DNA from: a virus
IMG/VR virus record: IMGVR_UViG_3300025816_000006
Location: 62,001-126,000 of that record
Length of the DNA: 64,000 nucleotides
Strand: one strand, 5' to 3'
The translations under genes and the position numbers were made by a program. The notes beneath the pieces were generated by a model. That model ran no database searches and was not told the DNA's origin. It was given only the letters and a program-made list of their open reading frames with translations. This document shows positions 1-64,000 of the stretch, piece after piece (within the stretch, counting starts at the first letter, position 1; each line of letters begins with the position of its first letter).

Positions 1-1
1 T

Positions 2-3000
2 GCAATAGAAATATTGACAAGTGGTAGAGCTTCAAATTATCAAGAACACTATATAAACTTGATGACCCCGGTTGTAGATACTGGCAGAAGAATTGAGAAG
101 TGTTTCCATCCGACCTTCTTCCCTAAGTTTGATTTTGACACAGGAATTTGGCCGTCCGTTAGCAGTATCTGGTATGCAAACAACGATGTAGATTATTCTA
201 ATCAAAGCACTCAGGGGTCTTTACAGTTATTGGAAAATATTAGAGACCCAGAAGATGATACCTTTGCTATCCTAAACTCTATGGGAGATATAGAAAATTC
301 TGGTAAGCTGACGCTTAAATTTGGCTATAGCCCATCTTCACAAAAAGAAATTCAAGCGGGTAGTTTTTCAGATGCGTTCGGAGAAGGTAGGAATAAAAGA
401 GATAATATTTGGTTCAGTCCTTCTGGCGCGTTCTCTGGACTAACGACAAGCACAACAGATATTGATCACAACTTCTTTAAGTTTGACTCCATAACGCTTA
501 AAGTCAGGGCTAAAAAAGCTGTAGGTAGTAGAGACTATGTGTTAGATGTAGTTGGATACAGCGATGACTGCCTCTTGAATGTAACTTCTGCTGTTGGCGG
601 TTTCTTGCAAAATACTTCTGGGGTCACATTCCCTGATCACTCAGATGATAGCTTGGTGTTCTATGGTAATACCGGAAGCATACCAACGACATCTGGATTT
701 AAAAATGTAGATGATCTTGGTCTATCTACTGAGCCGTTCTCTAATAAAGATCATTACTTTGAGTCTAATTCTACGAACAATGCTGGTGGAGATCACTATC
801 TCTTAACAACTTACCCTACTGTCACGTCTACTGAATTTGAATGGTACGAAATACCCCTAAAAGCTTACGAAGACAACGTAGAAATTGGTAGATCGAAACA
901 GTATAATTTAAGTTCATTGCTTGAAAGATTGTACCTAGATATTTACCCCTTGCCAACTGGCGCTGCTATTTCAAATATTCATTTGTGTGTAAGGTATGCG
1001 CCACAAAATGCATTTAACCTTACCTCTCAAGGTGGAGAAAAGATAGGCAGAATTGCAGACGGAAGGACTGAAGGCTCTTACTTCCCAACTTCCAGACAGT
1101 CTAATGACTTGATTATAAATGCTGGCTCTGGTTTTAATCCGTTGTCGTACATATCTGGAATACCTCAAGCCTTTACAACCCCTGACAGCTTAAAATCTAA
1201 CTACTCCAGAAGATGGAGAGGTATGGAGGGTACTGTACAAGGTCCATATGACGTAGATCAGTTTGGATTTGGGTTTGAAAACCCACACCTAGATTATCCA
1301 TTCATATCAGGTTTCTACTTGTTTGAGGATAACTCCACAACTATAAGACCTGTTGTTGGCGCGTTGACTGGAACGCTTACGACATCATATGATAATTTCC
1401 AATTTACAAATATAGGCTGGAGATTCTCTAACAGCGGATTGTTTACTGATCGCTGGCCTACTTACTCTACTCCTTACACAACGACGGACTGGACTGCATT
1501 AGAAGATGGCTCTAATAACTTCCAAAACCATGAGTTATACGGTCAAGTTGCAGATGCGTTTAGAAATGTTGTAAGAATATCTGGTCAAAATTCATTCATT
1601 AACTTTGGTAATATCAACTATGGACCTCAAGGAGACTTAGGTCTTTCTGTTTACATAAGATTTACTCCAGACGCTAATGTTTCTGGTGCTAATTATAACC
1701 TGTTCAACAGTGGCGTTCTTGTTTCTAAGTATGACGCTGGACAAGACATTGAGTTCTGCTTAGGTTACTCTGACGGTTATTTGGTCGCCAAAGCTAAAGA
1801 CGCTACTAGTGGATCAATCAAACAAGCTATTGATACGGTTAAATATTCAGGATATCAGTATCCTCTGAGTGTTATCATGACTTACAATGATGACAATTCA
1901 CATAAGTTAAAACTTTATACCGACAATGAATTTGAGTCAAACTGGACTACGCTTCGCGCTACATCTGACTCATTCTACATGGACGTTAATAGTAGCGATT
2001 TGAGGGTTGGTCACTCTCCCGGCTCTGGCGTTGGCTTCAATATGTTCTTGTCTGAGTTTGGTTTGTCGTCTGGCAACATCGTTCAGTCAACCCCTGACGC
2101 TACACACAAAGAAGTAACCGCCCAGAAGTTCTTTGAGAACAACAGAGTCTACTGGTGGGATGAAGGAGAGACAACTTCTGAGGATGCTTATAAGCTTTGG
2201 GATTATGTAAATGAAAACACTTACACCGATTGGCATATTGGCGCATTTAAGCATTGTGAATTTAACTATGAGTTTGATAATCTTGGCAGTAGACCCGGAA
2301 AGAGGACTGGTAGAGATTTAATTAACTTTAACATCAAGCATCATGGTTCTGGCTATATTCAATATGCAAGCTTGGCTATGCCATCAAATGTAGATTCTGG
2401 CGTATCTTATCACACTCAGATAGAAAATGATTTCCTTAGACTGCACTTGAGCGATACCCCTGACAATTTCTACGCTGTTTACCCAAGGGTAAGTAAAAAT
2501 CTTCCACACGGATATAAATTTACAGAGAAAGCGCTTGTTGTTGAAACTGTACTTGAGCATAAATCTGATAGCCACAACATTGTTTGGGAAGATGGTAGTA
2601 TTGGACCTAAACTTATAGTAAGTCTCTACACAAAAAATCAAGAACCAGAACATCCTTTGGTTGAGCCATTTACAGAGCCAAACTGGGGTCTTGTCAATAG
2701 AGCTATACATTATCTACCACCTTCTAGCTGTTTGATGAGATTTGATAGCACATTCAACTATAACGATTACTGCGATGAATCAGAGAAGTGGGCGCTATTC
2801 CCGCATGAGCCAAGGTTAACAGAGTTGACAGAGAAATATTTCTCTAAAGACGTTGATGATATGTTCTTACAATACGACTTGGTTTATCCATCTGGTCCAG
2901 CTTTTGATTCTCGTATTGACATGCATACCTGTCATGTTAGGGCGGAAGACGCATTTGTTAACGCGACTAATACATCCGGTGTATTTAATTTATACACAAG

Positions 3001-6000
3001 CGGCAACCCTAGCCCTGTGACTGGCGTATTAGACATGTTCACATTCAACGCTTCTGGAATGGGTCCAGAGTTTGGATGGAGTCCTGCAAGCGGCTTGAAT
3101 ATGATATTACGTGCGCCTATAGAGGTTAATGAATCTGGATTTATATTGTATGCCAGTGGCGAGCAGATATCCGCTGAATCATTAAAAACATTTATTGATG
3201 GTCATGAGTTAATTAAAGAGTCTGGATTTAATTTAATAGCTTCTGGCGATGGTAGAACTTGGACAAGCTTCCCTCCGAGGGGCGGTGCGGTTGTTGGAAG
3301 TGATTTTGTTGTAGGTGATGCTCCAACTATTCCTCCTCTGCCCATGCTTGTGTTTGGCAAGGGTGTTGACAGTGGCGTGTTACCTTTGTCTATTGGTGCT
3401 ATTAAATCACCGACTTCACCCGAAGCTTCTCTTCCGTTATCGCTATTCCCCTCTACGGCTGGTTCTGGTGGAGTACGTGACTTTATGCCAGTTTACCTGC
3501 TACAGAACTTTAGTAATGAACCGGGACCAAAATCTGGCGAACTTGAACTAAGTATAATTGGTGCTGCTGGTTTATCTTCTAGGTATAGAAATGCTTCTAC
3601 TAATCTTTCCCTACGTGGACCAGACAGACTGCCTCTTAAAGAAAATGTTAACCTCACTTTATACGGTGACAATTTATCAGAAGTAGTTTCTACAGGTAGT
3701 CTTAATCTGTTTAGCTCTAACTACACTGGTTTCAATACTCCGTTTTACTTGTGGTACAACAACAATTATGGAACCGGCATAACTCTTGAAGATAATAATA
3801 TTGCTAGTATTCTTGTTGGAGATGAGATACGTGGAGTAACCTTGTTTGGATATGGATCTTGCACTGGCGATAGTCCACAAAAAGCAATAGATCCCGCCAT
3901 AATAACTGATGATACTGTGTGGCGAGAAGAGACCTGTAATGAAGGTGGTATATTTAGAGCGACAAAAACTTACACAAATCTTAGTGCTGGCTATAGCGGT
4001 AATTACTACGGAATAAGAAAATTACAGGGTCTTATTCCAGACGCTCCTTATATGACAACATTAAAAATAAGAACAGGATCTACTACTGCTATTCCTGTTC
4101 CTAGAGATTGGGAAGAGTGGGAATATGGAACCTGTGGCCCAGATACTATTGGTGGCTGTTGTCCAGACGATGCTTGCTCAAGGAATATTAACTTTAGCGG
4201 CATAAAATTAATTGGCGATTATCCATACCTGAGTGGAGATGCCACACACTACGATGTAAGCGGTAGACTTGCTGGTGATAATTATGGACACGCCGTAGCT
4301 GTCAAGAAAGACCTCATGGCAGTTGGCGCACCTAAACATAACATATACGACGAAAGAGGCGAGCTACTAAATGACGCAGGTGCTGTATTCTTATACAGAA
4401 GAAACGAAGATGTTGCTGGACTAAAAGCAGACTGGGAGCTAGAAGAAAAAGTATTACTTCCTTCTGGCTACAGACAAGATCACATAAGTGCAACCTATCA
4501 AAATCTTCTTTGCTATCCCAATAATATAACTAAAGAGTTTTGTATTTCTGGTCAGCAGTGGAATATTGGTCAAGAAGGAAGAGAGTTTGGTTATTCCTTA
4601 GACTTGGCTAGCAGTGGAGATAAGGAGACACTAGTTGTTGGTGCGCCCGGAGCTTACTGGGACAGAACATTTGAAGACATCGTTGTATCTGGAATACCCG
4701 TACTCATGCTTGTTTTCACTGACAAGTTTTCCTACAATAAAGAAAAAATTGCCGCTATAGGCAATACTGCCTTAAAGTATGACATACTATATAAGTATTT
4801 TGCTGTTCCTTGGGATATTGGAGGTTCAGATTTTCAACCGCAGTTAGATATAAATGTTCTGTTGTGTCAAATACATGACAGCGATCAGAAAGATAGCTTA
4901 CCTAAAGTAAGATCTGACAAACCTTGGTTCCATCATCTCTACATAAATAATCTTCTTGATGGAAATGAAGATTCAACAGTATTGAAAAACACTGCCGTTA
5001 GTGGAATCCAAAAGAAATTCTTTGAAATGTTCCCCTACAGCAACAATTTGTATAGTGGTATTCCACCTATCGTTGGAGTGTTTGGTGATGATACACCTTC
5101 AACATTCAACAAAGGTGCATTCCAACCAGCACTTGATGAGTTTTTGTCCTTCTATCAAGATTACGCATATCAAAGCGGAATAAAGGATTTAACAAATGAC
5201 ACAGAGCAATCTGGGTACATTAAACAAATTTATTCTGACAGCTTTAATTGGGATAAAGCGTCTGTAGAAATTTTGAATGAAACTCTCGCAACTGGAAACC
5301 TGCTGACACAAAAGCAAGTACAATTCCCAGACTATAATTCTGCTGGTAATGTTGTTATGAATTACATCACCAGTGGCGTTGGTCAACAATACGCTAGAAG
5401 TAATTCTTATGAATTCCAAATACCACCAGAGTCTGGTGGTCGTGTTTACATATTTGAAAAAGAAAGCGGAAACTTTAATCTGGTGCAAGAGATAGTATCT
5501 CCGCAAGAAGATTTGAAAATGTTTGATAGTGATGATTTTGCTGGAGCTATGGATGAAAATGGTCTTCCATACGGAGTCAAGCCTAATGATAGATTTGGTC
5601 ATGCCGTATCTATAAGCAATAACTCGGAAGTTGTAACGGTTGGCTCTCCTTACTCCTCCGAGGCTTGCTTGATATACGAGCGAGATGAAAAAGAAAACGC
5701 CAGAATGTATAAGGGTATTCGTAGCTGGCTAGACTTTAACTCCTTGGTAGCGGAGTCAACAAGGTATGACACATTGCTTGCCGCCTCTGGAGATTTGGAA
5801 GTTCAAAAAACAATCTATCATGAGCTTACCAAGGGTAATAAATTCTTACTGAGATCTGACAAAAACTTCTGGGGTAAGACCCCAATAAATCTTTATAAGA
5901 AAATATTTAAATATGATTATTCAGATATTCCGTACACTGGAACTTGGGGTTTCATCCCACAAGAGGTAGCCGGAACTTCTAGACTTGGATATAGCACTGC

Positions 6001-9000
6001 TGTTGGAGAAGATGGAGACATAGTAGCATTTGGAGCGCCTACAGACTCGTTTAATGAGTTTGATGATTACAATGTTTACTACAGATCAGAAGATACTTGG
6101 GCTTCTTACATGCAAGCTGGAGCCGTTAGGGTGTTTGAGTCTAGAAAATACTATCCACACAGTGGCGCTGTAGAATTTACAAGATTTGGAAATCTTGACA
6201 GAAGCGTACACGGTTCAGGAGACAATCAACAATTCTACGATCAAATGGGGCTTTACTTCAAGCCTGATAATGTTTCTTTTGAAAGACTTCCATTTTCTGA
6301 AATAGAGATACCTCAAAGCGCTGGATTGGCATTTATTATTACGCCTGAGATAGATGCTGCAAGCGATGAGATTATCGACAACATCAAGTCTTGGTTGGCA
6401 CTTGGTGATAGAACATTGGTTTTGGTTGGTAATGACCCCATCTGGGAAGACGACGGTCTTTACTTTGACTCAAACGAAATAGTAAACAAGGTTCTTCAAA
6501 AACTTGGCTCAAGAATGAGGCTTGTTCCAGCAAGAAACGAGTATGAGTCTTTGGTTGGAGGGGTTGCAGAGTCAGATTATAATAATGATAAATATAATGT
6601 AACGAAAGCATTCATCCCTGATTATATTCATGACACACATCTGACTAACAACAATATGTTTGCTAGCGGTGTTGCCGATATTAGAATAGATATTTCTGAT
6701 TTGGAATTGGAAGACTTATTACTACATTCACCTTGCGACAAAATTAACACAAGGTGTGAGCATACAATTCAACATATGGGAGACTTGAGAGCGCAATGGA
6801 ACTCCGAATGTATTGTGGCTGGCACTCCTCCCGGTAAAATAGAATTTAAAACAAACTGGCCTTTCCACTTTAATAATGAAAATCCAGCAAGAGACTGTAG
6901 CTTCTGGCCTCAAAATCCAAAGCCTTATATTGATAGGCCGGGAGAGGCAATCAGACCTGTTTTAACTGCTGCGGAACACATAACACCACCGCCGCGAATT
7001 ATAGCTGCTTCTAGTGGTGAAAAGGAACAGTGTACAACCAGTCTGTCTGGAATTATAAAAACTGAATATACAACAAGCACTAAGTTGTATGAGTTTGCTG
7101 ACACGCAGATAGATGAACTGGCTTTCTCTATAAGTCAACCCTCTGGAACTTTGCTTTCTGGAATATTTGATGATTTCACAAGAGGTCAGTTCTTTGATCC
7201 AGCACCATTTGACAAAAGAAACTCGTTTATGCAAGCTGCGGGTACTTCTTACGAAATAGACGTTCCGCCAGATGATGTCGTGGTTTCTCCAGAAAGTGTT
7301 TGGGCCACGGAAGAGTCTTACTTAAACAACACCGTTGATACAGGCTCTAAGGTTATCTTGTTTGCTTCTATGCTTTCTGAGACTGACTGGGCTTTAGGTA
7401 AATCAAATAACGCAGGCGAAGACCCTAATAACAAAGACCAGAATATATTCTTTTATAACAATCTTGTTGCGTTAGATTGCAACAGTGCTGGAAATATAAT
7501 TCAACTTGGCGGATGGACCGGTAGGAATTCATTTAAATCTGCTTTTTCTGACTCTGCGATTGCAAAAACGTTTATTCAAGGCGGTCATACTGTTTCTTCT
7601 GGGGTTTTATTTACTGACAACGATCCAATATCAACAATTCACAATGTAGCTTGGGTTGCAGACCCAGTTGCCAAACCTTCGGACGAAGATATAACTAGAT
7701 TAAAGAATTGGTTGAATACTGGCAATAAAAAACTTGTCATGACTTATTCTGCTAATCAAGAAAAAGCCAATATAATTGAATACATTTGTGATCAACTAGA
7801 GTTGAACACTAAGCCATTCTACTCTAAAGCAAATGGTGCTTATTTTGTTCAGGACACAGAGTTAGTTGCTCAAGGCAACACGCAAGGCATCCCTTACGAC
7901 AGTCAAGGTGGAATCGAACAAGCGCAACTTATTGACGAAACTGCATCTGTCTTTGTGGGTTGTAACAAAGGCTATGCGTTCAACGCAATTACCGCAGAAA
8001 CTAAGGTTGAAAAACTAGCCATTATACCGAAAGACGCTAACCAGCAAGATTACTCGTCTGAGGTAGATTTTGAAACAGGATTCACGGAGTATGCGTTTAT
8101 TCCAATTAAACCCGGAGCAAACACCAAGAAGCTTGTTCGCTACAAAGCACCTTTAATAGAGAAGAGATTTAACAATCCTTACATTTATTGGAAAATTGAT
8201 GGTGATGCAAATGCTGACTTTAAGGTTATTGCAGGTTCAGGTTACAGGTTGTATATAAACTACATATCTGAAAGTCCAGATGAGAAATTTGATATAAACT
8301 TAGGATTTGATGGTGTGTCCTTCTCCCCTTATCCAGATGATAGAGAAGAGAGTGGGGATGGTAATGTAGATGATGATAGCAGAAAGCTAGATAGAACAGA
8401 TACTTACAAGATAAAAACTAAAGTATTTGACATAAAAGCTAAAGACACTTCTACTGAATTTTCTCTCAAGTTTGATACCGATGAATGGAGACAAATTAAG
8501 AGCGCAGACTTTGATGGCAATAGACCTTTAACGCCAAGGGTTGTATCTATCTCTGGTTGTCCTCTGCCTATTGAGGTTGAAACACTGACATCAACAAGGA
8601 TCAAAGAAAGAAAGATCTATGTAACAAGATGTTCTGGTGTTCCTTTCTTCAATCCAGAGCAGAGAATAGAGTTTGATCCAGTCTTTAGGCCGATCTCGAC
8701 ACTAAATGACAAGTACTGTCAGTCGTCACCGGCTTGCGATGGCTATGGAGGTCAAATGATACAGGATGGCCCTATCATCGCAGCAGATGAGCTAGAACAC
8801 TTCACAACCTTTAATGCTGGTAGAAATAGATCTAGAATTGTAGTTCTTTCTGACTCCACCTTGATACAAGGTCAGTCGCCTTACTTTAGAAACGACGCTC
8901 TTGAAGAAAATCAGAAGTTTATAAGAAGCTTGTACCCAACAAGTCCAGAGAAATATGGAAACATGGAGTATAGCAATGATACTAACTTTATTGACGGCGT

Positions 9001-10822
9001 AAGGAAATTCTCTTTCACACAAAAAATATTGTCACCACAAAGAGGCAGTGCTGCTAAATACTACGCTGCAAGCGGTCTTACTAATTTAGTTGACAGGTAT
9101 ACTCTTGGTGGATCTCTTGGCAATTTAACCAAGTACACAGACCAAGAGAGCAGTAAAAATCCGGGAGATATATTTAGAGAGTTTAGCCCAGAAACACCAG
9201 AAAAACTAGAGCAAGAATTAGAAAAATTTGGTGAAGATATTATACCAATCTATGGTGTTTATCCTAGATATAGCGGCATAATAGATGGAAAACTTTATCT
9301 AGATGCTGGTATTGAGGGCGGTATGCCACAGTTCATGATTGACAAACACAAAGACTATATTGACTTTGACATGCTTGCATCTGGGTATGCTGGTGATTTA
9401 TTTGGCATATCCATTGATATTCATAACGATAAACTAATTGTAGGCGCACCGTTTAATGGGTTCCTAGATGAAGACATTCGCTCATGGCCTGAATTAACAA
9501 ATCTACATGCGTCTGGGTTCGTAGGTTCTGGCCTTAAACTAAGTGGCAATGGTGGCGCTGGCGCTGCATTCTATTACGAAAGAACTGGCAGAGGTAAAAA
9601 TTCAGTATCAGAATTCTTACCTTGGCAATTCCAGCAAAAGATTAAACCCAGTAGCATTAACGTTGGTATAGACAACGCAACTTTAGCAAAGCTAAAAGAA
9701 CAAAAAGCACATCGTCCTATTGATATCACAAGCGATTTTGTTGCGAAAAACGCAATGATTACAGACAGGTTCGGCTATTCAGTTTCTATTGATTCTGACT
9801 TTGCTGCGATAGGCGCACCCGCCCATGACTTTGAGACTACACATCAGCATATTTATGGAGGAAGTGCTGCATTTATTAGAAAAGAATTTGGAGGAGAGTT
9901 TGATATACCTGAACACAAGTTCTTTGATCTTGGTAGCTCTGGCGTTAGAATAGATGACTTCAATAGAGCTAGTGGTAAAATGGTGCTAAATAATGGCGCT
10001 GTGTTTACTTATCGTCACAAAATGACAGATTGGGCGGCAAGATCTAAAGAGTGGGTTTACGCTCAGAAAATGTACCCAGAAGGATTTAGCGATAGAAACA
10101 CTGTTGCTCTGACTGGATGTGAAAATGATTTCTTTGGATTCTCTGTTGCCATAGATAGAGCTAGACGTGGAGATAGCGATTACGTTATGGTTGCCGGTTC
10201 TCCAAATCATAACTATCCAACCAGTGGTCAACATACAACACAAGAGCTTGAAGATGCTGGTTCTTCTTATACTTTTGACGCGATGCTTAGAGAACAGCTT
10301 GCATCCCTACCAAATGCTGCAAGTTACATTGATGCACAGGTATTTGGACACAAACCAGAAAGTCAAGCAGACAGATTGAGAAATATTGTTTACCAAAATA
10401 CCACAGGTGGACAAGAAACATTTGAAGTGAGTGGTATAATCATTGCTAATGAAAATGGTGATGTTTTCTTGGAGGTTTCGGGTCAAGATCCAGCAACCAA
10501 AGGCTTTGTTGCTCACAGACCATATGTAGAATTGGTTAGGGGTGAATTAATATCTGGAACTGGCGTCAATCAAGAGTTTAACTTGATAACAGATGGTCAA
10601 CCTGTTCCTAGAAGCGGTTTTATGAATCTTTCTATTCCCGGTCCATCGTCCGATATAGTGTATAATAATATGAATCTCTACAGCTTTGGAGCTTATGTAG
10701 GAAGTGGAGATATGCCTTTGTATATGCAGGTTGCTAGTGGCACTTCTAATAATTCTTTAGATTTGTTGCTAAAAGACCCTCAGATCATAGCCAATATGAA
10801 TTTAAGGATAAGAGGTAAATAA
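2..10822 (+). CDS. Giant tail/adhesin protein with FG-GAP-like and LamG-like regions (5' end outside window)
   Basis: The reading frame is open from the first bases, so the start lies left of the window; at least 3606 residues are present. In order: a beta-rich N-terminal part; a laminin-G/concanavalin-like stretch at about 1620-2080; short beta repeats with the pattern SG-x-hydrophobic-x-L at about 2960-3790; seven FG-GAP-like blades at 4276-4332, 4583-4650, 5587-5650, 5980-6040, 9391-9450, 9761-9820 and 10120-10205, each of the type FGxSVxI...hhVGAP; and beta repeats again at 10400-10815. Between blades 4 and 5 lies an insertion of about 3.3 kb with Rossmann-like segments. FG-GAP blades form integrin-type beta-propellers that often bind calcium and ligands, so a host-recognition or tail-fibre role is likely. 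The position at the head of a tail block supports this. The exact virion location is not known from sequence. Confidence 0.75.
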   Translation, partial: AIEILTSGRASNYQEHYINLMTPVVDTGRRIEKCFHPTFFPKFDFDTGIWPSVSSIWYANNDVDYSNQSTQGSLQLLENIRDPEDDTFAILNSMGDIENSGKLTLKFGYSPSSQKEIQAGSFSDAFGEGRNKRDNIWFSPSGAFSGLTTSTTDIDHNFFKFDSITLKVRAKKAVGSRDYVLDVVGYSDDCLLNVTSAVGGFLQNTSGVTFPDHSDDSLVFYGNTGSIPTTSGFKNVDDLGLSTEPFSNKDHYFESNSTNNAGGDHYLLTTYPTVTSTEFEWYEIPLKAYEDNVEIGRSKQYNLSSLLERLYLDIYPLPTGAAISNIHLCVRYAPQNAFNLTSQGGEKIGRIADGRTEGSYFPTSRQSNDLIINAGSGFNPLSYISGIPQAFTTPDSLKSNYSRRWRGMEGTVQGPYDVDQFGFGFENPHLDYPFISGFYLFEDNSTTIRPVVGALTGTLTTSYDNFQFTNIGWRFSNSGLFTDRWPTYSTPYTTTDWTALEDGSNNFQNHELYGQVADAFRNVVRISGQNSFINFGNINYGPQGDLGLSVYIRFTPDANVSGANYNLFNSGVLVSKYDAGQDIEFCLGYSDGYLVAKAKDATSGSIKQAIDTVKYSGYQYPLSVIMTYNDDNSHKLKLYTDNEFESNWTTLRATSDSFYMDVNSSDLRVGHSPGSGVGFNMFLSEFGLSSGNIVQSTPDATHKEVTAQKFFENNRVYWWDEGETTSEDAYKLWDYVNENTYTDWHIGAFKHCEFNYEFDNLGSRPGKRTGRDLINFNIKHHGSGYIQYASLAMPSNVDSGVSYHTQIENDFLRLHLSDTPDNFYAVYPRVSKNLPHGYKFTEKALVVETVLEHKSDSHNIVWEDGSIGPKLIVSLYTKNQEPEHPLVEPFTEPNWGLVNRAIHYLPPSSCLMRFDSTFNYNDYCDESEKWALFPHEPRLTELTEKYFSKDVDDMFLQYDLVYPSGPAFDSRIDMHTCHVRAEDAFVNATNTSGVFNLYTSGNPSPVTGVLDMFTFNASGMGPEFGWSPASGLNMILRAPIEVNESGFILYASGEQISAESLKTFIDGHELIKESGFNLIASGDGRTWTSFPPRGGAVVGSDFVVGDAPTIPPLPMLVFGKGVDSGVLPLSIGAIKSPTSPEASLPLSLFPSTAGSGGVRDFMPVYLLQNFSNEPGPKSGELELSIIGAAGLSSRYRNASTNLSLRGPDRLPLKENVNLTLYGDNLSEVVSTGSLNLFSSNYTGFNTPFYLWYNNNYGTGITLEDNNIASILVGDEIRGVTLFGYGSCTGDSPQKAIDPAIITDDTVWREETCNEGGIFRATKTYTNLSAGYSGNYYGIRKLQGLIPDAPYMTTLKIRTGSTTAIPVPRDWEEWEYGTCGPDTIGGCCPDDACSRNINFSGIKLIGDYPYLSGDATHYDVSGRLAGDNYGHAVAVKKDLMAVGAPKHNIYDERGELLNDAGAVFLYRRNEDVAGLKADWELEEKVLLPSGYRQDHISATYQNLLCYPNNITKEFCISGQQWNIGQEGREFGYSLDLASSGDKETLVVGAPGAYWDRTFEDIVVSGIPVLMLVFTDKFSYNKEKIAAIGNTALKYDILYKYFAVPWDIGGSDFQPQLDINVLLCQIHDSDQKDSLPKVRSDKPWFHHLYINNLLDGNEDSTVLKNTAVSGIQKKFFEMFPYSNNLYSGIPPIVGVFGDDTPSTFNKGAFQPALDEFLSFYQDYAYQSGIKDLTNDTEQSGYIKQIYSDSFNWDKASVEILNETLATGNLLTQKQVQFPDYNSAGNVVMNYITSGVGQQYARSNSYEFQIPPESGGRVYIFEKESGNFNLVQEIVSPQEDLKMFDSDDFAGAMDENGLPYGVKPNDRFGHAVSISNNSEVVTVGSPYSSEACLIYERDEKENARMYKGIRSWLDFNSLVAESTRYDTLLAASGDLEVQKTIYHELTKGNKFLLRSDKNFWGKTPINLYKKIFKYDYSDIPYTGTWGFIPQEVAGTSRLGYSTAVGEDGDIVAFGAPTDSFNEFDDYNVYYRSEDTWASYMQAGAVRVFESRKYYPHSGAVEFTRFGNLDRSVHGSGDNQQFYDQMGLYFKPDNVSFERLPFSEIEIPQSAGLAFIITPEIDAASDEIIDNIKSWLALGDRTLVLVGNDPIWEDDGLYFDSNEIVNKVLQKLGSRMRLVPARNEYESLVGGVAESDYNNDKYNVTKAFIPDYIHDTHLTNNNMFASGVADIRIDISDLELEDLLLHSPCDKINTRCEHTIQHMGDLRAQWNSECIVAGTPPGKIEFKTNWPFHFNNENPARDCSFWPQNPKPYIDRPGEAIRPVLTAAEHITPPPRIIAASSGEKEQCTTSLSGIIKTEYTTSTKLYEFADTQIDELAFSISQPSGTLLSGIFDDFTRGQFFDPAPFDKRNSFMQAAGTSYEIDVPPDDVVVSPESVWATEESYLNNTVDTGSKVILFASMLSETDWALGKSNNAGEDPNNKDQNIFFYNNLVALDCNSAGNIIQLGGWTGRNSFKSAFSDSAIAKTFIQGGHTVSSGVLFTDNDPISTIHNVAWVADPVAKPSDEDITRLKNWLNTGNKKLVMTYSANQEKANIIEYICDQLELNTKPFYSKANGAYFVQDTELVAQGNTQGIPYDSQGGIEQAQLIDETASVFVGCNKGYAFNAITAETKVEKLAIIPKDANQQDYSSEVDFETGFTEYAFIPIKPGANTKKLVRYKAPLIEKRFNNPYIYWKIDGDANADFKVIAGSGYRLYINYISESPDEKFDINLGFDGVSFSPYPDDREESGDGNVDDDSRKLDRTDTYKIKTKVFDIKAKDTSTEFSLKFDTDEWRQIKSADFDGNRPLTPRVVSISGCPLPIEVETLTSTRIKERKIYVTRCSGVPFFNPEQRIEFDPVFRPISTLNDKYCQSSPACDGYGGQMIQDGPIIAADELEHFTTFNAGRNRSRIVVLSDSTLIQGQSPYFRNDALEENQKFIRSLYPTSPEKYGNMEYSNDTNFIDGVRKFSFTQKILSPQRGSAAKYYAASGLTNLVDRYTLGGSLGNLTKYTDQESSKNPGDIFREFSPETPEKLEQELEKFGEDIIPIYGVYPRYSGIIDGKLYLDAGIEGGMPQFMIDKHKDYIDFDMLASGYAGDLFGISIDIHNDKLIVGAPFNGFLDEDIRSWPELTNLHASGFVGSGLKLSGNGGAGAAFYYERTGRGKNSVSEFLPWQFQQKIKPSSINVGIDNATLAKLKEQKAHRPIDITSDFVAKNAMITDRFGYSVSIDSDFAAIGAPAHDFETTHQHIYGGSAAFIRKEFGGEFDIPEHKFFDLGSSGVRIDDFNRASGKMVLNNGAVFTYRHKMTDWAARSKEWVYAQKMYPEGFSDRNTVALTGCENDFFGFSVAIDRARRGDSDYVMVAGSPNHNYPTSGQHTTQELEDAGSSYTFDAMLREQLASLPNAASYIDAQVFGHKPESQADRLRNIVYQNTTGGQETFEVSGIIIANENGDVFLEVSGQDPATKGFVAHRPYVELVRGELISGTGVNQEFNLITDGQPVPRSGFMNLSIPGPSSDIVYNNMNLYSFGAYVGSGDMPLYMQVASGTSNNSLDLLLKDPQIIANMNLRIRGK

Positions 10823-12633
10823 TGCCCATTAGAGTAAGTTATAATAACGACCCCCAGCAAAAATGTACATTAAGGCCAGTGCCTTTTATGTCCATAGGAA
10901 CGTCTATTCTTAAAAACGGCGCGGGCGAAGCATTTGGTGCGGTATACACGATAACATTAAATGGCACACTTTTGGCGGATCAAGGTACTCCTTACGCCAC
11001 AAAACCCGTATTTGACGTTGGCGCTAGTGAACACGTAAGGTACGACTTTCATTCTATTCCTGCTACTTATCCGGGAAGCTATGCAACCAGTAAAGTCGGT
11101 CCTTACAAAAGTTTTGATAACGTTATAGGTGCAGATAAGTATCCTATCAAGCAGAAAGTTCCTCCTAACGAAGCTTCACACGCCTTGTTTGTCAAACAAA
11201 AGGCACTAAGAGGACTGTTCGCCAGAGATGGGCAAAGGGTAGAGTTGTCAAACTGGTCTGACGACGAAGAAACAATTATTTGTTATCCAAGGGTTTTGGA
11301 TATTAGTTTTGAAGAAGGTATCTATGTAGATAAATGTGATTATACAATTACACTTGAAGCAGATACTCTTTTAAACAGCAAGCTTCACGTTGATGCCGAA
11401 GGCGCTTTGATAGCAGGAGATGGTATTGCTAGAAGCGGTTTGCTAGAACAAGATTTATTAAGAGAACAAGATAAGCAGTTTCATCCTAATGCACACCCAG
11501 TTCTAGCTAGTTTAAGCGGTGCTTTCATAAGTGATTTTTCTGAAGACTGGTCTTTAGAAATAGACGATACCCTTACAGAACAGCCTCATGTAAATAGATC
11601 TTATAGAGTAACTCATACAATAAACGCCACCGGTAAAACTCACTACGGACCAAAAGACAACACAGAGAGTGAAATAGTAAAGAGAGATGCGTGGGAACAA
11701 GCTAGACTATTTGTTCAAAAAAAGCTATGTAGTTCTGTAAAAGACTTGTATCCAAATAGCTCTGGACTCATAGGTAAAGGTATAATAAATTTACATGATG
11801 CTTATCAGGGATATAATCACACAAGAACAGAACAGATAAACCAGTCTGCTGGTAGCTATGCGGTCACAGAAACATTCTTGCTAGCTAGCGGTACGTCCTA
11901 CGAAACCTACAGCATGAATATTTCTAGCGACATAAGCAGCCCATTTGTTTCCGTAAGTATTGATGGAAATGTCAAGGGTCTTACACCTATTGATCCAAGC
12001 GGCTCTGCTTTTGGCGGAAAACATCTACAGAACTCCGCATCCGGTGCTTACGATGTTGCTATTAATAAATATATGTTGATATCTAATAGTGGTAGGTTTG
12101 GCATCGGCGCTGACTTGTACAAAAGAGCAAATGCTTCTGTTGCGGTTCAACTTAATTCTCAACCTAATTCAGTGTCTCTGGGGATGAATGAGAATACGGG
12201 AGAGATAACATATAATTTATCTTTTGACAACAGACCTACAAATATTGTTTCTGGAGTGTTGTCTGAAAATATAACTGTAACCGACACGTATCCCGGAGAT
12301 GTATTTGCTGTAATTCCTGTTCTTGGTCGTCCAACCGGACCTGTGCTTCAATATATTGGAGGGAGGACTGAGTACAGAAGAGATGTTCAATTGGTTTTAC
12401 AGATGGATTATACAAAGATACCTTACGGTTCAACTAGAAATTCTTTACTTCTAAAAAAACCCAGCGTGATAGAACCAACAGCTAGCCAAATAAGCAAGTT
12501 GATTCAAGAGCTAAGTCCTGAAGGTGAGCAGGGTGTTAGAAAGTATTTCTTATCTCCACCACAGGAAGGTTGGAGTCCCAAGGAAGGCTCTTATAATATT
12601 AGTTTATCTTGGACTTACGAGTTAGATAAATGA
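10822..12633 (+). CDS. Tail/baseplate-type structural protein, 603 aa
   Basis: The ATG overlaps the stop of the giant gene upstream as TAATG, with GAGG seven bases before it, so the two are translationally coupled. No family was recognised with certainty. The protein is beta-rich and soluble, with no signal peptide or membrane segment. The N-terminal 200 residues describe a compact domain ending in a segment with the sense YPRVLDISFEEGIYVDKCDYTI, which resembles tail or baseplate wedge-like proteins only in general character. A middle part has a YGPKDN...AWEQARLFVQKKL helix. The C-terminal half contains repeated Ser-Gly dipeptides (ASGTS, SASGAY, DPSGSAF) as in the neighbours. Context makes it a virion protein; the exact role is unknown. 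Confidence 0.6.
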   Translation: MPIRVSYNNDPQQKCTLRPVPFMSIGTSILKNGAGEAFGAVYTITLNGTLLADQGTPYATKPVFDVGASEHVRYDFHSIPATYPGSYATSKVGPYKSFDNVIGADKYPIKQKVPPNEASHALFVKQKALRGLFARDGQRVELSNWSDDEETIICYPRVLDISFEEGIYVDKCDYTITLEADTLLNSKLHVDAEGALIAGDGIARSGLLEQDLLREQDKQFHPNAHPVLASLSGAFISDFSEDWSLEIDDTLTEQPHVNRSYRVTHTINATGKTHYGPKDNTESEIVKRDAWEQARLFVQKKLCSSVKDLYPNSSGLIGKGIINLHDAYQGYNHTRTEQINQSAGSYAVTETFLLASGTSYETYSMNISSDISSPFVSVSIDGNVKGLTPIDPSGSAFGGKHLQNSASGAYDVAINKYMLISNSGRFGIGADLYKRANASVAVQLNSQPNSVSLGMNENTGEITYNLSFDNRPTNIVSGVLSENITVTDTYPGDVFAVIPVLGRPTGPVLQYIGGRTEYRRDVQLVLQMDYTKIPYGSTRNSLLLKKPSVIEPTASQISKLIQELSPEGEQGVRKYFLSPPQEGWSPKEGSYNISLSWTYELDK

Positions 12634-13520
12634 GCCATTCAGGAATAACCCCACTAACATCAGAGCAGGTCAGAGTTGCTAGCGGTATGTTATTACCGTC
12701 TGGAGAAGCTAACTTTTTTGAGTTTAAGCAGCACACATCTTCTGACTGGGATTCTACCACGCCTACGGGAGATGTTTATTATTCTGCTAGTGGAAGCTGG
12801 AGTACTAGAAACCCAAACTATCTTGTAAAAAATTCAACACTTAGACATAAAGAGTTTCTGCTTACTGAAGGGCAAGATGATGGCGAGTCTGCTGATAAGT
12901 ATATTGTAGCCTCTGGCCTAAACTTCCCTTTTCCATATCCATATAATACATCTTACCCAGACAATGTGTATGGGGAAATGTTTTCTATCTCTTGGTGGGA
13001 AGCTAGCGGAATATATCAAACGTACCCAGAGGCAGCTTTTGTATTAATAGACAAAGAAAGACAAAGTGGTATTTTACATTGGGAGGGTTTTAGACAAGTA
13101 GAAAATTTATCCAACTCACCCAATGTAGCGCCCCTTATACCAGAAGTACAATTTAACAAATATATACATTACCTTCCTGAGTTTCCGTATCATAAACACG
13201 TAGATGAAACAGAATATAATATTGAATCGCCTGATTACACAGATCCTAGTGTCAATCTTCAAGGTTTAAGGAACAAACAAAAAAGAAAATATATAGAAGT
13301 AGAGTATTTATCTGACGTAAAAAAAAGAAACATAGCTACGGGTGGATTGTCCTATGTTTACGACGAAGACGGATTGTTTTCTGGAAACAAAACAAACGCT
13401 TCATATATAGAAGGTAAATGTGACTATCCAGACGGCACTTGTAGATCTAATGTTTCCCAGCAGGCTTGTGAAGCTTACCCCGGAGCTATTTGGACATCAG
13501 GAGAATCATGCGAGGATTAA
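12630..13520 (+). CDS. Small tail-block protein with Ser-Gly motifs and C-terminal Cys motif, 296 aa
   Basis: It starts with an ATGA overlap on the preceding stop. The protein has nine Ser-Gly dipeptides in 296 residues, mostly as ASG followed by a hydrophobic residue, far above what composition predicts. The middle is rich in aromatic residues (FPFPYPY, ISWWEASG). The last about 35 residues hold four spaced cysteines in the pattern CDYPDGTC-x8-C-x12-C, close to the CCxPDGxC-type motif that is common in proteins of Planctomycetota and some other bacteria. No enzyme motif is visible. It is likely a virion component made together with the 603-residue protein and the 1773-residue protein. Confidence 0.55.
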   Translation: MSHSGITPLTSEQVRVASGMLLPSGEANFFEFKQHTSSDWDSTTPTGDVYYSASGSWSTRNPNYLVKNSTLRHKEFLLTEGQDDGESADKYIVASGLNFPFPYPYNTSYPDNVYGEMFSISWWEASGIYQTYPEAAFVLIDKERQSGILHWEGFRQVENLSNSPNVAPLIPEVQFNKYIHYLPEFPYHKHVDETEYNIESPDYTDPSVNLQGLRNKQKRKYIEVEYLSDVKKRNIATGGLSYVYDEDGLFSGNKTNASYIEGKCDYPDGTCRSNVSQQACEAYPGAIWTSGESCED

Positions 13521-13523
13521 TAA

Positions 13524-16500
13524 ATGAGTGATGAACATAAACCAAACTATTCAATAATACCACCAACTGGCGCTTTTAACCAAAACCAAGCAACCGGAAA
13601 GGGGTCTGAGTGGCCTAGTAAATTTGTTTTACCTCAAGGTCCATCTGGAACTTTCTCTAAAGGCGGCTGGACGGAAGGCAATGAAGGGTTCAATCAACAA
13701 ACCTTTTTGGGCGCTAGTATAAGAAATTTTAATATAGCGGGTGGCTTTGGCGACAGCAGTAGTAACTTGTCTGTATCTTTGGTAGAAGATGAGTACAATA
13801 AATCTGATTCTACGTTTCTAGGATTAGGTGACGATGTATATCATTCTGGAAATGGTGACAATTTTGTACCACCTCCAGTTGGGACTCCTGTTTTCTTTAA
13901 GTTTGGTAAGAACTGGGCAACCGTTGAGCAGGCTTACAGAAGAACAATAGATGAAACTTACGGCATATCCTCTATAGATTTAAAAAAATGGGATTTTGAG
14001 GATGAGTTAATTCAGCCTAGTGGGGCATTCTCTACGACTCCTTTTGAGCCTTCTGGAGACTTTCCTAATGCTAGAGGTAAGTTTTATCTAAGAAAAAATG
14101 AAAAGACGCTTATTTTTCCAGATATAGAAGATCCAAGAGACGATAAAAGAACTTGGGTTGATAAAAGTTTTCTTCATACACACGACGATAAAGACAGAGG
14201 GTATGAACACTTTGTATTTGGAGGTATACTACAAAGCGTTTCTGAAACCAGAGGCGCAAATGGAAATCCAGTTCAAACAGCACAAGTAACAGACCCAAGA
14301 GAAATACTAGGAAACTGTTCTCTTATATTAAACGACTATGCTGGCACTACATTTAACAATAAAAATCTTTTTAATGTTTATGGATTTTTAGAATACGACC
14401 CAAGCGATAGTTTGCAAAGACGACTAGATCAAACCTCTGAGTTTAAGTGGATTGTTGAAAAACAAGTTAATCAGACTGGACAAGTTCAATATTTTGGTAG
14501 AGACAAAGATAAATCAGTAACAACTATTAATTTCCCTGTTAATACAGAAAATCAACTACAACTGAATCCTTCTGCTGATTACTGGGATATTTACAAGTTT
14601 TCTCAAACTGTGACATCGGTTCCAAACCAAGGTAAAATTTTTAGCAGAGAGTCTATAGACACTGAAGTTGGTGCAGACGAAGAATTATTTCCTAAATTTT
14701 TTCCTATAACCGGAGAGGGTTTTTCTAGAAGAACCGAACAGGGTATACCTTGGTATAGAGTTAGTCAAGCGCTAGCCGCGCTGTTTCAACAATATGGAAA
14801 ATTACCTGAAGAATATTTAGAAGCAGGATTTGGAGGAACTATAGATTTTAGAGGATTTAATTACATTGTAGACTTTGGTGGGATACCTCTAAACAAAATA
14901 CCAAAAGCATACATGCTAAAATATAACCAAATAGATATATTAGCTTTGGCGCAAGAGCTTTGCGATGTCATTAGTCATGATCTTTTTGTTAGTCTTCTTC
15001 CTGTTGTCGATCCTTTGACAGATCTTGAAGATGAGCAGGATGAAAAAGCCGCTATAATGAATGCAGCTTTTGCTAAGAATAACTATTGGATCAAGAAAGC
15101 GACCGGTTACGATTTTGGTAGTGATAAATACAAGCAGGCCATATCTAATATTATTCATGGTGTCATAAGAATAGATGCTATTGACAGATCCAAGCAACCT
15201 TCATATGGCTCTATACAGTCTTATATAAATCAACTTGAGAATAAAGGTATTTATGTTGAGAATAGAAATCTTGGGTTTGAGCTTTCAAATGTTACCACTG
15301 ATAAATTTGTGGCTGGCGCACAAGAAGTTGAAATGTATTACTTCTCTACTTATAAAGATAGAGATAGCTTGGAGGCTAGAAAGCAAGCCGCTGGGGTTCC
15401 TAACAATTTACAAAATATAAACGAAAAACAGTGGACCCTAGAGGCTTCTCTTAAACAACAAGTTTTACCGTTTTATGGTTTTTTAGGTAAAAATGCCTTG
15501 TCTATTCCAAGGGGTTTTGGTGCATATCAACAAATAATGCTAGACGCTTCTTCTCTAGATGCGTTTGGTGTTGGCAATTATTATGTTGCAACAGAGATGG
15601 AACTTAGACATGCCATAAAAGGTTACGATGAATGGAAAGATTTTATATGTAAATATAACGATAGTTATATTGAAGAACTAGGTCAAAATAAAGCATTTTA
15701 TAAAGAGTTAGCCAAAACTACATCTAAAGATATAGAAGGTTTAGGTGGTGATCTTAGTGAACCTCTTGGTACTTGCATAACACCTACACTTGAGGGTGAA
15801 CCCGACATAATTACTACTGGTGTTCTGAAATCTTCATGTGATGGTGCAGATGAGACTTTTATAGAAACAAGTCCAGCACAACTTTTAAACAGAGAGTTTG
15901 GAGTTTCTGTACCAAGGTGCGTGTTTAATTCAGACAAAAACTTTATGAGCGATGATAATACGCCAGCAAGCCCTTGCTCTCCTCCTTACGGCTATCCTCT
16001 TTACTACAAGAGAGCGCAAAACATTGGTATATCTAAAGCGGGCGTGGCAAAAGTGACAGATGCAGTTACTAGAGTTAGAAGTCAGATAGAAACAATTAAA
16101 AACTACGCTTCTTCTGACCCAATGAATAACGTTTATAAGGCAAACTTTGAGGCTTTAGAAGAAGAAACGAAAATGCTAGAGGAGTTAGCTAGTTACGCCG
16201 GGGAAGATGCTATAGATGGCCTAAAAGAAACAATAAACTGCATATACGAGCAACAAAGAGCTATCACAGCAACTGAAAACGAACTAATCAAAGCTAGTGG
16301 AAATATAGCAAAAGTAGACAATGTGCTTAGAACAGCAAACGCTTTATCAGTTAATCTTTCTAATCTAGCTAGAAGGGGAGAAAGAAATGCTAGAAAAATA
16401 CATGAGTTTGTAGCAAAAATAGCGCAAGAAAACTTAGGAAAGAAGTTTCTAGTAAAAATTCCAAGGTTTTGTAATGTAAATTATAGCGAAATACCTGCAC

Positions 16501-18845
16501 TAAAAAATTATTTTTCAGCCGATGCAGATGGAAATATAGCTGACGTTACAGACAACATAAGAGAAATTTATCAGGGGCCATATGGGTTCAGACCTTTACC
16601 CGTAAATGCAGATGGTCAAGATTTACTAGAGTCTCAGTCTCACATATTCAAAATGAATCAGATTAGACAGGATCAATTAATAAATAAGTCTTGGTCTTAT
16701 GAAAGATTTTTATATAAAGATAATTTTATTGGCTCAAAAGATCCCAACACTGCTGATTTAACTTATGGATACGGAGCGCTAAAAGGTAATTATAACCCAC
16801 TCTCAGAAAAATGGGCGTTTAACTATGTGCCTGAGCCACAAGGTGGATTTCTAAACTTTGCTCTATATCCAAGAAATCTATCTTTGTCTCAAGTTGAAAG
16901 CAGATCTATACCTGACTCAAAATTATCCCCTGCGGCCCAATACAATTTTGTTCCAAAAGACTTGTCGAACTTTGTGTCTGACGATGGACGTATAGAATGT
17001 TATGTTAGGTTTGATAATAGTCAATATTTAGATTTTAAAGGCATAGGCGCTGACTCTATAACTCAAGAAGTTATACAAGGCAACACACTTATTCCTGATG
17101 TTTTATCAGAATTAGACAACGTGAATACTGACCAGCCAGAATCTTTACAGGATCATGTAAAAAGAGAGTCTGGGCCAGACAAAAAACCAACTTCCGTTGC
17201 TTATGTTAAATGTAGCGTAGAGCCTCGTCTCTTTATGCCGCCAAAAAGCGAAGAAACTCCAGCTTTAGTTTTTGGAAGAGACATAAGGTACGTGCCTAAT
17301 TTTGCTCCAGCTAAAGTCATTGAAGGTACAGATGATTTAGGTTGCCCCACATATAAGTGCGTTAAGCCTTTTGCACAACCAATATTTGAGCCTAGCAGTA
17401 GATTTAAAGAAGTTGCACAAAATATTGGATACGAAAGGGTCTTGCCACCTCAACAGTTTCTATTCAATGACAAAACTTTTGAAGTAGAAACAACGTTTGG
17501 GAATCCTAATAGACAGATAAACGGTGGAGGACTAGACAGTACAATTATAAGACATGTAGAGTATGCCAGAAGATATGATAAACAAACTGACTCGTTTATA
17601 ATAGATACAGAAGAACAAAATCTAGATAGCGATCATGTATACGCTCTTATAACCTTACCCGGAGTTGTCTCTACAAATGTAAATCAAAGATTTATGGATG
17701 CAGAAATATTAAGTAAAAATACTGCTTCTATAAAAAATATTATGACTCAAGATGTTGTTAGGGGGCCAGAAGGATTTGAAAAACCTGCGCAGATTGTAAA
17801 TGAAAAGGTTCCGCTTGATTGTAGTGATTTTACTTTCGAGGATATAGAAGCTGCCCAGCAAGCGCAAAGAGAGTCTGTTGCAAGTTTAATACGTGCCGAC
17901 AGAGAATCTATTACAACATCTGCTGGGTCGCCCGTTTTTCCAAATTTAGTTGCGCTACCTCTCATGTCAACAGAAAGGTGCTACGGACCTTGGAGATCTG
18001 CTGCAAATATAGACGGAAGTAAAGATAGATATACGGACATCGGAGGTAAAGTAGAATTTGTAAAGAACGAAGACTTAGCGCCTTGGAATTACGCCGGATA
18101 TCAATTAATGAACGAGGCTGGCGTTTTAGAAGCAGAGTTTTCCAATAGCTTGCTACTATTTTCTGAAAGAGGTGGATTTGTTTTCCCTTCTACTCCTGCC
18201 GGAATATCAATAGGAAAAGCCTTGCAAGACGGAGGGCCGCTTGTTACATCTGTTTCTATAGACGTATCTCAAGCTGGCGTAAAGACTACAGTTAAAATGG
18301 ATCTTTATACATCGCGCTTTGGAAGATTGCAAAAACAAAAAGAAGACGCAATAGCACAAATAGTAAGAGAAAGACAAAAGATTATTGACACAAATAACGA
18401 AATGGTTAGAAAGGGTTTGATAAGAAGCGCTACAAGCTCTACAGCTAATTCTATAAAGTCAGCTTTTGCTGGCGCTAATAATCTTATTAATGATTTTAGT
18501 AGAATAAATGTGGACGAATCTGTTGCTAGGCCAGAGCGAGCTAATGCTTGGAGAAGAGCTATCTCCGTTCAAAAAAGAAAAGAGAGGCTGACTAACGAGG
18601 AAGGTGGAGAAGAAGAAGCTGTAACTCCGCACATTGTTTCATCTACTTTGGATCTTCTTGGAGCATATGCAGGATACGTTGACAGCATAACACTTGGTGT
18701 TCAGGAATATGCAACAGCAGAAGAAGAACAGCAGATACCTTACGACGAATCAAACAATCCACAAATGCCAAGCAAGGCTCAAGTAAATATGAACTCTATA
18801 AGCAACACAATAGCTCCTCTGTTTATGCCTAAATTTGATGATTAA
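13524..18845 (+). CDS. Very large tail-block structural protein, 1773 aa
   Basis: The ATG lies three bases after the upstream stop with GAGG nine bases before it. The protein begins with repeated PTGAF, PSGTF, PSGAF and PSGDF motifs, related to those in the neighbouring tail proteins. A long mixed alpha/beta body follows. A strongly helical, probably coiled-coil stretch lies at about 16040-16440, and another charged helical segment at about 18320-18620. It could be a baseplate or tail-tip scaffold, since such proteins combine long beta domains and coiled coils, but I recognise no named family. No signal peptide or membrane segment is seen. Confidence 0.55.
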   Translation: MSDEHKPNYSIIPPTGAFNQNQATGKGSEWPSKFVLPQGPSGTFSKGGWTEGNEGFNQQTFLGASIRNFNIAGGFGDSSSNLSVSLVEDEYNKSDSTFLGLGDDVYHSGNGDNFVPPPVGTPVFFKFGKNWATVEQAYRRTIDETYGISSIDLKKWDFEDELIQPSGAFSTTPFEPSGDFPNARGKFYLRKNEKTLIFPDIEDPRDDKRTWVDKSFLHTHDDKDRGYEHFVFGGILQSVSETRGANGNPVQTAQVTDPREILGNCSLILNDYAGTTFNNKNLFNVYGFLEYDPSDSLQRRLDQTSEFKWIVEKQVNQTGQVQYFGRDKDKSVTTINFPVNTENQLQLNPSADYWDIYKFSQTVTSVPNQGKIFSRESIDTEVGADEELFPKFFPITGEGFSRRTEQGIPWYRVSQALAALFQQYGKLPEEYLEAGFGGTIDFRGFNYIVDFGGIPLNKIPKAYMLKYNQIDILALAQELCDVISHDLFVSLLPVVDPLTDLEDEQDEKAAIMNAAFAKNNYWIKKATGYDFGSDKYKQAISNIIHGVIRIDAIDRSKQPSYGSIQSYINQLENKGIYVENRNLGFELSNVTTDKFVAGAQEVEMYYFSTYKDRDSLEARKQAAGVPNNLQNINEKQWTLEASLKQQVLPFYGFLGKNALSIPRGFGAYQQIMLDASSLDAFGVGNYYVATEMELRHAIKGYDEWKDFICKYNDSYIEELGQNKAFYKELAKTTSKDIEGLGGDLSEPLGTCITPTLEGEPDIITTGVLKSSCDGADETFIETSPAQLLNREFGVSVPRCVFNSDKNFMSDDNTPASPCSPPYGYPLYYKRAQNIGISKAGVAKVTDAVTRVRSQIETIKNYASSDPMNNVYKANFEALEEETKMLEELASYAGEDAIDGLKETINCIYEQQRAITATENELIKASGNIAKVDNVLRTANALSVNLSNLARRGERNARKIHEFVAKIAQENLGKKFLVKIPRFCNVNYSEIPALKNYFSADADGNIADVTDNIREIYQGPYGFRPLPVNADGQDLLESQSHIFKMNQIRQDQLINKSWSYERFLYKDNFIGSKDPNTADLTYGYGALKGNYNPLSEKWAFNYVPEPQGGFLNFALYPRNLSLSQVESRSIPDSKLSPAAQYNFVPKDLSNFVSDDGRIECYVRFDNSQYLDFKGIGADSITQEVIQGNTLIPDVLSELDNVNTDQPESLQDHVKRESGPDKKPTSVAYVKCSVEPRLFMPPKSEETPALVFGRDIRYVPNFAPAKVIEGTDDLGCPTYKCVKPFAQPIFEPSSRFKEVAQNIGYERVLPPQQFLFNDKTFEVETTFGNPNRQINGGGLDSTIIRHVEYARRYDKQTDSFIIDTEEQNLDSDHVYALITLPGVVSTNVNQRFMDAEILSKNTASIKNIMTQDVVRGPEGFEKPAQIVNEKVPLDCSDFTFEDIEAAQQAQRESVASLIRADRESITTSAGSPVFPNLVALPLMSTERCYGPWRSAANIDGSKDRYTDIGGKVEFVKNEDLAPWNYAGYQLMNEAGVLEAEFSNSLLLFSERGGFVFPSTPAGISIGKALQDGGPLVTSVSIDVSQAGVKTTVKMDLYTSRFGRLQKQKEDAIAQIVRERQKIIDTNNEMVRKGLIRSATSSTANSIKSAFAGANNLINDFSRINVDESVARPERANAWRRAISVQKRKERLTNEEGGEEEAVTPHIVSSTLDLLGAYAGYVDSITLGVQEYATAEEEQQIPYDESNNPQMPSKAQVNMNSISNTIAPLFMPKFDD

Positions 18846-18868
18846 AGGAAAAGAAAAAAGGAATAAAA

Positions 18869-21800
18869 ATGACATCAAACATATATAATACACAAATTAA
18901 TAACTATCGGAATGCTGATGATGGTTATCATTATATAACAACAGATAGCCCTAGATTATTAGACTTGGGGATTGCTGCGTTTACTACGGGTACGCTGTTT
19001 GATTGGTTGCACGTTAGAAATGACGGAGGTGTAAGAAGACTTGACTACACAAGGGTTGACGAACTAGGAAATGATGAACAGCACTTCATGAAGGAATATA
19101 GGAATCAAAAATTTTGGAGACACAAGTACTCTGATATTTCCCTAAACAACTGGCCTCATGAAGCTTTATTTACTTTATCAAATCAAACCGCAGAGCAATT
19201 TTGTGATCCTGACGGTGGCACTAGAGACGAGGATTTTGTACAAGAAAAATTTTGTTTCTATCATGGTTGGAGAACAAGAGGTAGGAGCGGAGAATATGTA
19301 AAGGTTGAGAGCGAAGGTATGGGCGGCAAGGACATGAATTGGACTTATAGCGCCGCAGAGGGTGACTTTACTTGGAACAATTTAGATGCTGAGTTTTTTG
19401 ATAATTATAACATTACAGGCTGGTCTTCTGCTGCAAACCAGCCAATTAGAAAATATGTCACATCCCCATTAACTCAAGACGGCACAAGCCTGATACACAG
19501 AGTTATTGAGATGAATAACTACGTTAGGTTATTGAATCAAAACGTAGACAGAGCAAACTGGACTGATACAGACCTCGCTCTAAACTATTTTATAAATGAT
19601 ATTAAGTCTAGTAAAGAGAAATATCTACAGTGGCTTGCTCTTCCAGAGTTTTTGCTGGATATTCCTAAGAATATTTTAAAGCAAGATGGAATAGTGGATG
19701 GTTGCACAGGGTGTTCTAAGAAAGAAGATGTTTATTTTAAACTATATCTTTATGATATATACAAACCCAAGAATACTGCGCGTAAAACTACAACAAGTTC
19801 TCTAACTGTTGTTAGCACCCCGTTAACATCTTACGGATGGCCTTATAAGGATAAAGATGAAAAAGGCAGAACTCCCCCTAGTGTTAATCCAGATCCCTCA
19901 AATGCCGTAGCTGGCGAGGTAGATCTTAGTTACAACGAAACGACAGGAAAGTGGGAGGGTGGCACAACTCAGGTTTTTGCTATAATTACAGAAGATCTAG
20001 AGGCTGCTGAACAGCCGGATCTAGAATCATTTCTAGCAGACGACGAACTCACATTGCTTTCCTATGAATCGGGAATGAAGGTCGGCAAAGGTAAGGCAGT
20101 TATTCTTGCTATGCAGAATGGCAATCCTCTGCAATGGATGCCAGATTTTCATTATACTAAAAATTGTAGAGAAAAGAATGCAGTAAACAGAAAAGTTATT
20201 GTAGATGTAATAAACCCCACAAACAGAAGCTTTGCAAAGGGCGACAACGTAGTTCTTCAAAAAATACATGGGGTTTGGATTCCACAGTCTGTAGGGACTG
20301 CTTCTGACTTTATAACTCCAGCAGATCCTAAGTGGGACTTTACATACTTGATGACCAATAGTATGTTCTTTTTTAGGAATCATGATTGGTTTCTTAATTT
20401 ATCAACTTTTGATGAACTTAATATGTCTGAGGACAATAAGTCAGACAGTAAAATTACACCTAATCAATACGAACAATCTTTTTATCGTTGGTATTATAGC
20501 GTGGCAGAAACAGCACCTTTTGACGGTGCGGTTGAGCCTATAAAAACAACAGAGAATAGCGATAGATATCCTGATTCTGTAAACCGATACGCTCGCGTTT
20601 TAAACGGATATATGCAAGTCACATCTTGGGATTTTATGGGAATAGGCATTGGGGGATTAAGAAGAAAAGGTAATTTTCCAGCGGGCGCTAATTCACAGAG
20701 TGATGCGGATCTTAGCGAAACTTTTTCTCTGGCAGAGGAATACGACGGAGACGATGGTATAAACGGAAACGCCCTTTCTTGTACGCAGTTTTCCTTCAAT
20801 CAAAAAAATGATGATTTTGAGGGTGGCGGCCTTAATGGAGAAAAGAATAGTTATCCGTTTTTTGGTTGTGTTTTTCCAGATGGATATAGCGCCTCTGAAA
20901 AATATGCAGAATTGATGAATGAAGATAAAGATTTTTTCCTCGCGCCTAAAAATTATAAAAGCTTTGGTAATTATCAGTCTCAGACTCCTTTCTTTTATGC
21001 TGCAAAAGAGCCTTTTAAAAATTTAAACAATGTTAGAAATAATGCGGTTGCTACGAACAAACATCAAGAGTTTGGAATTTTTCCAGAAGGAGAAGCTGGG
21101 TCTTTAAAACATCTACCCGCAGATATCGGAACAAATGCTTCGCCTTTGGGTATCAATGGGCAACCGATTTCAAACATTGGAATTATAGGAGAATTAAATA
21201 ATCAAGTAGAAACTCCTTATTTTAGAGACGTTGTAGCGCAGTATTTTAGCAAAGATGATTTTGGATTAGAGAAATGTTTATCTTGGGTGCATAAAAAACA
21301 AGTTGGTTTAGAAGATCAAATTATTACAAACGATTCTGTTTATTACTATGAAGATAGCGCGTTTGATTTAAAGCCAGTAAACCCTCTCAAGATAGAGTTT
21401 AGACCGCTAATACAAGAAGTGTATTCTTCGTTTGAAGGGTTTGACTTTGACGGCACATTTTATAGAAGTGCTTTTGATTTTAATAGCCTAAATAGAGGAT
21501 CTTTTGCTAAAGAAGGGTATGCGTTTAATCAATCCTTTTTTAATCCTGAGTATGACGCTCTTACACCATCCCTTTCTCCTTTTTCTCTGTTTAGAAATCC
21601 TCAAATTTCTGAAACTCCTAAAATAGCTGGCAAAAGCATCTCAGCTGATAGATTTGAAAAGTTTAAGCTTTTTGCGCTGGATAGTGATATATACGGCAAT
21701 CCCGGAGTTGGGTTCAATAAAGGTGGCTTGAGATACAATGCGGGCTTGTCTAAATATGAGTGGGGATTTTTAACATCTGATGATATGAATAATGCTCCAC

Positions 21801-23386
21801 GATTTTGGTGGAATGAAGACTGGATGGACACACAAGTTCCCGGAGGTGGCGTTGGTGTTATAGGCGCAGTAGTTACTATCGCAACAAGGGATCAAGTTCA
21901 ATTCAATACAGAAAATGCGATTGGTCTTGATGACGCCGTGGATTCTACACAGCTTGCCTACCCACCTTCGTTTAGGGGTGGTGATTTTTCAACTATGAAT
22001 ACAACACAGTTGTACGCTAGGGTTTACCAAAACTGGCCTAGAGACCAAATGATCTATGATCCTAGATTCTTTGTTGTTCATCATTTTAATCCAGATTCTA
22101 ATATAGCAAAAAAACCCATAGTCCAAGAAGAAAACCTTAATGCTGCTAGAATTTATGGTAACGGTAAAGTTGATGCTAGCGAGTCTGATGTTGATTTTAC
22201 TGTTCCTACATACTGGGATAACACTCAGATTCCTGCGGATGGAAAGAGGGTTTATGCTGATTCAATTCAAGAATCTCTTGATACTGTTGCAGGCTCGCTT
22301 CCCGGTCCAAAAGTAGGCGTTACAAAACTTAGAAATAAAATACACTGGAGGGTAAACACTCAAAGAAGAGGTAAATTACTTCCTTATTCTTATAAATTTG
22401 CTACGATTGGAATGCCTGAGATAAAATACGTACCCGCTGGCGGTAATGCCGGTGGAGTCATAAGCAATACTTCCGATCAAGTGCTAGACATAAGCACAGA
22501 TTTTGGTTTTTTAAATGGTGACTATGTGGGAGTTATATCAAGTAGAATTGTTGATGCTGATCAAGATATATTAATTGTAAACAGAGGTCAAGGATATACA
22601 AGTAATAGCAAGTTTGTGGTAGAGGGAGGATCTGGTGGTGGTGTTTTATTAAAAGCTATTGTAGATGGTAACGGTGGGGTTATTGGCTTTGAAACCGAAT
22701 CTACTGGATTTGGCTTTGCTCCTGAAGATTTTCCAAGAACCACAGCGAGTGTTTCTTACACCACCGAAACTAATGGTTTTGGAACTCCTTTTCCAGATTT
22801 TTCAATGTTTAAAATTAAAATTGTGGCGCACCCAGATTCTGAATCTGGAGAGGGATTTGTAGGATACATGTGTCGAGGCTCTATGGTTACTACGGTGCTA
22901 GAGGACGCAAAACCAATGGAGGCGCTTAATACTACTGGTCCAATTAAATTAACACCTGATCCACCCCTACAGAGAGAAGGTGACACAACTCAACATCTTC
23001 AAGAAACAGACGCTGTAAACAAATCTTTATCAATAAATCCAACAGCTTCTACTTCTACTCTATCAGAAGGTATGCAATCAAAAAGAAATCATTACGACGT
23101 ATTTTTACATTTTCATAATGATATTTCACATACTAGAATGCATTCAAATTTCCGACCGGCAGAGCTTGAGCAAATGGTTAGACTAGAAATATTGACCAAT
23201 GGCTCAGATGGAGGCTCTTTGGCCTCGAATGCCCAAGGTCAAAATCAAAATTCTTCTTCTTCTAATGGCAACAATGCTGCTAATGGTTTTGCAGCAGGAG
23301 GAGGGTTTGGTAACTTCAATTTTAATGGAGGGGGCTTCTTTGGTGGCTTAAACGGCAATCTTGGTGGCGGCACTATGTTTAGATAA
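18869..23386 (+). CDS. Very large tail-block structural protein with glycine-rich C-terminus, 1505 aa
   Basis: A purine-rich leader with AAAAGGAA precedes the ATG. The long soluble N-terminal part has many Trp, Tyr and Asp residues and no recognised domain. Around 22570-22730 there is a motif of the GQGYTSNSKFVVEGGSGGG type, similar to the GxGYxxxPxV repeats found in phage tail and baseplate proteins. From about 23230 the sequence turns into an Asn/Ser-rich and then Gly/Phe/Asn-rich tail (GGGFGNFNFNGGGFFGG), a low-complexity segment resembling the collagen- or polyglycine-rich tips of tail adhesins. A virion role follows from context; the exact part is unknown. Confidence 0.55.
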   Translation: MTSNIYNTQINNYRNADDGYHYITTDSPRLLDLGIAAFTTGTLFDWLHVRNDGGVRRLDYTRVDELGNDEQHFMKEYRNQKFWRHKYSDISLNNWPHEALFTLSNQTAEQFCDPDGGTRDEDFVQEKFCFYHGWRTRGRSGEYVKVESEGMGGKDMNWTYSAAEGDFTWNNLDAEFFDNYNITGWSSAANQPIRKYVTSPLTQDGTSLIHRVIEMNNYVRLLNQNVDRANWTDTDLALNYFINDIKSSKEKYLQWLALPEFLLDIPKNILKQDGIVDGCTGCSKKEDVYFKLYLYDIYKPKNTARKTTTSSLTVVSTPLTSYGWPYKDKDEKGRTPPSVNPDPSNAVAGEVDLSYNETTGKWEGGTTQVFAIITEDLEAAEQPDLESFLADDELTLLSYESGMKVGKGKAVILAMQNGNPLQWMPDFHYTKNCREKNAVNRKVIVDVINPTNRSFAKGDNVVLQKIHGVWIPQSVGTASDFITPADPKWDFTYLMTNSMFFFRNHDWFLNLSTFDELNMSEDNKSDSKITPNQYEQSFYRWYYSVAETAPFDGAVEPIKTTENSDRYPDSVNRYARVLNGYMQVTSWDFMGIGIGGLRRKGNFPAGANSQSDADLSETFSLAEEYDGDDGINGNALSCTQFSFNQKNDDFEGGGLNGEKNSYPFFGCVFPDGYSASEKYAELMNEDKDFFLAPKNYKSFGNYQSQTPFFYAAKEPFKNLNNVRNNAVATNKHQEFGIFPEGEAGSLKHLPADIGTNASPLGINGQPISNIGIIGELNNQVETPYFRDVVAQYFSKDDFGLEKCLSWVHKKQVGLEDQIITNDSVYYYEDSAFDLKPVNPLKIEFRPLIQEVYSSFEGFDFDGTFYRSAFDFNSLNRGSFAKEGYAFNQSFFNPEYDALTPSLSPFSLFRNPQISETPKIAGKSISADRFEKFKLFALDSDIYGNPGVGFNKGGLRYNAGLSKYEWGFLTSDDMNNAPRFWWNEDWMDTQVPGGGVGVIGAVVTIATRDQVQFNTENAIGLDDAVDSTQLAYPPSFRGGDFSTMNTTQLYARVYQNWPRDQMIYDPRFFVVHHFNPDSNIAKKPIVQEENLNAARIYGNGKVDASESDVDFTVPTYWDNTQIPADGKRVYADSIQESLDTVAGSLPGPKVGVTKLRNKIHWRVNTQRRGKLLPYSYKFATIGMPEIKYVPAGGNAGGVISNTSDQVLDISTDFGFLNGDYVGVISSRIVDADQDILIVNRGQGYTSNSKFVVEGGSGGGVLLKAIVDGNGGVIGFETESTGFGFAPEDFPRTTASVSYTTETNGFGTPFPDFSMFKIKIVAHPDSESGEGFVGYMCRGSMVTTVLEDAKPMEALNTTGPIKLTPDPPLQREGDTTQHLQETDAVNKSLSINPTASTSTLSEGMQSKRNHYDVFLHFHNDISHTRMHSNFRPAELEQMVRLEILTNGSDGGSLASNAQGQNQNSSSSNGNNAANGFAAGGGFGNFNFNGGGFFGGLNGNLGGGTMFR

Positions 23387-23408
23387 AATAAACTTTTTCG
23401 TGTATAAT
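23378..23408 (+). promoter_or_regulatory. Possible promoter before the 239-aa virion gene
   Basis: A perfect TATAAT lies at 23403-23408 in the 56-base gap between two virion genes. The best -35 candidate is TTTAGA at 23378-23383, with a long 19-base spacer and 4 of 6 matches, so only the -10 box is convincing. It would give the small gene its own, higher expression. Confidence 0.35.
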
Positions 23409-23442
23409 ATAACAGAATATTTTCTTTACAGGAGATTAAATA

Positions 23443-24162
23443 ATGGCAGCTATAACGTTTCATGCTAATATAAATACTGCGTCAGTTAGTACGGACGCAA
23501 CTTTAATTAACCATACAGCAGGCTCTGGCCTTGGCTTTTTTGGGAGGAGTTTCGGCCTATCTGTTCCGGTCGGACAATTTCAAGAATCTACATTTGTAAG
23601 CAATTCCAATGGAACTGCGTCCGGTGTTAAGGTTAGCAATACGAAATACCTGTCGGTAAGTGGTGTTTCTCATAATGATGGCGGCGAGATTGATAATGAG
23701 TCTATGCCTAATTACTACGCTCCGTTAAATGTCAGATTCACTCACGACGAAGCAGTTAGAGTACAAAACTGCAAATTGCGTATTTTTGATAGAAACGATA
23801 TAGATAATCAAGCTAGCGGTGTTACTACAAAAGTCTACGAACTTCGTCACCCCAATGGTGTAGACAACACAACTAACGCTTTGTCTCACAGAGGTAGATC
23901 AACTCACGATTGGCTTGAGTTTGATCCAGAAGATAACATGGTGGATATGGACTTTACGTCTTCTCCGGGTGTAAGCGGTCTAAACACAAATGCTGGGGAC
24001 GCATTGGCATCAAGCACTGACGGTCAAGCAAACTACATAACTAAAGAAGGCGCTGCACATGAAGCAGAACGTCATGATTGGTATCTGGCTCTAAGCGCTT
24101 CTCCTGATAGCATTGGAAGTAAAACGCAATACGGATTGTACTTTACTCTGGAATATCTATAA
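23443..24162 (+). CDS. Small abundant-type virion protein, 239 aa
   Basis: A strong ribosome site (GGAG at 23431-23434, eight bases before ATG) and a TATAAT box upstream suggest high expression. The protein is beta-rich with many Ser, Asn and Gly residues and no membrane segment. It starts with MAAITFHANI and contains a central part rich in Asp and His (HDWLEFDPEDNMVDMDF). It ends in a beta strand typical of jelly-roll or tail-tube-like proteins. No family was recognised. As the last gene of the + strand tail block it ends just before a terminator. It could be a decoration, fibre-tip or whisker protein, but nothing in the sequence decides this. Confidence 0.5.
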   Translation: MAAITFHANINTASVSTDATLINHTAGSGLGFFGRSFGLSVPVGQFQESTFVSNSNGTASGVKVSNTKYLSVSGVSHNDGGEIDNESMPNYYAPLNVRFTHDEAVRVQNCKLRIFDRNDIDNQASGVTTKVYELRHPNGVDNTTNALSHRGRSTHDWLEFDPEDNMVDMDFTSSPGVSGLNTNAGDALASSTDGQANYITKEGAAHEAERHDWYLALSASPDSIGSKTQYGLYFTLEYL

Positions 24163-24188
24163 AAAAAGAGCCGCCTTTCGACGACTCT
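24161..24188 (-). terminator. Rho-independent terminator of the - strand gene block
   Basis: Read on the - strand, a 9-bp stem (AGAGTCGTC with GGCGGCTCT, two G-U pairs) closes a GAAA tetraloop and is followed by seven T. It lies after the stop of the Zn-ribbon gene and overlaps the end of the + strand gene by two bases. Confidence 0.85.
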
Positions 24189-24195
24189 CTAACTA

Positions 24196-24226
24196 GGTCA
24201 GTAGTGGTGTGCTACTGGCCTTTTTT
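24196..24226 (+). terminator. Rho-independent terminator of the + strand tail block
   Basis: GGTCAGTAG pairs with CTACTGGCC (one G-U pair) around a 7-base loop, followed by six T at 24221-24226. It lies 34 bases after the last + strand stop and touches the end of the convergent Zn-ribbon gene. The two terminators stand side by side, so each transcript runs through the opposite one before stopping. Confidence 0.85.
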
Positions 24227-24560
24227 ATTCATTCTGGCCTGTCTTGGCATTCCACTTGACCCAACCTTTGTCGGGAAGCCAGTTTCCATCTCCGTCTTTA
24301 CGCTTAGGAAACAGGGTTCCACCCTTCTTGTTTACGCCAAATGCTAGACGAGCGCCACAGTCTGCGCATCTAAGTTCGTAATATTCGTTTTCGTCTACGG
24401 TTCTCACCACAAACTTAACATTATCACTTCCACATTTGCCGCAAACGGTTTCCTCAAAAACTTCCTGAAACTTTGCGATTTCTGCAAAGATTGACTTTTG
24501 GTCATCTCCAGTAAGCTCTACGTTAAGACGACCATTTCTTGTTTGATATACTACCTTCAT
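24225..24560 (-). CDS. Zn-ribbon protein, probably DNA recombination-associated, 111 aa
   Basis: The start is set at 24560 because GGAG lies six bases before this ATG and it overlaps the upstream stop as ATGA; an upstream ATG at 24572 lacks such a site. Four cysteines in two pairs (CGKCGSDN and CADCGARL) form a zinc ribbon. The C-terminal part has GGTLFPKRKD and GNWLPDKGWVKW, a combination I have seen in many phage proteins next to annealing or recombination genes. The tight coupling to the 258-residue protein suggests the two work together on single-stranded DNA. The function is inferred. Confidence 0.6.
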   Translation of the reverse strand: MKVVYQTRNGRLNVELTGDDQKSIFAEIAKFQEVFEETVCGKCGSDNVKFVVRTVDENEYYELRCADCGARLAFGVNKKGGTLFPKRKDGDGNWLPDKGWVKWNAKTGQNE

Positions 24561-25333
24561 GCGCTTCTCCAATCTTGTTGATAACCAGTAATTGAACTAG
24601 GGATTGACCCTTTGTTTTGTTGATATTCATTGAGTTTCTCAATAGCATCACTTGCTTGCTTTTTATCAATCTTCTTTGACACAGAGAGATTGAATACTTC
24701 TTTAAATAATTTAGCTGGATTGATGTCCAACTGCTTAGATTTACCATCTACGAAATTTTCTTGATTGTTTGTCATTCTACCTGTGGATTGATATTCTCCT
24801 TGTGTAGTTTGTACTCCAGTAGTTCTGCTAATACTTTTAGCAATCTCCGCAGTATTCTTTTTAGTCACCTCTTCTGCTGCTACGACACGAATTCTAAGCG
24901 CTTTTCTGAGTGCGCGACCTTCCGCTCGCGTTGCTGCCGTGGCGGTGTTGTAGACGCAAAATGTGTCGTCTGTATTGCCTTCCCAAGAGTCAGCAACATC
25001 ACAGAAGGCAGACCCATCTTCAAACTCCACTTTCCAGATAACAGTAGACCTACCAATCTCATTTCCACCAGAAGGAGGAAACACTTGAATCGGACCACTA
25101 AATACAATCCTGCCCATCAGCAATTCTGCAACTCTTCTCAACCCATTACACAGGGGCATCTTCTCAAACATTTCATTATCTTCAAAATGCCCAAGCACAT
25201 AATCATTCCACTCTGGATCTGTTGGTGAAGGCGCACCCTCAATCACATCTTTAACGGAAGTGTTAGTGTTAGAAGGAGTAGCAAGCTCAACGTCTTCAAA
25301 CAAATCATTTTGTACATATCCATTATCACTCAT
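24557..25333 (-). CDS. Probable ssDNA annealing/recombination-type phage protein, 258 aa
   Basis: It starts with GAGG seven bases before ATG and overlaps both neighbours by four bases (ATGA). The core around residues 60-155 (CNGLRRVAELL, FEDGSAFCDVADSW, AATRAEGRALRKALRI) resembles a conserved phage protein group that sits beside Zn-ribbon genes and looks like a Rad52/Erf-type annealing protein in its last motif. The C-terminal third (TNNQENFVDGKSKQLDINPA) resembles the tail of phage recombination proteins. Residues 8-12, QNDLF, fit the bacterial sliding-clamp-binding pattern QxxLF. No catalytic motif is visible, as expected for an annealing protein. The family assignment is from memory of motifs and is uncertain. 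Confidence 0.45.
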   Translation of the reverse strand: MSDNGYVQNDLFEDVELATPSNTNTSVKDVIEGAPSPTDPEWNDYVLGHFEDNEMFEKMPLCNGLRRVAELLMGRIVFSGPIQVFPPSGGNEIGRSTVIWKVEFEDGSAFCDVADSWEGNTDDTFCVYNTATAATRAEGRALRKALRIRVVAAEEVTKKNTAEIAKSISRTTGVQTTQGEYQSTGRMTNNQENFVDGKSKQLDINPAKLFKEVFNLSVSKKIDKKQASDAIEKLNEYQQNKGSIPSSITGYQQDWRSA

Positions 25334-26100
25334 AATTCAACCTCTATAAATCTTTTAGTTTTTGGTGGAAACTTCTTTTCAATACTACTTAGTGTTTTTA
25401 CAATGTTAGATACTAGGTTCTCCTTCTTTTTCAAACTTGCGTTTGCGATTGCCTTTACTCTTATTATAGCAAATCCCCTGCTTAAAATTCTACCGCTTTT
25501 TTGTAAATCTGCTTTTATTTGCTTCTGTAGCTTCTCTTCTCCCCAGATTGGAAGAAAGTGTGAAGGGCCATCTATCTCTATTATAGTCTTCAAAGACGGT
25601 ATGTAAAGATCTATTTCTAATTTTTCATTAGGAATTAAGTTTTTATTGTGAAAATCTATTGTATAGCCATTTGTGCTTAACTTATCAGCAACAAATTTTT
25701 CTAGCTTAGACCCTTCTCTTCCGGCTTTTCTAATTGCGTCTGTGGCTAGTTTGCACATTTTGTCTTTTTGCGCTGCGTCCATGTTTTTCCATCGCTCTTT
25801 AGCTTGATCTACACGATCTTTTCTTTGTTCGTCGCTCATGCCTTCCCAGTGGTTTTCCATTCCTTCGCTAATTTTAAGCTTTTCTTTTTCCGTTCTTTGT
25901 TTGCCCGCAGTAGGATGAGCGCATCTACCCGTCTTTAAGGCATTTTTCTGCGCTTCGCTTTTATCCTTTAGTGTATACCCATGCTTTATCAGTGTTCTTC
26001 TAATTTTATTTGGATATGTGTTTAAAGACTTTGCGATCTCATAAGTACTCTTACTATGATCATTATACATCTCTATGATTTGTTTGTCAAGATTATTCAT
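25330..26100 (-). CDS. Free-standing homing-type endonuclease (HTH + NUMOD + Vsr/DUF559-like nuclease)
   Basis: AAGGAGG lies six bases before the ATG. Residues 1-41 form a helix-turn-helix (STYEIAKSL...IRRTLIKHGY). Residues 45-85 fit a NUMOD3-type DNA-binding repeat (KQRTEKEKLKISEGM). Residues 130-220 are a compact PD-(D/E)XK/Vsr-like nuclease with Asp164 in EIDLYIP, then IIEIDGPSH (Glu175, Asp177, His181) and a terminal IIRVKA strand. This set is typical of mobile endonucleases of phages, related in plan to EDxHD and DUF559 enzymes. It stands between a recombination gene and the glycan island without an intron in sight, so it is probably an intron-less mobile element that cuts a rival genome. 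Confidence 0.65.
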   Translation of the reverse strand: MNNLDKQIIEMYNDHSKSTYEIAKSLNTYPNKIRRTLIKHGYTLKDKSEAQKNALKTGRCAHPTAGKQRTEKEKLKISEGMENHWEGMSDEQRKDRVDQAKERWKNMDAAQKDKMCKLATDAIRKAGREGSKLEKFVADKLSTNGYTIDFHNKNLIPNEKLEIDLYIPSLKTIIEIDGPSHFLPIWGEEKLQKQIKADLQKSGRILSRGFAIIRVKAIANASLKKKENLVSNIVKTLSSIEKKFPPKTKRFIEVEL

Positions 26101-26530
26101 TGAAAACCTCCTTTATCTTATCTAGATTCATAGACTCCATGAGTGTTGGTTCTTTGCCGGTTATTCTTTTTATATATTCGTAATCTTCTTTGTTAGAAAC
26201 GATAAATGGTAATGTATTGAAAATATGTATAATTTGCATGATATTTTTCTGCTGCTGACTTGTGTAGAAAAACGCTGCTTTAAATTTGTTAATTACATTT
26301 CCTATTGAGGATGCTGCATTGTAACTTGTTATAATTAAATTACCTGTAAACTGCCAAATGTCAGTAGAGTTGAACACACCAAATTTAGGTTGTGTTTCAT
26401 TAAATCCAATATCGTTATAGAACAAATTTCCGTTATCTATTTGTCCTTCTTCAAGCCACCTGTTCATACTTTTGTATATTTGATCTGCGCCACTTTGTGA
26501 CGGAGAGTCTACATAAAACCCTAAGTTCAT
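26093..26530 (-). CDS. Unknown protein, 145 aa
   Basis: The start at 26530 (MNLGFYVDS) has GGAG eight bases upstream, inside the end of the fucose synthase gene; an upstream ATG at 26566 has none. The protein is mixed alpha/beta with a hydrophobic region around NLIITSYNAASSIGNVINKF and ends in a helix. The start MNLGFYVDSPSQSGADQIYKSMNRWL has the look of the first half of a GT-B-type Rossmann domain, as in small glycosyltransferase-associated proteins, but the rest is too short to confirm this. It lies directly downstream of the glycan island and is likely part of it. Confidence 0.5.
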   Translation of the reverse strand: MNLGFYVDSPSQSGADQIYKSMNRWLEEGQIDNGNLFYNDIGFNETQPKFGVFNSTDIWQFTGNLIITSYNAASSIGNVINKFKAAFFYTSQQQKNIMQIIHIFNTLPFIVSNKEDYEYIKRITGKEPTLMESMNLDKIKEVFNE

Positions 26531-26532
26531 AA

Positions 26533-27465
26533 TTACTTCTCCAATTTTTTGTCGTTTAGAAACCACTTTATGGTTTCTTTTAATCCTGTCTGTAAATTAG
26601 TTTTAGCCTCAAAGTCAAGCAGTTCCTTCGCCTTGCTGGTGTCTAAACAGCGTCTAGGTTGTCCGTCTGGCTTATCTGCTTGCCATTTGATTTCACCTTC
26701 ATAGCCCATTTGTTCTGCTATTTCAGTTGCTAGATCTCTAATCGTAATCTCTTTACCAGTTCCGATGTTTATGGGATCTAGGTCAACTTCTGTTTCTATG
26801 GCTCTAGCAATTGCCTGTACGCAGTCTGCTGCGTAAAGGAACTCTCTAGATGCGCTACCTGTTCCCCAAAGCTCTACGTTGCCGCCATCTTTCATAGCGT
26901 TATAGAATTTAAGAATTAGAGCAGGAATAACGTGACTACTGGTTAGATTGAAGTGATCGTGTGGTCCGTACATATTGACTGGAATCAAATTAGCGCCACG
27001 CATACCATACTGCTCTCCGTATGCCTGTAAGAGCCGCATGAGCGTCTTCTTTGCGATTCCGTATGGCGCATTTGTTTCCTCTGGATAGCCATCCCACAGA
27101 TGTTCCTCTACAAAAGGTACAGGCGTGTGTTTAGGATAAGCACAAACAGTTCCAAGTAGAACAAACTTTTGTACCTTCTCAATTCTAGCTCTTTCTACAA
27201 GATTTGCCCCCATGATAAGATTCTCGTACATAAACTTACCGGGGTTTTCTTGATTTGCTCCGATTCCGCCCACAGACCCAGCCGCATGTACTATTACATC
27301 TGGATTATGGTATTGAACCATTTTTCTACAAGCGTGTTGACACCTGAGATCGTAAACACTAGAACCCATCACGCTTAATGAGTAGTCTTGATTCATAAAT
27401 TGACCAAGGTTTTCTTGAATGTTCTTACCAAGAAACCCTGTTCCGCCAGTTAGTAGTATTCTCAT
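26533..27465 (-). CDS. fcl: GDP-L-fucose synthase (GDP-4-keto-6-deoxymannose epimerase/reductase)
   Basis: This is an extended short-chain dehydrogenase of 310 residues, the usual length. It has the NAD(P)-binding GGTGFLG at residues 7-13, DVIVHAAGSVGG, a VCAYP strand in the place of the catalytic Ser/Cys region, HLWDGYPEETNAPYGIAKK with the Tyr-x3-Lys pair, and NMYGPHDHF, all hallmarks of the WcaG/Fcl family. It converts GDP-4-keto-6-deoxy-D-mannose to GDP-L-fucose with NADPH. The preceding enzyme, GDP-mannose 4,6-dehydratase, is not in the window and may be supplied by the host or elsewhere in the genome. A strong promoter and AAGGAGG stand before it. Confidence 0.9.
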   Translation of the reverse strand: MRILLTGGTGFLGKNIQENLGQFMNQDYSLSVMGSSVYDLRCQHACRKMVQYHNPDVIVHAAGSVGGIGANQENPGKFMYENLIMGANLVERARIEKVQKFVLLGTVCAYPKHTPVPFVEEHLWDGYPEETNAPYGIAKKTLMRLLQAYGEQYGMRGANLIPVNMYGPHDHFNLTSSHVIPALILKFYNAMKDGGNVELWGTGSASREFLYAADCVQAIARAIETEVDLDPINIGTGKEITIRDLATEIAEQMGYEGEIKWQADKPDGQPRRCLDTSKAKELLDFEAKTNLQTGLKETIKWFLNDKKLEK

Positions 27466-27485
27466 ATATAGTCCTCCTTACTATT

Positions 27486-27515
27486 ATTATAGTTTAGGAA
27501 ATACACTTTCGTCAA
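27486..27515 (-). promoter_or_regulatory. Sigma70-type promoter for fcl and downstream genes
   Basis: On the - strand TTGACG (27515-27510) and TATAAT (27491-27486) are separated by 18 bases, in the 57-base gap before fcl. The ribosome site AAGGAGG follows about 10 bases later. A host-like RNA polymerase would read fcl and the recombination genes from it. Confidence 0.75.
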
Positions 27516-27522
27516 GTTATTT

Positions 27523-28341
27523 TTAAAAATATGCTCCACCTTCTATTTGTTCTTTTGGGGTTTCGTTTGGTAGCGGTCTAATCCAAGATGGGTTTTGCAG
27601 CATTTCTTTGAAAGAATCGTTATCCTCCCACCTTTTTCCTTTTATGCCAAACAGTAGTTGATTTCCACCACCTAAGTATATACAACCTTTTCCAAGTTCA
27701 TTTTGTATAAACTTGCAGAGAGGAATACCCATAGCTCCACAGCCGAGCGCAGCAAAATCAAAATCTTGGTTTGCTATTTCTTCTTTCATTTGCGCTAATC
27801 TGTCTTGCCATACCACCTTGGGTTCTTCTCCAGTATAGCACTCTGCAAACGGATATCTAACCGCTACCACCTCTGGCTTTGGAGCGCCTTGCCATATTTC
27901 AGAATATTTTTCTTTTTGTATATCAACTGTGTCTGGAAACGGAGAAACAAACAAGAGTTTTGTATCACCTAGATGATAATGCCATCCCTCCGGTCCTTTT
28001 AGAAAAGGCTCTAGTTCTTGATGTCCATCAAAAAGTTCATTTTTATATCCTAAGTGTTGCAGGCAAACCTCGTCTAAAAGCTTTCCGTCACTTAGTGGAT
28101 GAAACCATTTTATTAAATGATCCATGTGCAGCGCAGCATCTATGTACACCTTAATAAACTCTGCAAGCGAATCTGGATTGGGACACAGAACACCAGATTG
28201 CCAGAAAAGTTCATACGGGTTTTTTGTACACCTTCCATTGTTTACAAGGAAGTCGTAAATGTAAGAAGTTTCAGTTCCTCCCAATTTACCAAAAGATACA
28301 TTGCTTTTATTTTTTAAGCACTCTATAATTAAGTTATTCAT
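27523..28341 (-). CDS. Putative GT-D-type glycosyltransferase, 272 aa
   Basis: The N-terminal FGKLGGTE (residues 17-24) resembles the FGDGE-type motif of GT-D/DUF1792 enzymes. The middle has LLFVSPFPDTVDIQ, and the C-terminal half has AALGCGAMGIPLCKFI followed by CIYLGGGNQLLFGIKGKRW, also typical of that family and its relatives. These enzymes add sugars in polysaccharide or glycoprotein assembly. The gene overlaps the upstream SDR gene by eight bases (ribosome site GGAAATTAA before ATG). The family is proposed from motif order, and the acceptor and donor are unknown. Confidence 0.55.
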   Translation of the reverse strand: MNNLIIECLKNKSNVSFGKLGGTETSYIYDFLVNNGRCTKNPYELFWQSGVLCPNPDSLAEFIKVYIDAALHMDHLIKWFHPLSDGKLLDEVCLQHLGYKNELFDGHQELEPFLKGPEGWHYHLGDTKLLFVSPFPDTVDIQKEKYSEIWQGAPKPEVVAVRYPFAECYTGEEPKVVWQDRLAQMKEEIANQDFDFAALGCGAMGIPLCKFIQNELGKGCIYLGGGNQLLFGIKGKRWEDNDSFKEMLQNPSWIRPLPNETPKEQIEGGAYF

Positions 28342-28990
28342 TTAATTTCCTCAAATCAAAAAAGTCTTGTTTTTGCTGTAGTATTGAATCTAAATGTTTG
28401 TATATTTTTTCTGCGCACTCATCTGGCGTTTGCATTGTATCATATGCTTCTTTAAATTTTTTCACAGAGGGTATATCTTTTTCATCGTATCTGTGTATTT
28501 CGTCTTGCATCTTTGTCTTGACCAACCCCGGAGCTAGTGATAAAAAGTTTACTTCTGGATTTTCTATTGCGTAGCAGGACATTAATTGTTTTATAGCTGC
28601 TTTTGTGGCGCAGTATATCGACCATCCATAATAACCCTTGGATGCTGCGCCAGAAGAAACGCATATTACATTTTTAACACTATCGTTTTTTAGCAGTTTG
28701 TCAATAATAATTTTATTAGACCACACGTTTATATTGAAAGCTTCTTGATAATCATAGAGACTTGTATTTCTAGCGGGTAATAATTGTCCTAGTATTCCCG
28801 CATTTAAAAACACGTAATCATAGCTAACCCTTTTTGCGTATTGATCTATAGCCTGTTCTACTTGATCTAATTTTTTGAAATCGCAATCTTTTCGATCAAT
28901 AGATTGAACGCTATGTCCTTCTTCGCTATATGTTTTTAGCAGTGATTCGCCCAGACCAGAAGTGGTTCCGGTAATTAATACTTTAGCCAT
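28334..28990 (-). CDS. Short-chain dehydrogenase/reductase, 218 aa
   Basis: This is a classical SDR with TGTTSGLG at residues 7-14 (dinucleotide binding), FLNAGILG, a catalytic Ser in CVSSGAAS and YCATK (Tyr-x3-Lys), then LAPGLVKTKM. It would reduce or oxidise a hydroxyl or keto group using NAD(P)H. It overlaps the HMGL-like aldolase gene by eight bases and lies beside a CMP-sugar synthetase gene, so its substrate is probably an unusual surface-sugar precursor. It is somewhat short but complete. Confidence 0.8.
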   Translation of the reverse strand: MAKVLITGTTSGLGESLLKTYSEEGHSVQSIDRKDCDFKKLDQVEQAIDQYAKRVSYDYVFLNAGILGQLLPARNTSLYDYQEAFNINVWSNKIIIDKLLKNDSVKNVICVSSGAASKGYYGWSIYCATKAAIKQLMSCYAIENPEVNFLSLAPGLVKTKMQDEIHRYDEKDIPSVKKFKEAYDTMQTPDECAEKIYKHLDSILQQKQDFFDLRKLNE

Positions 28991-29924
28991 TTAGCACATC
29001 CTCGCAGTATGAGTCTTTGTCTACGCCTTTGATCAGCTTGCATATAGATTCAAATTTATGAATATCCATACATCTTTCTGATGCTTCTTTTGCATAGTTG
29101 TCAGTCAGGGCATATTTAGAGGTTATGAGTTCGTATGGAGTTGGCTGAATACTCAGTAGTTCATTATACTCTAATATTAATTTTGCTAAATCAGCAACAT
29201 GGGATTTTTCTAAAACGTATTCTAGCTTTAAATTACCAGAGCCTTTTCCCATGCCTTTTATAGACGTGTCGGTGCTGTCTACTGGTTTCTTTAATATTTC
29301 TCTATAGTTAACCATAGCCATGCCGCTGTGATCATGTAAATGAAATCCTGTTCTCTTTCCATGTTCATGGCACACATCAAAGAAGTGTTGAAATTTCCAA
29401 AAGTCTTTTGTTAAGTCTAAGTCGCCATGAGTGTCTGCAAAATACACATAATCAAACGGCCAATCTTTTATCTTGGTGGATAAGTCTGTAAGTTCCATAA
29501 ATGAATAATTTGAAGCATTAAAAATATTAAAACTAACATTAAGTCCGGTGTACTGCTTTAGCTCTTTACCGAACAGCATAGCTTCGTTCATATCTTCTTT
29601 TCTCGCGCACATTCTAATCATAGATATTTCTGATTGATTGCACGTTGGATAATCACTCATGTTGTGACTACAATAATGGTAGTCAATCATGATAGAGACG
29701 TTATTTAGTCCAGACCCTTCTGTTACATCACAAACCTTTTCATAGTCAAGATTGTAAAAAGTGTTTGCAGTCTTAGAAGTCTGCCCCCAGTAGCCAAGTT
29801 CTAGGGTTCCCACTTGATGTAGACTGGATAGTGTCTTATAATAATCTCTAGCAAACTCTATAGGCCAGTCGAAGTTTACAGCGTGTCCACCATCTCTTAG
29901 TGTTACATCAATAATCTCAATCAT
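28983..29924 (-). CDS. HMGL-like (DRE-TIM) aldolase, 313 aa
   Basis: It starts with MIEIIDVTLRDGG, the metal- and substrate-binding DxTxRDGG motif of the DRE-TIM family. It continues with VYFADTHGDLD and GFHLHDHSGMAMVN, which carries the two His metal ligands of this family. Relatives make or split 2-oxo acids, for example 4-hydroxy-2-oxovalerate aldolase. Such an aldolase in front of an SDR and a cytidylyltransferase is seen in some surface polysaccharide clusters and suggests synthesis of a keto-acid sugar for CMP activation. The substrate is unknown. It overlaps the cytidylyltransferase gene by eight bases. Confidence 0.75.
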   Translation of the reverse strand: MIEIIDVTLRDGGHAVNFDWPIEFARDYYKTLSSLHQVGTLELGYWGQTSKTANTFYNLDYEKVCDVTEGSGLNNVSIMIDYHYCSHNMSDYPTCNQSEISMIRMCARKEDMNEAMLFGKELKQYTGLNVSFNIFNASNYSFMELTDLSTKIKDWPFDYVYFADTHGDLDLTKDFWKFQHFFDVCHEHGKRTGFHLHDHSGMAMVNYREILKKPVDSTDTSIKGMGKGSGNLKLEYVLEKSHVADLAKLILEYNELLSIQPTPYELITSKYALTDNYAKEASERCMDIHKFESICKLIKGVDKDSYCEDVLNG

Positions 29925-30570
29925 TTTTCCAAGTCCTCGCTATTTTTAAGTCTTCATACGTGTCAATTTCTATGGCTTCTGGCATAGAGATCGGATATAG
30001 AAACGGCTTCTTGCCTGTTCTATTATTATTTTCTTTAAAAGTTTTTTTGGTAAAGATAAAAAATGCTCCGTTTCCTAATTTTACTGGTTCCAAGTCTTGA
30101 GTTTTTTGAACTACGCTTGGATCAAAATTTATTGGTTCATTTTTGTAATATGCAAATTCTTTGTGCGACGTACAAGCTTGAACAGAGTCGTATCCTTCTT
30201 TTAGCTTTTCTGATGCGCTTTGTATTGTTTGCAGTGTTATGAAGGGGGATGTTACGTGGGGCGTGACAATTATCTCATGTTCATCTTTAACGTACATATC
30301 TAAAAATCTATCAATCATCAAAAGCGCTGGACTGACTTTAAACTTAGGATCTTGTTCTAGCTTGATATGCTCTTCTAATCTTTTGTAGCATGTTACATGA
30401 GATATTTTTTGACATTCGTGATATACGTCTTCACTGTCTGTATCAATGTATACGTCTTGCCCTTCAAGTTCTTTGATTAAATTTCTCCATAAAGGTAGCC
30501 CACGCACTTTTAAAAAATTCTTAAACTTGACTCTTTGAGAGTTTTCTTTAATATAAATAAAATATTTCAT
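29917..30570 (-). CDS. CMP-sugar (acylneuraminate-type) cytidylyltransferase, 217 aa
   Basis: The N-terminus MKYFIYIKENSQRVKFKNF fits the xRxxSxRxKxKNx nucleotide-binding start of CMP-NeuAc and CMP-KDO synthetases, followed by LPLWRNLI and VYIDTDSEDV. The middle has VTPHVTSPFITLQTIQSA, equivalent to the family's HLxxTSPLR region. The end has PEAIEIDTYEDLKIA. It activates a nonulosonate or similar keto sugar with CTP. Length is normal for the family. The start overlaps the YjbQ stop as TAATG. The true sugar is unknown, and no NeuB-type synthase is in the window. Confidence 0.75.
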   Translation of the reverse strand: MKYFIYIKENSQRVKFKNFLKVRGLPLWRNLIKELEGQDVYIDTDSEDVYHECQKISHVTCYKRLEEHIKLEQDPKFKVSPALLMIDRFLDMYVKDEHEIIVTPHVTSPFITLQTIQSASEKLKEGYDSVQACTSHKEFAYYKNEPINFDPSVVQKTQDLEPVKLGNGAFFIFTKKTFKENNNRTGKKPFLYPISMPEAIEIDTYEDLKIARTWKND

Positions 30571-31019
30571 TATTCACCAATAAATGTACAGGTTAGCTTT
30601 CTCAACCTAATCGGATCTAGCTCTACGGCGAATATTTTCTTCCATTCTCCAAGCATTAGCTTTCCATTTTCGATTGGTATCGTTTCAGAAGAATTAAAAA
30701 ACATGGATCTTATGTGCGAATGTCCGTTTATTCTTTCTGAGTGATGAACATCTGATCTTAAAGAAATCATATCGTGCATGTATTTAGTGTTTTTATGCTG
30801 TCCTTCTGGCGACTTGGTTATTGGCGCTTGAGCATCCAGAAAAAATCTTACATCTGCATGATGTAAAAGCTCATCTTCTGTTAGCCATACACTCATTGTT
30901 GTATGAGGGGAAAAAACGTTTACTATTCCAGATTTGCGCCACTCTGTAGCAAATTCTTGTACTTGCTCTGTAATGTTTGTAAACAGCTTGTCTGTATGAA
31001 TTTCAATATGTTTCTTCAT
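30570..31019 (-). CDS. yjbQ: YjbQ/UPF0047 family protein, 149 aa
   Basis: It has the family pattern: a strand with VNVFSPHTTMSVWLTEDE, then DVHHSERINGHSHIRSMFF (His-rich metal site), ENGKLMLGEWKKIFAVELD and an Arg-rich end. The length of about 140-150 is typical. Members of this family have been reported with weak thiamine-phosphate synthase activity; the true role is unclear. It is placed inside a sugar-precursor operon, overlapping the sialyltransferase-like gene by 17 bases, which suggests a phosphoryl-transfer or metabolite-repair role in glycan precursor synthesis. That link is inference. Confidence 0.75.
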   Translation of the reverse strand: MKKHIEIHTDKLFTNITEQVQEFATEWRKSGIVNVFSPHTTMSVWLTEDELLHHADVRFFLDAQAPITKSPEGQHKNTKYMHDMISLRSDVHHSERINGHSHIRSMFFNSSETIPIENGKLMLGEWKKIFAVELDPIRLRKLTCTFIGE

Positions 31020-31701
31020 TAATTATGTTTCCATATACGTGGTTCAAAAGTTCGATCATTTCAAGAGATGGTTTTAAGCCAGCAACACCTATAGTAGTCG
31101 GATTTGTGTCTTTTAACATACATAGCGTAGCGTCTATGTAATTATTTGCATGTAGCCATCTCAGTATATTTACTTCGCTTTCTTTGTCATGACAAGATTT
31201 TTTTTCATCTTCTCTTTTAAAAACAAAATCCTCAACGTAATAGCTTTTTCTAGTTTCCTTTGTTATACTAAAACCAAAAACAAAGGGTTTTTCTTTGTTT
31301 AAAATTAGCTCTAAAAGGCAGACAAATCCAGTTCTTGGTCGTGTCTTAAACCTGTAGGGACATTCAATAGATTTTAAAAAATTATTGTATCTATCATTTA
31401 CATAACTAGCATCTGCATACCAAACAGAATTGTAGTCTTTTTCTGAAAAATTATCGTAAAAATATCTTAAATGCTCTTGTTTATATTCCTCTCCATAAAC
31501 CTTAAAAACAGTTTCCCAGCTTGATTTTTGTTTTATAAAGTTATCAAAAACATGACTACAAAGAGCTAATTGATCTTTAATAGATCCGTTGTTTTCTTTT
31601 GGTATCCCCATATTACAGCGAATATTACTATGGAAGCTGTCTAGCAGATTATCTAATTTTAATTTGTTGTAAGGTTTATTTCCTATTACAATTGGCGGCA
31701 C
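31003..31701 (-). CDS. Sialyltransferase-like protein (GT29/GT42-like), 232 aa
   Basis: It starts with GTG (AAGGA six bases upstream). Motifs in order resemble bacterial sialyltransferase-like proteins: IVIGNKP at the N-terminus, LLDSFHSNIRCNM (Asp, Arg and Asn of the first sugar-nucleotide motif), RPRTGFVCLLELIL near residue 120 (like PSTGxxxL), VFGFSI, and CHDKESEVNILRWL near the end. It shares the operon with a CMP-sugar synthetase, which fits a transferase using a CMP-linked donor. The match is by motif only and is not certain. Confidence 0.5.
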   Translation of the reverse strand: MPPIVIGNKPYNKLKLDNLLDSFHSNIRCNMGIPKENNGSIKDQLALCSHVFDNFIKQKSSWETVFKVYGEEYKQEHLRYFYDNFSEKDYNSVWYADASYVNDRYNNFLKSIECPYRFKTRPRTGFVCLLELILNKEKPFVFGFSITKETRKSYYVEDFVFKREDEKKSCHDKESEVNILRWLHANNYIDATLCMLKDTNPTTIGVAGLKPSLEMIELLNHVYGNIINEETY

Positions 31702-31703
31702 TG

Positions 31704-32090
31704 TTAATCCTTTGCTTTTACGGTGTTTAAAAATTCTTCATAGTTTGTCATGTAGTCCGATTCTTCATATTCATTATTACATAGCACTAAAAGAATATCA
31801 TCGCCAGTTAAATATGTTTGCTTCCCCCAAATCATATTATTCATTAACACAGACTGACCCTTTTCTATTACGCACTGTTTTATTTTTTTGCCGTCATCAA
31901 GCGATACTAAGATTTTACCCTGTATGCATATCAAAAGTTGTTTATCTTCAATGTGCGCATGATTACCCCTAACCTCTCCTTTTGGAACATTTGAAACAAA
32001 AAACATTCTCTTTGCAGATAAATCAATATCTTTATTAATTGCAAAAAGTGTTCCGTCAGAACCTTCAAATTTATCTAAATTTTTTAGCAT
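31704..32090 (-). CDS. fdtA: dTDP-4-oxo-6-deoxyglucose 3,4-ketoisomerase (FdtA/QdtA/WxcM-like), 128 aa
   Basis: A small cupin: KRMFFVSNVPKGEVRGNHAH gives the His pair of the active site. It continues with QLLICIQGKILVSLDDG and YEESDYMTNYEEFL, which match the FdtA family from N- to C-terminus, and the length is typical. It shifts the keto group of dTDP-4-keto-6-deoxyglucose to C3. With the RmlB and DegT genes nearby the product would be dTDP-3-amino-3,6-dideoxyhexose (Fuc3N or Qui3N type). It overlaps the aminotransferase gene by 20 bases. Confidence 0.85.
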   Translation of the reverse strand: MLKNLDKFEGSDGTLFAINKDIDLSAKRMFFVSNVPKGEVRGNHAHIEDKQLLICIQGKILVSLDDGKKIKQCVIEKGQSVLMNNMIWGKQTYLTGDDILLVLCNNEYEESDYMTNYEEFLNTVKAKD

Positions 32091-32991
32091 ATGATATAAC
32101 CTTGTCTATGTCTTCTTGACTGAGTTGATCATGAAACGGCAAGCTAACAGTTTGTCTGGACTCTGCTTCTGATTTTGGTAAAGTTTGCAACATGATTTGG
32201 CTGGTTTGATATGCAGCTTTTCCGTGACAATGCTCATAGTGTACTCCGCATTGAATATTTTGCTCTTTCATTTTATTTACAAAATCAATGTTTGATTTAA
32301 CTCTGATTCTATATAAGTGCCTACTTGTATTATTATAACCAAACGCATCATTATATGCAAGTTTTATTTTATCTAATCTGTTATTTTTTTGACTTAAATT
32401 TTTAAGATTTTCATTTGCTATATATGCCTGAGCAGAAGTCCAATGCATTTTATAACCTGCGCAGCGCTGCTTTCTCTTCCAACTGTTATTATCAAAGCCA
32501 GTCCCATTCATTGTCATCGTTTGGAAGTGTTCAATTTTTTCTTTATTGTTTGACACTATTATTCCTCCGTCACAACCACTAACCGGCTTAGTGGGATAGA
32601 AACTAAATATCATAAGTGCATCATCATCTTTTAAATTTGCGTATTGATTTCTACTAACTTGCTGCGCTGAGTCGTATATATCTTCATGCAGGTGATAGCA
32701 ACTTCCTACCCATTCTATATCGTCGTAAAATTCTATTTTGTGATCTGAATTTACAATAGCATTAGGAACGACAATGGGTATTGTGCTTGGAATTTTTACT
32801 ATTTGATTTTGATGATATCTTTTTAGCGCCAAGAATATTAAGCTAGAAGCGCTATTTGCTGTGCAAGAATACTTTGCCCCGACATAACTAGCGAACGCTG
32901 CTTCAAACTCTTGAACTATTTCGCCGTGAAGCAAATTGCCAAGCACAGATGTGTCTATGATATGGTTCGGTATGTCAAAAAGTTTAATCAT
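32071..32991 (-). CDS. DegT/DnrJ/EryC1-type sugar aminotransferase, 306 aa
   Basis: A PLP-dependent sugar aminotransferase with YVGAKYSCTANSASSLIFLAL near residues 36-55, and the lysine strand FSFYPTKPVSGCDGG around residue 155, in which Lys would bind PLP. It ends with GVHYEHCHGKAAYQ, a family motif. It is shorter than the usual 360-400 residues but has all main blocks, so it is probably functional. It would add an amino group to the dTDP-3-keto sugar made by RmlB and FdtA (FdtB/QdtB role). It is coupled with the methyltransferase gene by an eight-base overlap. Confidence 0.8.
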   Translation of the reverse strand: MIKLFDIPNHIIDTSVLGNLLHGEIVQEFEAAFASYVGAKYSCTANSASSLIFLALKRYHQNQIVKIPSTIPIVVPNAIVNSDHKIEFYDDIEWVGSCYHLHEDIYDSAQQVSRNQYANLKDDDALMIFSFYPTKPVSGCDGGIIVSNNKEKIEHFQTMTMNGTGFDNNSWKRKQRCAGYKMHWTSAQAYIANENLKNLSQKNNRLDKIKLAYNDAFGYNNTSRHLYRIRVKSNIDFVNKMKEQNIQCGVHYEHCHGKAAYQTSQIMLQTLPKSEAESRQTVSLPFHDQLSQEDIDKVISYAKKFR

Positions 32992-33601
32992 CTTTTTTTA
33001 ATAAAAATGTTTTTTTAGAATCTAGTCCATCGAAAGAATTACACATATAATCTAATGTAAATCCGCAATCTGTTATGGTTTTTTGTAATTCATCTTTAGA
33101 AACCGTGGAGTTAGTTGCTATTAGATTTTGACTATACGGTGTATACTCTTCTAAAGAAGTTTTCTCTCCCACATCTTGTCTATGAACTAATACGTATTTT
33201 TTTGATACAGTTAATATCTTAGCAAGTGTTTCTATTGGATTTTTCATTTCACTAATAAAAGCATTCATAAAAACTAAGTCGTAATTATTTAGAAAACTTA
33301 AATTATCTTTATCTACGTCAAACCTAATATAATTAAAATTTGACCTTTGAACTGATGCTACCTTATCTATCATATGTGGTAGATCTGCACCGGTATAATC
33401 TACATTATCGCTACCAACTGATTGGCAGACATCTCCAAACTCTGCGTTGCCGCAACCCACGTCGATAATACTTTTCACGTCACTTGTGGCTTCAAGACAC
33501 TTGCTTATACTCTCAAAGTGATCGCTGTGTACTACATGAGGAAATTTTCTATTGAATACTAGATTGCAGATCTCATCATTTTTCCAAGCATCTTTTTGCA
33601 T
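32984..33601 (-). CDS. Class I SAM-dependent methyltransferase, 205 aa
   Basis: It contains the SAM motif I IDVGCGNAEFGD (around residue 40), DYTGADLPHM (motif with acidic ribose contact), IRFDVDKDNL and LVFMNAFISEMKNP, a Rossmann methyltransferase plan. The acceptor may be a sugar or peptide; its place next to the aminotransferase suggests N- or O-methylation of a sugar. Ribosome site GGAAATTAA before ATG; the stop of the GT2 gene upstream abuts the start. Confidence 0.75.
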   Translation of the reverse strand: MQKDAWKNDEICNLVFNRKFPHVVHSDHFESISKCLEATSDVKSIIDVGCGNAEFGDVCQSVGSDNVDYTGADLPHMIDKVASVQRSNFNYIRFDVDKDNLSFLNNYDLVFMNAFISEMKNPIETLAKILTVSKKYVLVHRQDVGEKTSLEEYTPYSQNLIATNSTVSKDELQKTITDCGFTLDYMCNSFDGLDSKKTFLLKKDD

Positions 33602-34495
33602 TTAATTTCCTTTGTATTTAGATAGTTGTTCTTTAATCGCTTTATTTAATGTATCCACATTTTCTTGAATGCTTCTTGGGTGCTGACCCGAAAACTTATT
33701 TGTAAAACACTCACCTCTCACGTTTGGTTTAAACTCATGCACACCAAACCATTTTCTTTCTATCTGCATTTTTTTTGACTCGTCTCCTGTTACCCAAGGT
33801 AGGTATATTTGATTAAAGTAATCGTCAATACAAAGCTCTTTAGAAACACTGTCTTTGTAGTAAGAAACTTTTTTGTAAACTTGATCTGGGAACACATAAG
33901 AATAGTGATACATTTGCGCGCCTATCATATCATATAAAGTATTACTATCTACATGCTTTCTTGGTATATCTGGATTATATTTCATTGTTGGCGGGCGATG
34001 TGTGAGCCAAGTAGATCCCGGCTGATACTTAAATATCCTTAAAAAGTTATCACGATTTAATTCAAATCCAGTTAAGTAATTATCTAATCCGCCATAAAAT
34101 GAGCAGCTTCTAACGCCTACGCTTGTTGGTTCATATTTTTCCAAAAAAGAAATTATATTTTCTAGATCTTTTGATTTGTAAACTTCGTCAGAATCTAGAT
34201 TCCACAAATAATCTGTCTCGTCATCAATAAATTTCATATATGCTTTACATTGGTCATCTTTCTCTGAATATTGACCGTGTGTAATCTTTATCTTGTTTTC
34301 TGGATCTGGAAAGTTATCTAATATCTTATTTGTTCTGTCTGTAGATGTTGTTCTACCCTGTCTTTGCCAGTAATCAACTGGACCTTCTGCTATAAGTATT
34401 TGATGCGCAAAAGGATACACTTGCTCTAAACATTCTTTTAGAACATAATCGCCCTCAAATACTATCATACCAAATGTTATTTTTATATTAGACAA
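33602..34495 (-). CDS. GT2-type glycosyltransferase, 297 aa
   Basis: It starts at TTG with AAGGAG about ten bases upstream; a downstream ATG at 34471 would cut the first beta strand. The sequence IKITFGMIVFEGDYVL starts the GT-A fold. It then has ILIAEGPVDYW, LWNLDSDEVYKS (DxD metal motif) and LRIFKYQPGSTWLTHRPP. It would transfer a sugar from a nucleotide donor. The donor and acceptor cannot be read from the sequence. It overlaps RmlB by eight bases. Confidence 0.75.
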   Translation of the reverse strand: MSNIKITFGMIVFEGDYVLKECLEQVYPFAHQILIAEGPVDYWQRQGRTTSTDRTNKILDNFPDPENKIKITHGQYSEKDDQCKAYMKFIDDETDYLWNLDSDEVYKSKDLENIISFLEKYEPTSVGVRSCSFYGGLDNYLTGFELNRDNFLRIFKYQPGSTWLTHRPPTMKYNPDIPRKHVDSNTLYDMIGAQMYHYSYVFPDQVYKKVSYYKDSVSKELCIDDYFNQIYLPWVTGDESKKMQIERKWFGVHEFKPNVRGECFTNKFSGQHPRSIQENVDTLNKAIKEQLSKYKGN

Positions 34496-35387
34496 AGTTG
34501 TACAACTCCTTGTGGTTTGGTTCCCAGTCTAGACTATCTCTTAGTTTTTGAGAGTTTATAGAGTATCTCCAGTCTTGTCCCATTCTATTGTCTATAAATT
34601 CGACATGCGATAAATAATCTTCTATTCCTTTCCATTGACACGCTTTTTCCACAACCTCTAGATTTTTTAAATAATTATATGCAGATACATTCCATATCTC
34701 GTTTTCTTTTTCAGAAAAGCATATTTTATAAATAGCGTCTACGTTATCTTTAACATAAAGCCAGTCTCTAACATAGCTGCCGTCTCCGTGGATTGGTATT
34801 TTCTGACCATTATCTAAGCTGTGTAGTATTCTAGGAATAAGCTTTTCAGGATATTGTCTATCGCCATAGTTATTCGTGCTTCTTACAATCTGATAGTTTA
34901 CACCAAACGTCCTAGCATATGAAAATATTAGCATTTCGGCAGCGGCTTTTGTGGCTGAGTATGGATTACTTGGATTTAAAATACTACTTTCTGTTTTGTC
35001 TTGTCCTTCAGTGTTTACGTCTCCGTATACTTCATCTGTGCTTATGTGAATGAATTTAGGCTTTTGATATATCTTTGCTCTAAGAAGGTTTAAGAGGTTG
35101 AATACGCCCTCTACGTTGGATTTTAAGAACACTTTTGGCGCTTCTATGGAATTATCTACATGAGACTCTGCCGCAAAATTAACAAGCACGTCACAAACTG
35201 GGATGTGGGTTATTTCTCCAACGTCTGCTTTTATGTGGGTGTATTGCGGGCTATTGTCCCAAGGTAGCGCAATGTTTGAGGCATAAGTCATTTTGTCTAT
35301 GTCTATAACTTCGTGACCTTCACCGATAACCTTTTCTACAAAATGGCTGCCAATAAAACCTCTGCCGCCTGTTACTACAAATATCAT
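34488..35387 (-). CDS. rfbB: dTDP-glucose 4,6-dehydratase (RmlB)
   Basis: The NAD-binding VTGGRGFIGSHF lies near the N-terminus, followed by DKMTYASN, NFAAESHVDNSI, IHISTDEVYGD (Thr-Asp-Glu catalytic triad region), NPYSATKAAAEM (Tyr-x3-Lys) and RSTNNYGDRQYPEKLIP, which are diagnostic for RmlB. It makes dTDP-4-keto-6-deoxyglucose, the entry to dTDP-deoxy amino sugars, and is shorter than usual (299 rather than about 330-360) because of a trimmed C-terminus. A glucose-1-phosphate thymidylyltransferase is not obvious in the window. Confidence 0.9.
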   Translation of the reverse strand: MIFVVTGGRGFIGSHFVEKVIGEGHEVIDIDKMTYASNIALPWDNSPQYTHIKADVGEITHIPVCDVLVNFAAESHVDNSIEAPKVFLKSNVEGVFNLLNLLRAKIYQKPKFIHISTDEVYGDVNTEGQDKTESSILNPSNPYSATKAAAEMLIFSYARTFGVNYQIVRSTNNYGDRQYPEKLIPRILHSLDNGQKIPIHGDGSYVRDWLYVKDNVDAIYKICFSEKENEIWNVSAYNYLKNLEVVEKACQWKGIEDYLSHVEFIDNRMGQDWRYSINSQKLRDSLDWEPNHKELYNFV

Positions 35388-36268
35388 TTTATAGCCTCCA
35401 AATTGTACTTCTTATGTGTCAGTTTTATTTGATCAAAATAATCATCGTAAATAAATTTAAGGTTTTCGTCTTGCGCATACAATTCCATAGGCGTAAAGCA
35501 GTAGTGTGTAGTAGAAGGAGTGTAACTATTTTCTGATAAAGAATATTCAAATTGTGAAAAATGACTGTAGAAAAGTTTCTCTACTTTACCGTTCCAAATA
35601 ATTGTCCCGTCTTTTTGGTAATTTTGAAAGTCATACAATTGCCATTCCCAAGGTGATCCATGACCAATATCGCCATCAATAAATATGTTTTCTTGATTGA
35701 TTTCTAAAAAAGCATCTAGATACCTTTGATCTCCACAGGTAGCTAATTCTGGATACTTTTTATGAAGCACTGCGTCTTTCCACCAAAAAAGGTAAGCTTT
35801 AGCAAGATCTGTGTTTTTAAAATGAACAACGCCTACATTAAATCTTCCGTTTGGGTTTGGTATATTTATCGGATATTGCCTATGTCTAAAAATACCAATA
35901 TCCTTTTGAGCCATTTTAAACAGCATATCTCTTACGCTTTGATGAAAAAAAATATCCGCATCTATGTAAGTAACATCTTCCTGTAGCTCGTTTACTAAAA
36001 AGTTTGTAAAATAAGAAGCTAGTGACCAACAAAAATATCTATAGTCGCTGTCTCTTAATTTTTGTAGCGCTTCGTCGGTTTCTAAAAAAACGTTTATATC
36101 GTAGGCTATAATTCTAGGGTCGTTAATAGTATTTAATTTCTTGTAGCTATCACTGTCTATACACAAGTAATGAATATTAAAATTTTCATCTAACTTGCTT
36201 AGTGACTCGTATAGTGTTAATCCTCTACATAGAAACTTATGATCAGAGACACAGCACAGATTAAGCAT
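35384..36268 (-). CDS. Glycosyltransferase, GT8-like GT-A fold, 294 aa
   Basis: It starts MLNLCCVSDHKFLCRGLTLYESL like GT8 and related retaining transferases. It has YRYFCWSLASYFTNFLV and VTYIDADIFFHQS (DxD at the metal site), NVGVVHFKN, and a His-containing C-terminal strand LFYSHFSQFE. It would transfer a sugar to a growing surface or virion glycan; no target can be given. It overlaps RmlB by four bases and an FkbM gene by eight. Confidence 0.75.
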   Translation of the reverse strand: MLNLCCVSDHKFLCRGLTLYESLSKLDENFNIHYLCIDSDSYKKLNTINDPRIIAYDINVFLETDEALQKLRDSDYRYFCWSLASYFTNFLVNELQEDVTYIDADIFFHQSVRDMLFKMAQKDIGIFRHRQYPINIPNPNGRFNVGVVHFKNTDLAKAYLFWWKDAVLHKKYPELATCGDQRYLDAFLEINQENIFIDGDIGHGSPWEWQLYDFQNYQKDGTIIWNGKVEKLFYSHFSQFEYSLSENSYTPSTTHYCFTPMELYAQDENLKFIYDDYFDQIKLTHKKYNLEAIK

Positions 36269-36908
36269 TGTTCACCTTTAAATAAAGTCCATCACCCCAA
36301 GTTTCACCGTCTTGTTGCCAGTAGGTTGCTATTCTTTGAAAGTCTCTTTCAAATAAATATTGATCCATGTCATCTACAAGTGCGCAACCTTCGTACATTT
36401 CTTTTTTGTTTATCTCTGTTAGCACTAAGTCTACATGCTTCAGTGTCTCTTCTGCGCCCTTAAAAACTTCTAACTCGTAGCCTTGAACATCTATATTGAT
36501 AAAATTATATTTTTCTCTATCAAACTCTTCGTCGTCTAGTTTTGTTATTTTTACAGTTTCTGTTTTTTCAAACTTAATTTGTGGGTACTGTTCTAGATGG
36601 TGTTTTGGTTTTAGAACGGAAGACGACAAACCTCTGTCCTCTAGGTGCATTTCTACGGTTCCGTTTGTATTTCCTAGTGCTATATTTCTAGCATCCACTA
36701 AAAAATCTGTGCCTATCGTCTTCTTTAGTCTTTCAAAGTTATCCGGCAGCGCCTCATAAAACAAAAGATTGCTTATGTCGAACTGTTTGTACAGTGGGTA
36801 TTCTTGACCTACGTGTGCGCCAATGTGAATACAACCTTTTATCTGTAGGTTTATGCCTTGATTTCTAATGTGTGCCATTAAATTTGGCAATTGTCCTAAT
36901 ATTTCCAC
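36261..36908 (-). CDS. FkbM-family methyltransferase, 215 aa
   Basis: It starts at GTG with AGGAG six bases upstream. FkbM hallmarks are CIHIGAHVGQEYPLY (motif I), LFYEALPDNFERL, NIDVQGYELEVFKGA and VLTEINKKEMYEG, with a cluster of acidic residues in the middle. The family methylates sugar or polyketide hydroxyls. It sits among glycosyltransferase genes, so a sugar O-methylation is the likely job. A second FkbM gene lies at 42255-42893. Confidence 0.85.
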   Translation of the reverse strand: MEILGQLPNLMAHIRNQGINLQIKGCIHIGAHVGQEYPLYKQFDISNLLFYEALPDNFERLKKTIGTDFLVDARNIALGNTNGTVEMHLEDRGLSSSVLKPKHHLEQYPQIKFEKTETVKITKLDDEEFDREKYNFINIDVQGYELEVFKGAEETLKHVDLVLTEINKKEMYEGCALVDDMDQYLFERDFQRIATYWQQDGETWGDGLYLKVNNA

Positions 36909-36917
36909 AGCTTTCTC

Positions 36918-37619
36918 CTAGTCGTTTGTTATTTTTTGTTTGGGAAATCCTAGCTCTTTTCTCTTTTCAAAAACCATTTGATCTCTTCCAGAGTAATGTA
37001 AAGTTTTTACGGTAGCGTTATCATGCTGTGAATCTTTCTTGAGGCTATAATGGTCATGTTTAATTATTACTTTGTTTATATACTTCTCTTTGTCTAAACG
37101 TTTTACTTCTTGTGTAAATTCGTCATCACAGTATAGGCTCTTATAATCTGGGTGATAGATGTAGCCAAAATAATCATACAGCTTCTTGCCTAGGATAGAG
37201 AATGTAATAAGTTCGCCATTTGTGTTACCGTCGTTGAAGTGAACGCAACCATCTAGATCAGGAAAGTGTTGATTCATGGCGTTGGCGATTTCTACGTCCC
37301 AATACCAAACCTTTGGAATCATGTCGTCTGACGCGCAAATAACAACGTCAAAATCTTTACCTTCTATGTGATCGTTGATTGCACTAATCTTGTCTGTGTT
37401 TTTATCAAACCAAACAGTGCCGTCTACATTATTTTTAACTTTGAGTAACCTGTGAATTTCATTGACCACTTGCTGATCCGTCATTGTTAAATCATCCACA
37501 TCGCAGTTAATATTAAAAAATATCTCATTCTTTTCGCTACAAGTCTCAATGTATTGCTTGAGTACATCTAAAAACTTTTTTGGTCTACTGTAGGTGGGAA
37601 ACTGTGTTAGTAATTTCAT
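36918..37619 (-). CDS. Putative GT-A-like glycosyltransferase, 233 aa
   Basis: The N-terminal LTQFPTYSRPKKFLDVLKQYIE, the CDVDDLTM and VVICASDDMIPKVWYWDVEI segments (acidic, DxD-like ASDDM), and a late HDHY suggest a GT-A (GT2-like) fold. The ATG overlaps the neighbouring stop as ATGA. There is no family assignment; it is kept as putative. Confidence 0.55.
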   Translation of the reverse strand: MKLLTQFPTYSRPKKFLDVLKQYIETCSEKNEIFFNINCDVDDLTMTDQQVVNEIHRLLKVKNNVDGTVWFDKNTDKISAINDHIEGKDFDVVICASDDMIPKVWYWDVEIANAMNQHFPDLDGCVHFNDGNTNGELITFSILGKKLYDYFGYIYHPDYKSLYCDDEFTQEVKRLDKEKYINKVIIKHDHYSLKKDSQHDNATVKTLHYSGRDQMVFEKRKELGFPKQKITND

Positions 37620-38491
37620 ATCTGTTTTGCTATCTCCAGTAGAGTTTTTGAAACTTCTTCTTCTCCTAGCTCTGCCGCCAGTTGCGCCGCCCTATTGAAA
37701 CAACTGTGATGTTTTTTTATCTGCTGTTTTATATTATCTATGTTTGGTGTGTCTTTTTCTTCGTAAAACAGAGTTGCTAGAACCTGATTAAAAAGTTCTT
37801 TTTGTTCTTCTGGAACTCTCACTGTTAGTTTTTCTGCTTTTACAAAACCGTCAAAAAATACTTGTGAACATGTAAAGTTTACATCGCCTGTTAATACTAC
37901 TTCTTGGTATTTTTCATAAAGAGAATTCATATTCAGCACGTTTGCTTGTAAGTCAAAATTGGGATCTGGATTGTCTGCTAAGACAATCTTATGATATGTG
38001 TCATACATCTTGCAAGCTTCTGAAAATTTGTCGCACACCCTGTTTGAAATAATTGCTGCTTTTATATTATAGTCAGGAGTAGGGGTTTTGTTAGAAAAAA
38101 TATCGTAACAAGGCAAAATATTTACAATTTTTCTAGAGCCATAATTTACATTATTAAGAAATTTGTAATCTTGAGACATGAAGAAGGGACATTCTATCCC
38201 TTGGCTTGTCACTAATTGATTTAGATTATCAAAAATATTTTGATCTATACCTGTTATGTCTATAACAATTTTAATTTTGTTACCACTAAGATATGAAATT
38301 AAATCTTGTTGTATCGTTTGAAAACTAGTGATCAGGACATCCGGGCGCTCCGAGTCTAGCTTGTCATATACACTAATTGGCTCATTAAGATTCCATAGCT
38401 TACAGTCAACACCAATTTTAGAAAAGCACTCGTTCAGGTACATGGGCTGATTTGAGCATGAGTTTGAATAATTTTGAATTAATAGTTTCAT
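37616..38491 (-). CDS. Unknown, GT-B-like glycan-island protein, 291 aa
   Basis: It begins MKLLIQNYSNSCSNQPMYL, like the first strand of a GT-B enzyme. The central parts are Rossmann-like (KIVIDITGID, IVLADNPDPNF). The C-terminal 60 residues are helical. A C-terminal GT-B donor site such as the EAMAcG type is missing, so it may be an accessory or decayed transferase. ATGA overlaps at both ends show it is co-translated with its neighbours. Confidence 0.45.
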   Translation of the reverse strand: MKLLIQNYSNSCSNQPMYLNECFSKIGVDCKLWNLNEPISVYDKLDSERPDVLITSFQTIQQDLISYLSGNKIKIVIDITGIDQNIFDNLNQLVTSQGIECPFFMSQDYKFLNNVNYGSRKIVNILPCYDIFSNKTPTPDYNIKAAIISNRVCDKFSEACKMYDTYHKIVLADNPDPNFDLQANVLNMNSLYEKYQEVVLTGDVNFTCSQVFFDGFVKAEKLTVRVPEEQKELFNQVLATLFYEEKDTPNIDNIKQQIKKHHSCFNRAAQLAAELGEEEVSKTLLEIAKQI

Positions 38492-39231
38492 TGTTTAATT
38501 CTCTTTAAGGTTTTTATATTGTTTAGTTTTGTTATCTTGTTTTTACCGACATCTGTAACGGAAACCGTGTTGTTTTTAAGAAGTTCATTTATTGCTTCAA
38601 ACATAAACTTATTTTTAAAATCAGGATTTGATACTATTGAATAAAATTGATCCACGACCCCTTGGCCGTTTAAGTATAAATTTTCTGTCCAGAAATCAGC
38701 TTTTTCTCCTAAACAAAACGATTGTAGTTTTTTCTTATTTACTATAGCCGAAACAAAAAACTCTGATTTAAAATTTTCTTGCTGTACATTTATTGATGTT
38801 TTTTTATAGTCAATAGAAGATAAGTAAGAAGGCGTTAATAAGATATTGCCAGAGCATATCAATATCTTAGTATTCATAGTATTGTTTAGACATAATCTTG
38901 CGCTTTCGCAGCAGTTTGAATTGTAATGTAATTGATTTTCTACAATCCTTATGTTTTCTTTTTTAAAATTATTTTTAACGTATTCTGTTGTTTTTTTAGC
39001 ATCAAAGCCAGAGCATAATATTATTTCATATCTAGGAAATACTGCTTTTATTGCTTCTATTTGTTTTTGTAAAAGTGTTTTTGCGTCTACTTTTAGCAAT
39101 GGTATCGGCCCATAAGATTTCATCCTATGTCCGTGATTCTCGCCAAGTAAAACCACTGTCACATAGTCTTTTACTATGTCCTCTTTACGATGCGGCTCTT
39201 TTGCTGATATTATGTACTTTTCTGTTCTCAT
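38488..39231 (-). CDS. Nucleotidyltransferase-fold protein with altered signature, 247 aa
   Basis: Residues 24-55 (TVVLLGENHGHRMKSYGPIPLLKV) match the sugar-phosphate nucleotidyltransferase start LAAGxGxRMxxxxPKPLLxV, but the AAG is LGE and the PKP lysine is replaced by Ile. IILCSGFDAKKTTEYV and ILICSGNILLTP further fit the fold, the latter in place of the usual xxxxGDxxl. It could be a thymidylyltransferase-like enzyme for the dTDP pathway or an inactive homologue. The catalytic residues look altered, so activity is doubtful. Confidence 0.5.
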   Translation of the reverse strand: MRTEKYIISAKEPHRKEDIVKDYVTVVLLGENHGHRMKSYGPIPLLKVDAKTLLQKQIEAIKAVFPRYEIILCSGFDAKKTTEYVKNNFKKENIRIVENQLHYNSNCCESARLCLNNTMNTKILICSGNILLTPSYLSSIDYKKTSINVQQENFKSEFFVSAIVNKKKLQSFCLGEKADFWTENLYLNGQGVVDQFYSIVSNPDFKNKFMFEAINELLKNNTVSVTDVGKNKITKLNNIKTLKRIKQ

Positions 39232-39755
39232 TTTATATTTTTAAATAAATTATCTTGTTTAGATTTTTCTATCAATTTGTCTGAAGTTTTATCGTAGTCA
39301 TTAAATAATAAATAGTTTCTTGAGACTAGTTTATAAGGGAGTGCCACTAAATCATTATAGACCAAGACCGTATCTTTTTTTGTAATATTCTCATTTATTT
39401 TTACAAAAAAATCTGATGGTATTTGTTGATCCACATTCATCTTGACTAGATAGTTTGCATGTTGACATAAAGAAAAAGCATTGTGTTCTACCTCTGTCTT
39501 TGTCTCTAATCCATGATTCATTAGTAGTCTAGTGTGCTTAAATTTTTCTAGTAACGTGTTAATATAATTTATGTAAACATTTGGGTTTTTATTGATGTGC
39601 GAAGACACTATTATTTTTAATTTCCCTGATGGATAATCTATTTTTAGTAAAGAGTCAATCGCTTCTTCTATGTTGGAAGCTTCTTTAGAATCAAATAGCA
39701 CCAACCCAAACAGTAGCTGTTGACTAAGACGCTCTTCTTTCTGCTGTGACTTCAT
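39228..39755 (-). CDS. Short GT2-like glycosyltransferase fragment or domain, 175 aa
   Basis: The start is set at 39755 because GGAG lies six bases upstream; an earlier ATG at 39797 has none. It reads LLFGLVLFDSKEASNIEEAIDSLLKIDYPSGKLKIIVSSH, the first half of a GT2 (GT-A) fold, then NYLVKMNVDQQIPSDFF in the DxD place (NVDQQ). The second half of a normal GT2 is absent, so it is a short enzyme or a truncated relic. It overlaps the upstream methyltransferase-like gene by 32 bases. Confidence 0.5.
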   Translation of the reverse strand: MKSQQKEERLSQQLLFGLVLFDSKEASNIEEAIDSLLKIDYPSGKLKIIVSSHINKNPNVYINYINTLLEKFKHTRLLMNHGLETKTEVEHNAFSLCQHANYLVKMNVDQQIPSDFFVKINENITKKDTVLVYNDLVALPYKLVSRNYLLFNDYDKTSDKLIEKSKQDNLFKNIK

Positions 39756-40146
39756 AAAAAGCTCCGTTGATTGTAGAAGACTTGACAAATAACCCAAAAG
39801 ACCTAAGCTTGTTTTTTACTGAATCAATTGTTGACAAAGAAAGGCTTTTTCCAATAATTGCAGACGCGCTATCTTCATCTGTCATTCCGTTTATAACGTT
39901 TTTAAAGAAACATCTTAGCTCTACGCCAGAGACAACGACAGATCCTCCTGATCGTAACTTAGAGCATATCAAATTTAAAAAATCTGTTGGACTAGGTGTG
40001 TTATCTAAAGCGCCCTTAGCTATTATTAACTCACAAGAATTATTAGCAACATTATCTAGATTTAGATTTTGATTTTGCTGGTTTAGGAAAACAGTATCAA
40101 AGCCTTCAATTTTTTGTGACTCATCTTCTATAATTTGTAATTTCAT
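39724..40146 (-). CDS. Methyltransferase-like fold protein, lacking the SAM motif I, 140 aa
   Basis: The stretch NNSCELIIAKGALDNTPSPTDFLNLICSKLRSGGSVVVSGVE fits the second half of class I methyltransferases (motifs II-III). The N-terminal GxGxG half is absent. It may be a degenerate or regulatory homologue. It starts with ATGA overlapping the upstream GT4 stop. Confidence 0.5.
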   Translation of the reverse strand: MKLQIIEDESQKIEGFDTVFLNQQNQNLNLDNVANNSCELIIAKGALDNTPSPTDFLNLICSKLRSGGSVVVSGVELRCFFKNVINGMTDEDSASAIIGKSLSLSTIDSVKNKLRSFGLFVKSSTINGAFYEVTAERRAS

Positions 40147-41129
40147 TTTTTCATCCCGTATGCGAGGTCAAATACTTCGTTCCAATTGTTTATAAATTTA
40201 TCTTCTGAAAACTTTTCTAAGATTGTTTCTCTTGCTGCCTGTCCCATTTTAGCTGCTAGCGAAGGATCTTCAAGTAGCTCCTTGGCGTACCCCTTCAAGT
40301 CTTGCTCGTTGTTTGAGATATATCCATTAACGCCATTCTTTATTATTTCTGGTATCATACATGTAGCAGTAGACACAACCGCACAACCGCATGACATGGC
40401 CTCTAAGAGCGATGTAGGCACAGGGCTTACTGTAGACGTATTTAAGAAAACGGACGCTTCCTGATACTCTGATGCTAGCTCATGGATGTCTTTTGCTGGC
40501 TTGGAAAGCCCCGGAGTGTTACCCACCAGTTTAACTGGTAGTCCTTCTGTAATTCTTTTCCAGCCAGAATAATTACAACAATAATCTCTATTTACAAAAT
40601 CGTTTACAACACTTAAAACTTTTCCATTCTTTTCTGTGTCATGTATTTTAAAAAGCTCTGTGTCTACTGAGTGATGGATAACTCTATTGTCGCAGTTCAT
40701 GTTCCATTTGCCAGCAGAGTATTCTGATATAAATACATTAATATTACCAGCCATAGATCTAAAATTATTCAACTGACTTTCCGGCCAGTTGTCTATAGGT
40801 AGGGTATGCTCAAGAGAAACAATGGGTAAACCAAGTCTTTGATTAATACTGTGCGCTGCTTGAAATTGACCAAATTTACTATGAGATAAAATAAAATCAA
40901 AATCTATACTTGTCATAATAGAATTTTTAGGCATAACGTAATAGTTTTCTGGAAGTTCTGAATAGTTGTTATCCCACTCTTTACATCCGTCATACCTAAA
41001 AGAAAAGAAATTATGACCAGTCTTTGCTTGTTGGTACTGGTATCTTTCATGTGTATCAAAAGTTAAAATATTGTATTTATCTTTCTTTTGTGTGGCTTTG
41101 CTTATAATAGAAGCTGTCTGACTACTCAT
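40143..41129 (-). CDS. GT4-type glycosyltransferase, 328 aa
   Basis: The C-terminal half carries the GT4 signature: VKLVGNTPG, EASVFLNTSTVSPVPTSLLEAMSCGCAVVSTATCMIPEII (the Ex7E-like donor site) and NGVNGYISNNEQDL. The N-terminal half has DFILSHSKFGQFQAAHSI. It uses a nucleotide sugar donor and retains configuration. The acceptor is unknown. It overlaps its neighbours by four and eight bases. Confidence 0.8.
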   Translation of the reverse strand: MSSQTASIISKATQKKDKYNILTFDTHERYQYQQAKTGHNFFSFRYDGCKEWDNNYSELPENYYVMPKNSIMTSIDFDFILSHSKFGQFQAAHSINQRLGLPIVSLEHTLPIDNWPESQLNNFRSMAGNINVFISEYSAGKWNMNCDNRVIHHSVDTELFKIHDTEKNGKVLSVVNDFVNRDYCCNYSGWKRITEGLPVKLVGNTPGLSKPAKDIHELASEYQEASVFLNTSTVSPVPTSLLEAMSCGCAVVSTATCMIPEIIKNGVNGYISNNEQDLKGYAKELLEDPSLAAKMGQAARETILEKFSEDKFINNWNEVFDLAYGMKK

Positions 41130-42258
41130 TAATAATATCCTTCATCAATTTTCCAATGTTTTCGTAAGAGAACATCTCTGCTCTTTTTAGTCCTGCTGCT
41201 TGATTTCTGTTTTTATACATAATAGGATTTTTATTCCAAGAATCAAAATACTGTCTCATTTGCTTTCTAGTACCCATTTCGCATGGTTGAAACCAGTATT
41301 CTCTACCCGTAAAGATGTCTGGAAAAGCAGCATCTGAACATTTACAAACAGAAAAAGCGCCATCCACTAAATGTCCAGTTTTCCAGTCTGATTTATCTAT
41401 AAACTCTTTTGGTCCACCAAAATTACTACAGATGGGAGTGTTGCCAAAAGCCATAGCGTCAAAAGAAGGAATAGACCAAGCCTCGCCGTGGGTAGGACAT
41501 AAGAAACAATCCATGTTTTGATGAATAGAACATATGTCTTCGTCGGATGTTTTATCAGAGATGATGACGAGCTTTTTGTATTCATTAACATCTTGATGCA
41601 TTCTAAGGGAGGATTTTACCTTTGTTGAAATTTTATCAACATGCTCTGATATTTGCTCTGGAGAATATCCGAATTTGTTTATTTTTAATATTAAAGAAGC
41701 TTTTTCTGATCTATCGAACTCACTAAAGAAACAAGTAAGTATAGACTCTATATTTTTTCTGTCGTTAACGTCGCCAATATAGTAAAACTTAAAACAGTTT
41801 TCTGTATCTGGAATAGAAAGTTCTGTATATCTTTTTTTGTATTTAGCGGTATCGCAAGTATGTGGTACAATCTTTACGTTTTCTATTCCATCTCCTTTTA
41901 TCGCTTTTTCGGAGTCTTTATTTGCAACCCAGACTTGATCTACCTGTTTTAAAAATTCAGTCCAAGGTAAATGAGTAATATCTAGAGTTTCCGTTTCAAC
42001 AAAGGCAATATTTTTATCAAAACCATCTGAACCCACAATATGATGCGGTAAGACGTGTTGAATACAAATATTACAACCTTCTGTGCTTTTTGATTCTAGC
42101 GCTAAAATTCTTTTGTCAACGTCTTTCCTATCCTGAGTTAGTGTGACATTTCTGCAAACAACATCTACGCCAATCTTATCTAAAGCCAAAATGTTGTCTA
42201 TTGCAGCTTGTGACCAGCCACCAAACTCTTTATAGTGTCCTATGTATAAAACTTTCAT
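41122..42258 (-). CDS. GT4-type glycosyltransferase, 378 aa
   Basis: The start is set at 42258 (MKVLYIGHYKEFGGWSQA), where the ATG overlaps the FkbM stop as ATGA; a longer start at 42279 is possible. The N-terminus is the GT-B Rossmann start, followed by DQVWVANKDSEKAI, FKFYYIGDVNDRKNIESIL, NMDCFLCPTHGEAWSIPSFDAMAFGNTPICSN and GHLVDGAFS, the donor-binding half. It likely adds a hexose to the surface or virion glycan. Confidence 0.8.
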   Translation of the reverse strand: MKVLYIGHYKEFGGWSQAAIDNILALDKIGVDVVCRNVTLTQDRKDVDKRILALESKSTEGCNICIQHVLPHHIVGSDGFDKNIAFVETETLDITHLPWTEFLKQVDQVWVANKDSEKAIKGDGIENVKIVPHTCDTAKYKKRYTELSIPDTENCFKFYYIGDVNDRKNIESILTCFFSEFDRSEKASLILKINKFGYSPEQISEHVDKISTKVKSSLRMHQDVNEYKKLVIISDKTSDEDICSIHQNMDCFLCPTHGEAWSIPSFDAMAFGNTPICSNFGGPKEFIDKSDWKTGHLVDGAFSVCKCSDAAFPDIFTGREYWFQPCEMGTRKQMRQYFDSWNKNPIMYKNRNQAAGLKRAEMFSYENIGKLMKDIINE

Positions 42259-42893
42259 ATATTCATTGTCTCCAAGCAATTAGCATATTCTTTTTGAATA
42301 TCTTTATTTTTTTCAAATGTTTCTTCGTCTACAAACCAATCTTCTACAGGGCCGTATCCTTCCAAAGACACATTTCCCCAAAGTAATTTATATCCATGTT
42401 TAGATAGTGTCTTTCTGTAGTGTGCATGTTCTTTTATAATATTCTTCCTGTGTTCCTCTGTTCTATTTTGTCCACAATTAGGATCTGATTGAAATAAATT
42501 ATGCTCCAGAGTCAACACTTTAAATTTGTATTTATCAAAATCAAAATCGTTAAACACTTTCATTTGCGCATCATCTACGTCTATAGAAAGATAATCAATT
42601 TCTGTAGGACAATTTGACTTGTCTAGCACTTCGTTTATGTTTTTTTCTAGTAAATCTACACATATACAATCTGCTAATCTTAACGGACTGACTCTTGACC
42701 ACCAACTACTATCGTAATCAATAGCTATACCTTTCCAGTTTTTAAATGTCTCAAAATAATAAGTATTACTATAGAAACCCGCAGCGTGAGTGGGTAGGCC
42801 GCCTGTACCTGCGCCTATATCAACAAAAAATCCTTCTGTTTTATTAAGAATTTTGTCAACAAATATATCTTGACATGCTTGAGCATTATACAT
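42255..42893 (-). CDS. FkbM-type methyltransferase, 212 aa
   Basis: FVDIGAGTGGLPTHAAGFY is the SAM motif I. ETFKNWKGIAIDYDSSWW and EIDYLSIDVDDAQMKVF follow the FkbM order. The middle contains HYRKTLSKHGYKLLWGNV. The N-terminus is AQACQDIFVDKIL, a common start for this family (SQxxQDxxV). It overlaps the 563-residue glycosyltransferase by eight bases. It is likely a sugar O-methyltransferase. Confidence 0.8.
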   Translation of the reverse strand: MYNAQACQDIFVDKILNKTEGFFVDIGAGTGGLPTHAAGFYSNTYYFETFKNWKGIAIDYDSSWWSRVSPLRLADCICVDLLEKNINEVLDKSNCPTEIDYLSIDVDDAQMKVFNDFDFDKYKFKVLTLEHNLFQSDPNCGQNRTEEHRKNIIKEHAHYRKTLSKHGYKLLWGNVSLEGYGPVEDWFVDEETFEKNKDIQKEYANCLETMNI

Positions 42894-44577
42894 TCGTCAC
42901 CTGTTGTTGAGAAATCTGCTGAATTCTTTGAACTCTAGCTTGTTCCCAGTGATTTCTTAGATCGCACTGCATTTTCATTTGATCATAAGCAGAATCAAAG
43001 TTAAAAGGCTGTCTATGGTTTTGACCATCAAAAGCAGCAGAAGATTCATTGAAGTACATACCTCCAGTTGATTGTGTGGTCTGTTGATAAATCAAGTCTC
43101 TGGTCATTCTTGATTCAAAATATGTATTCAGTTTACTTTGATCTCCTAAGACATTTGCTATAAGCCATTGACATAAACTAGAATGATTTTCATTGCCTTG
43201 AAGTTTAATTTTTTCTGCGGGTTGATGCAGCCTTGGTTGAGAAGCCCAACCATGCTCGAAAGACACTGGCTCTGTCTCGTCAAAATATTTTTCCCAAACA
43301 GAACCGCTCAGGTGCCACTGATAATATTCTTCAAACTTCTCTCTTGTTCGTTCGCCTTTAATAAGTCGCCATTCGTCGGATTCGTCAAAGAAATCCAAGA
43401 AAAAGTCTGCTGCCGCTTCATTATCTGGAACTGCGCGTAAGCACCCAGTTTCTAGCTCTTTATACAAAGCCGCTGGCTTGATGGGGTATCCGCCTAACTT
43501 CCGTAAAACACTTTCCATAGCAGAATAATCAGTTCCGCAGACGGGAACCCCACAAGCCGCAGCTTCTACTTGAGGTAGTCCAAATCCCTCACAGTTTGCG
43601 TATTGAGCATACAAATCAAAACAGTTTACTACATTTGATAAATCTTCATAACTCAAACCATTTTTTACATTAGATAGTGTACAACCCCATTTTCCGGTGT
43701 AAGGAGATTGCGCTATCGCCCCTCTGAACGTAGAGACAAAAGGTTTTTTTGTTTCTGGACAGATGTATGTAAACAGTACATTAGAAGCTAATTCATGCTG
43801 ATGTAGAAGTTCTGGTATATCCCAACCCAAGTCTGGATAAGATGTATGACAGTATAAGTAGTATTTTTTATTTTCTGACTTATCTAAGAATAACTTGAAT
43901 GCCTCGAATAAGTCTGGATACAGTTTACGTCTTTGGTTGCGCATAACTGTTCCGATTACTTTATAGTCTGGGTCAATTCCCATAGAGAGCTTGTGGGCGT
44001 TCTTATCTGGAACGGGTGCGTAGGCAGGGTGCGCAGAAGGAGGGGCGCTTCCAAGGTAATTAATCTTACCTCCAGATTGATCTTCTAAAACGCCGCCAGC
44101 CCAATCTGAATATGTCAGACACGCATCTGCGTTTGCATAAGTGGCAATCCATTGCCTAGCTTGCGGCCTTGCGTCTACTGTTGGCATAACAGCCCATTTA
44201 AAAAACGGTCTAAATGGAGATCTTTCCGCAAAATCAAGCATCCAAAAGTCACGAATATCGCATACGAAGTCTGGTAAGAAATCTAAGCAAACATGCTCAA
44301 ATGCCCATCCACCAAACTGATTGACAGGATTTGAGTTGTAAGAATTTATTTCTTCTTCGGATGCTTTTGGTTCACACTCTGTATTTGGCGCTACGCCGTA
44401 ATATGTCCACGGAATGTTAGCCGCTCTTGGGTCGTTTTTTTGTCCATAGGATGCCATCTCAGCAATTTCATACTTACCTGTACCATGAAGGTAGTTCAAA
44501 ATTTCTCTGGTGTAAGTTGCATACCCAGTGTTTAGAAAGGTAGCTTCGCTGCAAAACAGAATTCTTTTCTTTCTCAT
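42886..44577 (-). CDS. Large GT4/GT-B glycosyltransferase with C-terminal extension, 563 aa
   Basis: AAGGAATAAA stands before the ATG. The N-terminus is ILFCSEATFLNTGYATYTREIL. The donor half has VIGTVMRNQRRKLYPDLFEAF, FDLYAQYANCEGFGLPQVEAAACGVPVCGTDYSAMESV and the Glu-rich site of GT4. About the last 110 residues are not part of GT-B: they are Gln- and Asn-rich, helical, and may be a docking tail. It is the first gene of the island after SSB, probably read from the SSB promoter. Confidence 0.8.
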   Translation of the reverse strand: MRKKRILFCSEATFLNTGYATYTREILNYLHGTGKYEIAEMASYGQKNDPRAANIPWTYYGVAPNTECEPKASEEEINSYNSNPVNQFGGWAFEHVCLDFLPDFVCDIRDFWMLDFAERSPFRPFFKWAVMPTVDARPQARQWIATYANADACLTYSDWAGGVLEDQSGGKINYLGSAPPSAHPAYAPVPDKNAHKLSMGIDPDYKVIGTVMRNQRRKLYPDLFEAFKLFLDKSENKKYYLYCHTSYPDLGWDIPELLHQHELASNVLFTYICPETKKPFVSTFRGAIAQSPYTGKWGCTLSNVKNGLSYEDLSNVVNCFDLYAQYANCEGFGLPQVEAAACGVPVCGTDYSAMESVLRKLGGYPIKPAALYKELETGCLRAVPDNEAAADFFLDFFDESDEWRLIKGERTREKFEEYYQWHLSGSVWEKYFDETEPVSFEHGWASQPRLHQPAEKIKLQGNENHSSLCQWLIANVLGDQSKLNTYFESRMTRDLIYQQTTQSTGGMYFNESSAAFDGQNHRQPFNFDSAYDQMKMQCDLRNHWEQARVQRIQQISQQQVTNV

Positions 44578-44578
44578 T

Positions 44579-44899
44579 TTATTCCTTATCTAAACAACCA
44601 AAGTCAAATTCATTAATTCTAAATATAATATCGTCACTAGCTTCTGTTTTCATAAAGCTGTTTCTAGCAGAGGCATAGACGGTCATCTTAGTGCCTTTCC
44701 TGCCAAGTTTAAAGATGGTCTCTGCGCCGCTAGCCCAAGCCTGCAAGGTTATTGTAGTGGGAACTTTCTTCTTTTCTCCACGTTTATTTTTACGATACTC
44801 GTAAGTTACCATTTTTACAGTGCAACAGGATGGTTCATCTGCATCGCTGTCTATCTGTGGGTCATGTAAAAGATACCCGGTAAAAGTGCAATTATTCAT
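44579..44899 (-). CDS. ssb: Single-stranded DNA-binding protein
   Basis: The ATG at 44899 has GGAG six bases upstream; the in-frame TTG directly before it is not needed. The OB-fold start is MNNCTFTGYLLHDPQI, with CTVKMVTYEY, PTTITLQAWASGAETIFKLGRKGTKMTVYASARN and IIFRINEFDFG, the usual SSB strand order. There is no acidic DDDIPF-type tail; the end is CLDKE. It protects ssDNA during replication with the polymerase. It is preceded by a strong promoter and lies directly before the large glycosyltransferase gene. Confidence 0.85.
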   Translation of the reverse strand: MNNCTFTGYLLHDPQIDSDADEPSCCTVKMVTYEYRKNKRGEKKKVPTTITLQAWASGAETIFKLGRKGTKMTVYASARNSFMKTEASDDIIFRINEFDFGCLDKE

Positions 44900-44930
44900 C
44901 AATTTCTCCTTTCAAGCTGTCTTATGTAAT

Positions 44931-44959
44931 ATTATAGCATAGAATTTTAAAAAAGTCAA
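44931..44959 (-). promoter_or_regulatory. Sigma70-type promoter with extended -10 for ssb and the glycan island
   Basis: TTGACT (44959-44954), a 17-base spacer and TATAAT (44936-44931) with an upstream TG at the extended -10 position. The -35 box begins directly after the stop codon of the polymerase C-half at 44960. It is the best match to consensus in the window. Confidence 0.85.
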
Positions 44960-46519
44960 TTATATTTCATGTATTTTATTAATAATAAATGAGCCATCTT
45001 TTTCTACCTCTCCACAGAATAATAAGTTAAGACCTTCGTCTAGTATGTATTTAGTTTTCTCTGTGGTCTCTGGAAAGACTACCACGTTGTCAATAGAGCA
45101 GCTTTCATCTTCTAGTGTTAGAAAACACATATCCTTGCCTTTACTCTTGCCTTTTTTGCATTTATACTTCTGCAACCTGCTTACATTTGCTACTATACAA
45201 ATATCTTTGCCGTGTTTGCCATTTAAAATCTCTTTACACGTAGTGTTAGAGTGAGAAGTGTCAGATGCTTCTACCTTAGATAGTGATATGGGGCATCCCA
45301 AAAACTTCTTTTCTTGTTCAACGATCCACTCTGGGTCGTCGGAAAGATCGTAAGGAGGATTTTCTATGAAAAACATCTCATTTTCTATGACTTGCTTTCT
45401 ATCAACCTTGCTTGTCCCACCGCCTTCTTTCTTTGTGGGCGATAGTGCTTTGAAAGCATCGTAAAGATTATTCCACTTTCGCACAGGGTAATTTAATGTC
45501 AGCCACTTCAATTCTGCCTTTGTTAGATTTTTAAATATTAGATATTCGTAAAGAGCTTTATTTCTAGTGACGCCAATAGATTCCGTAGAGAAGAACCCTA
45601 CAGAACACAGAGCTTTAAAGGCTGTTGCATTTATTTTAGGCGATAAATATACAAGTACATCCAACCAAGTAAAGTGCTTAGGCTTTTTACTTGTAGTTGC
45701 GCAGGCTTCAGATATTGCGTTTATAACCTTGTCGCCATTTACACCAGTTAATGATTTTATATCTTTAAGACCAAAGTAAACATTGCTCTTATAAACGCCA
45801 AAAGTTCTATTAAACAAACTGATCTTAGGAATTTTTACTTCAATGTCAAACAGCTTTGCCTCAGAAACAAGCTCGTATATTTCTTGGTGCGGATCTTGCT
45901 TTTCATTCGCATAGGTTAGGTATGACAGAAAGAATTGCTTTGTATGATTAGCTTTATACCAAGCGCTCTTATAAGAATTTTCTGCGTAGCAAATTGCATG
46001 AGACTTATTAAACGAATACCTAGAAGACTTCTCAATCCACCCAAAAATTTCTTCTGCGGTTTCTACGTCTACAATTGCTTGCGTCACACACCCCTCTAGA
46101 AAGTCTTTTTTAACTTTAGCCATGAGGTCTGCTTTCTTCTTTCCAATCGCCTTGCGAAGCACGTCTGCTTCTTGTAGGTTGAAACCTGCAAGCTCTTGAG
46201 CAATGCGCATGGACTGTTCTTGATAAATCAACACACCCTTGGTGGACTGCAATACGTCTGTTAGCGACTCATGCAAATACTTAATTACATCTAAGCCGCT
46301 TTTTCTATCAACGTAGTGCTGAGTCATAGACTTGCCATCTGTTATCGCTTTTAGCGATCCCGGTCTAATCAAAGCGATCAATGCTCCAAGTTCTTCAAGG
46401 TTGGTAGGTTGTAGTCTTTTGGACCAAGCGCGTCCAAGATTGCTTTCTAGTTGAAAGACACCTTTAGTTCTACCTTCTTTAAAAAGATCCCAAGTCTTTT
46501 CATCGTTATAATCAATCAT
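44960..46519 (-). CDS. dnaE: DNA polymerase III alpha, C-terminal half (fingers, HhH, OB)
   Basis: It begins MIDYNDEKTWDLFKEGRTKGVFQLES, which is the middle of a normal DnaE (the GVFQLES segment after the third palm Asp), so it is a separate gene for the second half. It continues with LIALIRPGS, LIYQEQSMRIAQELAGF and FNKSHAICYA of the fingers, then helix-hairpin-helix repeats (GVNGDKVINAISEA, INATAFKALCSVGFF), a domain border at KKFLGCPISL, and a C-terminal OB-fold (ICIVANVSRLQKYK...INKIHEI). The tau-binding end of bacterial DnaE is absent. It overlaps the HNH gene by eight bases and has only a weak ribosome site. It must pair with the N-half to polymerise. Confidence 0.85.
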   Translation of the reverse strand: MIDYNDEKTWDLFKEGRTKGVFQLESNLGRAWSKRLQPTNLEELGALIALIRPGSLKAITDGKSMTQHYVDRKSGLDVIKYLHESLTDVLQSTKGVLIYQEQSMRIAQELAGFNLQEADVLRKAIGKKKADLMAKVKKDFLEGCVTQAIVDVETAEEIFGWIEKSSRYSFNKSHAICYAENSYKSAWYKANHTKQFFLSYLTYANEKQDPHQEIYELVSEAKLFDIEVKIPKISLFNRTFGVYKSNVYFGLKDIKSLTGVNGDKVINAISEACATTSKKPKHFTWLDVLVYLSPKINATAFKALCSVGFFSTESIGVTRNKALYEYLIFKNLTKAELKWLTLNYPVRKWNNLYDAFKALSPTKKEGGGTSKVDRKQVIENEMFFIENPPYDLSDDPEWIVEQEKKFLGCPISLSKVEASDTSHSNTTCKEILNGKHGKDICIVANVSRLQKYKCKKGKSKGKDMCFLTLEDESCSIDNVVVFPETTEKTKYILDEGLNLLFCGEVEKDGSFIINKIHEI

Positions 46520-46988
46520 TAGTTTTATTACTTTTTCTTTTCTGTTGAGCTTTTTTAGAGTTAAAACCGTTTGTTACCCACTGTAAGTTTTCTACTCTGT
46601 AATCTGACTTATCATCGTTTATGTGATCTACTTCTAGTTTTTTAGAAGTGTCATCATTTTCTACAAATGCTAATGCTACTAATCTATGCATAGCTATTAC
46701 AACTCCACCCATACCTATGCAGGGGTACTGATTTCTAGTAGTGCTTATGGATAACTTTTTACCCTTTGTTCCTATTACATACGGAAAATCACCAGTATTC
46801 TTATGAAGGAAATATTTACCAGAATTCATAGAGTTTAACTTAGAAATCATGATGTTGGATTTTCTATGCATCTCTTTGTCGCCAATAAAGTTAGCTTTTA
46901 TCTTACTGACATCAATTACATCTTTATCAGAAACTTCATGGTTTGCAGTTTCTGGTAATTCAAACAAAGTTAGCTGTCTTAAATTCAT
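46512..46988 (-). CDS. HNH endonuclease with N-terminal clamp-like peptide, 158 aa
   Basis: An HNH core at residues 100-146: MHRLVALAF, EVDHINDDKSDYRVENLQWVT and FNSKKAQQKR, with His122 and Asn134 in the usual places. NUMOD-like strands precede it (ISTTRNQYPCI). Residues 5-9, QLTLF, match the bacterial sliding-clamp motif QLxLF at the extreme N-terminus. The gene lies between the exonuclease (ATGA overlap) and the polymerase C-half (eight-base overlap) inside the replication operon. HNH genes in such places are usually homing endonucleases. Its unusual N-terminus is discussed in the findings. Confidence 0.8.
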   Translation of the reverse strand: MNLRQLTLFELPETANHEVSDKDVIDVSKIKANFIGDKEMHRKSNIMISKLNSMNSGKYFLHKNTGDFPYVIGTKGKKLSISTTRNQYPCIGMGGVVIAMHRLVALAFVENDDTSKKLEVDHINDDKSDYRVENLQWVTNGFNSKKAQQKRKSNKTND

Positions 46989-47662
46989 AGGTAAGTATTC
47001 CCATCCGCAAATGCTTTTTCAAGTTTCAGGTTTCTATATACAGCGCGATGGGTCTTCATAAACTTAATCATTAGATTTGCCGTATCCTTTACGTCCTGTA
47101 AGGCATCGTGAGCATTCTCTGTTGACATACCCATCCTGTCTCTAATCGCGTCCATGCTCCTAGATTTTACACTAGGATCTCCCTCTGTCCACATATAATA
47201 GTTGTCCATCATGTCGATTTTATGAATTTGATGAAACAGCTTCTGTCTCTGTCTTTGGTCGTCCCAAGGTCCGTATTCTTTACAGAGTCTGTCTACGATA
47301 ATCATATCGTATCCTAAAATGTTATATCCAGCAGCAATGGGTGCGAAGAACGAAGTTCCCTTCCAGTTATACTTGTCTACAAAAGCGCAAAACTTTTTCC
47401 ATACAGCTTTTGGTTTAGGTGCTTTTGCTATTTCTTCTCTGGTTTGTCCTGTAACTTTTAGTGCGCCATCCTCAATAGGTCCAAGACCTTTCTTTGTGGC
47501 CTTTTCGTCGTCCGTTTCTGCCCAAATCTTGCTATTAAACTCACCTTTGAGTCTAAAGTTTCTTCCATCCAAAGCTATCGCCGCCAACTGAGTTGGCTGA
47601 CATGTAACTGGATTTCTACCGCCTGTCTCAAAGTCAAAAACAATTATATCACGGTTCGACAT
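46985..47662 (-). CDS. dnaQ: DnaQ-like 3'-5' exonuclease (proofreading), 225 aa
   Basis: A DEDDh exonuclease: Exo I DFETGG (Asp10, Glu12), Exo II GYNILGYDMIIVD (Asp119), Exo III AHDALQDVKDT (His185, Asp190). It removes misincorporated bases at the primer end. It overlaps the polymerase N-half by 14 bases and starts at ATG with GGAAAA upstream. As the PHP domain of the polymerase lacks its metal ligands, this separate enzyme is the likely proofreader. It could alternatively be a general DNA exonuclease. Confidence 0.85.
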   Translation of the reverse strand: MSNRDIIVFDFETGGRNPVTCQPTQLAAIALDGRNFRLKGEFNSKIWAETDDEKATKKGLGPIEDGALKVTGQTREEIAKAPKPKAVWKKFCAFVDKYNWKGTSFFAPIAAGYNILGYDMIIVDRLCKEYGPWDDQRQRQKLFHQIHKIDMMDNYYMWTEGDPSVKSRSMDAIRDRMGMSTENAHDALQDVKDTANLMIKFMKTHRAVYRNLKLEKAFADGNTYL

Positions 47663-49316
47663 TATTTTCCTTCATTTTTACGGAATCTGGATTGGCTACT
47701 ATGTAGTCAATATACATAAGTTTGTCCAGCAGGTTAATTGCTAGAACGTCAAACTTAACGTGACCAAGTGCCTCTAAGTCTGCCATTTCTAGTCCTGCTA
47801 TCTTTTCATCACTACTTTTTGAGTTTACCATAGGGCAAACTTCTGATAGTTTGTTTGCTGATATAACAACACCCGCAGCATGTTTGCCTTGAGTTTTCAG
47901 CGTACCCTCTATCTTGATCGCTTGTTCAAAATATTCTGCATAGTCACCTTCTAAGTAACCCTTCTCATTTATGTGACAATAATCATACAAGTCTTGTTCG
48001 TTGTTTTGCAACGCCCACCTAATAATAGATCTGTCTTCCTCGTCCATCTGTGATAGTTGATCAGAGATAGCCGCTTCGTCTGGAATATATTTTGTAATCT
48101 CGTTCATCACGCTAAACCCACACGCTTCGTTTACACGTAGGATTTCTTTGATTGCGCTACGCCCCTGTAGTCTACCGAACGTCACCATCTGACTAACATT
48201 GCCGTGTCCGTATTTATCTTTGATATACGATATGATCTTATCTCTTTTCTTGCCGGGGATATCTATGTCGATATCTGGAAGTGACACATTGTCTTTGGTG
48301 TTTCTGCCACTATTATAGAAGCGCTCAAACAATAAGTCAAACTCAATCGGATCAATTTGTGTGATTCCAATCAGGTAAGATATTAAACATCCAGCAGCAG
48401 AGCCACGACCCGGACCTACCATCCAACCTTGATCTACCGCATACTTGATAATATCACGAACAATAAGAAAGTAACCAAACAAATCTGCTTCTTCAATAAC
48501 TTCAAATTCTTTCCTGAATCTGTCTCCATACTTTTGACGACCTTCTTCTTCTGTGATTTTTTCTGCGAGTAGATTTTTCCATCCTCTTCTAGCCAGTGTC
48601 CTTAGATAATCTTTTTCTGACTCTCCGTTAGGGGTATCAAACTTAGGAAGAATAGGTTTGCTTAGAATGTTATAATCTTCACACTGATCGTATATATCGT
48701 CAAGATTCTGTGTTCCTACTGGGTCTTCAAGCATAGCTTCTGTTGCTCCAGTTTTATCTGGAACAAAAAAATGAGAGTAGTCAAAAAACTTTTTGTTAGG
48801 AAAATCTTCTTTGTTTTTGAACTTCCTTCTCAATTTGGGAAGAGTAGTCTTCATTTCAGAGCAAAGCAAAATCCTGTGTAGATTAGCGTCTTCCGATTCT
48901 GTGTAATGCGAGTCTTGGAAGCATCTACTTTTCTCGTACCAGCTTTTTTTGATTGGCGAATCCGCAGCAGATTCTGCCAGAACAATTAAGTTTCCTTTGT
49001 TGCAAATTTTAGATAAGTCGCTTGCATTGTAGTCTCCATTTTCATCTAACAAAGACACAATCTTTATAAGGTCAAACCATCCTCTTTCGTTCTTCGCAAA
49101 CAACGTGAAGCTGTCGAACGAACAGCCTATAATTGGCTTGATGTTGTTCGCTACGCAAGCTTGATAGAAAGCCACAGCGCCAGATATAGTCTTGTAGTCA
49201 GCGATACCGCAGGCGCGGAAGTCGTTATCTTTGCATTTTGCTGCAAGTTCTTTGGGTTTAGAAAACCCTTTCAGCAGTGAGTAGTGCGTGTAATTACAGA
49301 GTGGGAACCAAGTCAT
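47649..49316 (-). CDS. dnaE: DNA polymerase III alpha, N-terminal half (PHP, palm)
   Basis: GGAG stands before the ATG at 49316. The PHP domain (1-90) has lost its His ligands: CNYTHYSLL replaces HxHTxYSLL and IADYK replaces TDHG. The palm is intact: GPGRGSAAG (301-309), PDIDIDI with Asp348 and Asp350, GRLQGRSAIKEILRV, and KFDVLAINL with the third Asp523. The protein ends at residue 555, just after the third Asp, where normal DnaE continues into the fingers. The rest lies in the gene at 44960-46519. So catalysis needs both products. It has its own promoter at 49346-49374. Confidence 0.88.
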   Translation of the reverse strand: MTWFPLCNYTHYSLLKGFSKPKELAAKCKDNDFRACGIADYKTISGAVAFYQACVANNIKPIIGCSFDSFTLFAKNERGWFDLIKIVSLLDENGDYNASDLSKICNKGNLIVLAESAADSPIKKSWYEKSRCFQDSHYTESEDANLHRILLCSEMKTTLPKLRRKFKNKEDFPNKKFFDYSHFFVPDKTGATEAMLEDPVGTQNLDDIYDQCEDYNILSKPILPKFDTPNGESEKDYLRTLARRGWKNLLAEKITEEEGRQKYGDRFRKEFEVIEEADLFGYFLIVRDIIKYAVDQGWMVGPGRGSAAGCLISYLIGITQIDPIEFDLLFERFYNSGRNTKDNVSLPDIDIDIPGKKRDKIISYIKDKYGHGNVSQMVTFGRLQGRSAIKEILRVNEACGFSVMNEITKYIPDEAAISDQLSQMDEEDRSIIRWALQNNEQDLYDYCHINEKGYLEGDYAEYFEQAIKIEGTLKTQGKHAAGVVISANKLSEVCPMVNSKSSDEKIAGLEMADLEALGHVKFDVLAINLLDKLMYIDYIVANPDSVKMKENNVEP

Positions 49317-49345
49317 CAATATCTCCTTTCAACATGGGTCTACTT

Positions 49346-49374
49346 ATAATAGACCGTAAATCAACTTTTGTCAA
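49346..49374 (-). promoter_or_regulatory. Sigma70-type promoter for the split polymerase operon
   Basis: TTGACA (49374-49369), a 17-base spacer, TATTAT (49351-49346). The -35 box overlaps the stop codon of the upstream glycosyltransferase gene. GAAAGGAGATATTGATG follows, almost the same leader as that of ssb. Confidence 0.8.
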
Positions 49375-50492
49375 CCATCTTCTTTTCTTTGAGTAAAATA
49401 CTCAACTAAATCTTTTTCTATGCCTTTTTTGTTACCCGTTAATTCTAGTATCCCGTCTTTATTTACAAACATATCACATCTAGGATCAAAATTATGTTTT
49501 TCTAATATTTTATGCCTAGTCATATACTGTCTGTTTTTTATATCCCCATGCCAAAGATGATAACAAATTCCTTGCTGATAATCTATTTTAAGATTATTTT
49601 TTCCAATTCTTTTTACATATGATATCAAAAAATCTTGCACTTCTTTTGGATATGCTTCTAGGGTTGATTTTGAGGCTGGAGATATCCTAGTTGACCCATA
49701 AAGAGCATAAGCTAGCCATTCGTCACCGCTTCCTGTTATTATTGTGGGAGTCGGGAATATGTCTTTAAGCTTATCTACCCTTGCTATCCAAGCGCCACCC
49801 GGAGATCCATAAGGATTTCTAGACTTCTTATGAAATATGTTATCGTGCATAGTCTTAGCTCTGCCCACAGAATCAAAAAGAAATTCTCCTGACTTGTCTA
49901 GATAAGACACTTTTTCAAATAACTGCACAGCGTCATGGCCTGATTTTAATTTATCTATAGATTCTTTTAGCCAATTCCTTTCTTTGAAAACCAGATCGTG
50001 ATCTATCCAACAGAAGTATTTTTTGTGTTTTTCAAGATTGCGAAATGCTAGATTTAGTAAAGGCTCTTTCTGCCAGAGGCAGTGCTTGTCCGAATAGCCT
50101 TTAATTACTATTGAGTTTTCTATTTCTGGTTCAGCGTCGTCAAAAACAATTTCATAACACTTTACATATTGACCTAGAACAGAAAGAGACTCTATCCACT
50201 CTTGGTAGGTTTCTTTTAATCTTTTTGATTTAGACAAATTAAAGTGAAATGTTACTATTTCAACTTCATCAATGTCTTTTGGCGTGTTGTAAAATCTTGC
50301 TATCTCATATTTTCTTTTTATATAATCAATATAACTTTCATCTGTATGGACCGCTTTGTTATTCTCTAAAAAATACTTTAATCTTTTTTCTTGCGTGGTA
50401 TTTTTACACCAAGAGTAATTTACTTGGTCCATCTCCTTGCCAAACGTAGCGCAAAACCCTGCGCATTGGCATTCACATTTAGATAGCTTCAC
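49371..50492 (-). CDS. GT-A-type glycosyltransferase with N-terminal Cys cluster, 373 aa
   Basis: It starts at GTG with AGGAAG upstream. The N-terminus holds a Cys cluster (CECQCAGFCATF...WCKN), perhaps metal binding. The catalytic part has KYFCWIDHDLVFKE (acidic DxD-like site), YGSPGGAWIARVDKL (acceptor loop) and ICYHLWHGDIKNRQY (His metal ligand), as in galactosyltransferase-like GT-A enzymes. This gene lies outside the main glycan island, in front of the polymerase promoter. Confidence 0.7.
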   Translation of the reverse strand: MKLSKCECQCAGFCATFGKEMDQVNYSWCKNTTQEKRLKYFLENNKAVHTDESYIDYIKRKYEIARFYNTPKDIDEVEIVTFHFNLSKSKRLKETYQEWIESLSVLGQYVKCYEIVFDDAEPEIENSIVIKGYSDKHCLWQKEPLLNLAFRNLEKHKKYFCWIDHDLVFKERNWLKESIDKLKSGHDAVQLFEKVSYLDKSGEFLFDSVGRAKTMHDNIFHKKSRNPYGSPGGAWIARVDKLKDIFPTPTIITGSGDEWLAYALYGSTRISPASKSTLEAYPKEVQDFLISYVKRIGKNNLKIDYQQGICYHLWHGDIKNRQYMTRHKILEKHNFDPRCDMFVNKDGILELTGNKKGIEKDLVEYFTQRKEDG

Positions 50493-50493
50493 T

Positions 50494-50757
50494 TCATCTT
50501 CCTAAAAAACAGCCTGTTAAAATCCCTACAACAAGGGAGACGAGAGTAGACACAACAAATACTTCCGTACAATCTAAAAATTTTAATTTATACTTTGGCA
50601 CTTTATGTGAATATCTTGATCCCCTTAGTCTACTTTTTAATATTTCTGAATTAGAAAAAACTAAATTGTGTAACTCCCCGTCACCATCCTCGACAACGAC
50701 AAGGTTATAGTTGTCGCTAATTCCGTACAACTTTGTTGGAGATACGTTTGTAATCAC
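50494..50757 (-). CDS. Small protein with C-terminal membrane segment, 87 aa
   Basis: It starts at GTG. The soluble part (residues 1-65) is followed by VFVVSTLVSLVVGILTGCFLGR, one hydrophobic helix at the extreme C-terminus, so it would be a tail-anchored membrane protein. No family is known. It is tightly packed between a glycosyltransferase and a conserved phage gene. Confidence 0.5.
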   Translation of the reverse strand: MITNVSPTKLYGISDNYNLVVVEDGDGELHNLVFSNSEILKSRLRGSRYSHKVPKYKLKFLDCTEVFVVSTLVSLVVGILTGCFLGR

Positions 50758-50761
50758 GGCA

Positions 50762-51433
50762 TCACCAAGCTCTACAAGACCAGTATCTTGCTTTCCAGCG
50801 AGGACCGGGATTACTACAGTTATGTCTTGCTCTGAAGTTTTTCCGGCGACCCGGAATATTCTTTTTAATTTTCATGTTTGGATCGCCAAACCTAACAATG
50901 ACCACTTTTCCACTACCATTCTTTACGTAGACAGCGCTTTTCTTTGGACCTCCGGGAGTCTTGAAGGGTTTGCCAAGCTTTACTTTTCGACCCTGATACT
51001 CTGCTGACTCTGTGTAATCAAGCTCTGCTTTAGCAGGAATAAGTGTTCTTCCTTCTTTTTTATAGATACCTTTTTGTTCATACTCATAAACCTGACCCGT
51101 TTTAGGATCTTTGTATTTATATTTAGACTGTGATTTCTTTAGTTGCTCTTGGGTGGGTCTACCCTCTTTTACAGTCTTGGCGGGTTTATAATTTTTACCT
51201 TCTCGCTCTTTTTTTCTGCGAATATTTTCCCAGAGACCGGGACGATCTGCCGCCCAGTTCCACTCTTCTGATTCTTCTCCTAAATCTTCATATTCTGCTT
51301 CTGACGGAATATAAAAATTTTCTTCTGTTACTTCTTCCGTCCATCCATGTTCATCCATATCAAAACCTAAGTTTTTATTGTAATGAAAGGATTGATCCAT
51401 GTCAAAAACGTAATTTTTTCTTTGATTAGACAT
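50762..51433 (-). CDS. Conserved phage protein with C-terminal FGDPNM/RHNC module, 223 aa
   Basis: A long charged, low-complexity N-terminal part (Lys/Glu-rich, EEVTEENFYIPSEAEYEDL) leads to a C-terminal module of about 80 residues: GGPKKSAVYVKN, VVIVRFGDPNMKIKKN, FRARHNCSNPGPRWKARYWSCRAW. I recall this module at the end of many otherwise different tailed-phage proteins; its role is unknown. The start overlaps the PAP2 stop as TAATG. It is possibly linked to virion or head maturation, but that is guesswork. Confidence 0.55.
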   Translation of the reverse strand: MSNQRKNYVFDMDQSFHYNKNLGFDMDEHGWTEEVTEENFYIPSEAEYEDLGEESEEWNWAADRPGLWENIRRKKEREGKNYKPAKTVKEGRPTQEQLKKSQSKYKYKDPKTGQVYEYEQKGIYKKEGRTLIPAKAELDYTESAEYQGRKVKLGKPFKTPGGPKKSAVYVKNGSGKVVIVRFGDPNMKIKKNIPGRRKNFRARHNCSNPGPRWKARYWSCRAW

Positions 51434-52107
51434 TATCTGCTCCTATAATGTTGTAAATTTGGAAATAATTTATATCTAACATCTTGCCAAATAGCACCGC
51501 TGATTACCATAGACGCTTCGTTGTCTGATGGATAATGGACACCTTGTAGGCAGCGAGCAAATCCGGCAAGATTTATCATTTTAAAAAACTCAGACGATTT
51601 ATGTGGATACATGTCTGAAAAAAGGTAAGCACCCAAGGCCGCATAAACGGTATGACCCGATGGATAAGCCGGGGTGTGGTGTGTTTTTGATTCTGTTACA
51701 TTTATTTTGTAATTTAAAAGATCTCCTAACTGCTTGGGTCGCGGCCTATTAAACTTATGTTTCAAGTTCATTACAATAGGCTCTGATATCTTCCATATTT
51801 TTTCAAAATCTTTCTTTGGGATAGGCTTTCCCATTTTACTAAAGATTGGTTTATACAAATCTAAAGGTTCTTTGTCAACAAGATCTATTAGATTTTTTTC
51901 TTCATAGCCTAACTTACTTGTTAGTTTTTCTAAGTACTGAAGTTCTTTCTTTGTTTCTTCAGATGTGTTTTTAGGAGGCTCTGGTAAAACGCCTTCCCAG
52001 TCTATGGTTATAATTTTTGGTACTTTCCAAGTTCTCGTTTTGTTTGTATAAACAACCGAGTCTAGCCTTGAAGAAAGTGACTTGTTAAATTCTGATATAA
52101 TATCCAC
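51433..52107 (-). CDS. PAP2/haloperoxidase-type phosphatase, soluble, 224 aa
   Basis: It starts at GTG overlapping the DUF1501 stop as TAGTG. The three PAP2 motifs are complete: Lys116-x6-Arg123-Pro124, PSGH at 149-152, and Arg185-x5-His191-x3-Asp195 (the Ser of SRx5H is Ala). The middle His and late His carry the phosphoryl transfer or bind vanadate. No membrane segment or signal peptide is clear, unlike lipid phosphatases, so it resembles soluble acid phosphatases or haloperoxidases. Its operon with two exported DUF1501 proteins hints at a surface or phosphate-related role. Confidence 0.8.
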   Translation of the reverse strand: MDIISEFNKSLSSRLDSVVYTNKTRTWKVPKIITIDWEGVLPEPPKNTSEETKKELQYLEKLTSKLGYEEKNLIDLVDKEPLDLYKPIFSKMGKPIPKKDFEKIWKISEPIVMNLKHKFNRPRPKQLGDLLNYKINVTESKTHHTPAYPSGHTVYAALGAYLFSDMYPHKSSEFFKMINLAGFARCLQGVHYPSDNEASMVISGAIWQDVRYKLFPNLQHYRSR

Positions 52108-53339
52108 TACACCAAACCTTCTATTATTTTGCCGTTGTTCGCAATTCTCATTGGGCGACCATTCTTTGCTGTATAACTTTTTTCTGTACTAATTCCAAGA
52201 GACTTGCAAATTGTCATCATTAAATCTTCTGACGAGTATACTAGATCGCTAGTTATTTCTTTTCCATCGTCGCTTGTTGAGCCAATCGCTTGACCACCTT
52301 TAATTAATCCACCAGAAACAAATGCAGACCAGCATCTTGCCCAATGGTCACGACCAGCGTTTTGATTAATTTTTGGAGTTCTACCAAATTCTCCCATCAT
52401 AACGATAGCAGTATTGTTCCACATGTCAAGACGTTTTAAATCCAGCATAAGAGTAGAAACTACCTTGTCTAATTCTGGAAGTTTAGTTGATAACGTTTCG
52501 TGCGTGTTTTGGTGTAAGTCCCAACCGCCAAAGCCAAGCTCTACAAATGGCACACCTGTTTGAAGCAACCTTCTCGCCATCAAAGCGCCCTTACCAAATC
52601 CTGTCTCGCCGTAAGCGTCAATTACATTCTTAGGTTCGTCTGTTGGTTTTAAGGCTTTCATTTGTGGGCTTGTATTAAGTCTAAATGTTTGTTGCAACAT
52701 TTTCATATGACTCTTTGCCATGTCACTGTTGCTTCTTTTTACAAAACCTGTTTCTATCGCAGCAAGAGCTTGCATCCTTTCGTTATCTACAGAATCGCCA
52801 AGGTTTCTAACTTGACCGTTTGAACTTACAACAAAAGGATTCCAAGCAGAACCCAGAAACCCGCCACCAATACTTCCTGTACTAATTGAAAAGAATGGCG
52901 GTATTTCTAGGTAGTCTCTATCTTGAGATAGTTCGTAAGATATTACAGATCCCATTGATGGGTGACTCATATTTGGATTTGGCTTGAAGCCTGTGTGCAT
53001 ATAGTAGCGACCTCGCATGTGGTCTGCTTCTCTTGTTGCCATATTTCTAACAATAGAAAAATCTTTTCCTTGCTTTGCAAGCTCTGGCATAAGCTCGTTG
53101 ATTTGGAAGTCGCCAGTTGTAGTGATAGGTCTTGTTGGACCGCCAGTAGGAGCGCCAAACTTTACATCCCACATATCAATAGTCGGAGGACCGCCATTAA
53201 GCCAAATAAGGATTGCGCCCTTCTCGTTCTTTCCTAAATCCTCACGACTATCAATGATCTTTTGACCAAACGCAGTTGACGCTGCGGATACAGACGCTAA
53301 TCCACCCGCATGTTGTAAAAAATGTCTTCTGTTAATCAT
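52107..53339 (-). CDS. DUF1501 family protein with Tat signal, 410 aa
   Basis: The N-terminus INRRHFLQHAGGLASVSAAS is a twin-arginine signal with RR-x-FL and a hydrophobic, Ala-rich stretch. The body has ILIWLNGGPPTIDMWD, HPSMGSVISYE, FVELGFGGWDLHQNTHETL and VVMMGEFGRTPKINQNAGRDHW, all DUF1501 hallmarks (alkaline-phosphatase/sulfatase superfamily fold). Homologues occur mainly in Planctomycetota and other environmental bacteria and are exported. The enzyme is presumed a hydrolase, but the substrate is unknown. ATGA overlap with the other DUF1501 gene. Confidence 0.85.
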   Translation of the reverse strand: MINRRHFLQHAGGLASVSAASTAFGQKIIDSREDLGKNEKGAILIWLNGGPPTIDMWDVKFGAPTGGPTRPITTTGDFQINELMPELAKQGKDFSIVRNMATREADHMRGRYYMHTGFKPNPNMSHPSMGSVISYELSQDRDYLEIPPFFSISTGSIGGGFLGSAWNPFVVSSNGQVRNLGDSVDNERMQALAAIETGFVKRSNSDMAKSHMKMLQQTFRLNTSPQMKALKPTDEPKNVIDAYGETGFGKGALMARRLLQTGVPFVELGFGGWDLHQNTHETLSTKLPELDKVVSTLMLDLKRLDMWNNTAIVMMGEFGRTPKINQNAGRDHWARCWSAFVSGGLIKGGQAIGSTSDDGKEITSDLVYSSEDLMMTICKSLGISTEKSYTAKNGRPMRIANNGKIIEGLV

Positions 53340-54610
53340 ACTATAATATCCTTAATTACTTCACCAAAATCTACAATTTCAATAGGTCTATCTCCGGGAG
53401 CCATTAGTTCTTTATCGGCATTTATTCCCATTTGATGATAGATAGTTGTCGCCCAGTGTGGAATAGGAACTGGATTATCTTCTGGCTCTGTACCAGTAGC
53501 ATCAGTTCTGCCGTAAGTCATGCCGCCTTTAATTCCACCTCCAGCAAGGATAGAACTAAACACCTTGGGATAGTGGTCGCGTCCAGCATCTTTATTTATT
53601 TTAGGAGTTCTTCCAAACTCCGACACTACACAAACCAAGGTAGATTCCAAAAGCCCTCTTTCGGTCAAGTCTTGAATTAGCGCAGCAAACGCTTGATCAA
53701 ATGGTGGAACTTGAGAATCTATACCGCCAAAGATATTTTGGTGCATATCCCAACTACCATAAGTCATCGACACAAACCTAGCACCCGCTTCAACTAATCT
53801 TCTGGACATAAGCATCCTTGCGCCAGCAGTATTGCGTCCGTACCTATCGCGTACTTCTGGTTTTTCTTTTTCTATGTCAAAAGCGTCTTGAGCTTTTTGA
53901 TCTCCAACAAGATCGTAAGCTTTTTCATAAAAAGTATTCATAGCTTTTACAGCATCAGAATTAACTTTCTGATTCATGTTTTTGTTTACAATCTCTAGCA
54001 ATCTTTTACGCTTGATGAATTGTTCGTCAGTCACATTAAAAGATAAGTCTCTAACTTTGAATTTATCAGAAGCGGGATCAGAACCCAAAGAAAACGGAGC
54101 GTAGGCATTGCTTAAATATCCGGTTCCTGCAAACTCGTTGGGTTTTTCCGGCACACAAATGTAAGCAGGAAGATTATCCCTAGAACCGAACTCATGAGAC
54201 ACAACAGAACCCATAGAAGGATACTGGAGTGCAGGACTAGGCTTGTAACCTGTGAAAATACTGTTTGTTCCTCGTTCGTGTGCAGCCTCTCCATGCGTCA
54301 TGCTCCTGATAATTGTCAATTTATCCATGATCTGCGCGGTTTTTGTAAATCTTTCATTGATCTGAATTCCATCAACATTGGTGTTGATCGCTTTCATAGA
54401 ACCACGATACTCTAGAGGGGCTACAGTTTTAGGGTCAAGCGTCTCTTGAGCGGCCATTCCGCCCGGAAGATATATGAAAATCATACTTTTTGCTTGACCT
54501 TCAACGCTTTCGTAGTGCTTTTGCTCGCCAATCGCATACTGGGTTCCAGCAGCAGCAAACAGGCTTGTTTGAAGAAAAGCTCTACGTCCGATGTGAATAT
54601 GGTTAAACAT
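53336..54610 (-). CDS. DUF1501 family protein with Tat signal (paralogue), 424 aa
   Basis: Same family as its neighbour: HIGRRAFLQTSLFAAAGTQYA is a twin-arginine signal. The rest follows the same order: MIFIYLPGGMAAQETLD, YPSMGSVVSHEFG, ARFVSMTYGSWDMHQNIFG, VVSEFGRTPKINKDAGRDHYP. The two are diverged paralogues, not a recent copy. GGAG stands before the ATG, and the start overlaps the exostosin-like gene by eight bases. It is likely exported to the host periplasm or surface, a rare feature for a phage replication block. Confidence 0.85.
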   Translation of the reverse strand: MFNHIHIGRRAFLQTSLFAAAGTQYAIGEQKHYESVEGQAKSMIFIYLPGGMAAQETLDPKTVAPLEYRGSMKAINTNVDGIQINERFTKTAQIMDKLTIIRSMTHGEAAHERGTNSIFTGYKPSPALQYPSMGSVVSHEFGSRDNLPAYICVPEKPNEFAGTGYLSNAYAPFSLGSDPASDKFKVRDLSFNVTDEQFIKRKRLLEIVNKNMNQKVNSDAVKAMNTFYEKAYDLVGDQKAQDAFDIEKEKPEVRDRYGRNTAGARMLMSRRLVEAGARFVSMTYGSWDMHQNIFGGIDSQVPPFDQAFAALIQDLTERGLLESTLVCVVSEFGRTPKINKDAGRDHYPKVFSSILAGGGIKGGMTYGRTDATGTEPEDNPVPIPHWATTIYHQMGINADKELMAPGDRPIEIVDFGEVIKDIIV

Positions 54611-55478
54611 TTATCTTCTCCAGCAATATATTCTGAAAATTATCCCTGATTTCTATTCTCTTGGCGTACCACCACTGGTGCAGCCTCATAGCAAAGTTGT
54701 AAACACCTTCTTTTATCACCTTATTATACACTTCTGGAAGCTCATTCCACGATTTAACAAACGGAATTGGAGAATCAAATCCATAAATTCTACAGTGCCA
54801 GTCGCGATTCCAGTACTCTTTCAAGACCGGTATGCCTCCTGAGTTTAAAATCTCTGCAAATCTATTACATTCTGGGTGGACATTGCCCATAGGACAGGGG
54901 CAAATTACTGAATTTGCATACACATCCATAGATTGTTCTGGTGTTATCATGTCTTGAGAAAGCCAACCCTTGTTAAAATAATGAAAATGATCTTCCATTT
55001 TCTTCATTACTTCTAGAACTTCTGCTCTGTCAGACTTCAATTCGCCTATCATGGCAGTTTTAAACTTTTTTGTCTCTTTTGTAGGCTCTCTCATTTCTCC
55101 ATGACCTTTTCCCCAAAATAATGGCATAAATGTTACATTAGGTAAATCGAAGCTCGGCATCCAATTAGGTCTAAAGACATGGATGGCATCTTTATATAAA
55201 TTTGCTTTTTGTTGAATAAATTGAGGATATTGTTGATATGGGAACTCGTTAGACTTATGATATATGAGATATCCATTAGGTAATTTTTCTGCAAAATTAG
55301 CAACTTCATCAGGGATACCAAATCCCATGTGAGAATATTCCAAAACTGGCCTATCTATTTTAGAGGGGTCGTCGTCATAGCTATATTCATTTAATTTTAC
55401 GCCGTGATATAGGTGGTCAAACATATCTCTTTCAAAACCACTTTCACCCTCATGTCCTACTATATTTATTTCTCTCAT
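54603..55478 (-). CDS. Exostosin-like (GT47-type) glycosyltransferase, 291 aa
   Basis: The C-terminal half has ANSVICPCPMGNVHPECNRFAEILNSGGIPVLKEYWNRDW followed by PIPFVKSWNELP, the exostosin pattern in which a Glu-containing helix binds the donor nucleotide. The N-terminal part has YLIYHKSNEFPYQQYPQF, AIHVFRPNWMP and FMPLFWGKG. The start overlaps the RecB-like gene as ATGA, with the ribosome site inside that gene. GT47 enzymes elongate glycans; this one may act with the DUF1501 proteins or on the virion. Confidence 0.7.
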   Translation of the reverse strand: MREINIVGHEGESGFERDMFDHLYHGVKLNEYSYDDDPSKIDRPVLEYSHMGFGIPDEVANFAEKLPNGYLIYHKSNEFPYQQYPQFIQQKANLYKDAIHVFRPNWMPSFDLPNVTFMPLFWGKGHGEMREPTKETKKFKTAMIGELKSDRAEVLEVMKKMEDHFHYFNKGWLSQDMITPEQSMDVYANSVICPCPMGNVHPECNRFAEILNSGGIPVLKEYWNRDWHCRIYGFDSPIPFVKSWNELPEVYNKVIKEGVYNFAMRLHQWWYAKRIEIRDNFQNILLEKINV

Positions 55479-56512
55479 CCCGGTGCCTCGTAATATCCTA
55501 TGGAAAAACCTTTTTTAGTGCAATCTTTTACTGTCTTTTTCATTCCGTCTGCTTTTAGCTTGTTGCCAACATGGATGCAGATAGGAGTGTCTGTACCTTC
55601 CCAGTTGTTTTTGTAAAAATGACACAGCTTCGTACATTTCCAGTGACTCCTGTCCTCCTTTAACGGTTTAGGAGATACATTGTCTCTTATTCCCTCAAAC
55701 TGTTTTCTAAGCATTTTTAAGAATCTTTTCTCATCTTCCGGCCCAAGACATATACTAAAAGGCATTGGGTCAACTTTACCATCTTTGTCTTTGTAAAAGA
55801 AAATGCTCATAATCCTATTAGGAAAATCTTTGTATAGTTTAGATATGGCATAGAAATACAGTAACAGTTGAGGGTCTTGTTCTAGCTTTTTATAGTCTTT
55901 TACCTCTCCTGTTATCCAGTCCATCCTACGACCGCTTTTCCAGTCAATGACTTCAATTGTATCATCTCCTATCAAAGTTGTCAAGTCGATAGTTCCCTTG
56001 ATTGCTAGTTGACCAGAGACTTTTTTTCCTTCTATTTCGTATTCAAACTTAGCCCAATCTTCTTCAATAGGAATGTCAAACTGCGCTTCTGGGTGGTAAA
56101 TGTTTCTCTGTCTTGGGTCAAAAAGACTGTCTGAGTGATTAAGAAAAGTGAATACAGTATCTCTAACAACCTTCCTGTCTCCCCTTGTGAAGTTATGAAT
56201 TGATCCCTCTGCATAATCTGTGACTGCTAATTCACACATTCTTTCCACGAACTCGTCCGTGTAAAGTTCGTCTTTTGTGATTCTAATCTTACCGCATTTA
56301 TCGTCCTCGATAACTAAATATTTTCTTTTAGGGTTATCCTGCTGAAACTTTTTTAGTCCAGCAAGAATTTCCATCACCTTATGGGCCATAGTTCCTAAGT
56401 CTGCTTTTTTATTACTATCAGACCTATGCCCCAAAACATAGGTTAGAAAGTACTGCATTTGACAGAAGTCGTAATTATTATAACTTGAAGATCTTATATA
56501 TGTTACTATCAT
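55475..56512 (-). CDS. PD-(D/E)XK nuclease, RecB/Cas4-like, 345 aa
   Basis: Nuclease motifs: GTIDL with Asp176, IEVIDWKSG with Glu187, Asp190 and Lys192, and a QLLLYFYAI helix. Cys17 near the start (FCQMQYF) and Cys293, Cys297 and Cys312 near the end fit the split four-Cys iron-sulphur arrangement of AddB/Cas4 enzymes. It probably resects DNA ends for the RecA and annealing proteins, or processes replication intermediates. The start overlaps the dNMP kinase stop as TAATG. Confidence 0.8.
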   Translation of the reverse strand: MIVTYIRSSSYNNYDFCQMQYFLTYVLGHRSDSNKKADLGTMAHKVMEILAGLKKFQQDNPKRKYLVIEDDKCGKIRITKDELYTDEFVERMCELAVTDYAEGSIHNFTRGDRKVVRDTVFTFLNHSDSLFDPRQRNIYHPEAQFDIPIEEDWAKFEYEIEGKKVSGQLAIKGTIDLTTLIGDDTIEVIDWKSGRRMDWITGEVKDYKKLEQDPQLLLYFYAISKLYKDFPNRIMSIFFYKDKDGKVDPMPFSICLGPEDEKRFLKMLRKQFEGIRDNVSPKPLKEDRSHWKCTKLCHFYKNNWEGTDTPICIHVGNKLKADGMKKTVKDCTKKGFSIGYYEAPG

Positions 56513-57297
56513 TAAATCTGCTCCAATATTTTTTTGACTTCTATTATAGTATCGCCAATTGTCATATTACCGTTATCAAGAACACTCCAGAAATTAGCGT
56601 GATTATAGTTGTCTACGTCTAGCGCAGTCTCGCTATCGTGCTTGTCTTCGTGTACGTCTCTTTCTAGTCTTACGACTTTACCCCCCGCCCTGTTAATTGC
56701 TTCTACTTCGTTAGGAAATCTTACATCTGCAACAATAGAAAGTTCGCTACCTTCTTTTGTGATTTTGTTTAAGCAAGCATTGGTCCATACGTTTGGATGA
56801 ATATTACGCATAATATCAGTTCCAAAAAACTGCATGAATTCTCGCGCTGTCATTTCCCCTTCTCTCCAGCCCCAACTCTTTTTTGAGTCTACTGGCATTT
56901 TCTTCATTATCTTCATGTTTTGATGCCTTGGCATATCTTCCCATCTTATATCGGAAAGTGTTTGATTTTTTTGTTCGTCTGTACCATAGGCTTGATCGTA
57001 TGTAAACCCAAATAGATTTATACACATGTCTTTTAACGAATCGGCAAAATTATATAGTTTTACATTAGGCCACATGTTGTAATGAGCATACTCTATGAAC
57101 TGCTCGTCCTTTCTTTCTATTTCAAACTCACCCCAACCTTCCTGACCTTTAGAGTTACTTGTTTTGATCAACAACTTCCCTTGTTCGTTTATGTTATAAT
57201 CACCGATCATTTCTTTTTGAAGCAACACTTCGCCGTGGATTATATTAGCAACGGTTGTTTTACCTGCTTGCTTCTTTCCGGATATACCTAGAATCAT
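56512..57297 (-). CDS. Deoxynucleoside monophosphate kinase-like protein, 261 aa
   Basis: The ATG at 57297 is used because it overlaps the primase stop as TGATG; the in-frame TTG before it is not needed. P-loop GISGKKQAGKTT (residues 4-15), REFMQFFGTDIMRNI and VADVRFPNEVEAI follow the T4 gp1-type dNMP kinase plan. It would make dNDPs for DNA synthesis. A longer insertion (residues 30-70) is unusual. Confidence 0.8.
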   Translation of the reverse strand: MILGISGKKQAGKTTVANIIHGEVLLQKEMIGDYNINEQGKLLIKTSNSKGQEGWGEFEIERKDEQFIEYAHYNMWPNVKLYNFADSLKDMCINLFGFTYDQAYGTDEQKNQTLSDIRWEDMPRHQNMKIMKKMPVDSKKSWGWREGEMTAREFMQFFGTDIMRNIHPNVWTNACLNKITKEGSELSIVADVRFPNEVEAINRAGGKVVRLERDVHEDKHDSETALDVDNYNHANFWSVLDNGNMTIGDTIIEVKKILEQI

Positions 57298-58310
57298 CAA
57301 TAAAGTCCTTGTACTTGGGATAAAATATGTTTCTCTATTTTTTTAACAGATGTATCTCCTACGTCTTTTTTTGGCATAGGAGGATAAATTAAATTGAACA
57401 TTCTATTTAACTCTCTCTGTATCTTCATTCTTCCTTCTCTACCTGCTTGGTCCATGTCTGTCAGTACAACTAAGTTTGTAACACCTGATTTTACAATGAG
57501 AGATTTTTGGGTTTCAGAGATATCTTTACCAAAAAGACCTACGCAATTTTTAACACCAGCTTCGTACATCCTCCAAACATCGCCTTGACCCTCTACAACA
57601 AAAAGTGTGCTTTTCTCTTGAGCAACCCCCATTGCATTGTCGTAATTATACAGATAGTCTGTTTTCTTAAAGCCTACGGAGAACAAATATTTAGGTTGTA
57701 TAAAATTCTTTGCCGCTCTCGCTATATATGCTATCTCTTTTTGTTTAAAAGTTACTGGGATGATAGCACGATTCCACATCTTTGAGTTTTTATCTATACA
57801 ATCTTGTACTCCAAAATGCTCTAATGTGTCAGGTAAAAATCCTCTCTTTTCAAAATAAAAAGAATTATTTAACGTTTCTACATCTCTCACATACTCTGAT
57901 TCTGTAGTCTTTTTCTTTTTACTAAATATATTAACTATCTCATCAAACTCACTTTTCTTAACTTTTGGCTTGGTTGATGTAGACCTGTACTCGTTTCCAA
58001 TGTTGTAAAGTTTACATATGTATCCTAGTGTTTCCGAAAACGTACCGTCCTCCCTGACGGCGCGAATAAACCCAAATATATCAGTACCAAAATCTTCTTG
58101 ACATCCGCGAGTCCAACACCGCCAGTTCTTTTGAGTTAGGGATATTGACAAGCCTTTATCGTTGTCACCTCCGTGTATTGGGCATTTCATAAAAATGTTA
58201 TCGGATATCTGCTCGTACTCTAAGTCTAAATCTTCCAGCAAGACATCTATGTTATCAAGGATTAGATCTTTTACTTTATCTAAATCAAGCTTTTTCTTTG
58301 TGTTTGTCAT
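57297..58310 (-). CDS. dnaG: DnaG-type primase, 337 aa
   Basis: An N-terminal zinc site (Cys43, His46, Cys65, Cys70 in CPIH and CWTRGC) is followed by a linker with a run of Lys. The catalytic core begins around residue 150, and the Toprim motifs are VVEGQGD (Glu240) and VLTDMDQAG (Asp285, Asp287). It is shorter than cellular DnaG and lacks the helicase-binding domain. It primes the lagging strand together with the DnaB-like helicase two genes upstream. ATGA overlap at the start. Confidence 0.88.
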   Translation of the reverse strand: MTNTKKKLDLDKVKDLILDNIDVLLEDLDLEYEQISDNIFMKCPIHGGDNDKGLSISLTQKNWRCWTRGCQEDFGTDIFGFIRAVREDGTFSETLGYICKLYNIGNEYRSTSTKPKVKKSEFDEIVNIFSKKKKTTESEYVRDVETLNNSFYFEKRGFLPDTLEHFGVQDCIDKNSKMWNRAIIPVTFKQKEIAYIARAAKNFIQPKYLFSVGFKKTDYLYNYDNAMGVAQEKSTLFVVEGQGDVWRMYEAGVKNCVGLFGKDISETQKSLIVKSGVTNLVVLTDMDQAGREGRMKIQRELNRMFNLIYPPMPKKDVGDTSVKKIEKHILSQVQGLY

Positions 58311-58531
58311 CTGGGGTCTCTGTTAAGGTGTGTTGTATACTTTACAAACACTTCTTCTTGTAAGTCGTAGAATAACTTTTCATCTTCTGTTTTAACTAGC
58401 CAATATGAAGATTGTGTCATTAGTCCACTTTCGTAAACTTTAGTAACCTTGTATACAGACTGTGCGTCAGGAAGTGGGATCACATCTCCATGAGAAGGCC
58501 CACCATTAAATTGTGCTTCATATCTAGTCAT
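58307..58531 (-). CDS. Unknown small protein, 74 aa
   Basis: The start at 58531 is chosen because GAGG lies seven bases upstream and a TTG at 58546 has none. It reads MTRYEAQFNGGPSHGDVIPLP, a start found in small phage proteins of unknown role, then strands with VYKVTKVYESG and SYWLVKTEDEKLFYDL. It could be a small beta-barrel accessory factor; no function is assigned. It is coupled with helicase and primase genes. Confidence 0.55.
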   Translation of the reverse strand: MTRYEAQFNGGPSHGDVIPLPDAQSVYKVTKVYESGLMTQSSYWLVKTEDEKLFYDLQEEVFVKYTTHLNRDPR

Positions 58532-59969
58532 TTTTTTCCTCGTCAAATGGTAATTCAGCGCCTTCTAGGGCATCGTCTGTTCCAGATTTAATAAACTCAT
58601 CTCTTGTTCTTAGTTCTGAAAGTTTAGCATAGTCGCCATCCATTCTGAGGTTTATGTAGTTTCCATCATGCATTCCGGGTCCATGTCTAGAGACGATGGG
58701 TACAAGTTTTCTATTGCCTGCCTTTGGACCATCTTCTGCAAGTTCCTCCGCTGACTTTTCTTTAAAGATGGAGAATGATGTACACAGCCAGATAAGTCTG
58801 TCAGAACCGCTTACAGCGTCTGTAGACTCTTTTGTGATACCATCTCTATTCAGTTGAACAAACGCAAGACACGCGAAGTCATACTTAACAGCAAGGTTGT
58901 GTAGGTTTGTAATTTGGAATCCAAGCGCTTGATATTCTTGAATGTTCCCAGATATACCAGCAGACGACATGAGTTTGAGATAGTCATAAACAACTACACA
59001 CTCGTTTGTTCTTCCGTTTTCATCTGTGCCGACTTCTTGAATTACCCATCGCTTGATATGATTTAGGATATTCTCAAATGGCGCTCCTGCCACACTAACG
59101 TATGTATATGGTATATCTTTTATTTCTTCCATTGCTGATTTAACAGCGATAAACTTTTCTTCATCTTGTGCAAATTTTCCTGTAGATATTTCACTAATGG
59201 GAACTCCACTCATACTAGATAAGATTCTGTTTAAGTGATCTTCTTTGCTCATCTCTGTATCTAGCATCAAAACGGGTACACCCTTTCTTGCTACAGACAC
59301 GGCAACGTTGTCACCGAATACAGACTTGCCAACTTTAGGTCTAGCAGAAACTAGGTCTACACATTTACGTCTAAGACCACCGCCAATGGCGGCATCGTAC
59401 CTATCAAACCCGCTAGGTACACCAATCTGGTCACACTTGTTTTCGATAAGAAAGTCAACATATTCTTCTAATCCTTCACCTATTTTTTCAGGTTTATCTC
59501 TAGTATCGTCGTCTTGAAGAAACTCTGTAATTGGATTTTCTACGATACCAATAATATCGTCAATATCTTCGTCACCTTTTATTTCTTCTATATCTCTACC
59601 AATCTTGCTGGCAAGACTTCTAATCTTTCTGGCAAACTCAAACTTTTTAATCTGCGCAGCAAAGTGGATTACATTATCTTTCTTTACTGGGAACTCCATT
59701 AAAGAATTTATGTATTCAAGTTCTTGTTTGGTTTGTATGGTTTCAGAAAAACCCAACTGATCCGCAGCAGAAAGCAATGCGGGTAGGTCAACCTGAGTTT
59801 CTTTTAGTAGTATTTTCTCAATGCATTTGTATATTAGCTGATTATTTTGATGGCAAAAGCTATTGTGATCTATTATATCACTTATTTCAACGTATGATTC
59901 TAGACCGTAGGTAAAGAGACCAGCTAACACTGCTCTCTCTGCGCCTAAGTCTAACAACTTAGATTCCAT
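58524..59969 (-). CDS. dnaB: DnaB-type replicative helicase, 481 aa
   Basis: The ATG at 59969 overlaps the upstream stop as TAATG with GGGGG before it. The N-terminal domain (residues 1-110) is the DnaB N-domain (ERAVLAGLF, FCHQNNQLIYKCI). RecA-fold motifs: Walker A ARPKVGKS (209-216, a variant of GRPxxGKT), LDTEMSKEDHLNRIL, VVYDYLKLMS (Walker B) and FVQLNRDG. It unwinds the fork and interacts with the primase. The acidic tail is FDEEKND. Confidence 0.9.
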   Translation of the reverse strand: MESKLLDLGAERAVLAGLFTYGLESYVEISDIIDHNSFCHQNNQLIYKCIEKILLKETQVDLPALLSAADQLGFSETIQTKQELEYINSLMEFPVKKDNVIHFAAQIKKFEFARKIRSLASKIGRDIEEIKGDEDIDDIIGIVENPITEFLQDDDTRDKPEKIGEGLEEYVDFLIENKCDQIGVPSGFDRYDAAIGGGLRRKCVDLVSARPKVGKSVFGDNVAVSVARKGVPVLMLDTEMSKEDHLNRILSSMSGVPISEISTGKFAQDEEKFIAVKSAMEEIKDIPYTYVSVAGAPFENILNHIKRWVIQEVGTDENGRTNECVVVYDYLKLMSSAGISGNIQEYQALGFQITNLHNLAVKYDFACLAFVQLNRDGITKESTDAVSGSDRLIWLCTSFSIFKEKSAEELAEDGPKAGNRKLVPIVSRHGPGMHDGNYINLRMDGDYAKLSELRTRDEFIKSGTDDALEGAELPFDEEKND

Positions 59970-60394
59970 TACTTGCCCCCACACCGATTACATCGGTGAT
60001 ACTCTCCATAAACTAAACTAGCATGTTCCATGTATTTTTTTCCACAAACAGAACACTCAAGCTCAAGCTTCTTGGTTTTACCTCTATTTCTAGAACTTCT
60101 TTTTCTGTCTGAAGAAAACTCTTCTTCGCCTTCTAGTTGAAAGCTACCATCGTCAACCCATTTATTCTTCTTGGCTTTCACCGGATTTCTCCTTGTAGAA
60201 TCATTTATCTTTCTAGTAACAGTAAAATCTTCATTTACTTCTATATTAGAAGAGGCTATCTCTTCTTTTTGTTCGGGTTCTTCTTTTGTTTCTACACCCA
60301 TCGTATCACCGATAGTTTTAAACACCTGTTGAAATTGAGACATTTGCTCTGGGCTAAGTGATTCAATAAAATTAGCCATATCTTCTGAATTCAT
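59969..60394 (-). CDS. Zn-finger protein, 141 aa
   Basis: The N-terminal half is helical and acidic, the middle basic and Ser/Arg-rich. The C-terminus holds CSVCGKKYMEHASLVYGEYHRCNRCGGK, a two-Cys-pair zinc ribbon or finger. It overlaps the helicase start and an unknown gene. It is likely a DNA- or RNA-binding accessory of the helicase module, but this is from context. Confidence 0.6.
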   Translation of the reverse strand: MNSEDMANFIESLSPEQMSQFQQVFKTIGDTMGVETKEEPEQKEEIASSNIEVNEDFTVTRKINDSTRRNPVKAKKNKWVDDGSFQLEGEEEFSSDRKRSSRNRGKTKKLELECSVCGKKYMEHASLVYGEYHRCNRCGGK

Positions 60395-60855
60395 TTTCTT
60401 TTACCTTTTTCAAATAGTATGTCAGCCTTCCTTCTTATATTATACTCTCTAGACTTGATATTTTCAAGCCTTCCTTGAGCAGTTATTTTCCAGTCATTAA
60501 TTTTTCTCGCTAGATCGTCATTTCTAAGAATAGTAGCCACCTTGGTTTCGTGCTTGGCGTATGTATCCCAGACACCACTACTTATCAATTCAGATATAAT
60601 ACTTTGAAGAGAGTTCTCGCACCACCGTATTACGTTTTCGCAGTTGGCGCGTTCTGAACCTACGTGGTCTACGTACTGCATTAGTTGGTAAGCATGACCA
60701 AAACATTCTTCCTGAGTTAACTTTTGCATACCATCTAAAGAAAGCGTTTCTGCTATGGCGAACTCTGGGTTAAACTTTGTTGGCGTTATGTTTTTAGCGG
60801 TTATGTAATTTTCAATACCATCTAAAAACTCTTTCAATCTTTCAGCGGCTGTCAA
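60391..60855 (-). CDS. Unknown helical protein, 154 aa
   Basis: It starts at TTG with GGAG eight bases upstream, inside the end of the Vsr-like gene. It is almost all alpha-helical and has two Cys (NCENVIRWCENSL). It could be a helicase-loader-like or structural factor: it lies directly between the Vsr-like nuclease and the Zn-finger/helicase pair. The size is near that of phage helicase loaders, but no motif confirms that. Confidence 0.5.
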   Translation of the reverse strand: MTAAERLKEFLDGIENYITAKNITPTKFNPEFAIAETLSLDGMQKLTQEECFGHAYQLMQYVDHVGSERANCENVIRWCENSLQSIISELISSGVWDTYAKHETKVATILRNDDLARKINDWKITAQGRLENIKSREYNIRRKADILFEKGKRK

Positions 60856-61264
60856 TTTGTTTTCTCCAATCTTCTATACTTTCTGAATACTTTAATACAA
60901 TTAAATCTATTTTGTTTAAGTTACACCAATCTTCTTTTACACTATCTCTTTTCAAAGAGGTTAAGAATCCGGCTTTAGTTTTATGAAAAAACTTACAAAA
61001 TTCGTAGTGCTGTTGCCCATGAACCTCTATCCCTAATGACAAGTTGGGTATGAAAAAATCCAAGAACAATACAGATTTTTTACTAGGACACCTAGAACCC
61101 GGAAGTTTTACCTCTTCTAATATAGAATAACCAGAAAACATTTCATGTAACAGATCTCTTGCTACCATATGATAGCGAGATTTCTTTGTTTTGTCATCTT
61201 TTTTTATAATATATTTTTTAAGGTCTAGATTGTAGCCTCTACCGTTTAAACCCGTAACTTTCAT
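60842..61264 (-). CDS. Vsr/DUF559-like nuclease, 140 aa
   Basis: Residues 50-90 give the PD-(D/E)XK plan: ILEEVKLPGS, LFLDFFIPNLSLGIEVHGQQHYEF with Asp69, Glu80, His82 and His86, then KRDSVKEDWC and LIVLKYSES. It is similar to the nuclease domain of the homing endonuclease at 25330-26100. It is small and lacks DNA-binding repeats, so it may be a resolvase-like or repair nuclease working with the RecA-like protein upstream (ATGA overlap). Confidence 0.6.
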   Translation of the reverse strand: MKVTGLNGRGYNLDLKKYIIKKDDKTKKSRYHMVARDLLHEMFSGYSILEEVKLPGSRCPSKKSVLFLDFFIPNLSLGIEVHGQQHYEFCKFFHKTKAGFLTSLKRDSVKEDWCNLNKIDLIVLKYSESIEDWRKQIDSR

Positions 61265-62367
61265 AGAACACTTTTGATTTCATCGTACAGAAACTCTTGT
61301 ATCTCTTTGTTCTCTTTTATGAATTTACTCAGGTTCGCCATACCTTGAAACTTAAAGAATTTCTCTAGAGCTTCTTGATTTTTTGCGTCTACTTCGTGTT
61401 TTTTCAGTAGCGATAAAATTCTTTTGTCTTCAGATCCTATAGCAGATGATACGGTGTACCAAGCGCCAGCTTGTTTAATAAAGGTTAGTTCGTTTGCTAT
61501 TTCACAAAGTTCTCTAACCTCATCAATGCCTGTTCCATACTTGATATAGGATACAGCGTTTGAGTTAGGTTTACCTCCAGACGCAGAGGTTTTTACTAGC
61601 CAGTTAGCAACCTGACCTACATCGTGACCATTCTCGTCTGTCTCTTCCCACTTGCCCCTGTGGGTAATTACCATGTTGGTTCCAGCTTGATACTGAATCA
61701 TGTTTCCTCCATCTGCCATTTTAGCGGGCGACCATCTTGAACCCCCTGTGTTAGCTATGTTGTGCAAGATGCAAACCAGCATAGCTCTTGTTCTTGAAAC
61801 ATCATTAGAAATTCTTTTGAAAAACATGGAGTTTAGGCGAGGTAACTGATTCCTGACACCTGTCCGAATCTCACCATCTAATTCGTCTTGGGGGACCATG
61901 CTAGAAGATGAGTCTACAATTCCAAAGAAATCTGGTGTATTTTTGACGTAGGTTTCTATTACATTTAAAAAGGTTTCTGCTGACACTACAGGTTGAGCAT
62001 CTGTAGCTTGGACAATCTTAATTTTTTCTACATCTAAACCTTTAATACCTTTGAAGTTTTCTTTTGTTAGCCTACCCTCTGTATTAAAATAGACAACAGT
62101 TTTGCCTGCTTGTTGAGCCTTTGCCGCAGCATAAAGCGCCGTGGTTGTTTTTCCGGTCTTGGGGTCGCCAGCCATCAAGGTTACACTACCCTCTCTTAGT
62201 CCACCGCCTAGCGCTAGGTCTAAGGCTGGAGAGATTGATAGGGTTTGGAAATTTTCTAGATCTTTAAGCACCTTTGTGCCTTCTTCTACAATGTCTCCAT
62301 ATTTTTTAATAATCCCATTGCTTACAATGTCGTCTTCAAATTTATTCTTGGCTTTCTTCTTTGCCAT
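61261..62367 (-). CDS. RecA-like recombinase, 368 aa
   Basis: Walker A GDPKTGKT at residues 67-74 and Walker B FFGIVDSSSSM near residue 150, with VVYFNTEGRLTK, IRTGVRNQLPRLNSMFF and AMLVCILHNIAN. Its C-terminal part (residues 270-368) is helical. It resembles RecA/UvsX/Sak4-type phage recombinases in plan. It promotes strand exchange and recombination-dependent replication. Ribosome site AGGATTAGACA before ATG; it overlaps the upstream small gene by 26 bases. Confidence 0.85.
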   Translation of the reverse strand: MAKKKAKNKFEDDIVSNGIIKKYGDIVEEGTKVLKDLENFQTLSISPALDLALGGGLREGSVTLMAGDPKTGKTTTALYAAAKAQQAGKTVVYFNTEGRLTKENFKGIKGLDVEKIKIVQATDAQPVVSAETFLNVIETYVKNTPDFFGIVDSSSSMVPQDELDGEIRTGVRNQLPRLNSMFFKRISNDVSRTRAMLVCILHNIANTGGSRWSPAKMADGGNMIQYQAGTNMVITHRGKWEETDENGHDVGQVANWLVKTSASGGKPNSNAVSYIKYGTGIDEVRELCEIANELTFIKQAGAWYTVSSAIGSEDKRILSLLKKHEVDAKNQEALEKFFKFQGMANLSKFIKENKEIQEFLYDEIKSVL

Positions 62368-62797
62368 TGTCTAATCCTCTAAGTTTGTTTAGTCCAGATT
62401 TCTTTCCGTAAGATTTCTTCCTAGTCTTTGCTTCTTTCTTTACGTCTAATTCCTGATTAGGTTTCTTGTCTTCTTCTTCTATTATTTTTTTCTGTTTAAT
62501 TATTTCTGGGACAAGACGTTTGTTCTTTAGAGAGAACACGGATTTTTGATTAGCAACCGCCTTTAGTACAGCTTTCTCGCCGTACTTCTTTATTAGACTA
62601 TTTGCAGCAAACATTTGCTGCTTAAAAGTCCAATCCCAAGGTTTCTTGTTCCAGAATTTATATGTAAGATTGCCTTCGTTCTTGTACTCTGCTAGGCGAA
62701 GACACATCATTTCCGCCAAATAAGAAGCGCATGTGCAATGATCACCAGTTGTTTGGTGTTTATACTTACTCTTGTCTGTTCTCTTTCGTTTTGTCAT
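62342..62797 (-). CDS. Conserved phage unknown, 151 aa
   Basis: The start at 62797 (MTKRKRTDKSK) is chosen; an upstream in-frame start at 62839 would need a 74-base overlap. It has HCTCASYLAEMMCLRLAEYK and YKFWNKKPWDWTFKQQMFAANSLIKKYGEKAVLKAV, a pattern known from other large phages; the end is Lys-rich. Cys and His near the start may bind metal. The overlap with the RecA-like gene suggests a recombination or transcription link, not proven. Confidence 0.5.
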   Translation of the reverse strand: MTKRKRTDKSKYKHQTTGDHCTCASYLAEMMCLRLAEYKNEGNLTYKFWNKKPWDWTFKQQMFAANSLIKKYGEKAVLKAVANQKSVFSLKNKRLVPEIIKQKKIIEEEDKKPNQELDVKKEAKTRKKSYGKKSGLNKLRGLDNGKEESQE

Positions 62798-63191
62798 AGA
62801 TGATTGCTTCTTCAAAACAGTTTTCAATTTCATCTTCATATTCTTTATCTAATACAAGTTCTGGTGTAATCCACATTTTTTTAGAGACATTAGACCCTTT
62901 TACTAAACCAATCGTGTAGTATTCTTTAGAGTCTGAGCCTAATGCACCCAGCAATGATCTAATTAAATAGACACCATCTACCGCATCGCTTATATCTATA
63001 GTAGCCTTATGAGAGCGATATTGCAAGTACAATTCTAATAAAAATAAATCTTCTTCATCACACTTGGCTTTTAACTCTCTCCATCCTTCAAATTTATCAT
63101 AGTTAAATTCTTCGCCATTTGTTAGCTTACACCTAATCCAAACCGCTTGTTTATTTTTTCTATAGTCTTTCAACCATTTTTCCCTATCCAT
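62766..63191 (-). CDS. Unknown acidic protein, 141 aa
   Basis: GGAG lies before the ATG. The protein has KLTNGEEFNYDKFEGWRELKAKCDEEDLFLLELYLQYRSHKATI and an acidic C-terminal tail with DEIENCFEEAIIYD. No motif is recognised. It stands two bases before the next gene and overlaps the downstream one by 32 bases. Confidence 0.5.
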   Translation of the reverse strand: MDREKWLKDYRKNKQAVWIRCKLTNGEEFNYDKFEGWRELKAKCDEEDLFLLELYLQYRSHKATIDISDAVDGVYLIRSLLGALGSDSKEYYTIGLVKGSNVSKKMWITPELVLDKEYEDEIENCFEEAIIYDKTKENRQE

Positions 63192-63192
63192 T

Positions 63193-63513
63193 CTATCTCC
63201 TTATGGAAGTTGTACACTCACTTCTTTTTCCTAAGAACTGTGATTTTTTTCTGAAATCATCTGAAATTGTAGATCCATTTTCTGTCATTACCGTAGAACC
63301 TCTACTGGAAGGTATTTGAGATGCTAGGTGTGTAGGCTCTTTTTTTTGTTTAGTGTCTTCTGTGTTCTTTTTCTTTTTTTGACACTTGCTGGCATAGGCT
63401 TTAACTACACTTTTTGCTCTATCTAAATCTGACGATAGTACATCTAGATCTACGTCACAGTTGTTTTCTATGTAAAATTTTTCTATCTTACTTAATGGTC
63501 CTCGTTTACTCAT
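63193..63513 (-). CDS. Unknown basic protein, 106 aa
   Basis: It starts MSKRGPLSKIEKFYIENN after GGAG. The N-terminus has a short helix-turn-helix-like look (DLDVLSSDLDRAKSVVKAYA), and the rest is Lys/Ser/Thr-rich and probably disordered. It could be a small transcription factor; no family. Overlaps the next gene by eight bases. Confidence 0.5.
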   Translation of the reverse strand: MSKRGPLSKIEKFYIENNCDVDLDVLSSDLDRAKSVVKAYASKCQKKKKNTEDTKQKKEPTHLASQIPSSRGSTVMTENGSTISDDFRKKSQFLGKRSECTTSIRR

Positions 63514-63832
63514 TTATAAATCTCCTGTTTGTCCTTGTTAAATAAATTGAATTTTTTGTTTGTAAGTAAATTAAATAAAAATCGAATGTGTCTTTTGACA
63601 CTCTTTTAAGTTTTGTTTCTAAGTAATTTTCTCTAGTTGCCGCTGACCCCATAGGATCAAATGGTTGGTTTTGATAAATTTTTATTAAGTATGTTTTATC
63701 TTTTTCAGATTCTACAATTTTTGCGTATGTTTTTTCTTTACCTTGAGAAACAGTTCCGTTCTTATTAAAATCTATCTCCTTTTTTATATTTATTTCTTGC
63801 ATATTTTTTGTATCTTCGTTTATGTACTTCAT
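63506..63832 (-). CDS. Unknown small protein, 108 aa
   Basis: GGAGG precedes the ATG, which overlaps the upstream stop. The protein is mixed alpha/beta with TYAKIVESEKDKTYLIKIYQNQPFDPMGS and a C-terminal YLIYLQTKNSIYLTRTNRRF. It has no recognised family and belongs to the row of small genes at the start of the replication block. Confidence 0.5.
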   Translation of the reverse strand: MKYINEDTKNMQEINIKKEIDFNKNGTVSQGKEKTYAKIVESEKDKTYLIKIYQNQPFDPMGSAATRENYLETKLKRVSKDTFDFYLIYLQTKNSIYLTRTNRRFINE

Positions 63833-64000
63833 CTTCCCTCCATGATGTATTTAGTTTTTTGATTCTCTGACATTTTATTTATATCTTTCAAAGACTTATC
63901 TCCCTGTTTATGATGCCAAGGTTTTTCTGGTGGAGGATTCTTTTCTTTTTTCATAGCCTCCATCTCGTTTATCTTATTTTTATTGGTGCGAGTGTTCTTA
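63829..64000 (-). CDS. C-terminal end of a protein cut by the right edge (at least 56 aa)
   Basis: On the - strand the frame is open to the window edge and ends in TGA overlapping the next ATG as ATGA. The visible end is Lys-rich with NPPPEKPWHHKQGDKSLKDI and a final KTKYIMEGR. A start inside the window is possible but none has a good ribosome site, so the gene probably extends beyond 64000. Function unknown. Confidence 0.45.
   Translation of the reverse strand, partial: KNTRTNKNKINEMEAMKKEKNPPPEKPWHHKQGDKSLKDINKMSENQKTKYIMEGR

Follow-up and report, generated by a model that had tools for sequence, protein, structure and literature searches.

A giant phage protein with seven FG-GAP repeats, likely one interrupted propeller ring and a candidate tail-tip platform

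The C-terminal ~2200 residues of a giant phage protein probably make up one FG-GAP ring with domains in its loops, forming a conserved platform of the tail tip or baseplate, while the N-terminus of the same protein would touch the host. In the arrangement that we propose, a closing strand lying just before blade 1, followed by blades 1–4 and 5–7, would come together as a single seven-bladed propeller of the integrin type. The loops of this ring would hold alpha/beta domains, one in blade 2 and, between blades 4 and 5, a GldG/DUF4350-like group that exceeds 1000 residues, and these domains may lie on a shared face of the ring. The giant protein itself is most likely a structural part of the tail tip or baseplate, its place in the virion being judged from gene context. 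Within it the propeller would act as a rigid platform, conserved across the phage group, and the contact with the host would more likely be made by the N-terminal part, which is variable and has repeats and lectin-like modules of its own.

The window, that is, the whole stretch of 64,000 nucleotides that was analysed, corresponds to positions 62001–126000 of a virus record (G000:C1) of 162,690 bases. An open reading frame occupies positions 14–10822 of the window; no stop lies ahead of it and the frame is open at the left edge. Reading the neighbouring sequence places the start of the gene at G000:C1 58282, 3.7 kb upstream of the window, and the complete gene (58282–72822) encodes a product of 4846 amino acids. 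The gene is thus larger than could be seen from the window, to which the initial annotation was confined. It directly follows a gene for a protein of 2464 amino acids that matches tape-measure families (best E 1.2e-22, PHROGs); searches of PHROGs gave no match for the giant protein or for eight neighbouring genes. The order tape measure, giant protein, 603-aa gene and 1773-aa gene is kept across loci, with the tape measure adjoining in 57 of the 69 loci when neighbours are counted where in view. By this gene set the tail tip of a widespread, uncultured phage group would become recognisable. The genes of the locus that lie in the window are the following.

1–10822, plus strand: presumed giant tail protein, C-terminal 3602+ residues (open frame, gene completed from the upstream sequence)
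10822–12633, plus strand: 603-aa gene downstream, a conserved neighbour (near 65 of 69 loci)
13524–18845, plus strand: 1773-aa gene, a conserved neighbour (near 59 of 69 loci)

The same phage DNA holds several other genes. DNA polymerase III alpha is encoded in two genes on the minus strand (44960–49319), one for a PHP and NTPase part and one for a finger and OB part, and an HNH_3 gene and an RNase_T exonuclease gene lie between them. Two DUF1501 genes stand in tandem in this phage genome (52107–54610, minus strand; E 4e-90 and 7e-110), three group 1 glycosyltransferase genes are found at 40143–44577 (minus strand), and PAP2, HMGL-like and RXYLT1_C-like genes occur elsewhere.

The seven FG-GAP-like repeats reported by the initial annotation at positions 4276–10205 are present, and their coordinates are correct. 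The FG...GAP motifs begin at nucleotides 4283, 4586, 5594, 5984, 9401, 9770 and 10133, all in frame within one open reading frame, and the last ends at nucleotide 10204; in the full protein they stand at residues 2668, 2769, 3105, 3235, 4374, 4497 and 4618 and span residues 2668–4641. The profile search that had been suggested as a check gives a match to Pfam FG-GAP_2 (PF14312) in five stretches of the giant protein, with 72.9 bits (curated cut-off 23 bits) and E = 2.3e-20, and the same family is matched in all 16 family members scanned. With a strict regular expression six motifs are counted in the protein, whereas 2000 shuffled sequences average 0.002 and never exceed 1, so the repeats are far above the level of chance. 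As read from the sequence, none of the seven 1–2 loops (KKD, ASSGDKE, SNNSE, GEDGD, HND, DSD and DRARRGDSD) is a DxDxDG calcium loop. From the GAP of blade 4 to the FG of blade 5 there are 1120 residues (3.36 kb), in agreement with the insert of 3.3 kb described before. Large insertions had also been placed between blades 2 and 3; the gap of 315 residues is there, but most of it lies inside blade 2, between strands 2 and 3.

Prediction of the structure in pieces, likewise suggested earlier, was carried out with AlphaFold2 on residues 2630–3450, using an alignment of 52 sequences; it covers blades 1–4 (mean pLDDT 83.5, pTM 0.67). Blades 1–4 are predicted to be beta, with four strands each. In blade 2, strands B and C are set apart by an alpha/beta domain of ~250 residues; in blade 3, a helical insertion separates strands C and D; and a further alpha/beta domain follows blade 4. 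When this model is compared with the PDB using Foldseek, integrin alpha propellers rank first, the I-domain integrins being the best matches, with global TM-scores against known propellers that are low (0.08–0.19, normalised by query). The parts of the putative ring and of its insertions, all on the plus strand, are as follows.

4184–4219, plus strand: putative closing ('velcro') strand, NINFSGIKLIGD, which precedes blade 1 and is proposed as strand D of blade 7
4271–4468, plus strand: blade 1, YGHAV...VGAP...GAVFLYRR...WELEEKV (motif, Pfam, AlphaFold2 model)
4574–4648, plus strand: blade 2, strands A and B (motif, AlphaFold2 model)
4670–5416, plus strand: insertion 1, a predicted alpha/beta domain inside blade 2 (AlphaFold2 on the homologous domain of relative L083)
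5087–5101, plus strand: MIDAS-like motif [DE]-x-[ST]-x-S in insertion 1, here DDTPS (conserved in the family)
5435–5503, plus strand: blade 2, strands C and D, GGRVYIFEK...NLVQEIVSP (AlphaFold2 model)
5582–5917, plus strand: blade 3, its strands C and D separated by a helical insertion (motif, AlphaFold2 model)
5972–6193, plus strand: blade 4 (motif, family alignment, AlphaFold2 model)
6194–9376, plus strand: insertion 2, ~1060 residues between blades 4 and 5 (family alignment)
6320–6517, plus strand: DUF4350-like alpha/beta segment 1 of insertion 2, AGLAFIITP...LGDRTLVLVGNDP (Pfam in relatives and invariant columns; placed by eye)
7643–7798, plus strand: GATase1-like segment 2 of insertion 2, DVxWIANP...WLNTGNKKLVITY (Pfam in relatives; placed by eye)
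8765–8938, plus strand: segment 3 of insertion 2, DGPxxAAxExE...RSRIVVISDSTLIQG...FIRSLYP (conserved block; possible resemblance to a GldG-like C-terminal part)
9389–9649, plus strand: blade 5 (motif, family alignment)
9758–10081, plus strand: blade 6 (motif, family alignment)
10121–10285, plus strand: blade 7, strands A–C (motif, family alignment)

Searches with a conserved segment, with an alignment of blade 4 and the next domain and with an alignment of blades 5–6 found relatives on ~80 further viral contigs, some of them recovered more than once. Motifs and alignment show the 4+3 layout in the first 16 loci that could be used. Each of the 61 loci covering the whole region has blades 4, 5, 6 and 7 in register, and the spacing between blades 4 and 5 there ranges from 1067 to 1330 residues. 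Scans of viral contigs gave no relative with a short insertion at this point. As judged from these alignments, neither the number of blades, seven in every complete member, nor the 4+3 split varies in the family, while the part ahead of the first query segment is between ~890 and 2480 residues long. Contigs binned into a SAR202 MAG and a Verrucomicrobiales MAG carry three relatives (L092, L093 and L094); this hints only weakly at hosts, as these may be co-binned phage contigs. In the open-access literature we found no paper on phage FG-GAP tail proteins; work elsewhere is possible.

Blades 1–7 likely form one seven-bladed ring. At least nine contigs divide the coding sequence of the giant protein between two genes, and none of these gene splits falls between blades 4 and 5. 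In five of six splits examined closely, the second gene starts ~110–170 residues before blade 1, with an overlap of 4 or 23 nucleotides; in the sixth (L085), the split is further upstream of blade 1. The stand-alone second gene encodes 2213 residues in L069 and 2356 in L063. Since the gene is parted before blade 1 and not between blades 4 and 5, the blades and their insertions appear to form one unit. Alternatively, blades 1–4 and 5–7 could fail to pack against each other and make two part-propellers, or open beta arrays, as the more than 1000 residues inserted between blades 4 and 5 might suggest. We regard this as unlikely: seven blades are found in total in every complete member, and blades 1–4 are never parted from blades 5–7 by a gene split.

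Coupling between blades bears on both readings. It was computed as mutual information with APC on 54–60 dereplicated sequences in 24 settings, uncorrected for phylogeny. Under these conditions the natural circular order of the blades ranks between 1 and 17 among 360 circular orders. The pair formed by blades 1 and 7, which are ~1950 residues apart, is first of the 15 non-sequential pairs in 18 of the 24 settings, it takes places 3 to 9 when 207 distant window pairs are ranked, and this speaks against two separate parts. Coupling between blades 4 and 5, on the other hand, shows no excess (at most 0.97 of expectation in every setting), as two separate parts would have it; blade 4 couples weakly with every blade, however, so that the test has little power for this contact. 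Thus, the couplings favour the order of a ring and a contact from blade 7 to blade 1, and leave a contact between blades 4 and 5 unsupported.

The segment that precedes blade 1 shows coupling with blades 5, 6, 7 and 1, and not with blades 2–4. It is unstructured in the AlphaFold2 model, from which blade 7 is absent, and in its conserved YSGxKL pattern it is similar to the D strands of the remaining blades. Its couplings, and its lack of structure when blade 7 is absent, are what would be expected of a closing strand. The initial annotation had proposed a full seven-bladed propeller with insertions and had named, as the finding that would tell against it, blades belonging to two separate domains. 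We sought the latter indirectly, through gene splits, coupling and the invariant count, and did not find it. The full propeller is well supported by the invariant count, the unsplit blades and the coupling of blades 1 and 7, though not at the contact between blades 4 and 5, and stands unproven. If a single ring is indeed formed, a beta-propeller tolerates an insertion of more than 1000 residues inside its ring, and a whole phage group keeps it.

Other phage proteins carry uninterrupted runs of FG-GAP repeats, of 7 (L182), 7 (L184) and 21 (the first run of Sinorhizobium phage Phosso). The Phosso protein (XYS97267.1; L005:5904–16979) has 3692 residues and ~40 FG-GAP repeats, the 21 of its first uninterrupted run being three times seven. 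A different giant phage protein of ~4790 residues (L180, L181 and L183) also has FG-GAP blades, with ~230 residues inserted after an early blade.

Insertion 1 is predicted to be a compact domain, since the corresponding part of relative L083, folded alone with AlphaFold2, reaches a pLDDT of 90 and a pTM of 0.87. Its MIDAS-like motif has the acidic residue and the S/T in 52 of 52 members and the final S in 51; moreover, a D follows the first strand in 50 of 52 members and a T/S follows the last helix in 48. This order of residues would fit a circularly permuted VWA domain. The protein might then be a phage analogue of an I-domain integrin alpha, with insertion 1 as a permuted VWA domain bearing a ligand-binding metal site (MIDAS), a reading to which the conserved residues lend some weight, as does the ranking of I-domain integrins as the best PDB matches of the blade 1–4 model. 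A comparison of profiles with 12 VWA domains aligns only the MIDAS-like strand–helix unit (P = 0.011), but exactly that unit. Nevertheless, we consider such an analogue quite unlikely. No VWA domain occurs among the 50 best PDB matches of the isolated domain in Foldseek, even though it was modelled at a pLDDT of 90, and for this reason we do not claim VWA membership for insertion 1; Pfam gives no match with either the native or the permuted sequences. In addition, the integrin I domain is inserted at the end of blade 2 (PMC12422189), whereas insertion 1 lies between strands 2 and 3 of that blade. In all, the search for a VWA or I-domain identity by Pfam, PDB sequence search, profiles and Foldseek returned only the local MIDAS-like match. 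Alignments of 600–726 columns to integrin alphaX are not taken as matches to the I domain: gaps count among the Foldseek columns, and ~670 columns are also reached by viral propeller proteins that are compact (279–473 residues) and without such a domain.

The strongest coupling among the 207 distant window pairs links insertion 1 with the last segment of insertion 2. This fits domains that share a face of the ring, although it is suggestive only. The loops bearing insertions 1 and 2 are, we assume from integrin geometry, on the same face. It is conceivable, if rather improbable, that the tail platform has converged on the design of I-domain integrins, with a closed ring whose upper face would bear a permuted VWA-like metal-binding domain and, touching it, the GldG-like domains.

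The profile matches in insertion 2 are weak to moderate and suggest that it carries GldG/DUF4350-like domains. Among 47 members, ABC_transp_aux (PF09822) is matched in eight (best E 4.3e-5), DUF4350 (PF14258) in six (best E 0.0024) and DUF4159 in one. With segment 1, a strongly conserved stretch with invariant columns, DUF4350 is matched in 7 of 16 members (best E 0.0026). These matches occur in relatives only; the window's own insertion 2 sequence has no match to PF09822 or PF14258 at E <= 1.

Compared in windows of 100 residues with L006, the nearest relative whose protein is complete, the giant protein falls into two parts by identity. Identity is 28–69% over residues 1–1000, 28–56% over residues 101–1000, and lowest, at 28–54%, over residues 101–900; over residues 1001–4846 it is 69–96%, with no gaps across the ring. 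The N-terminal modules differ from member to member: LamG-like (E 0.0016), Calx-beta with LamG-like, or RCC1 with cadherin-like. By these comparisons residues 101–900, which lie outside the window, are hypervariable and swap lectin, Calx-beta and RCC1 modules. The Calx-beta domain of L006 is found at residues 548–646. In the giant protein of the window, exactly seven motifs of the type S-x-D-G-x-x-h-A stand at residues 152, 222, 280, 350, 429, 498 and 579 (G000:C1 ~58730–60140, just outside the window), and its hypervariable part perhaps holds another seven-bladed propeller of a different kind.

This distribution bears on the suggestion, made in the initial annotation, that the propeller is an adhesin head. 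Propellers of the integrin type join in ligand binding in animals (PMC3192720), and the inserted domains could provide binding surfaces for a ring that is itself the receptor-binding head. A receptor-binding part would be expected to vary between close relatives, however, and it is residues 101–900 that do so; the ring is conserved (69–96% identity), and domain swapping takes place at the N-terminus. The role of adhesin head is therefore not supported for the ring, and we consider it unlikely. A structural platform at the tail tip would be well served by a conserved ring whose insertions are fixed, as variable modules suit host contact by the N-terminus, and the maintenance of the layout in more than 60 related phage contigs argues for a shared tail-tip scaffold. 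The division between a conserved platform and swappable, probably host-facing modules makes questions of host range testable.

The putative ring resembles several known systems, each in part. In bacterial propellers of the integrin type there are seven FG-GAP repeats, and several blades bear DxDxDG calcium loops (PMC3192720). Like the N-terminal propeller of integrin alpha and its bacterial relatives, the phage ring has seven repeats in which strand 1 contains FG and strand 2 contains GAP; unlike the integrin alpha propeller, it is without DxDxDG loops, has two very large insertions and is found inside a protein of 4846 residues. With the I-domain integrin alpha chains it shares an alpha/beta domain inserted near blades 2/3 of a seven-bladed ring, but in the phage protein the insert separates strands 2 and 3 of blade 2, a VWA fold is not recognised and there is a second, larger insertion. 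The resemblance to I-domain integrins is thus one of layout, and homology is not claimed. The FG-GAP_2 proteins of other phages (Phosso XYS97267.1, L182 and L184) and the FG-GAP proteins of giant viruses (BFVD) have the same kind of repeat; the arrays of L182 and L184 are uninterrupted, however, and no FG-GAP_2 protein that we examined has the 4+3 split with GldG-like domains. Finally, GldG/ABC_transp_aux (PF09822) and the GATase1-like domains of DUF4350 (PF14258) are known families to which insertion 2 has profile matches, but here they would be placed inside a phage propeller.
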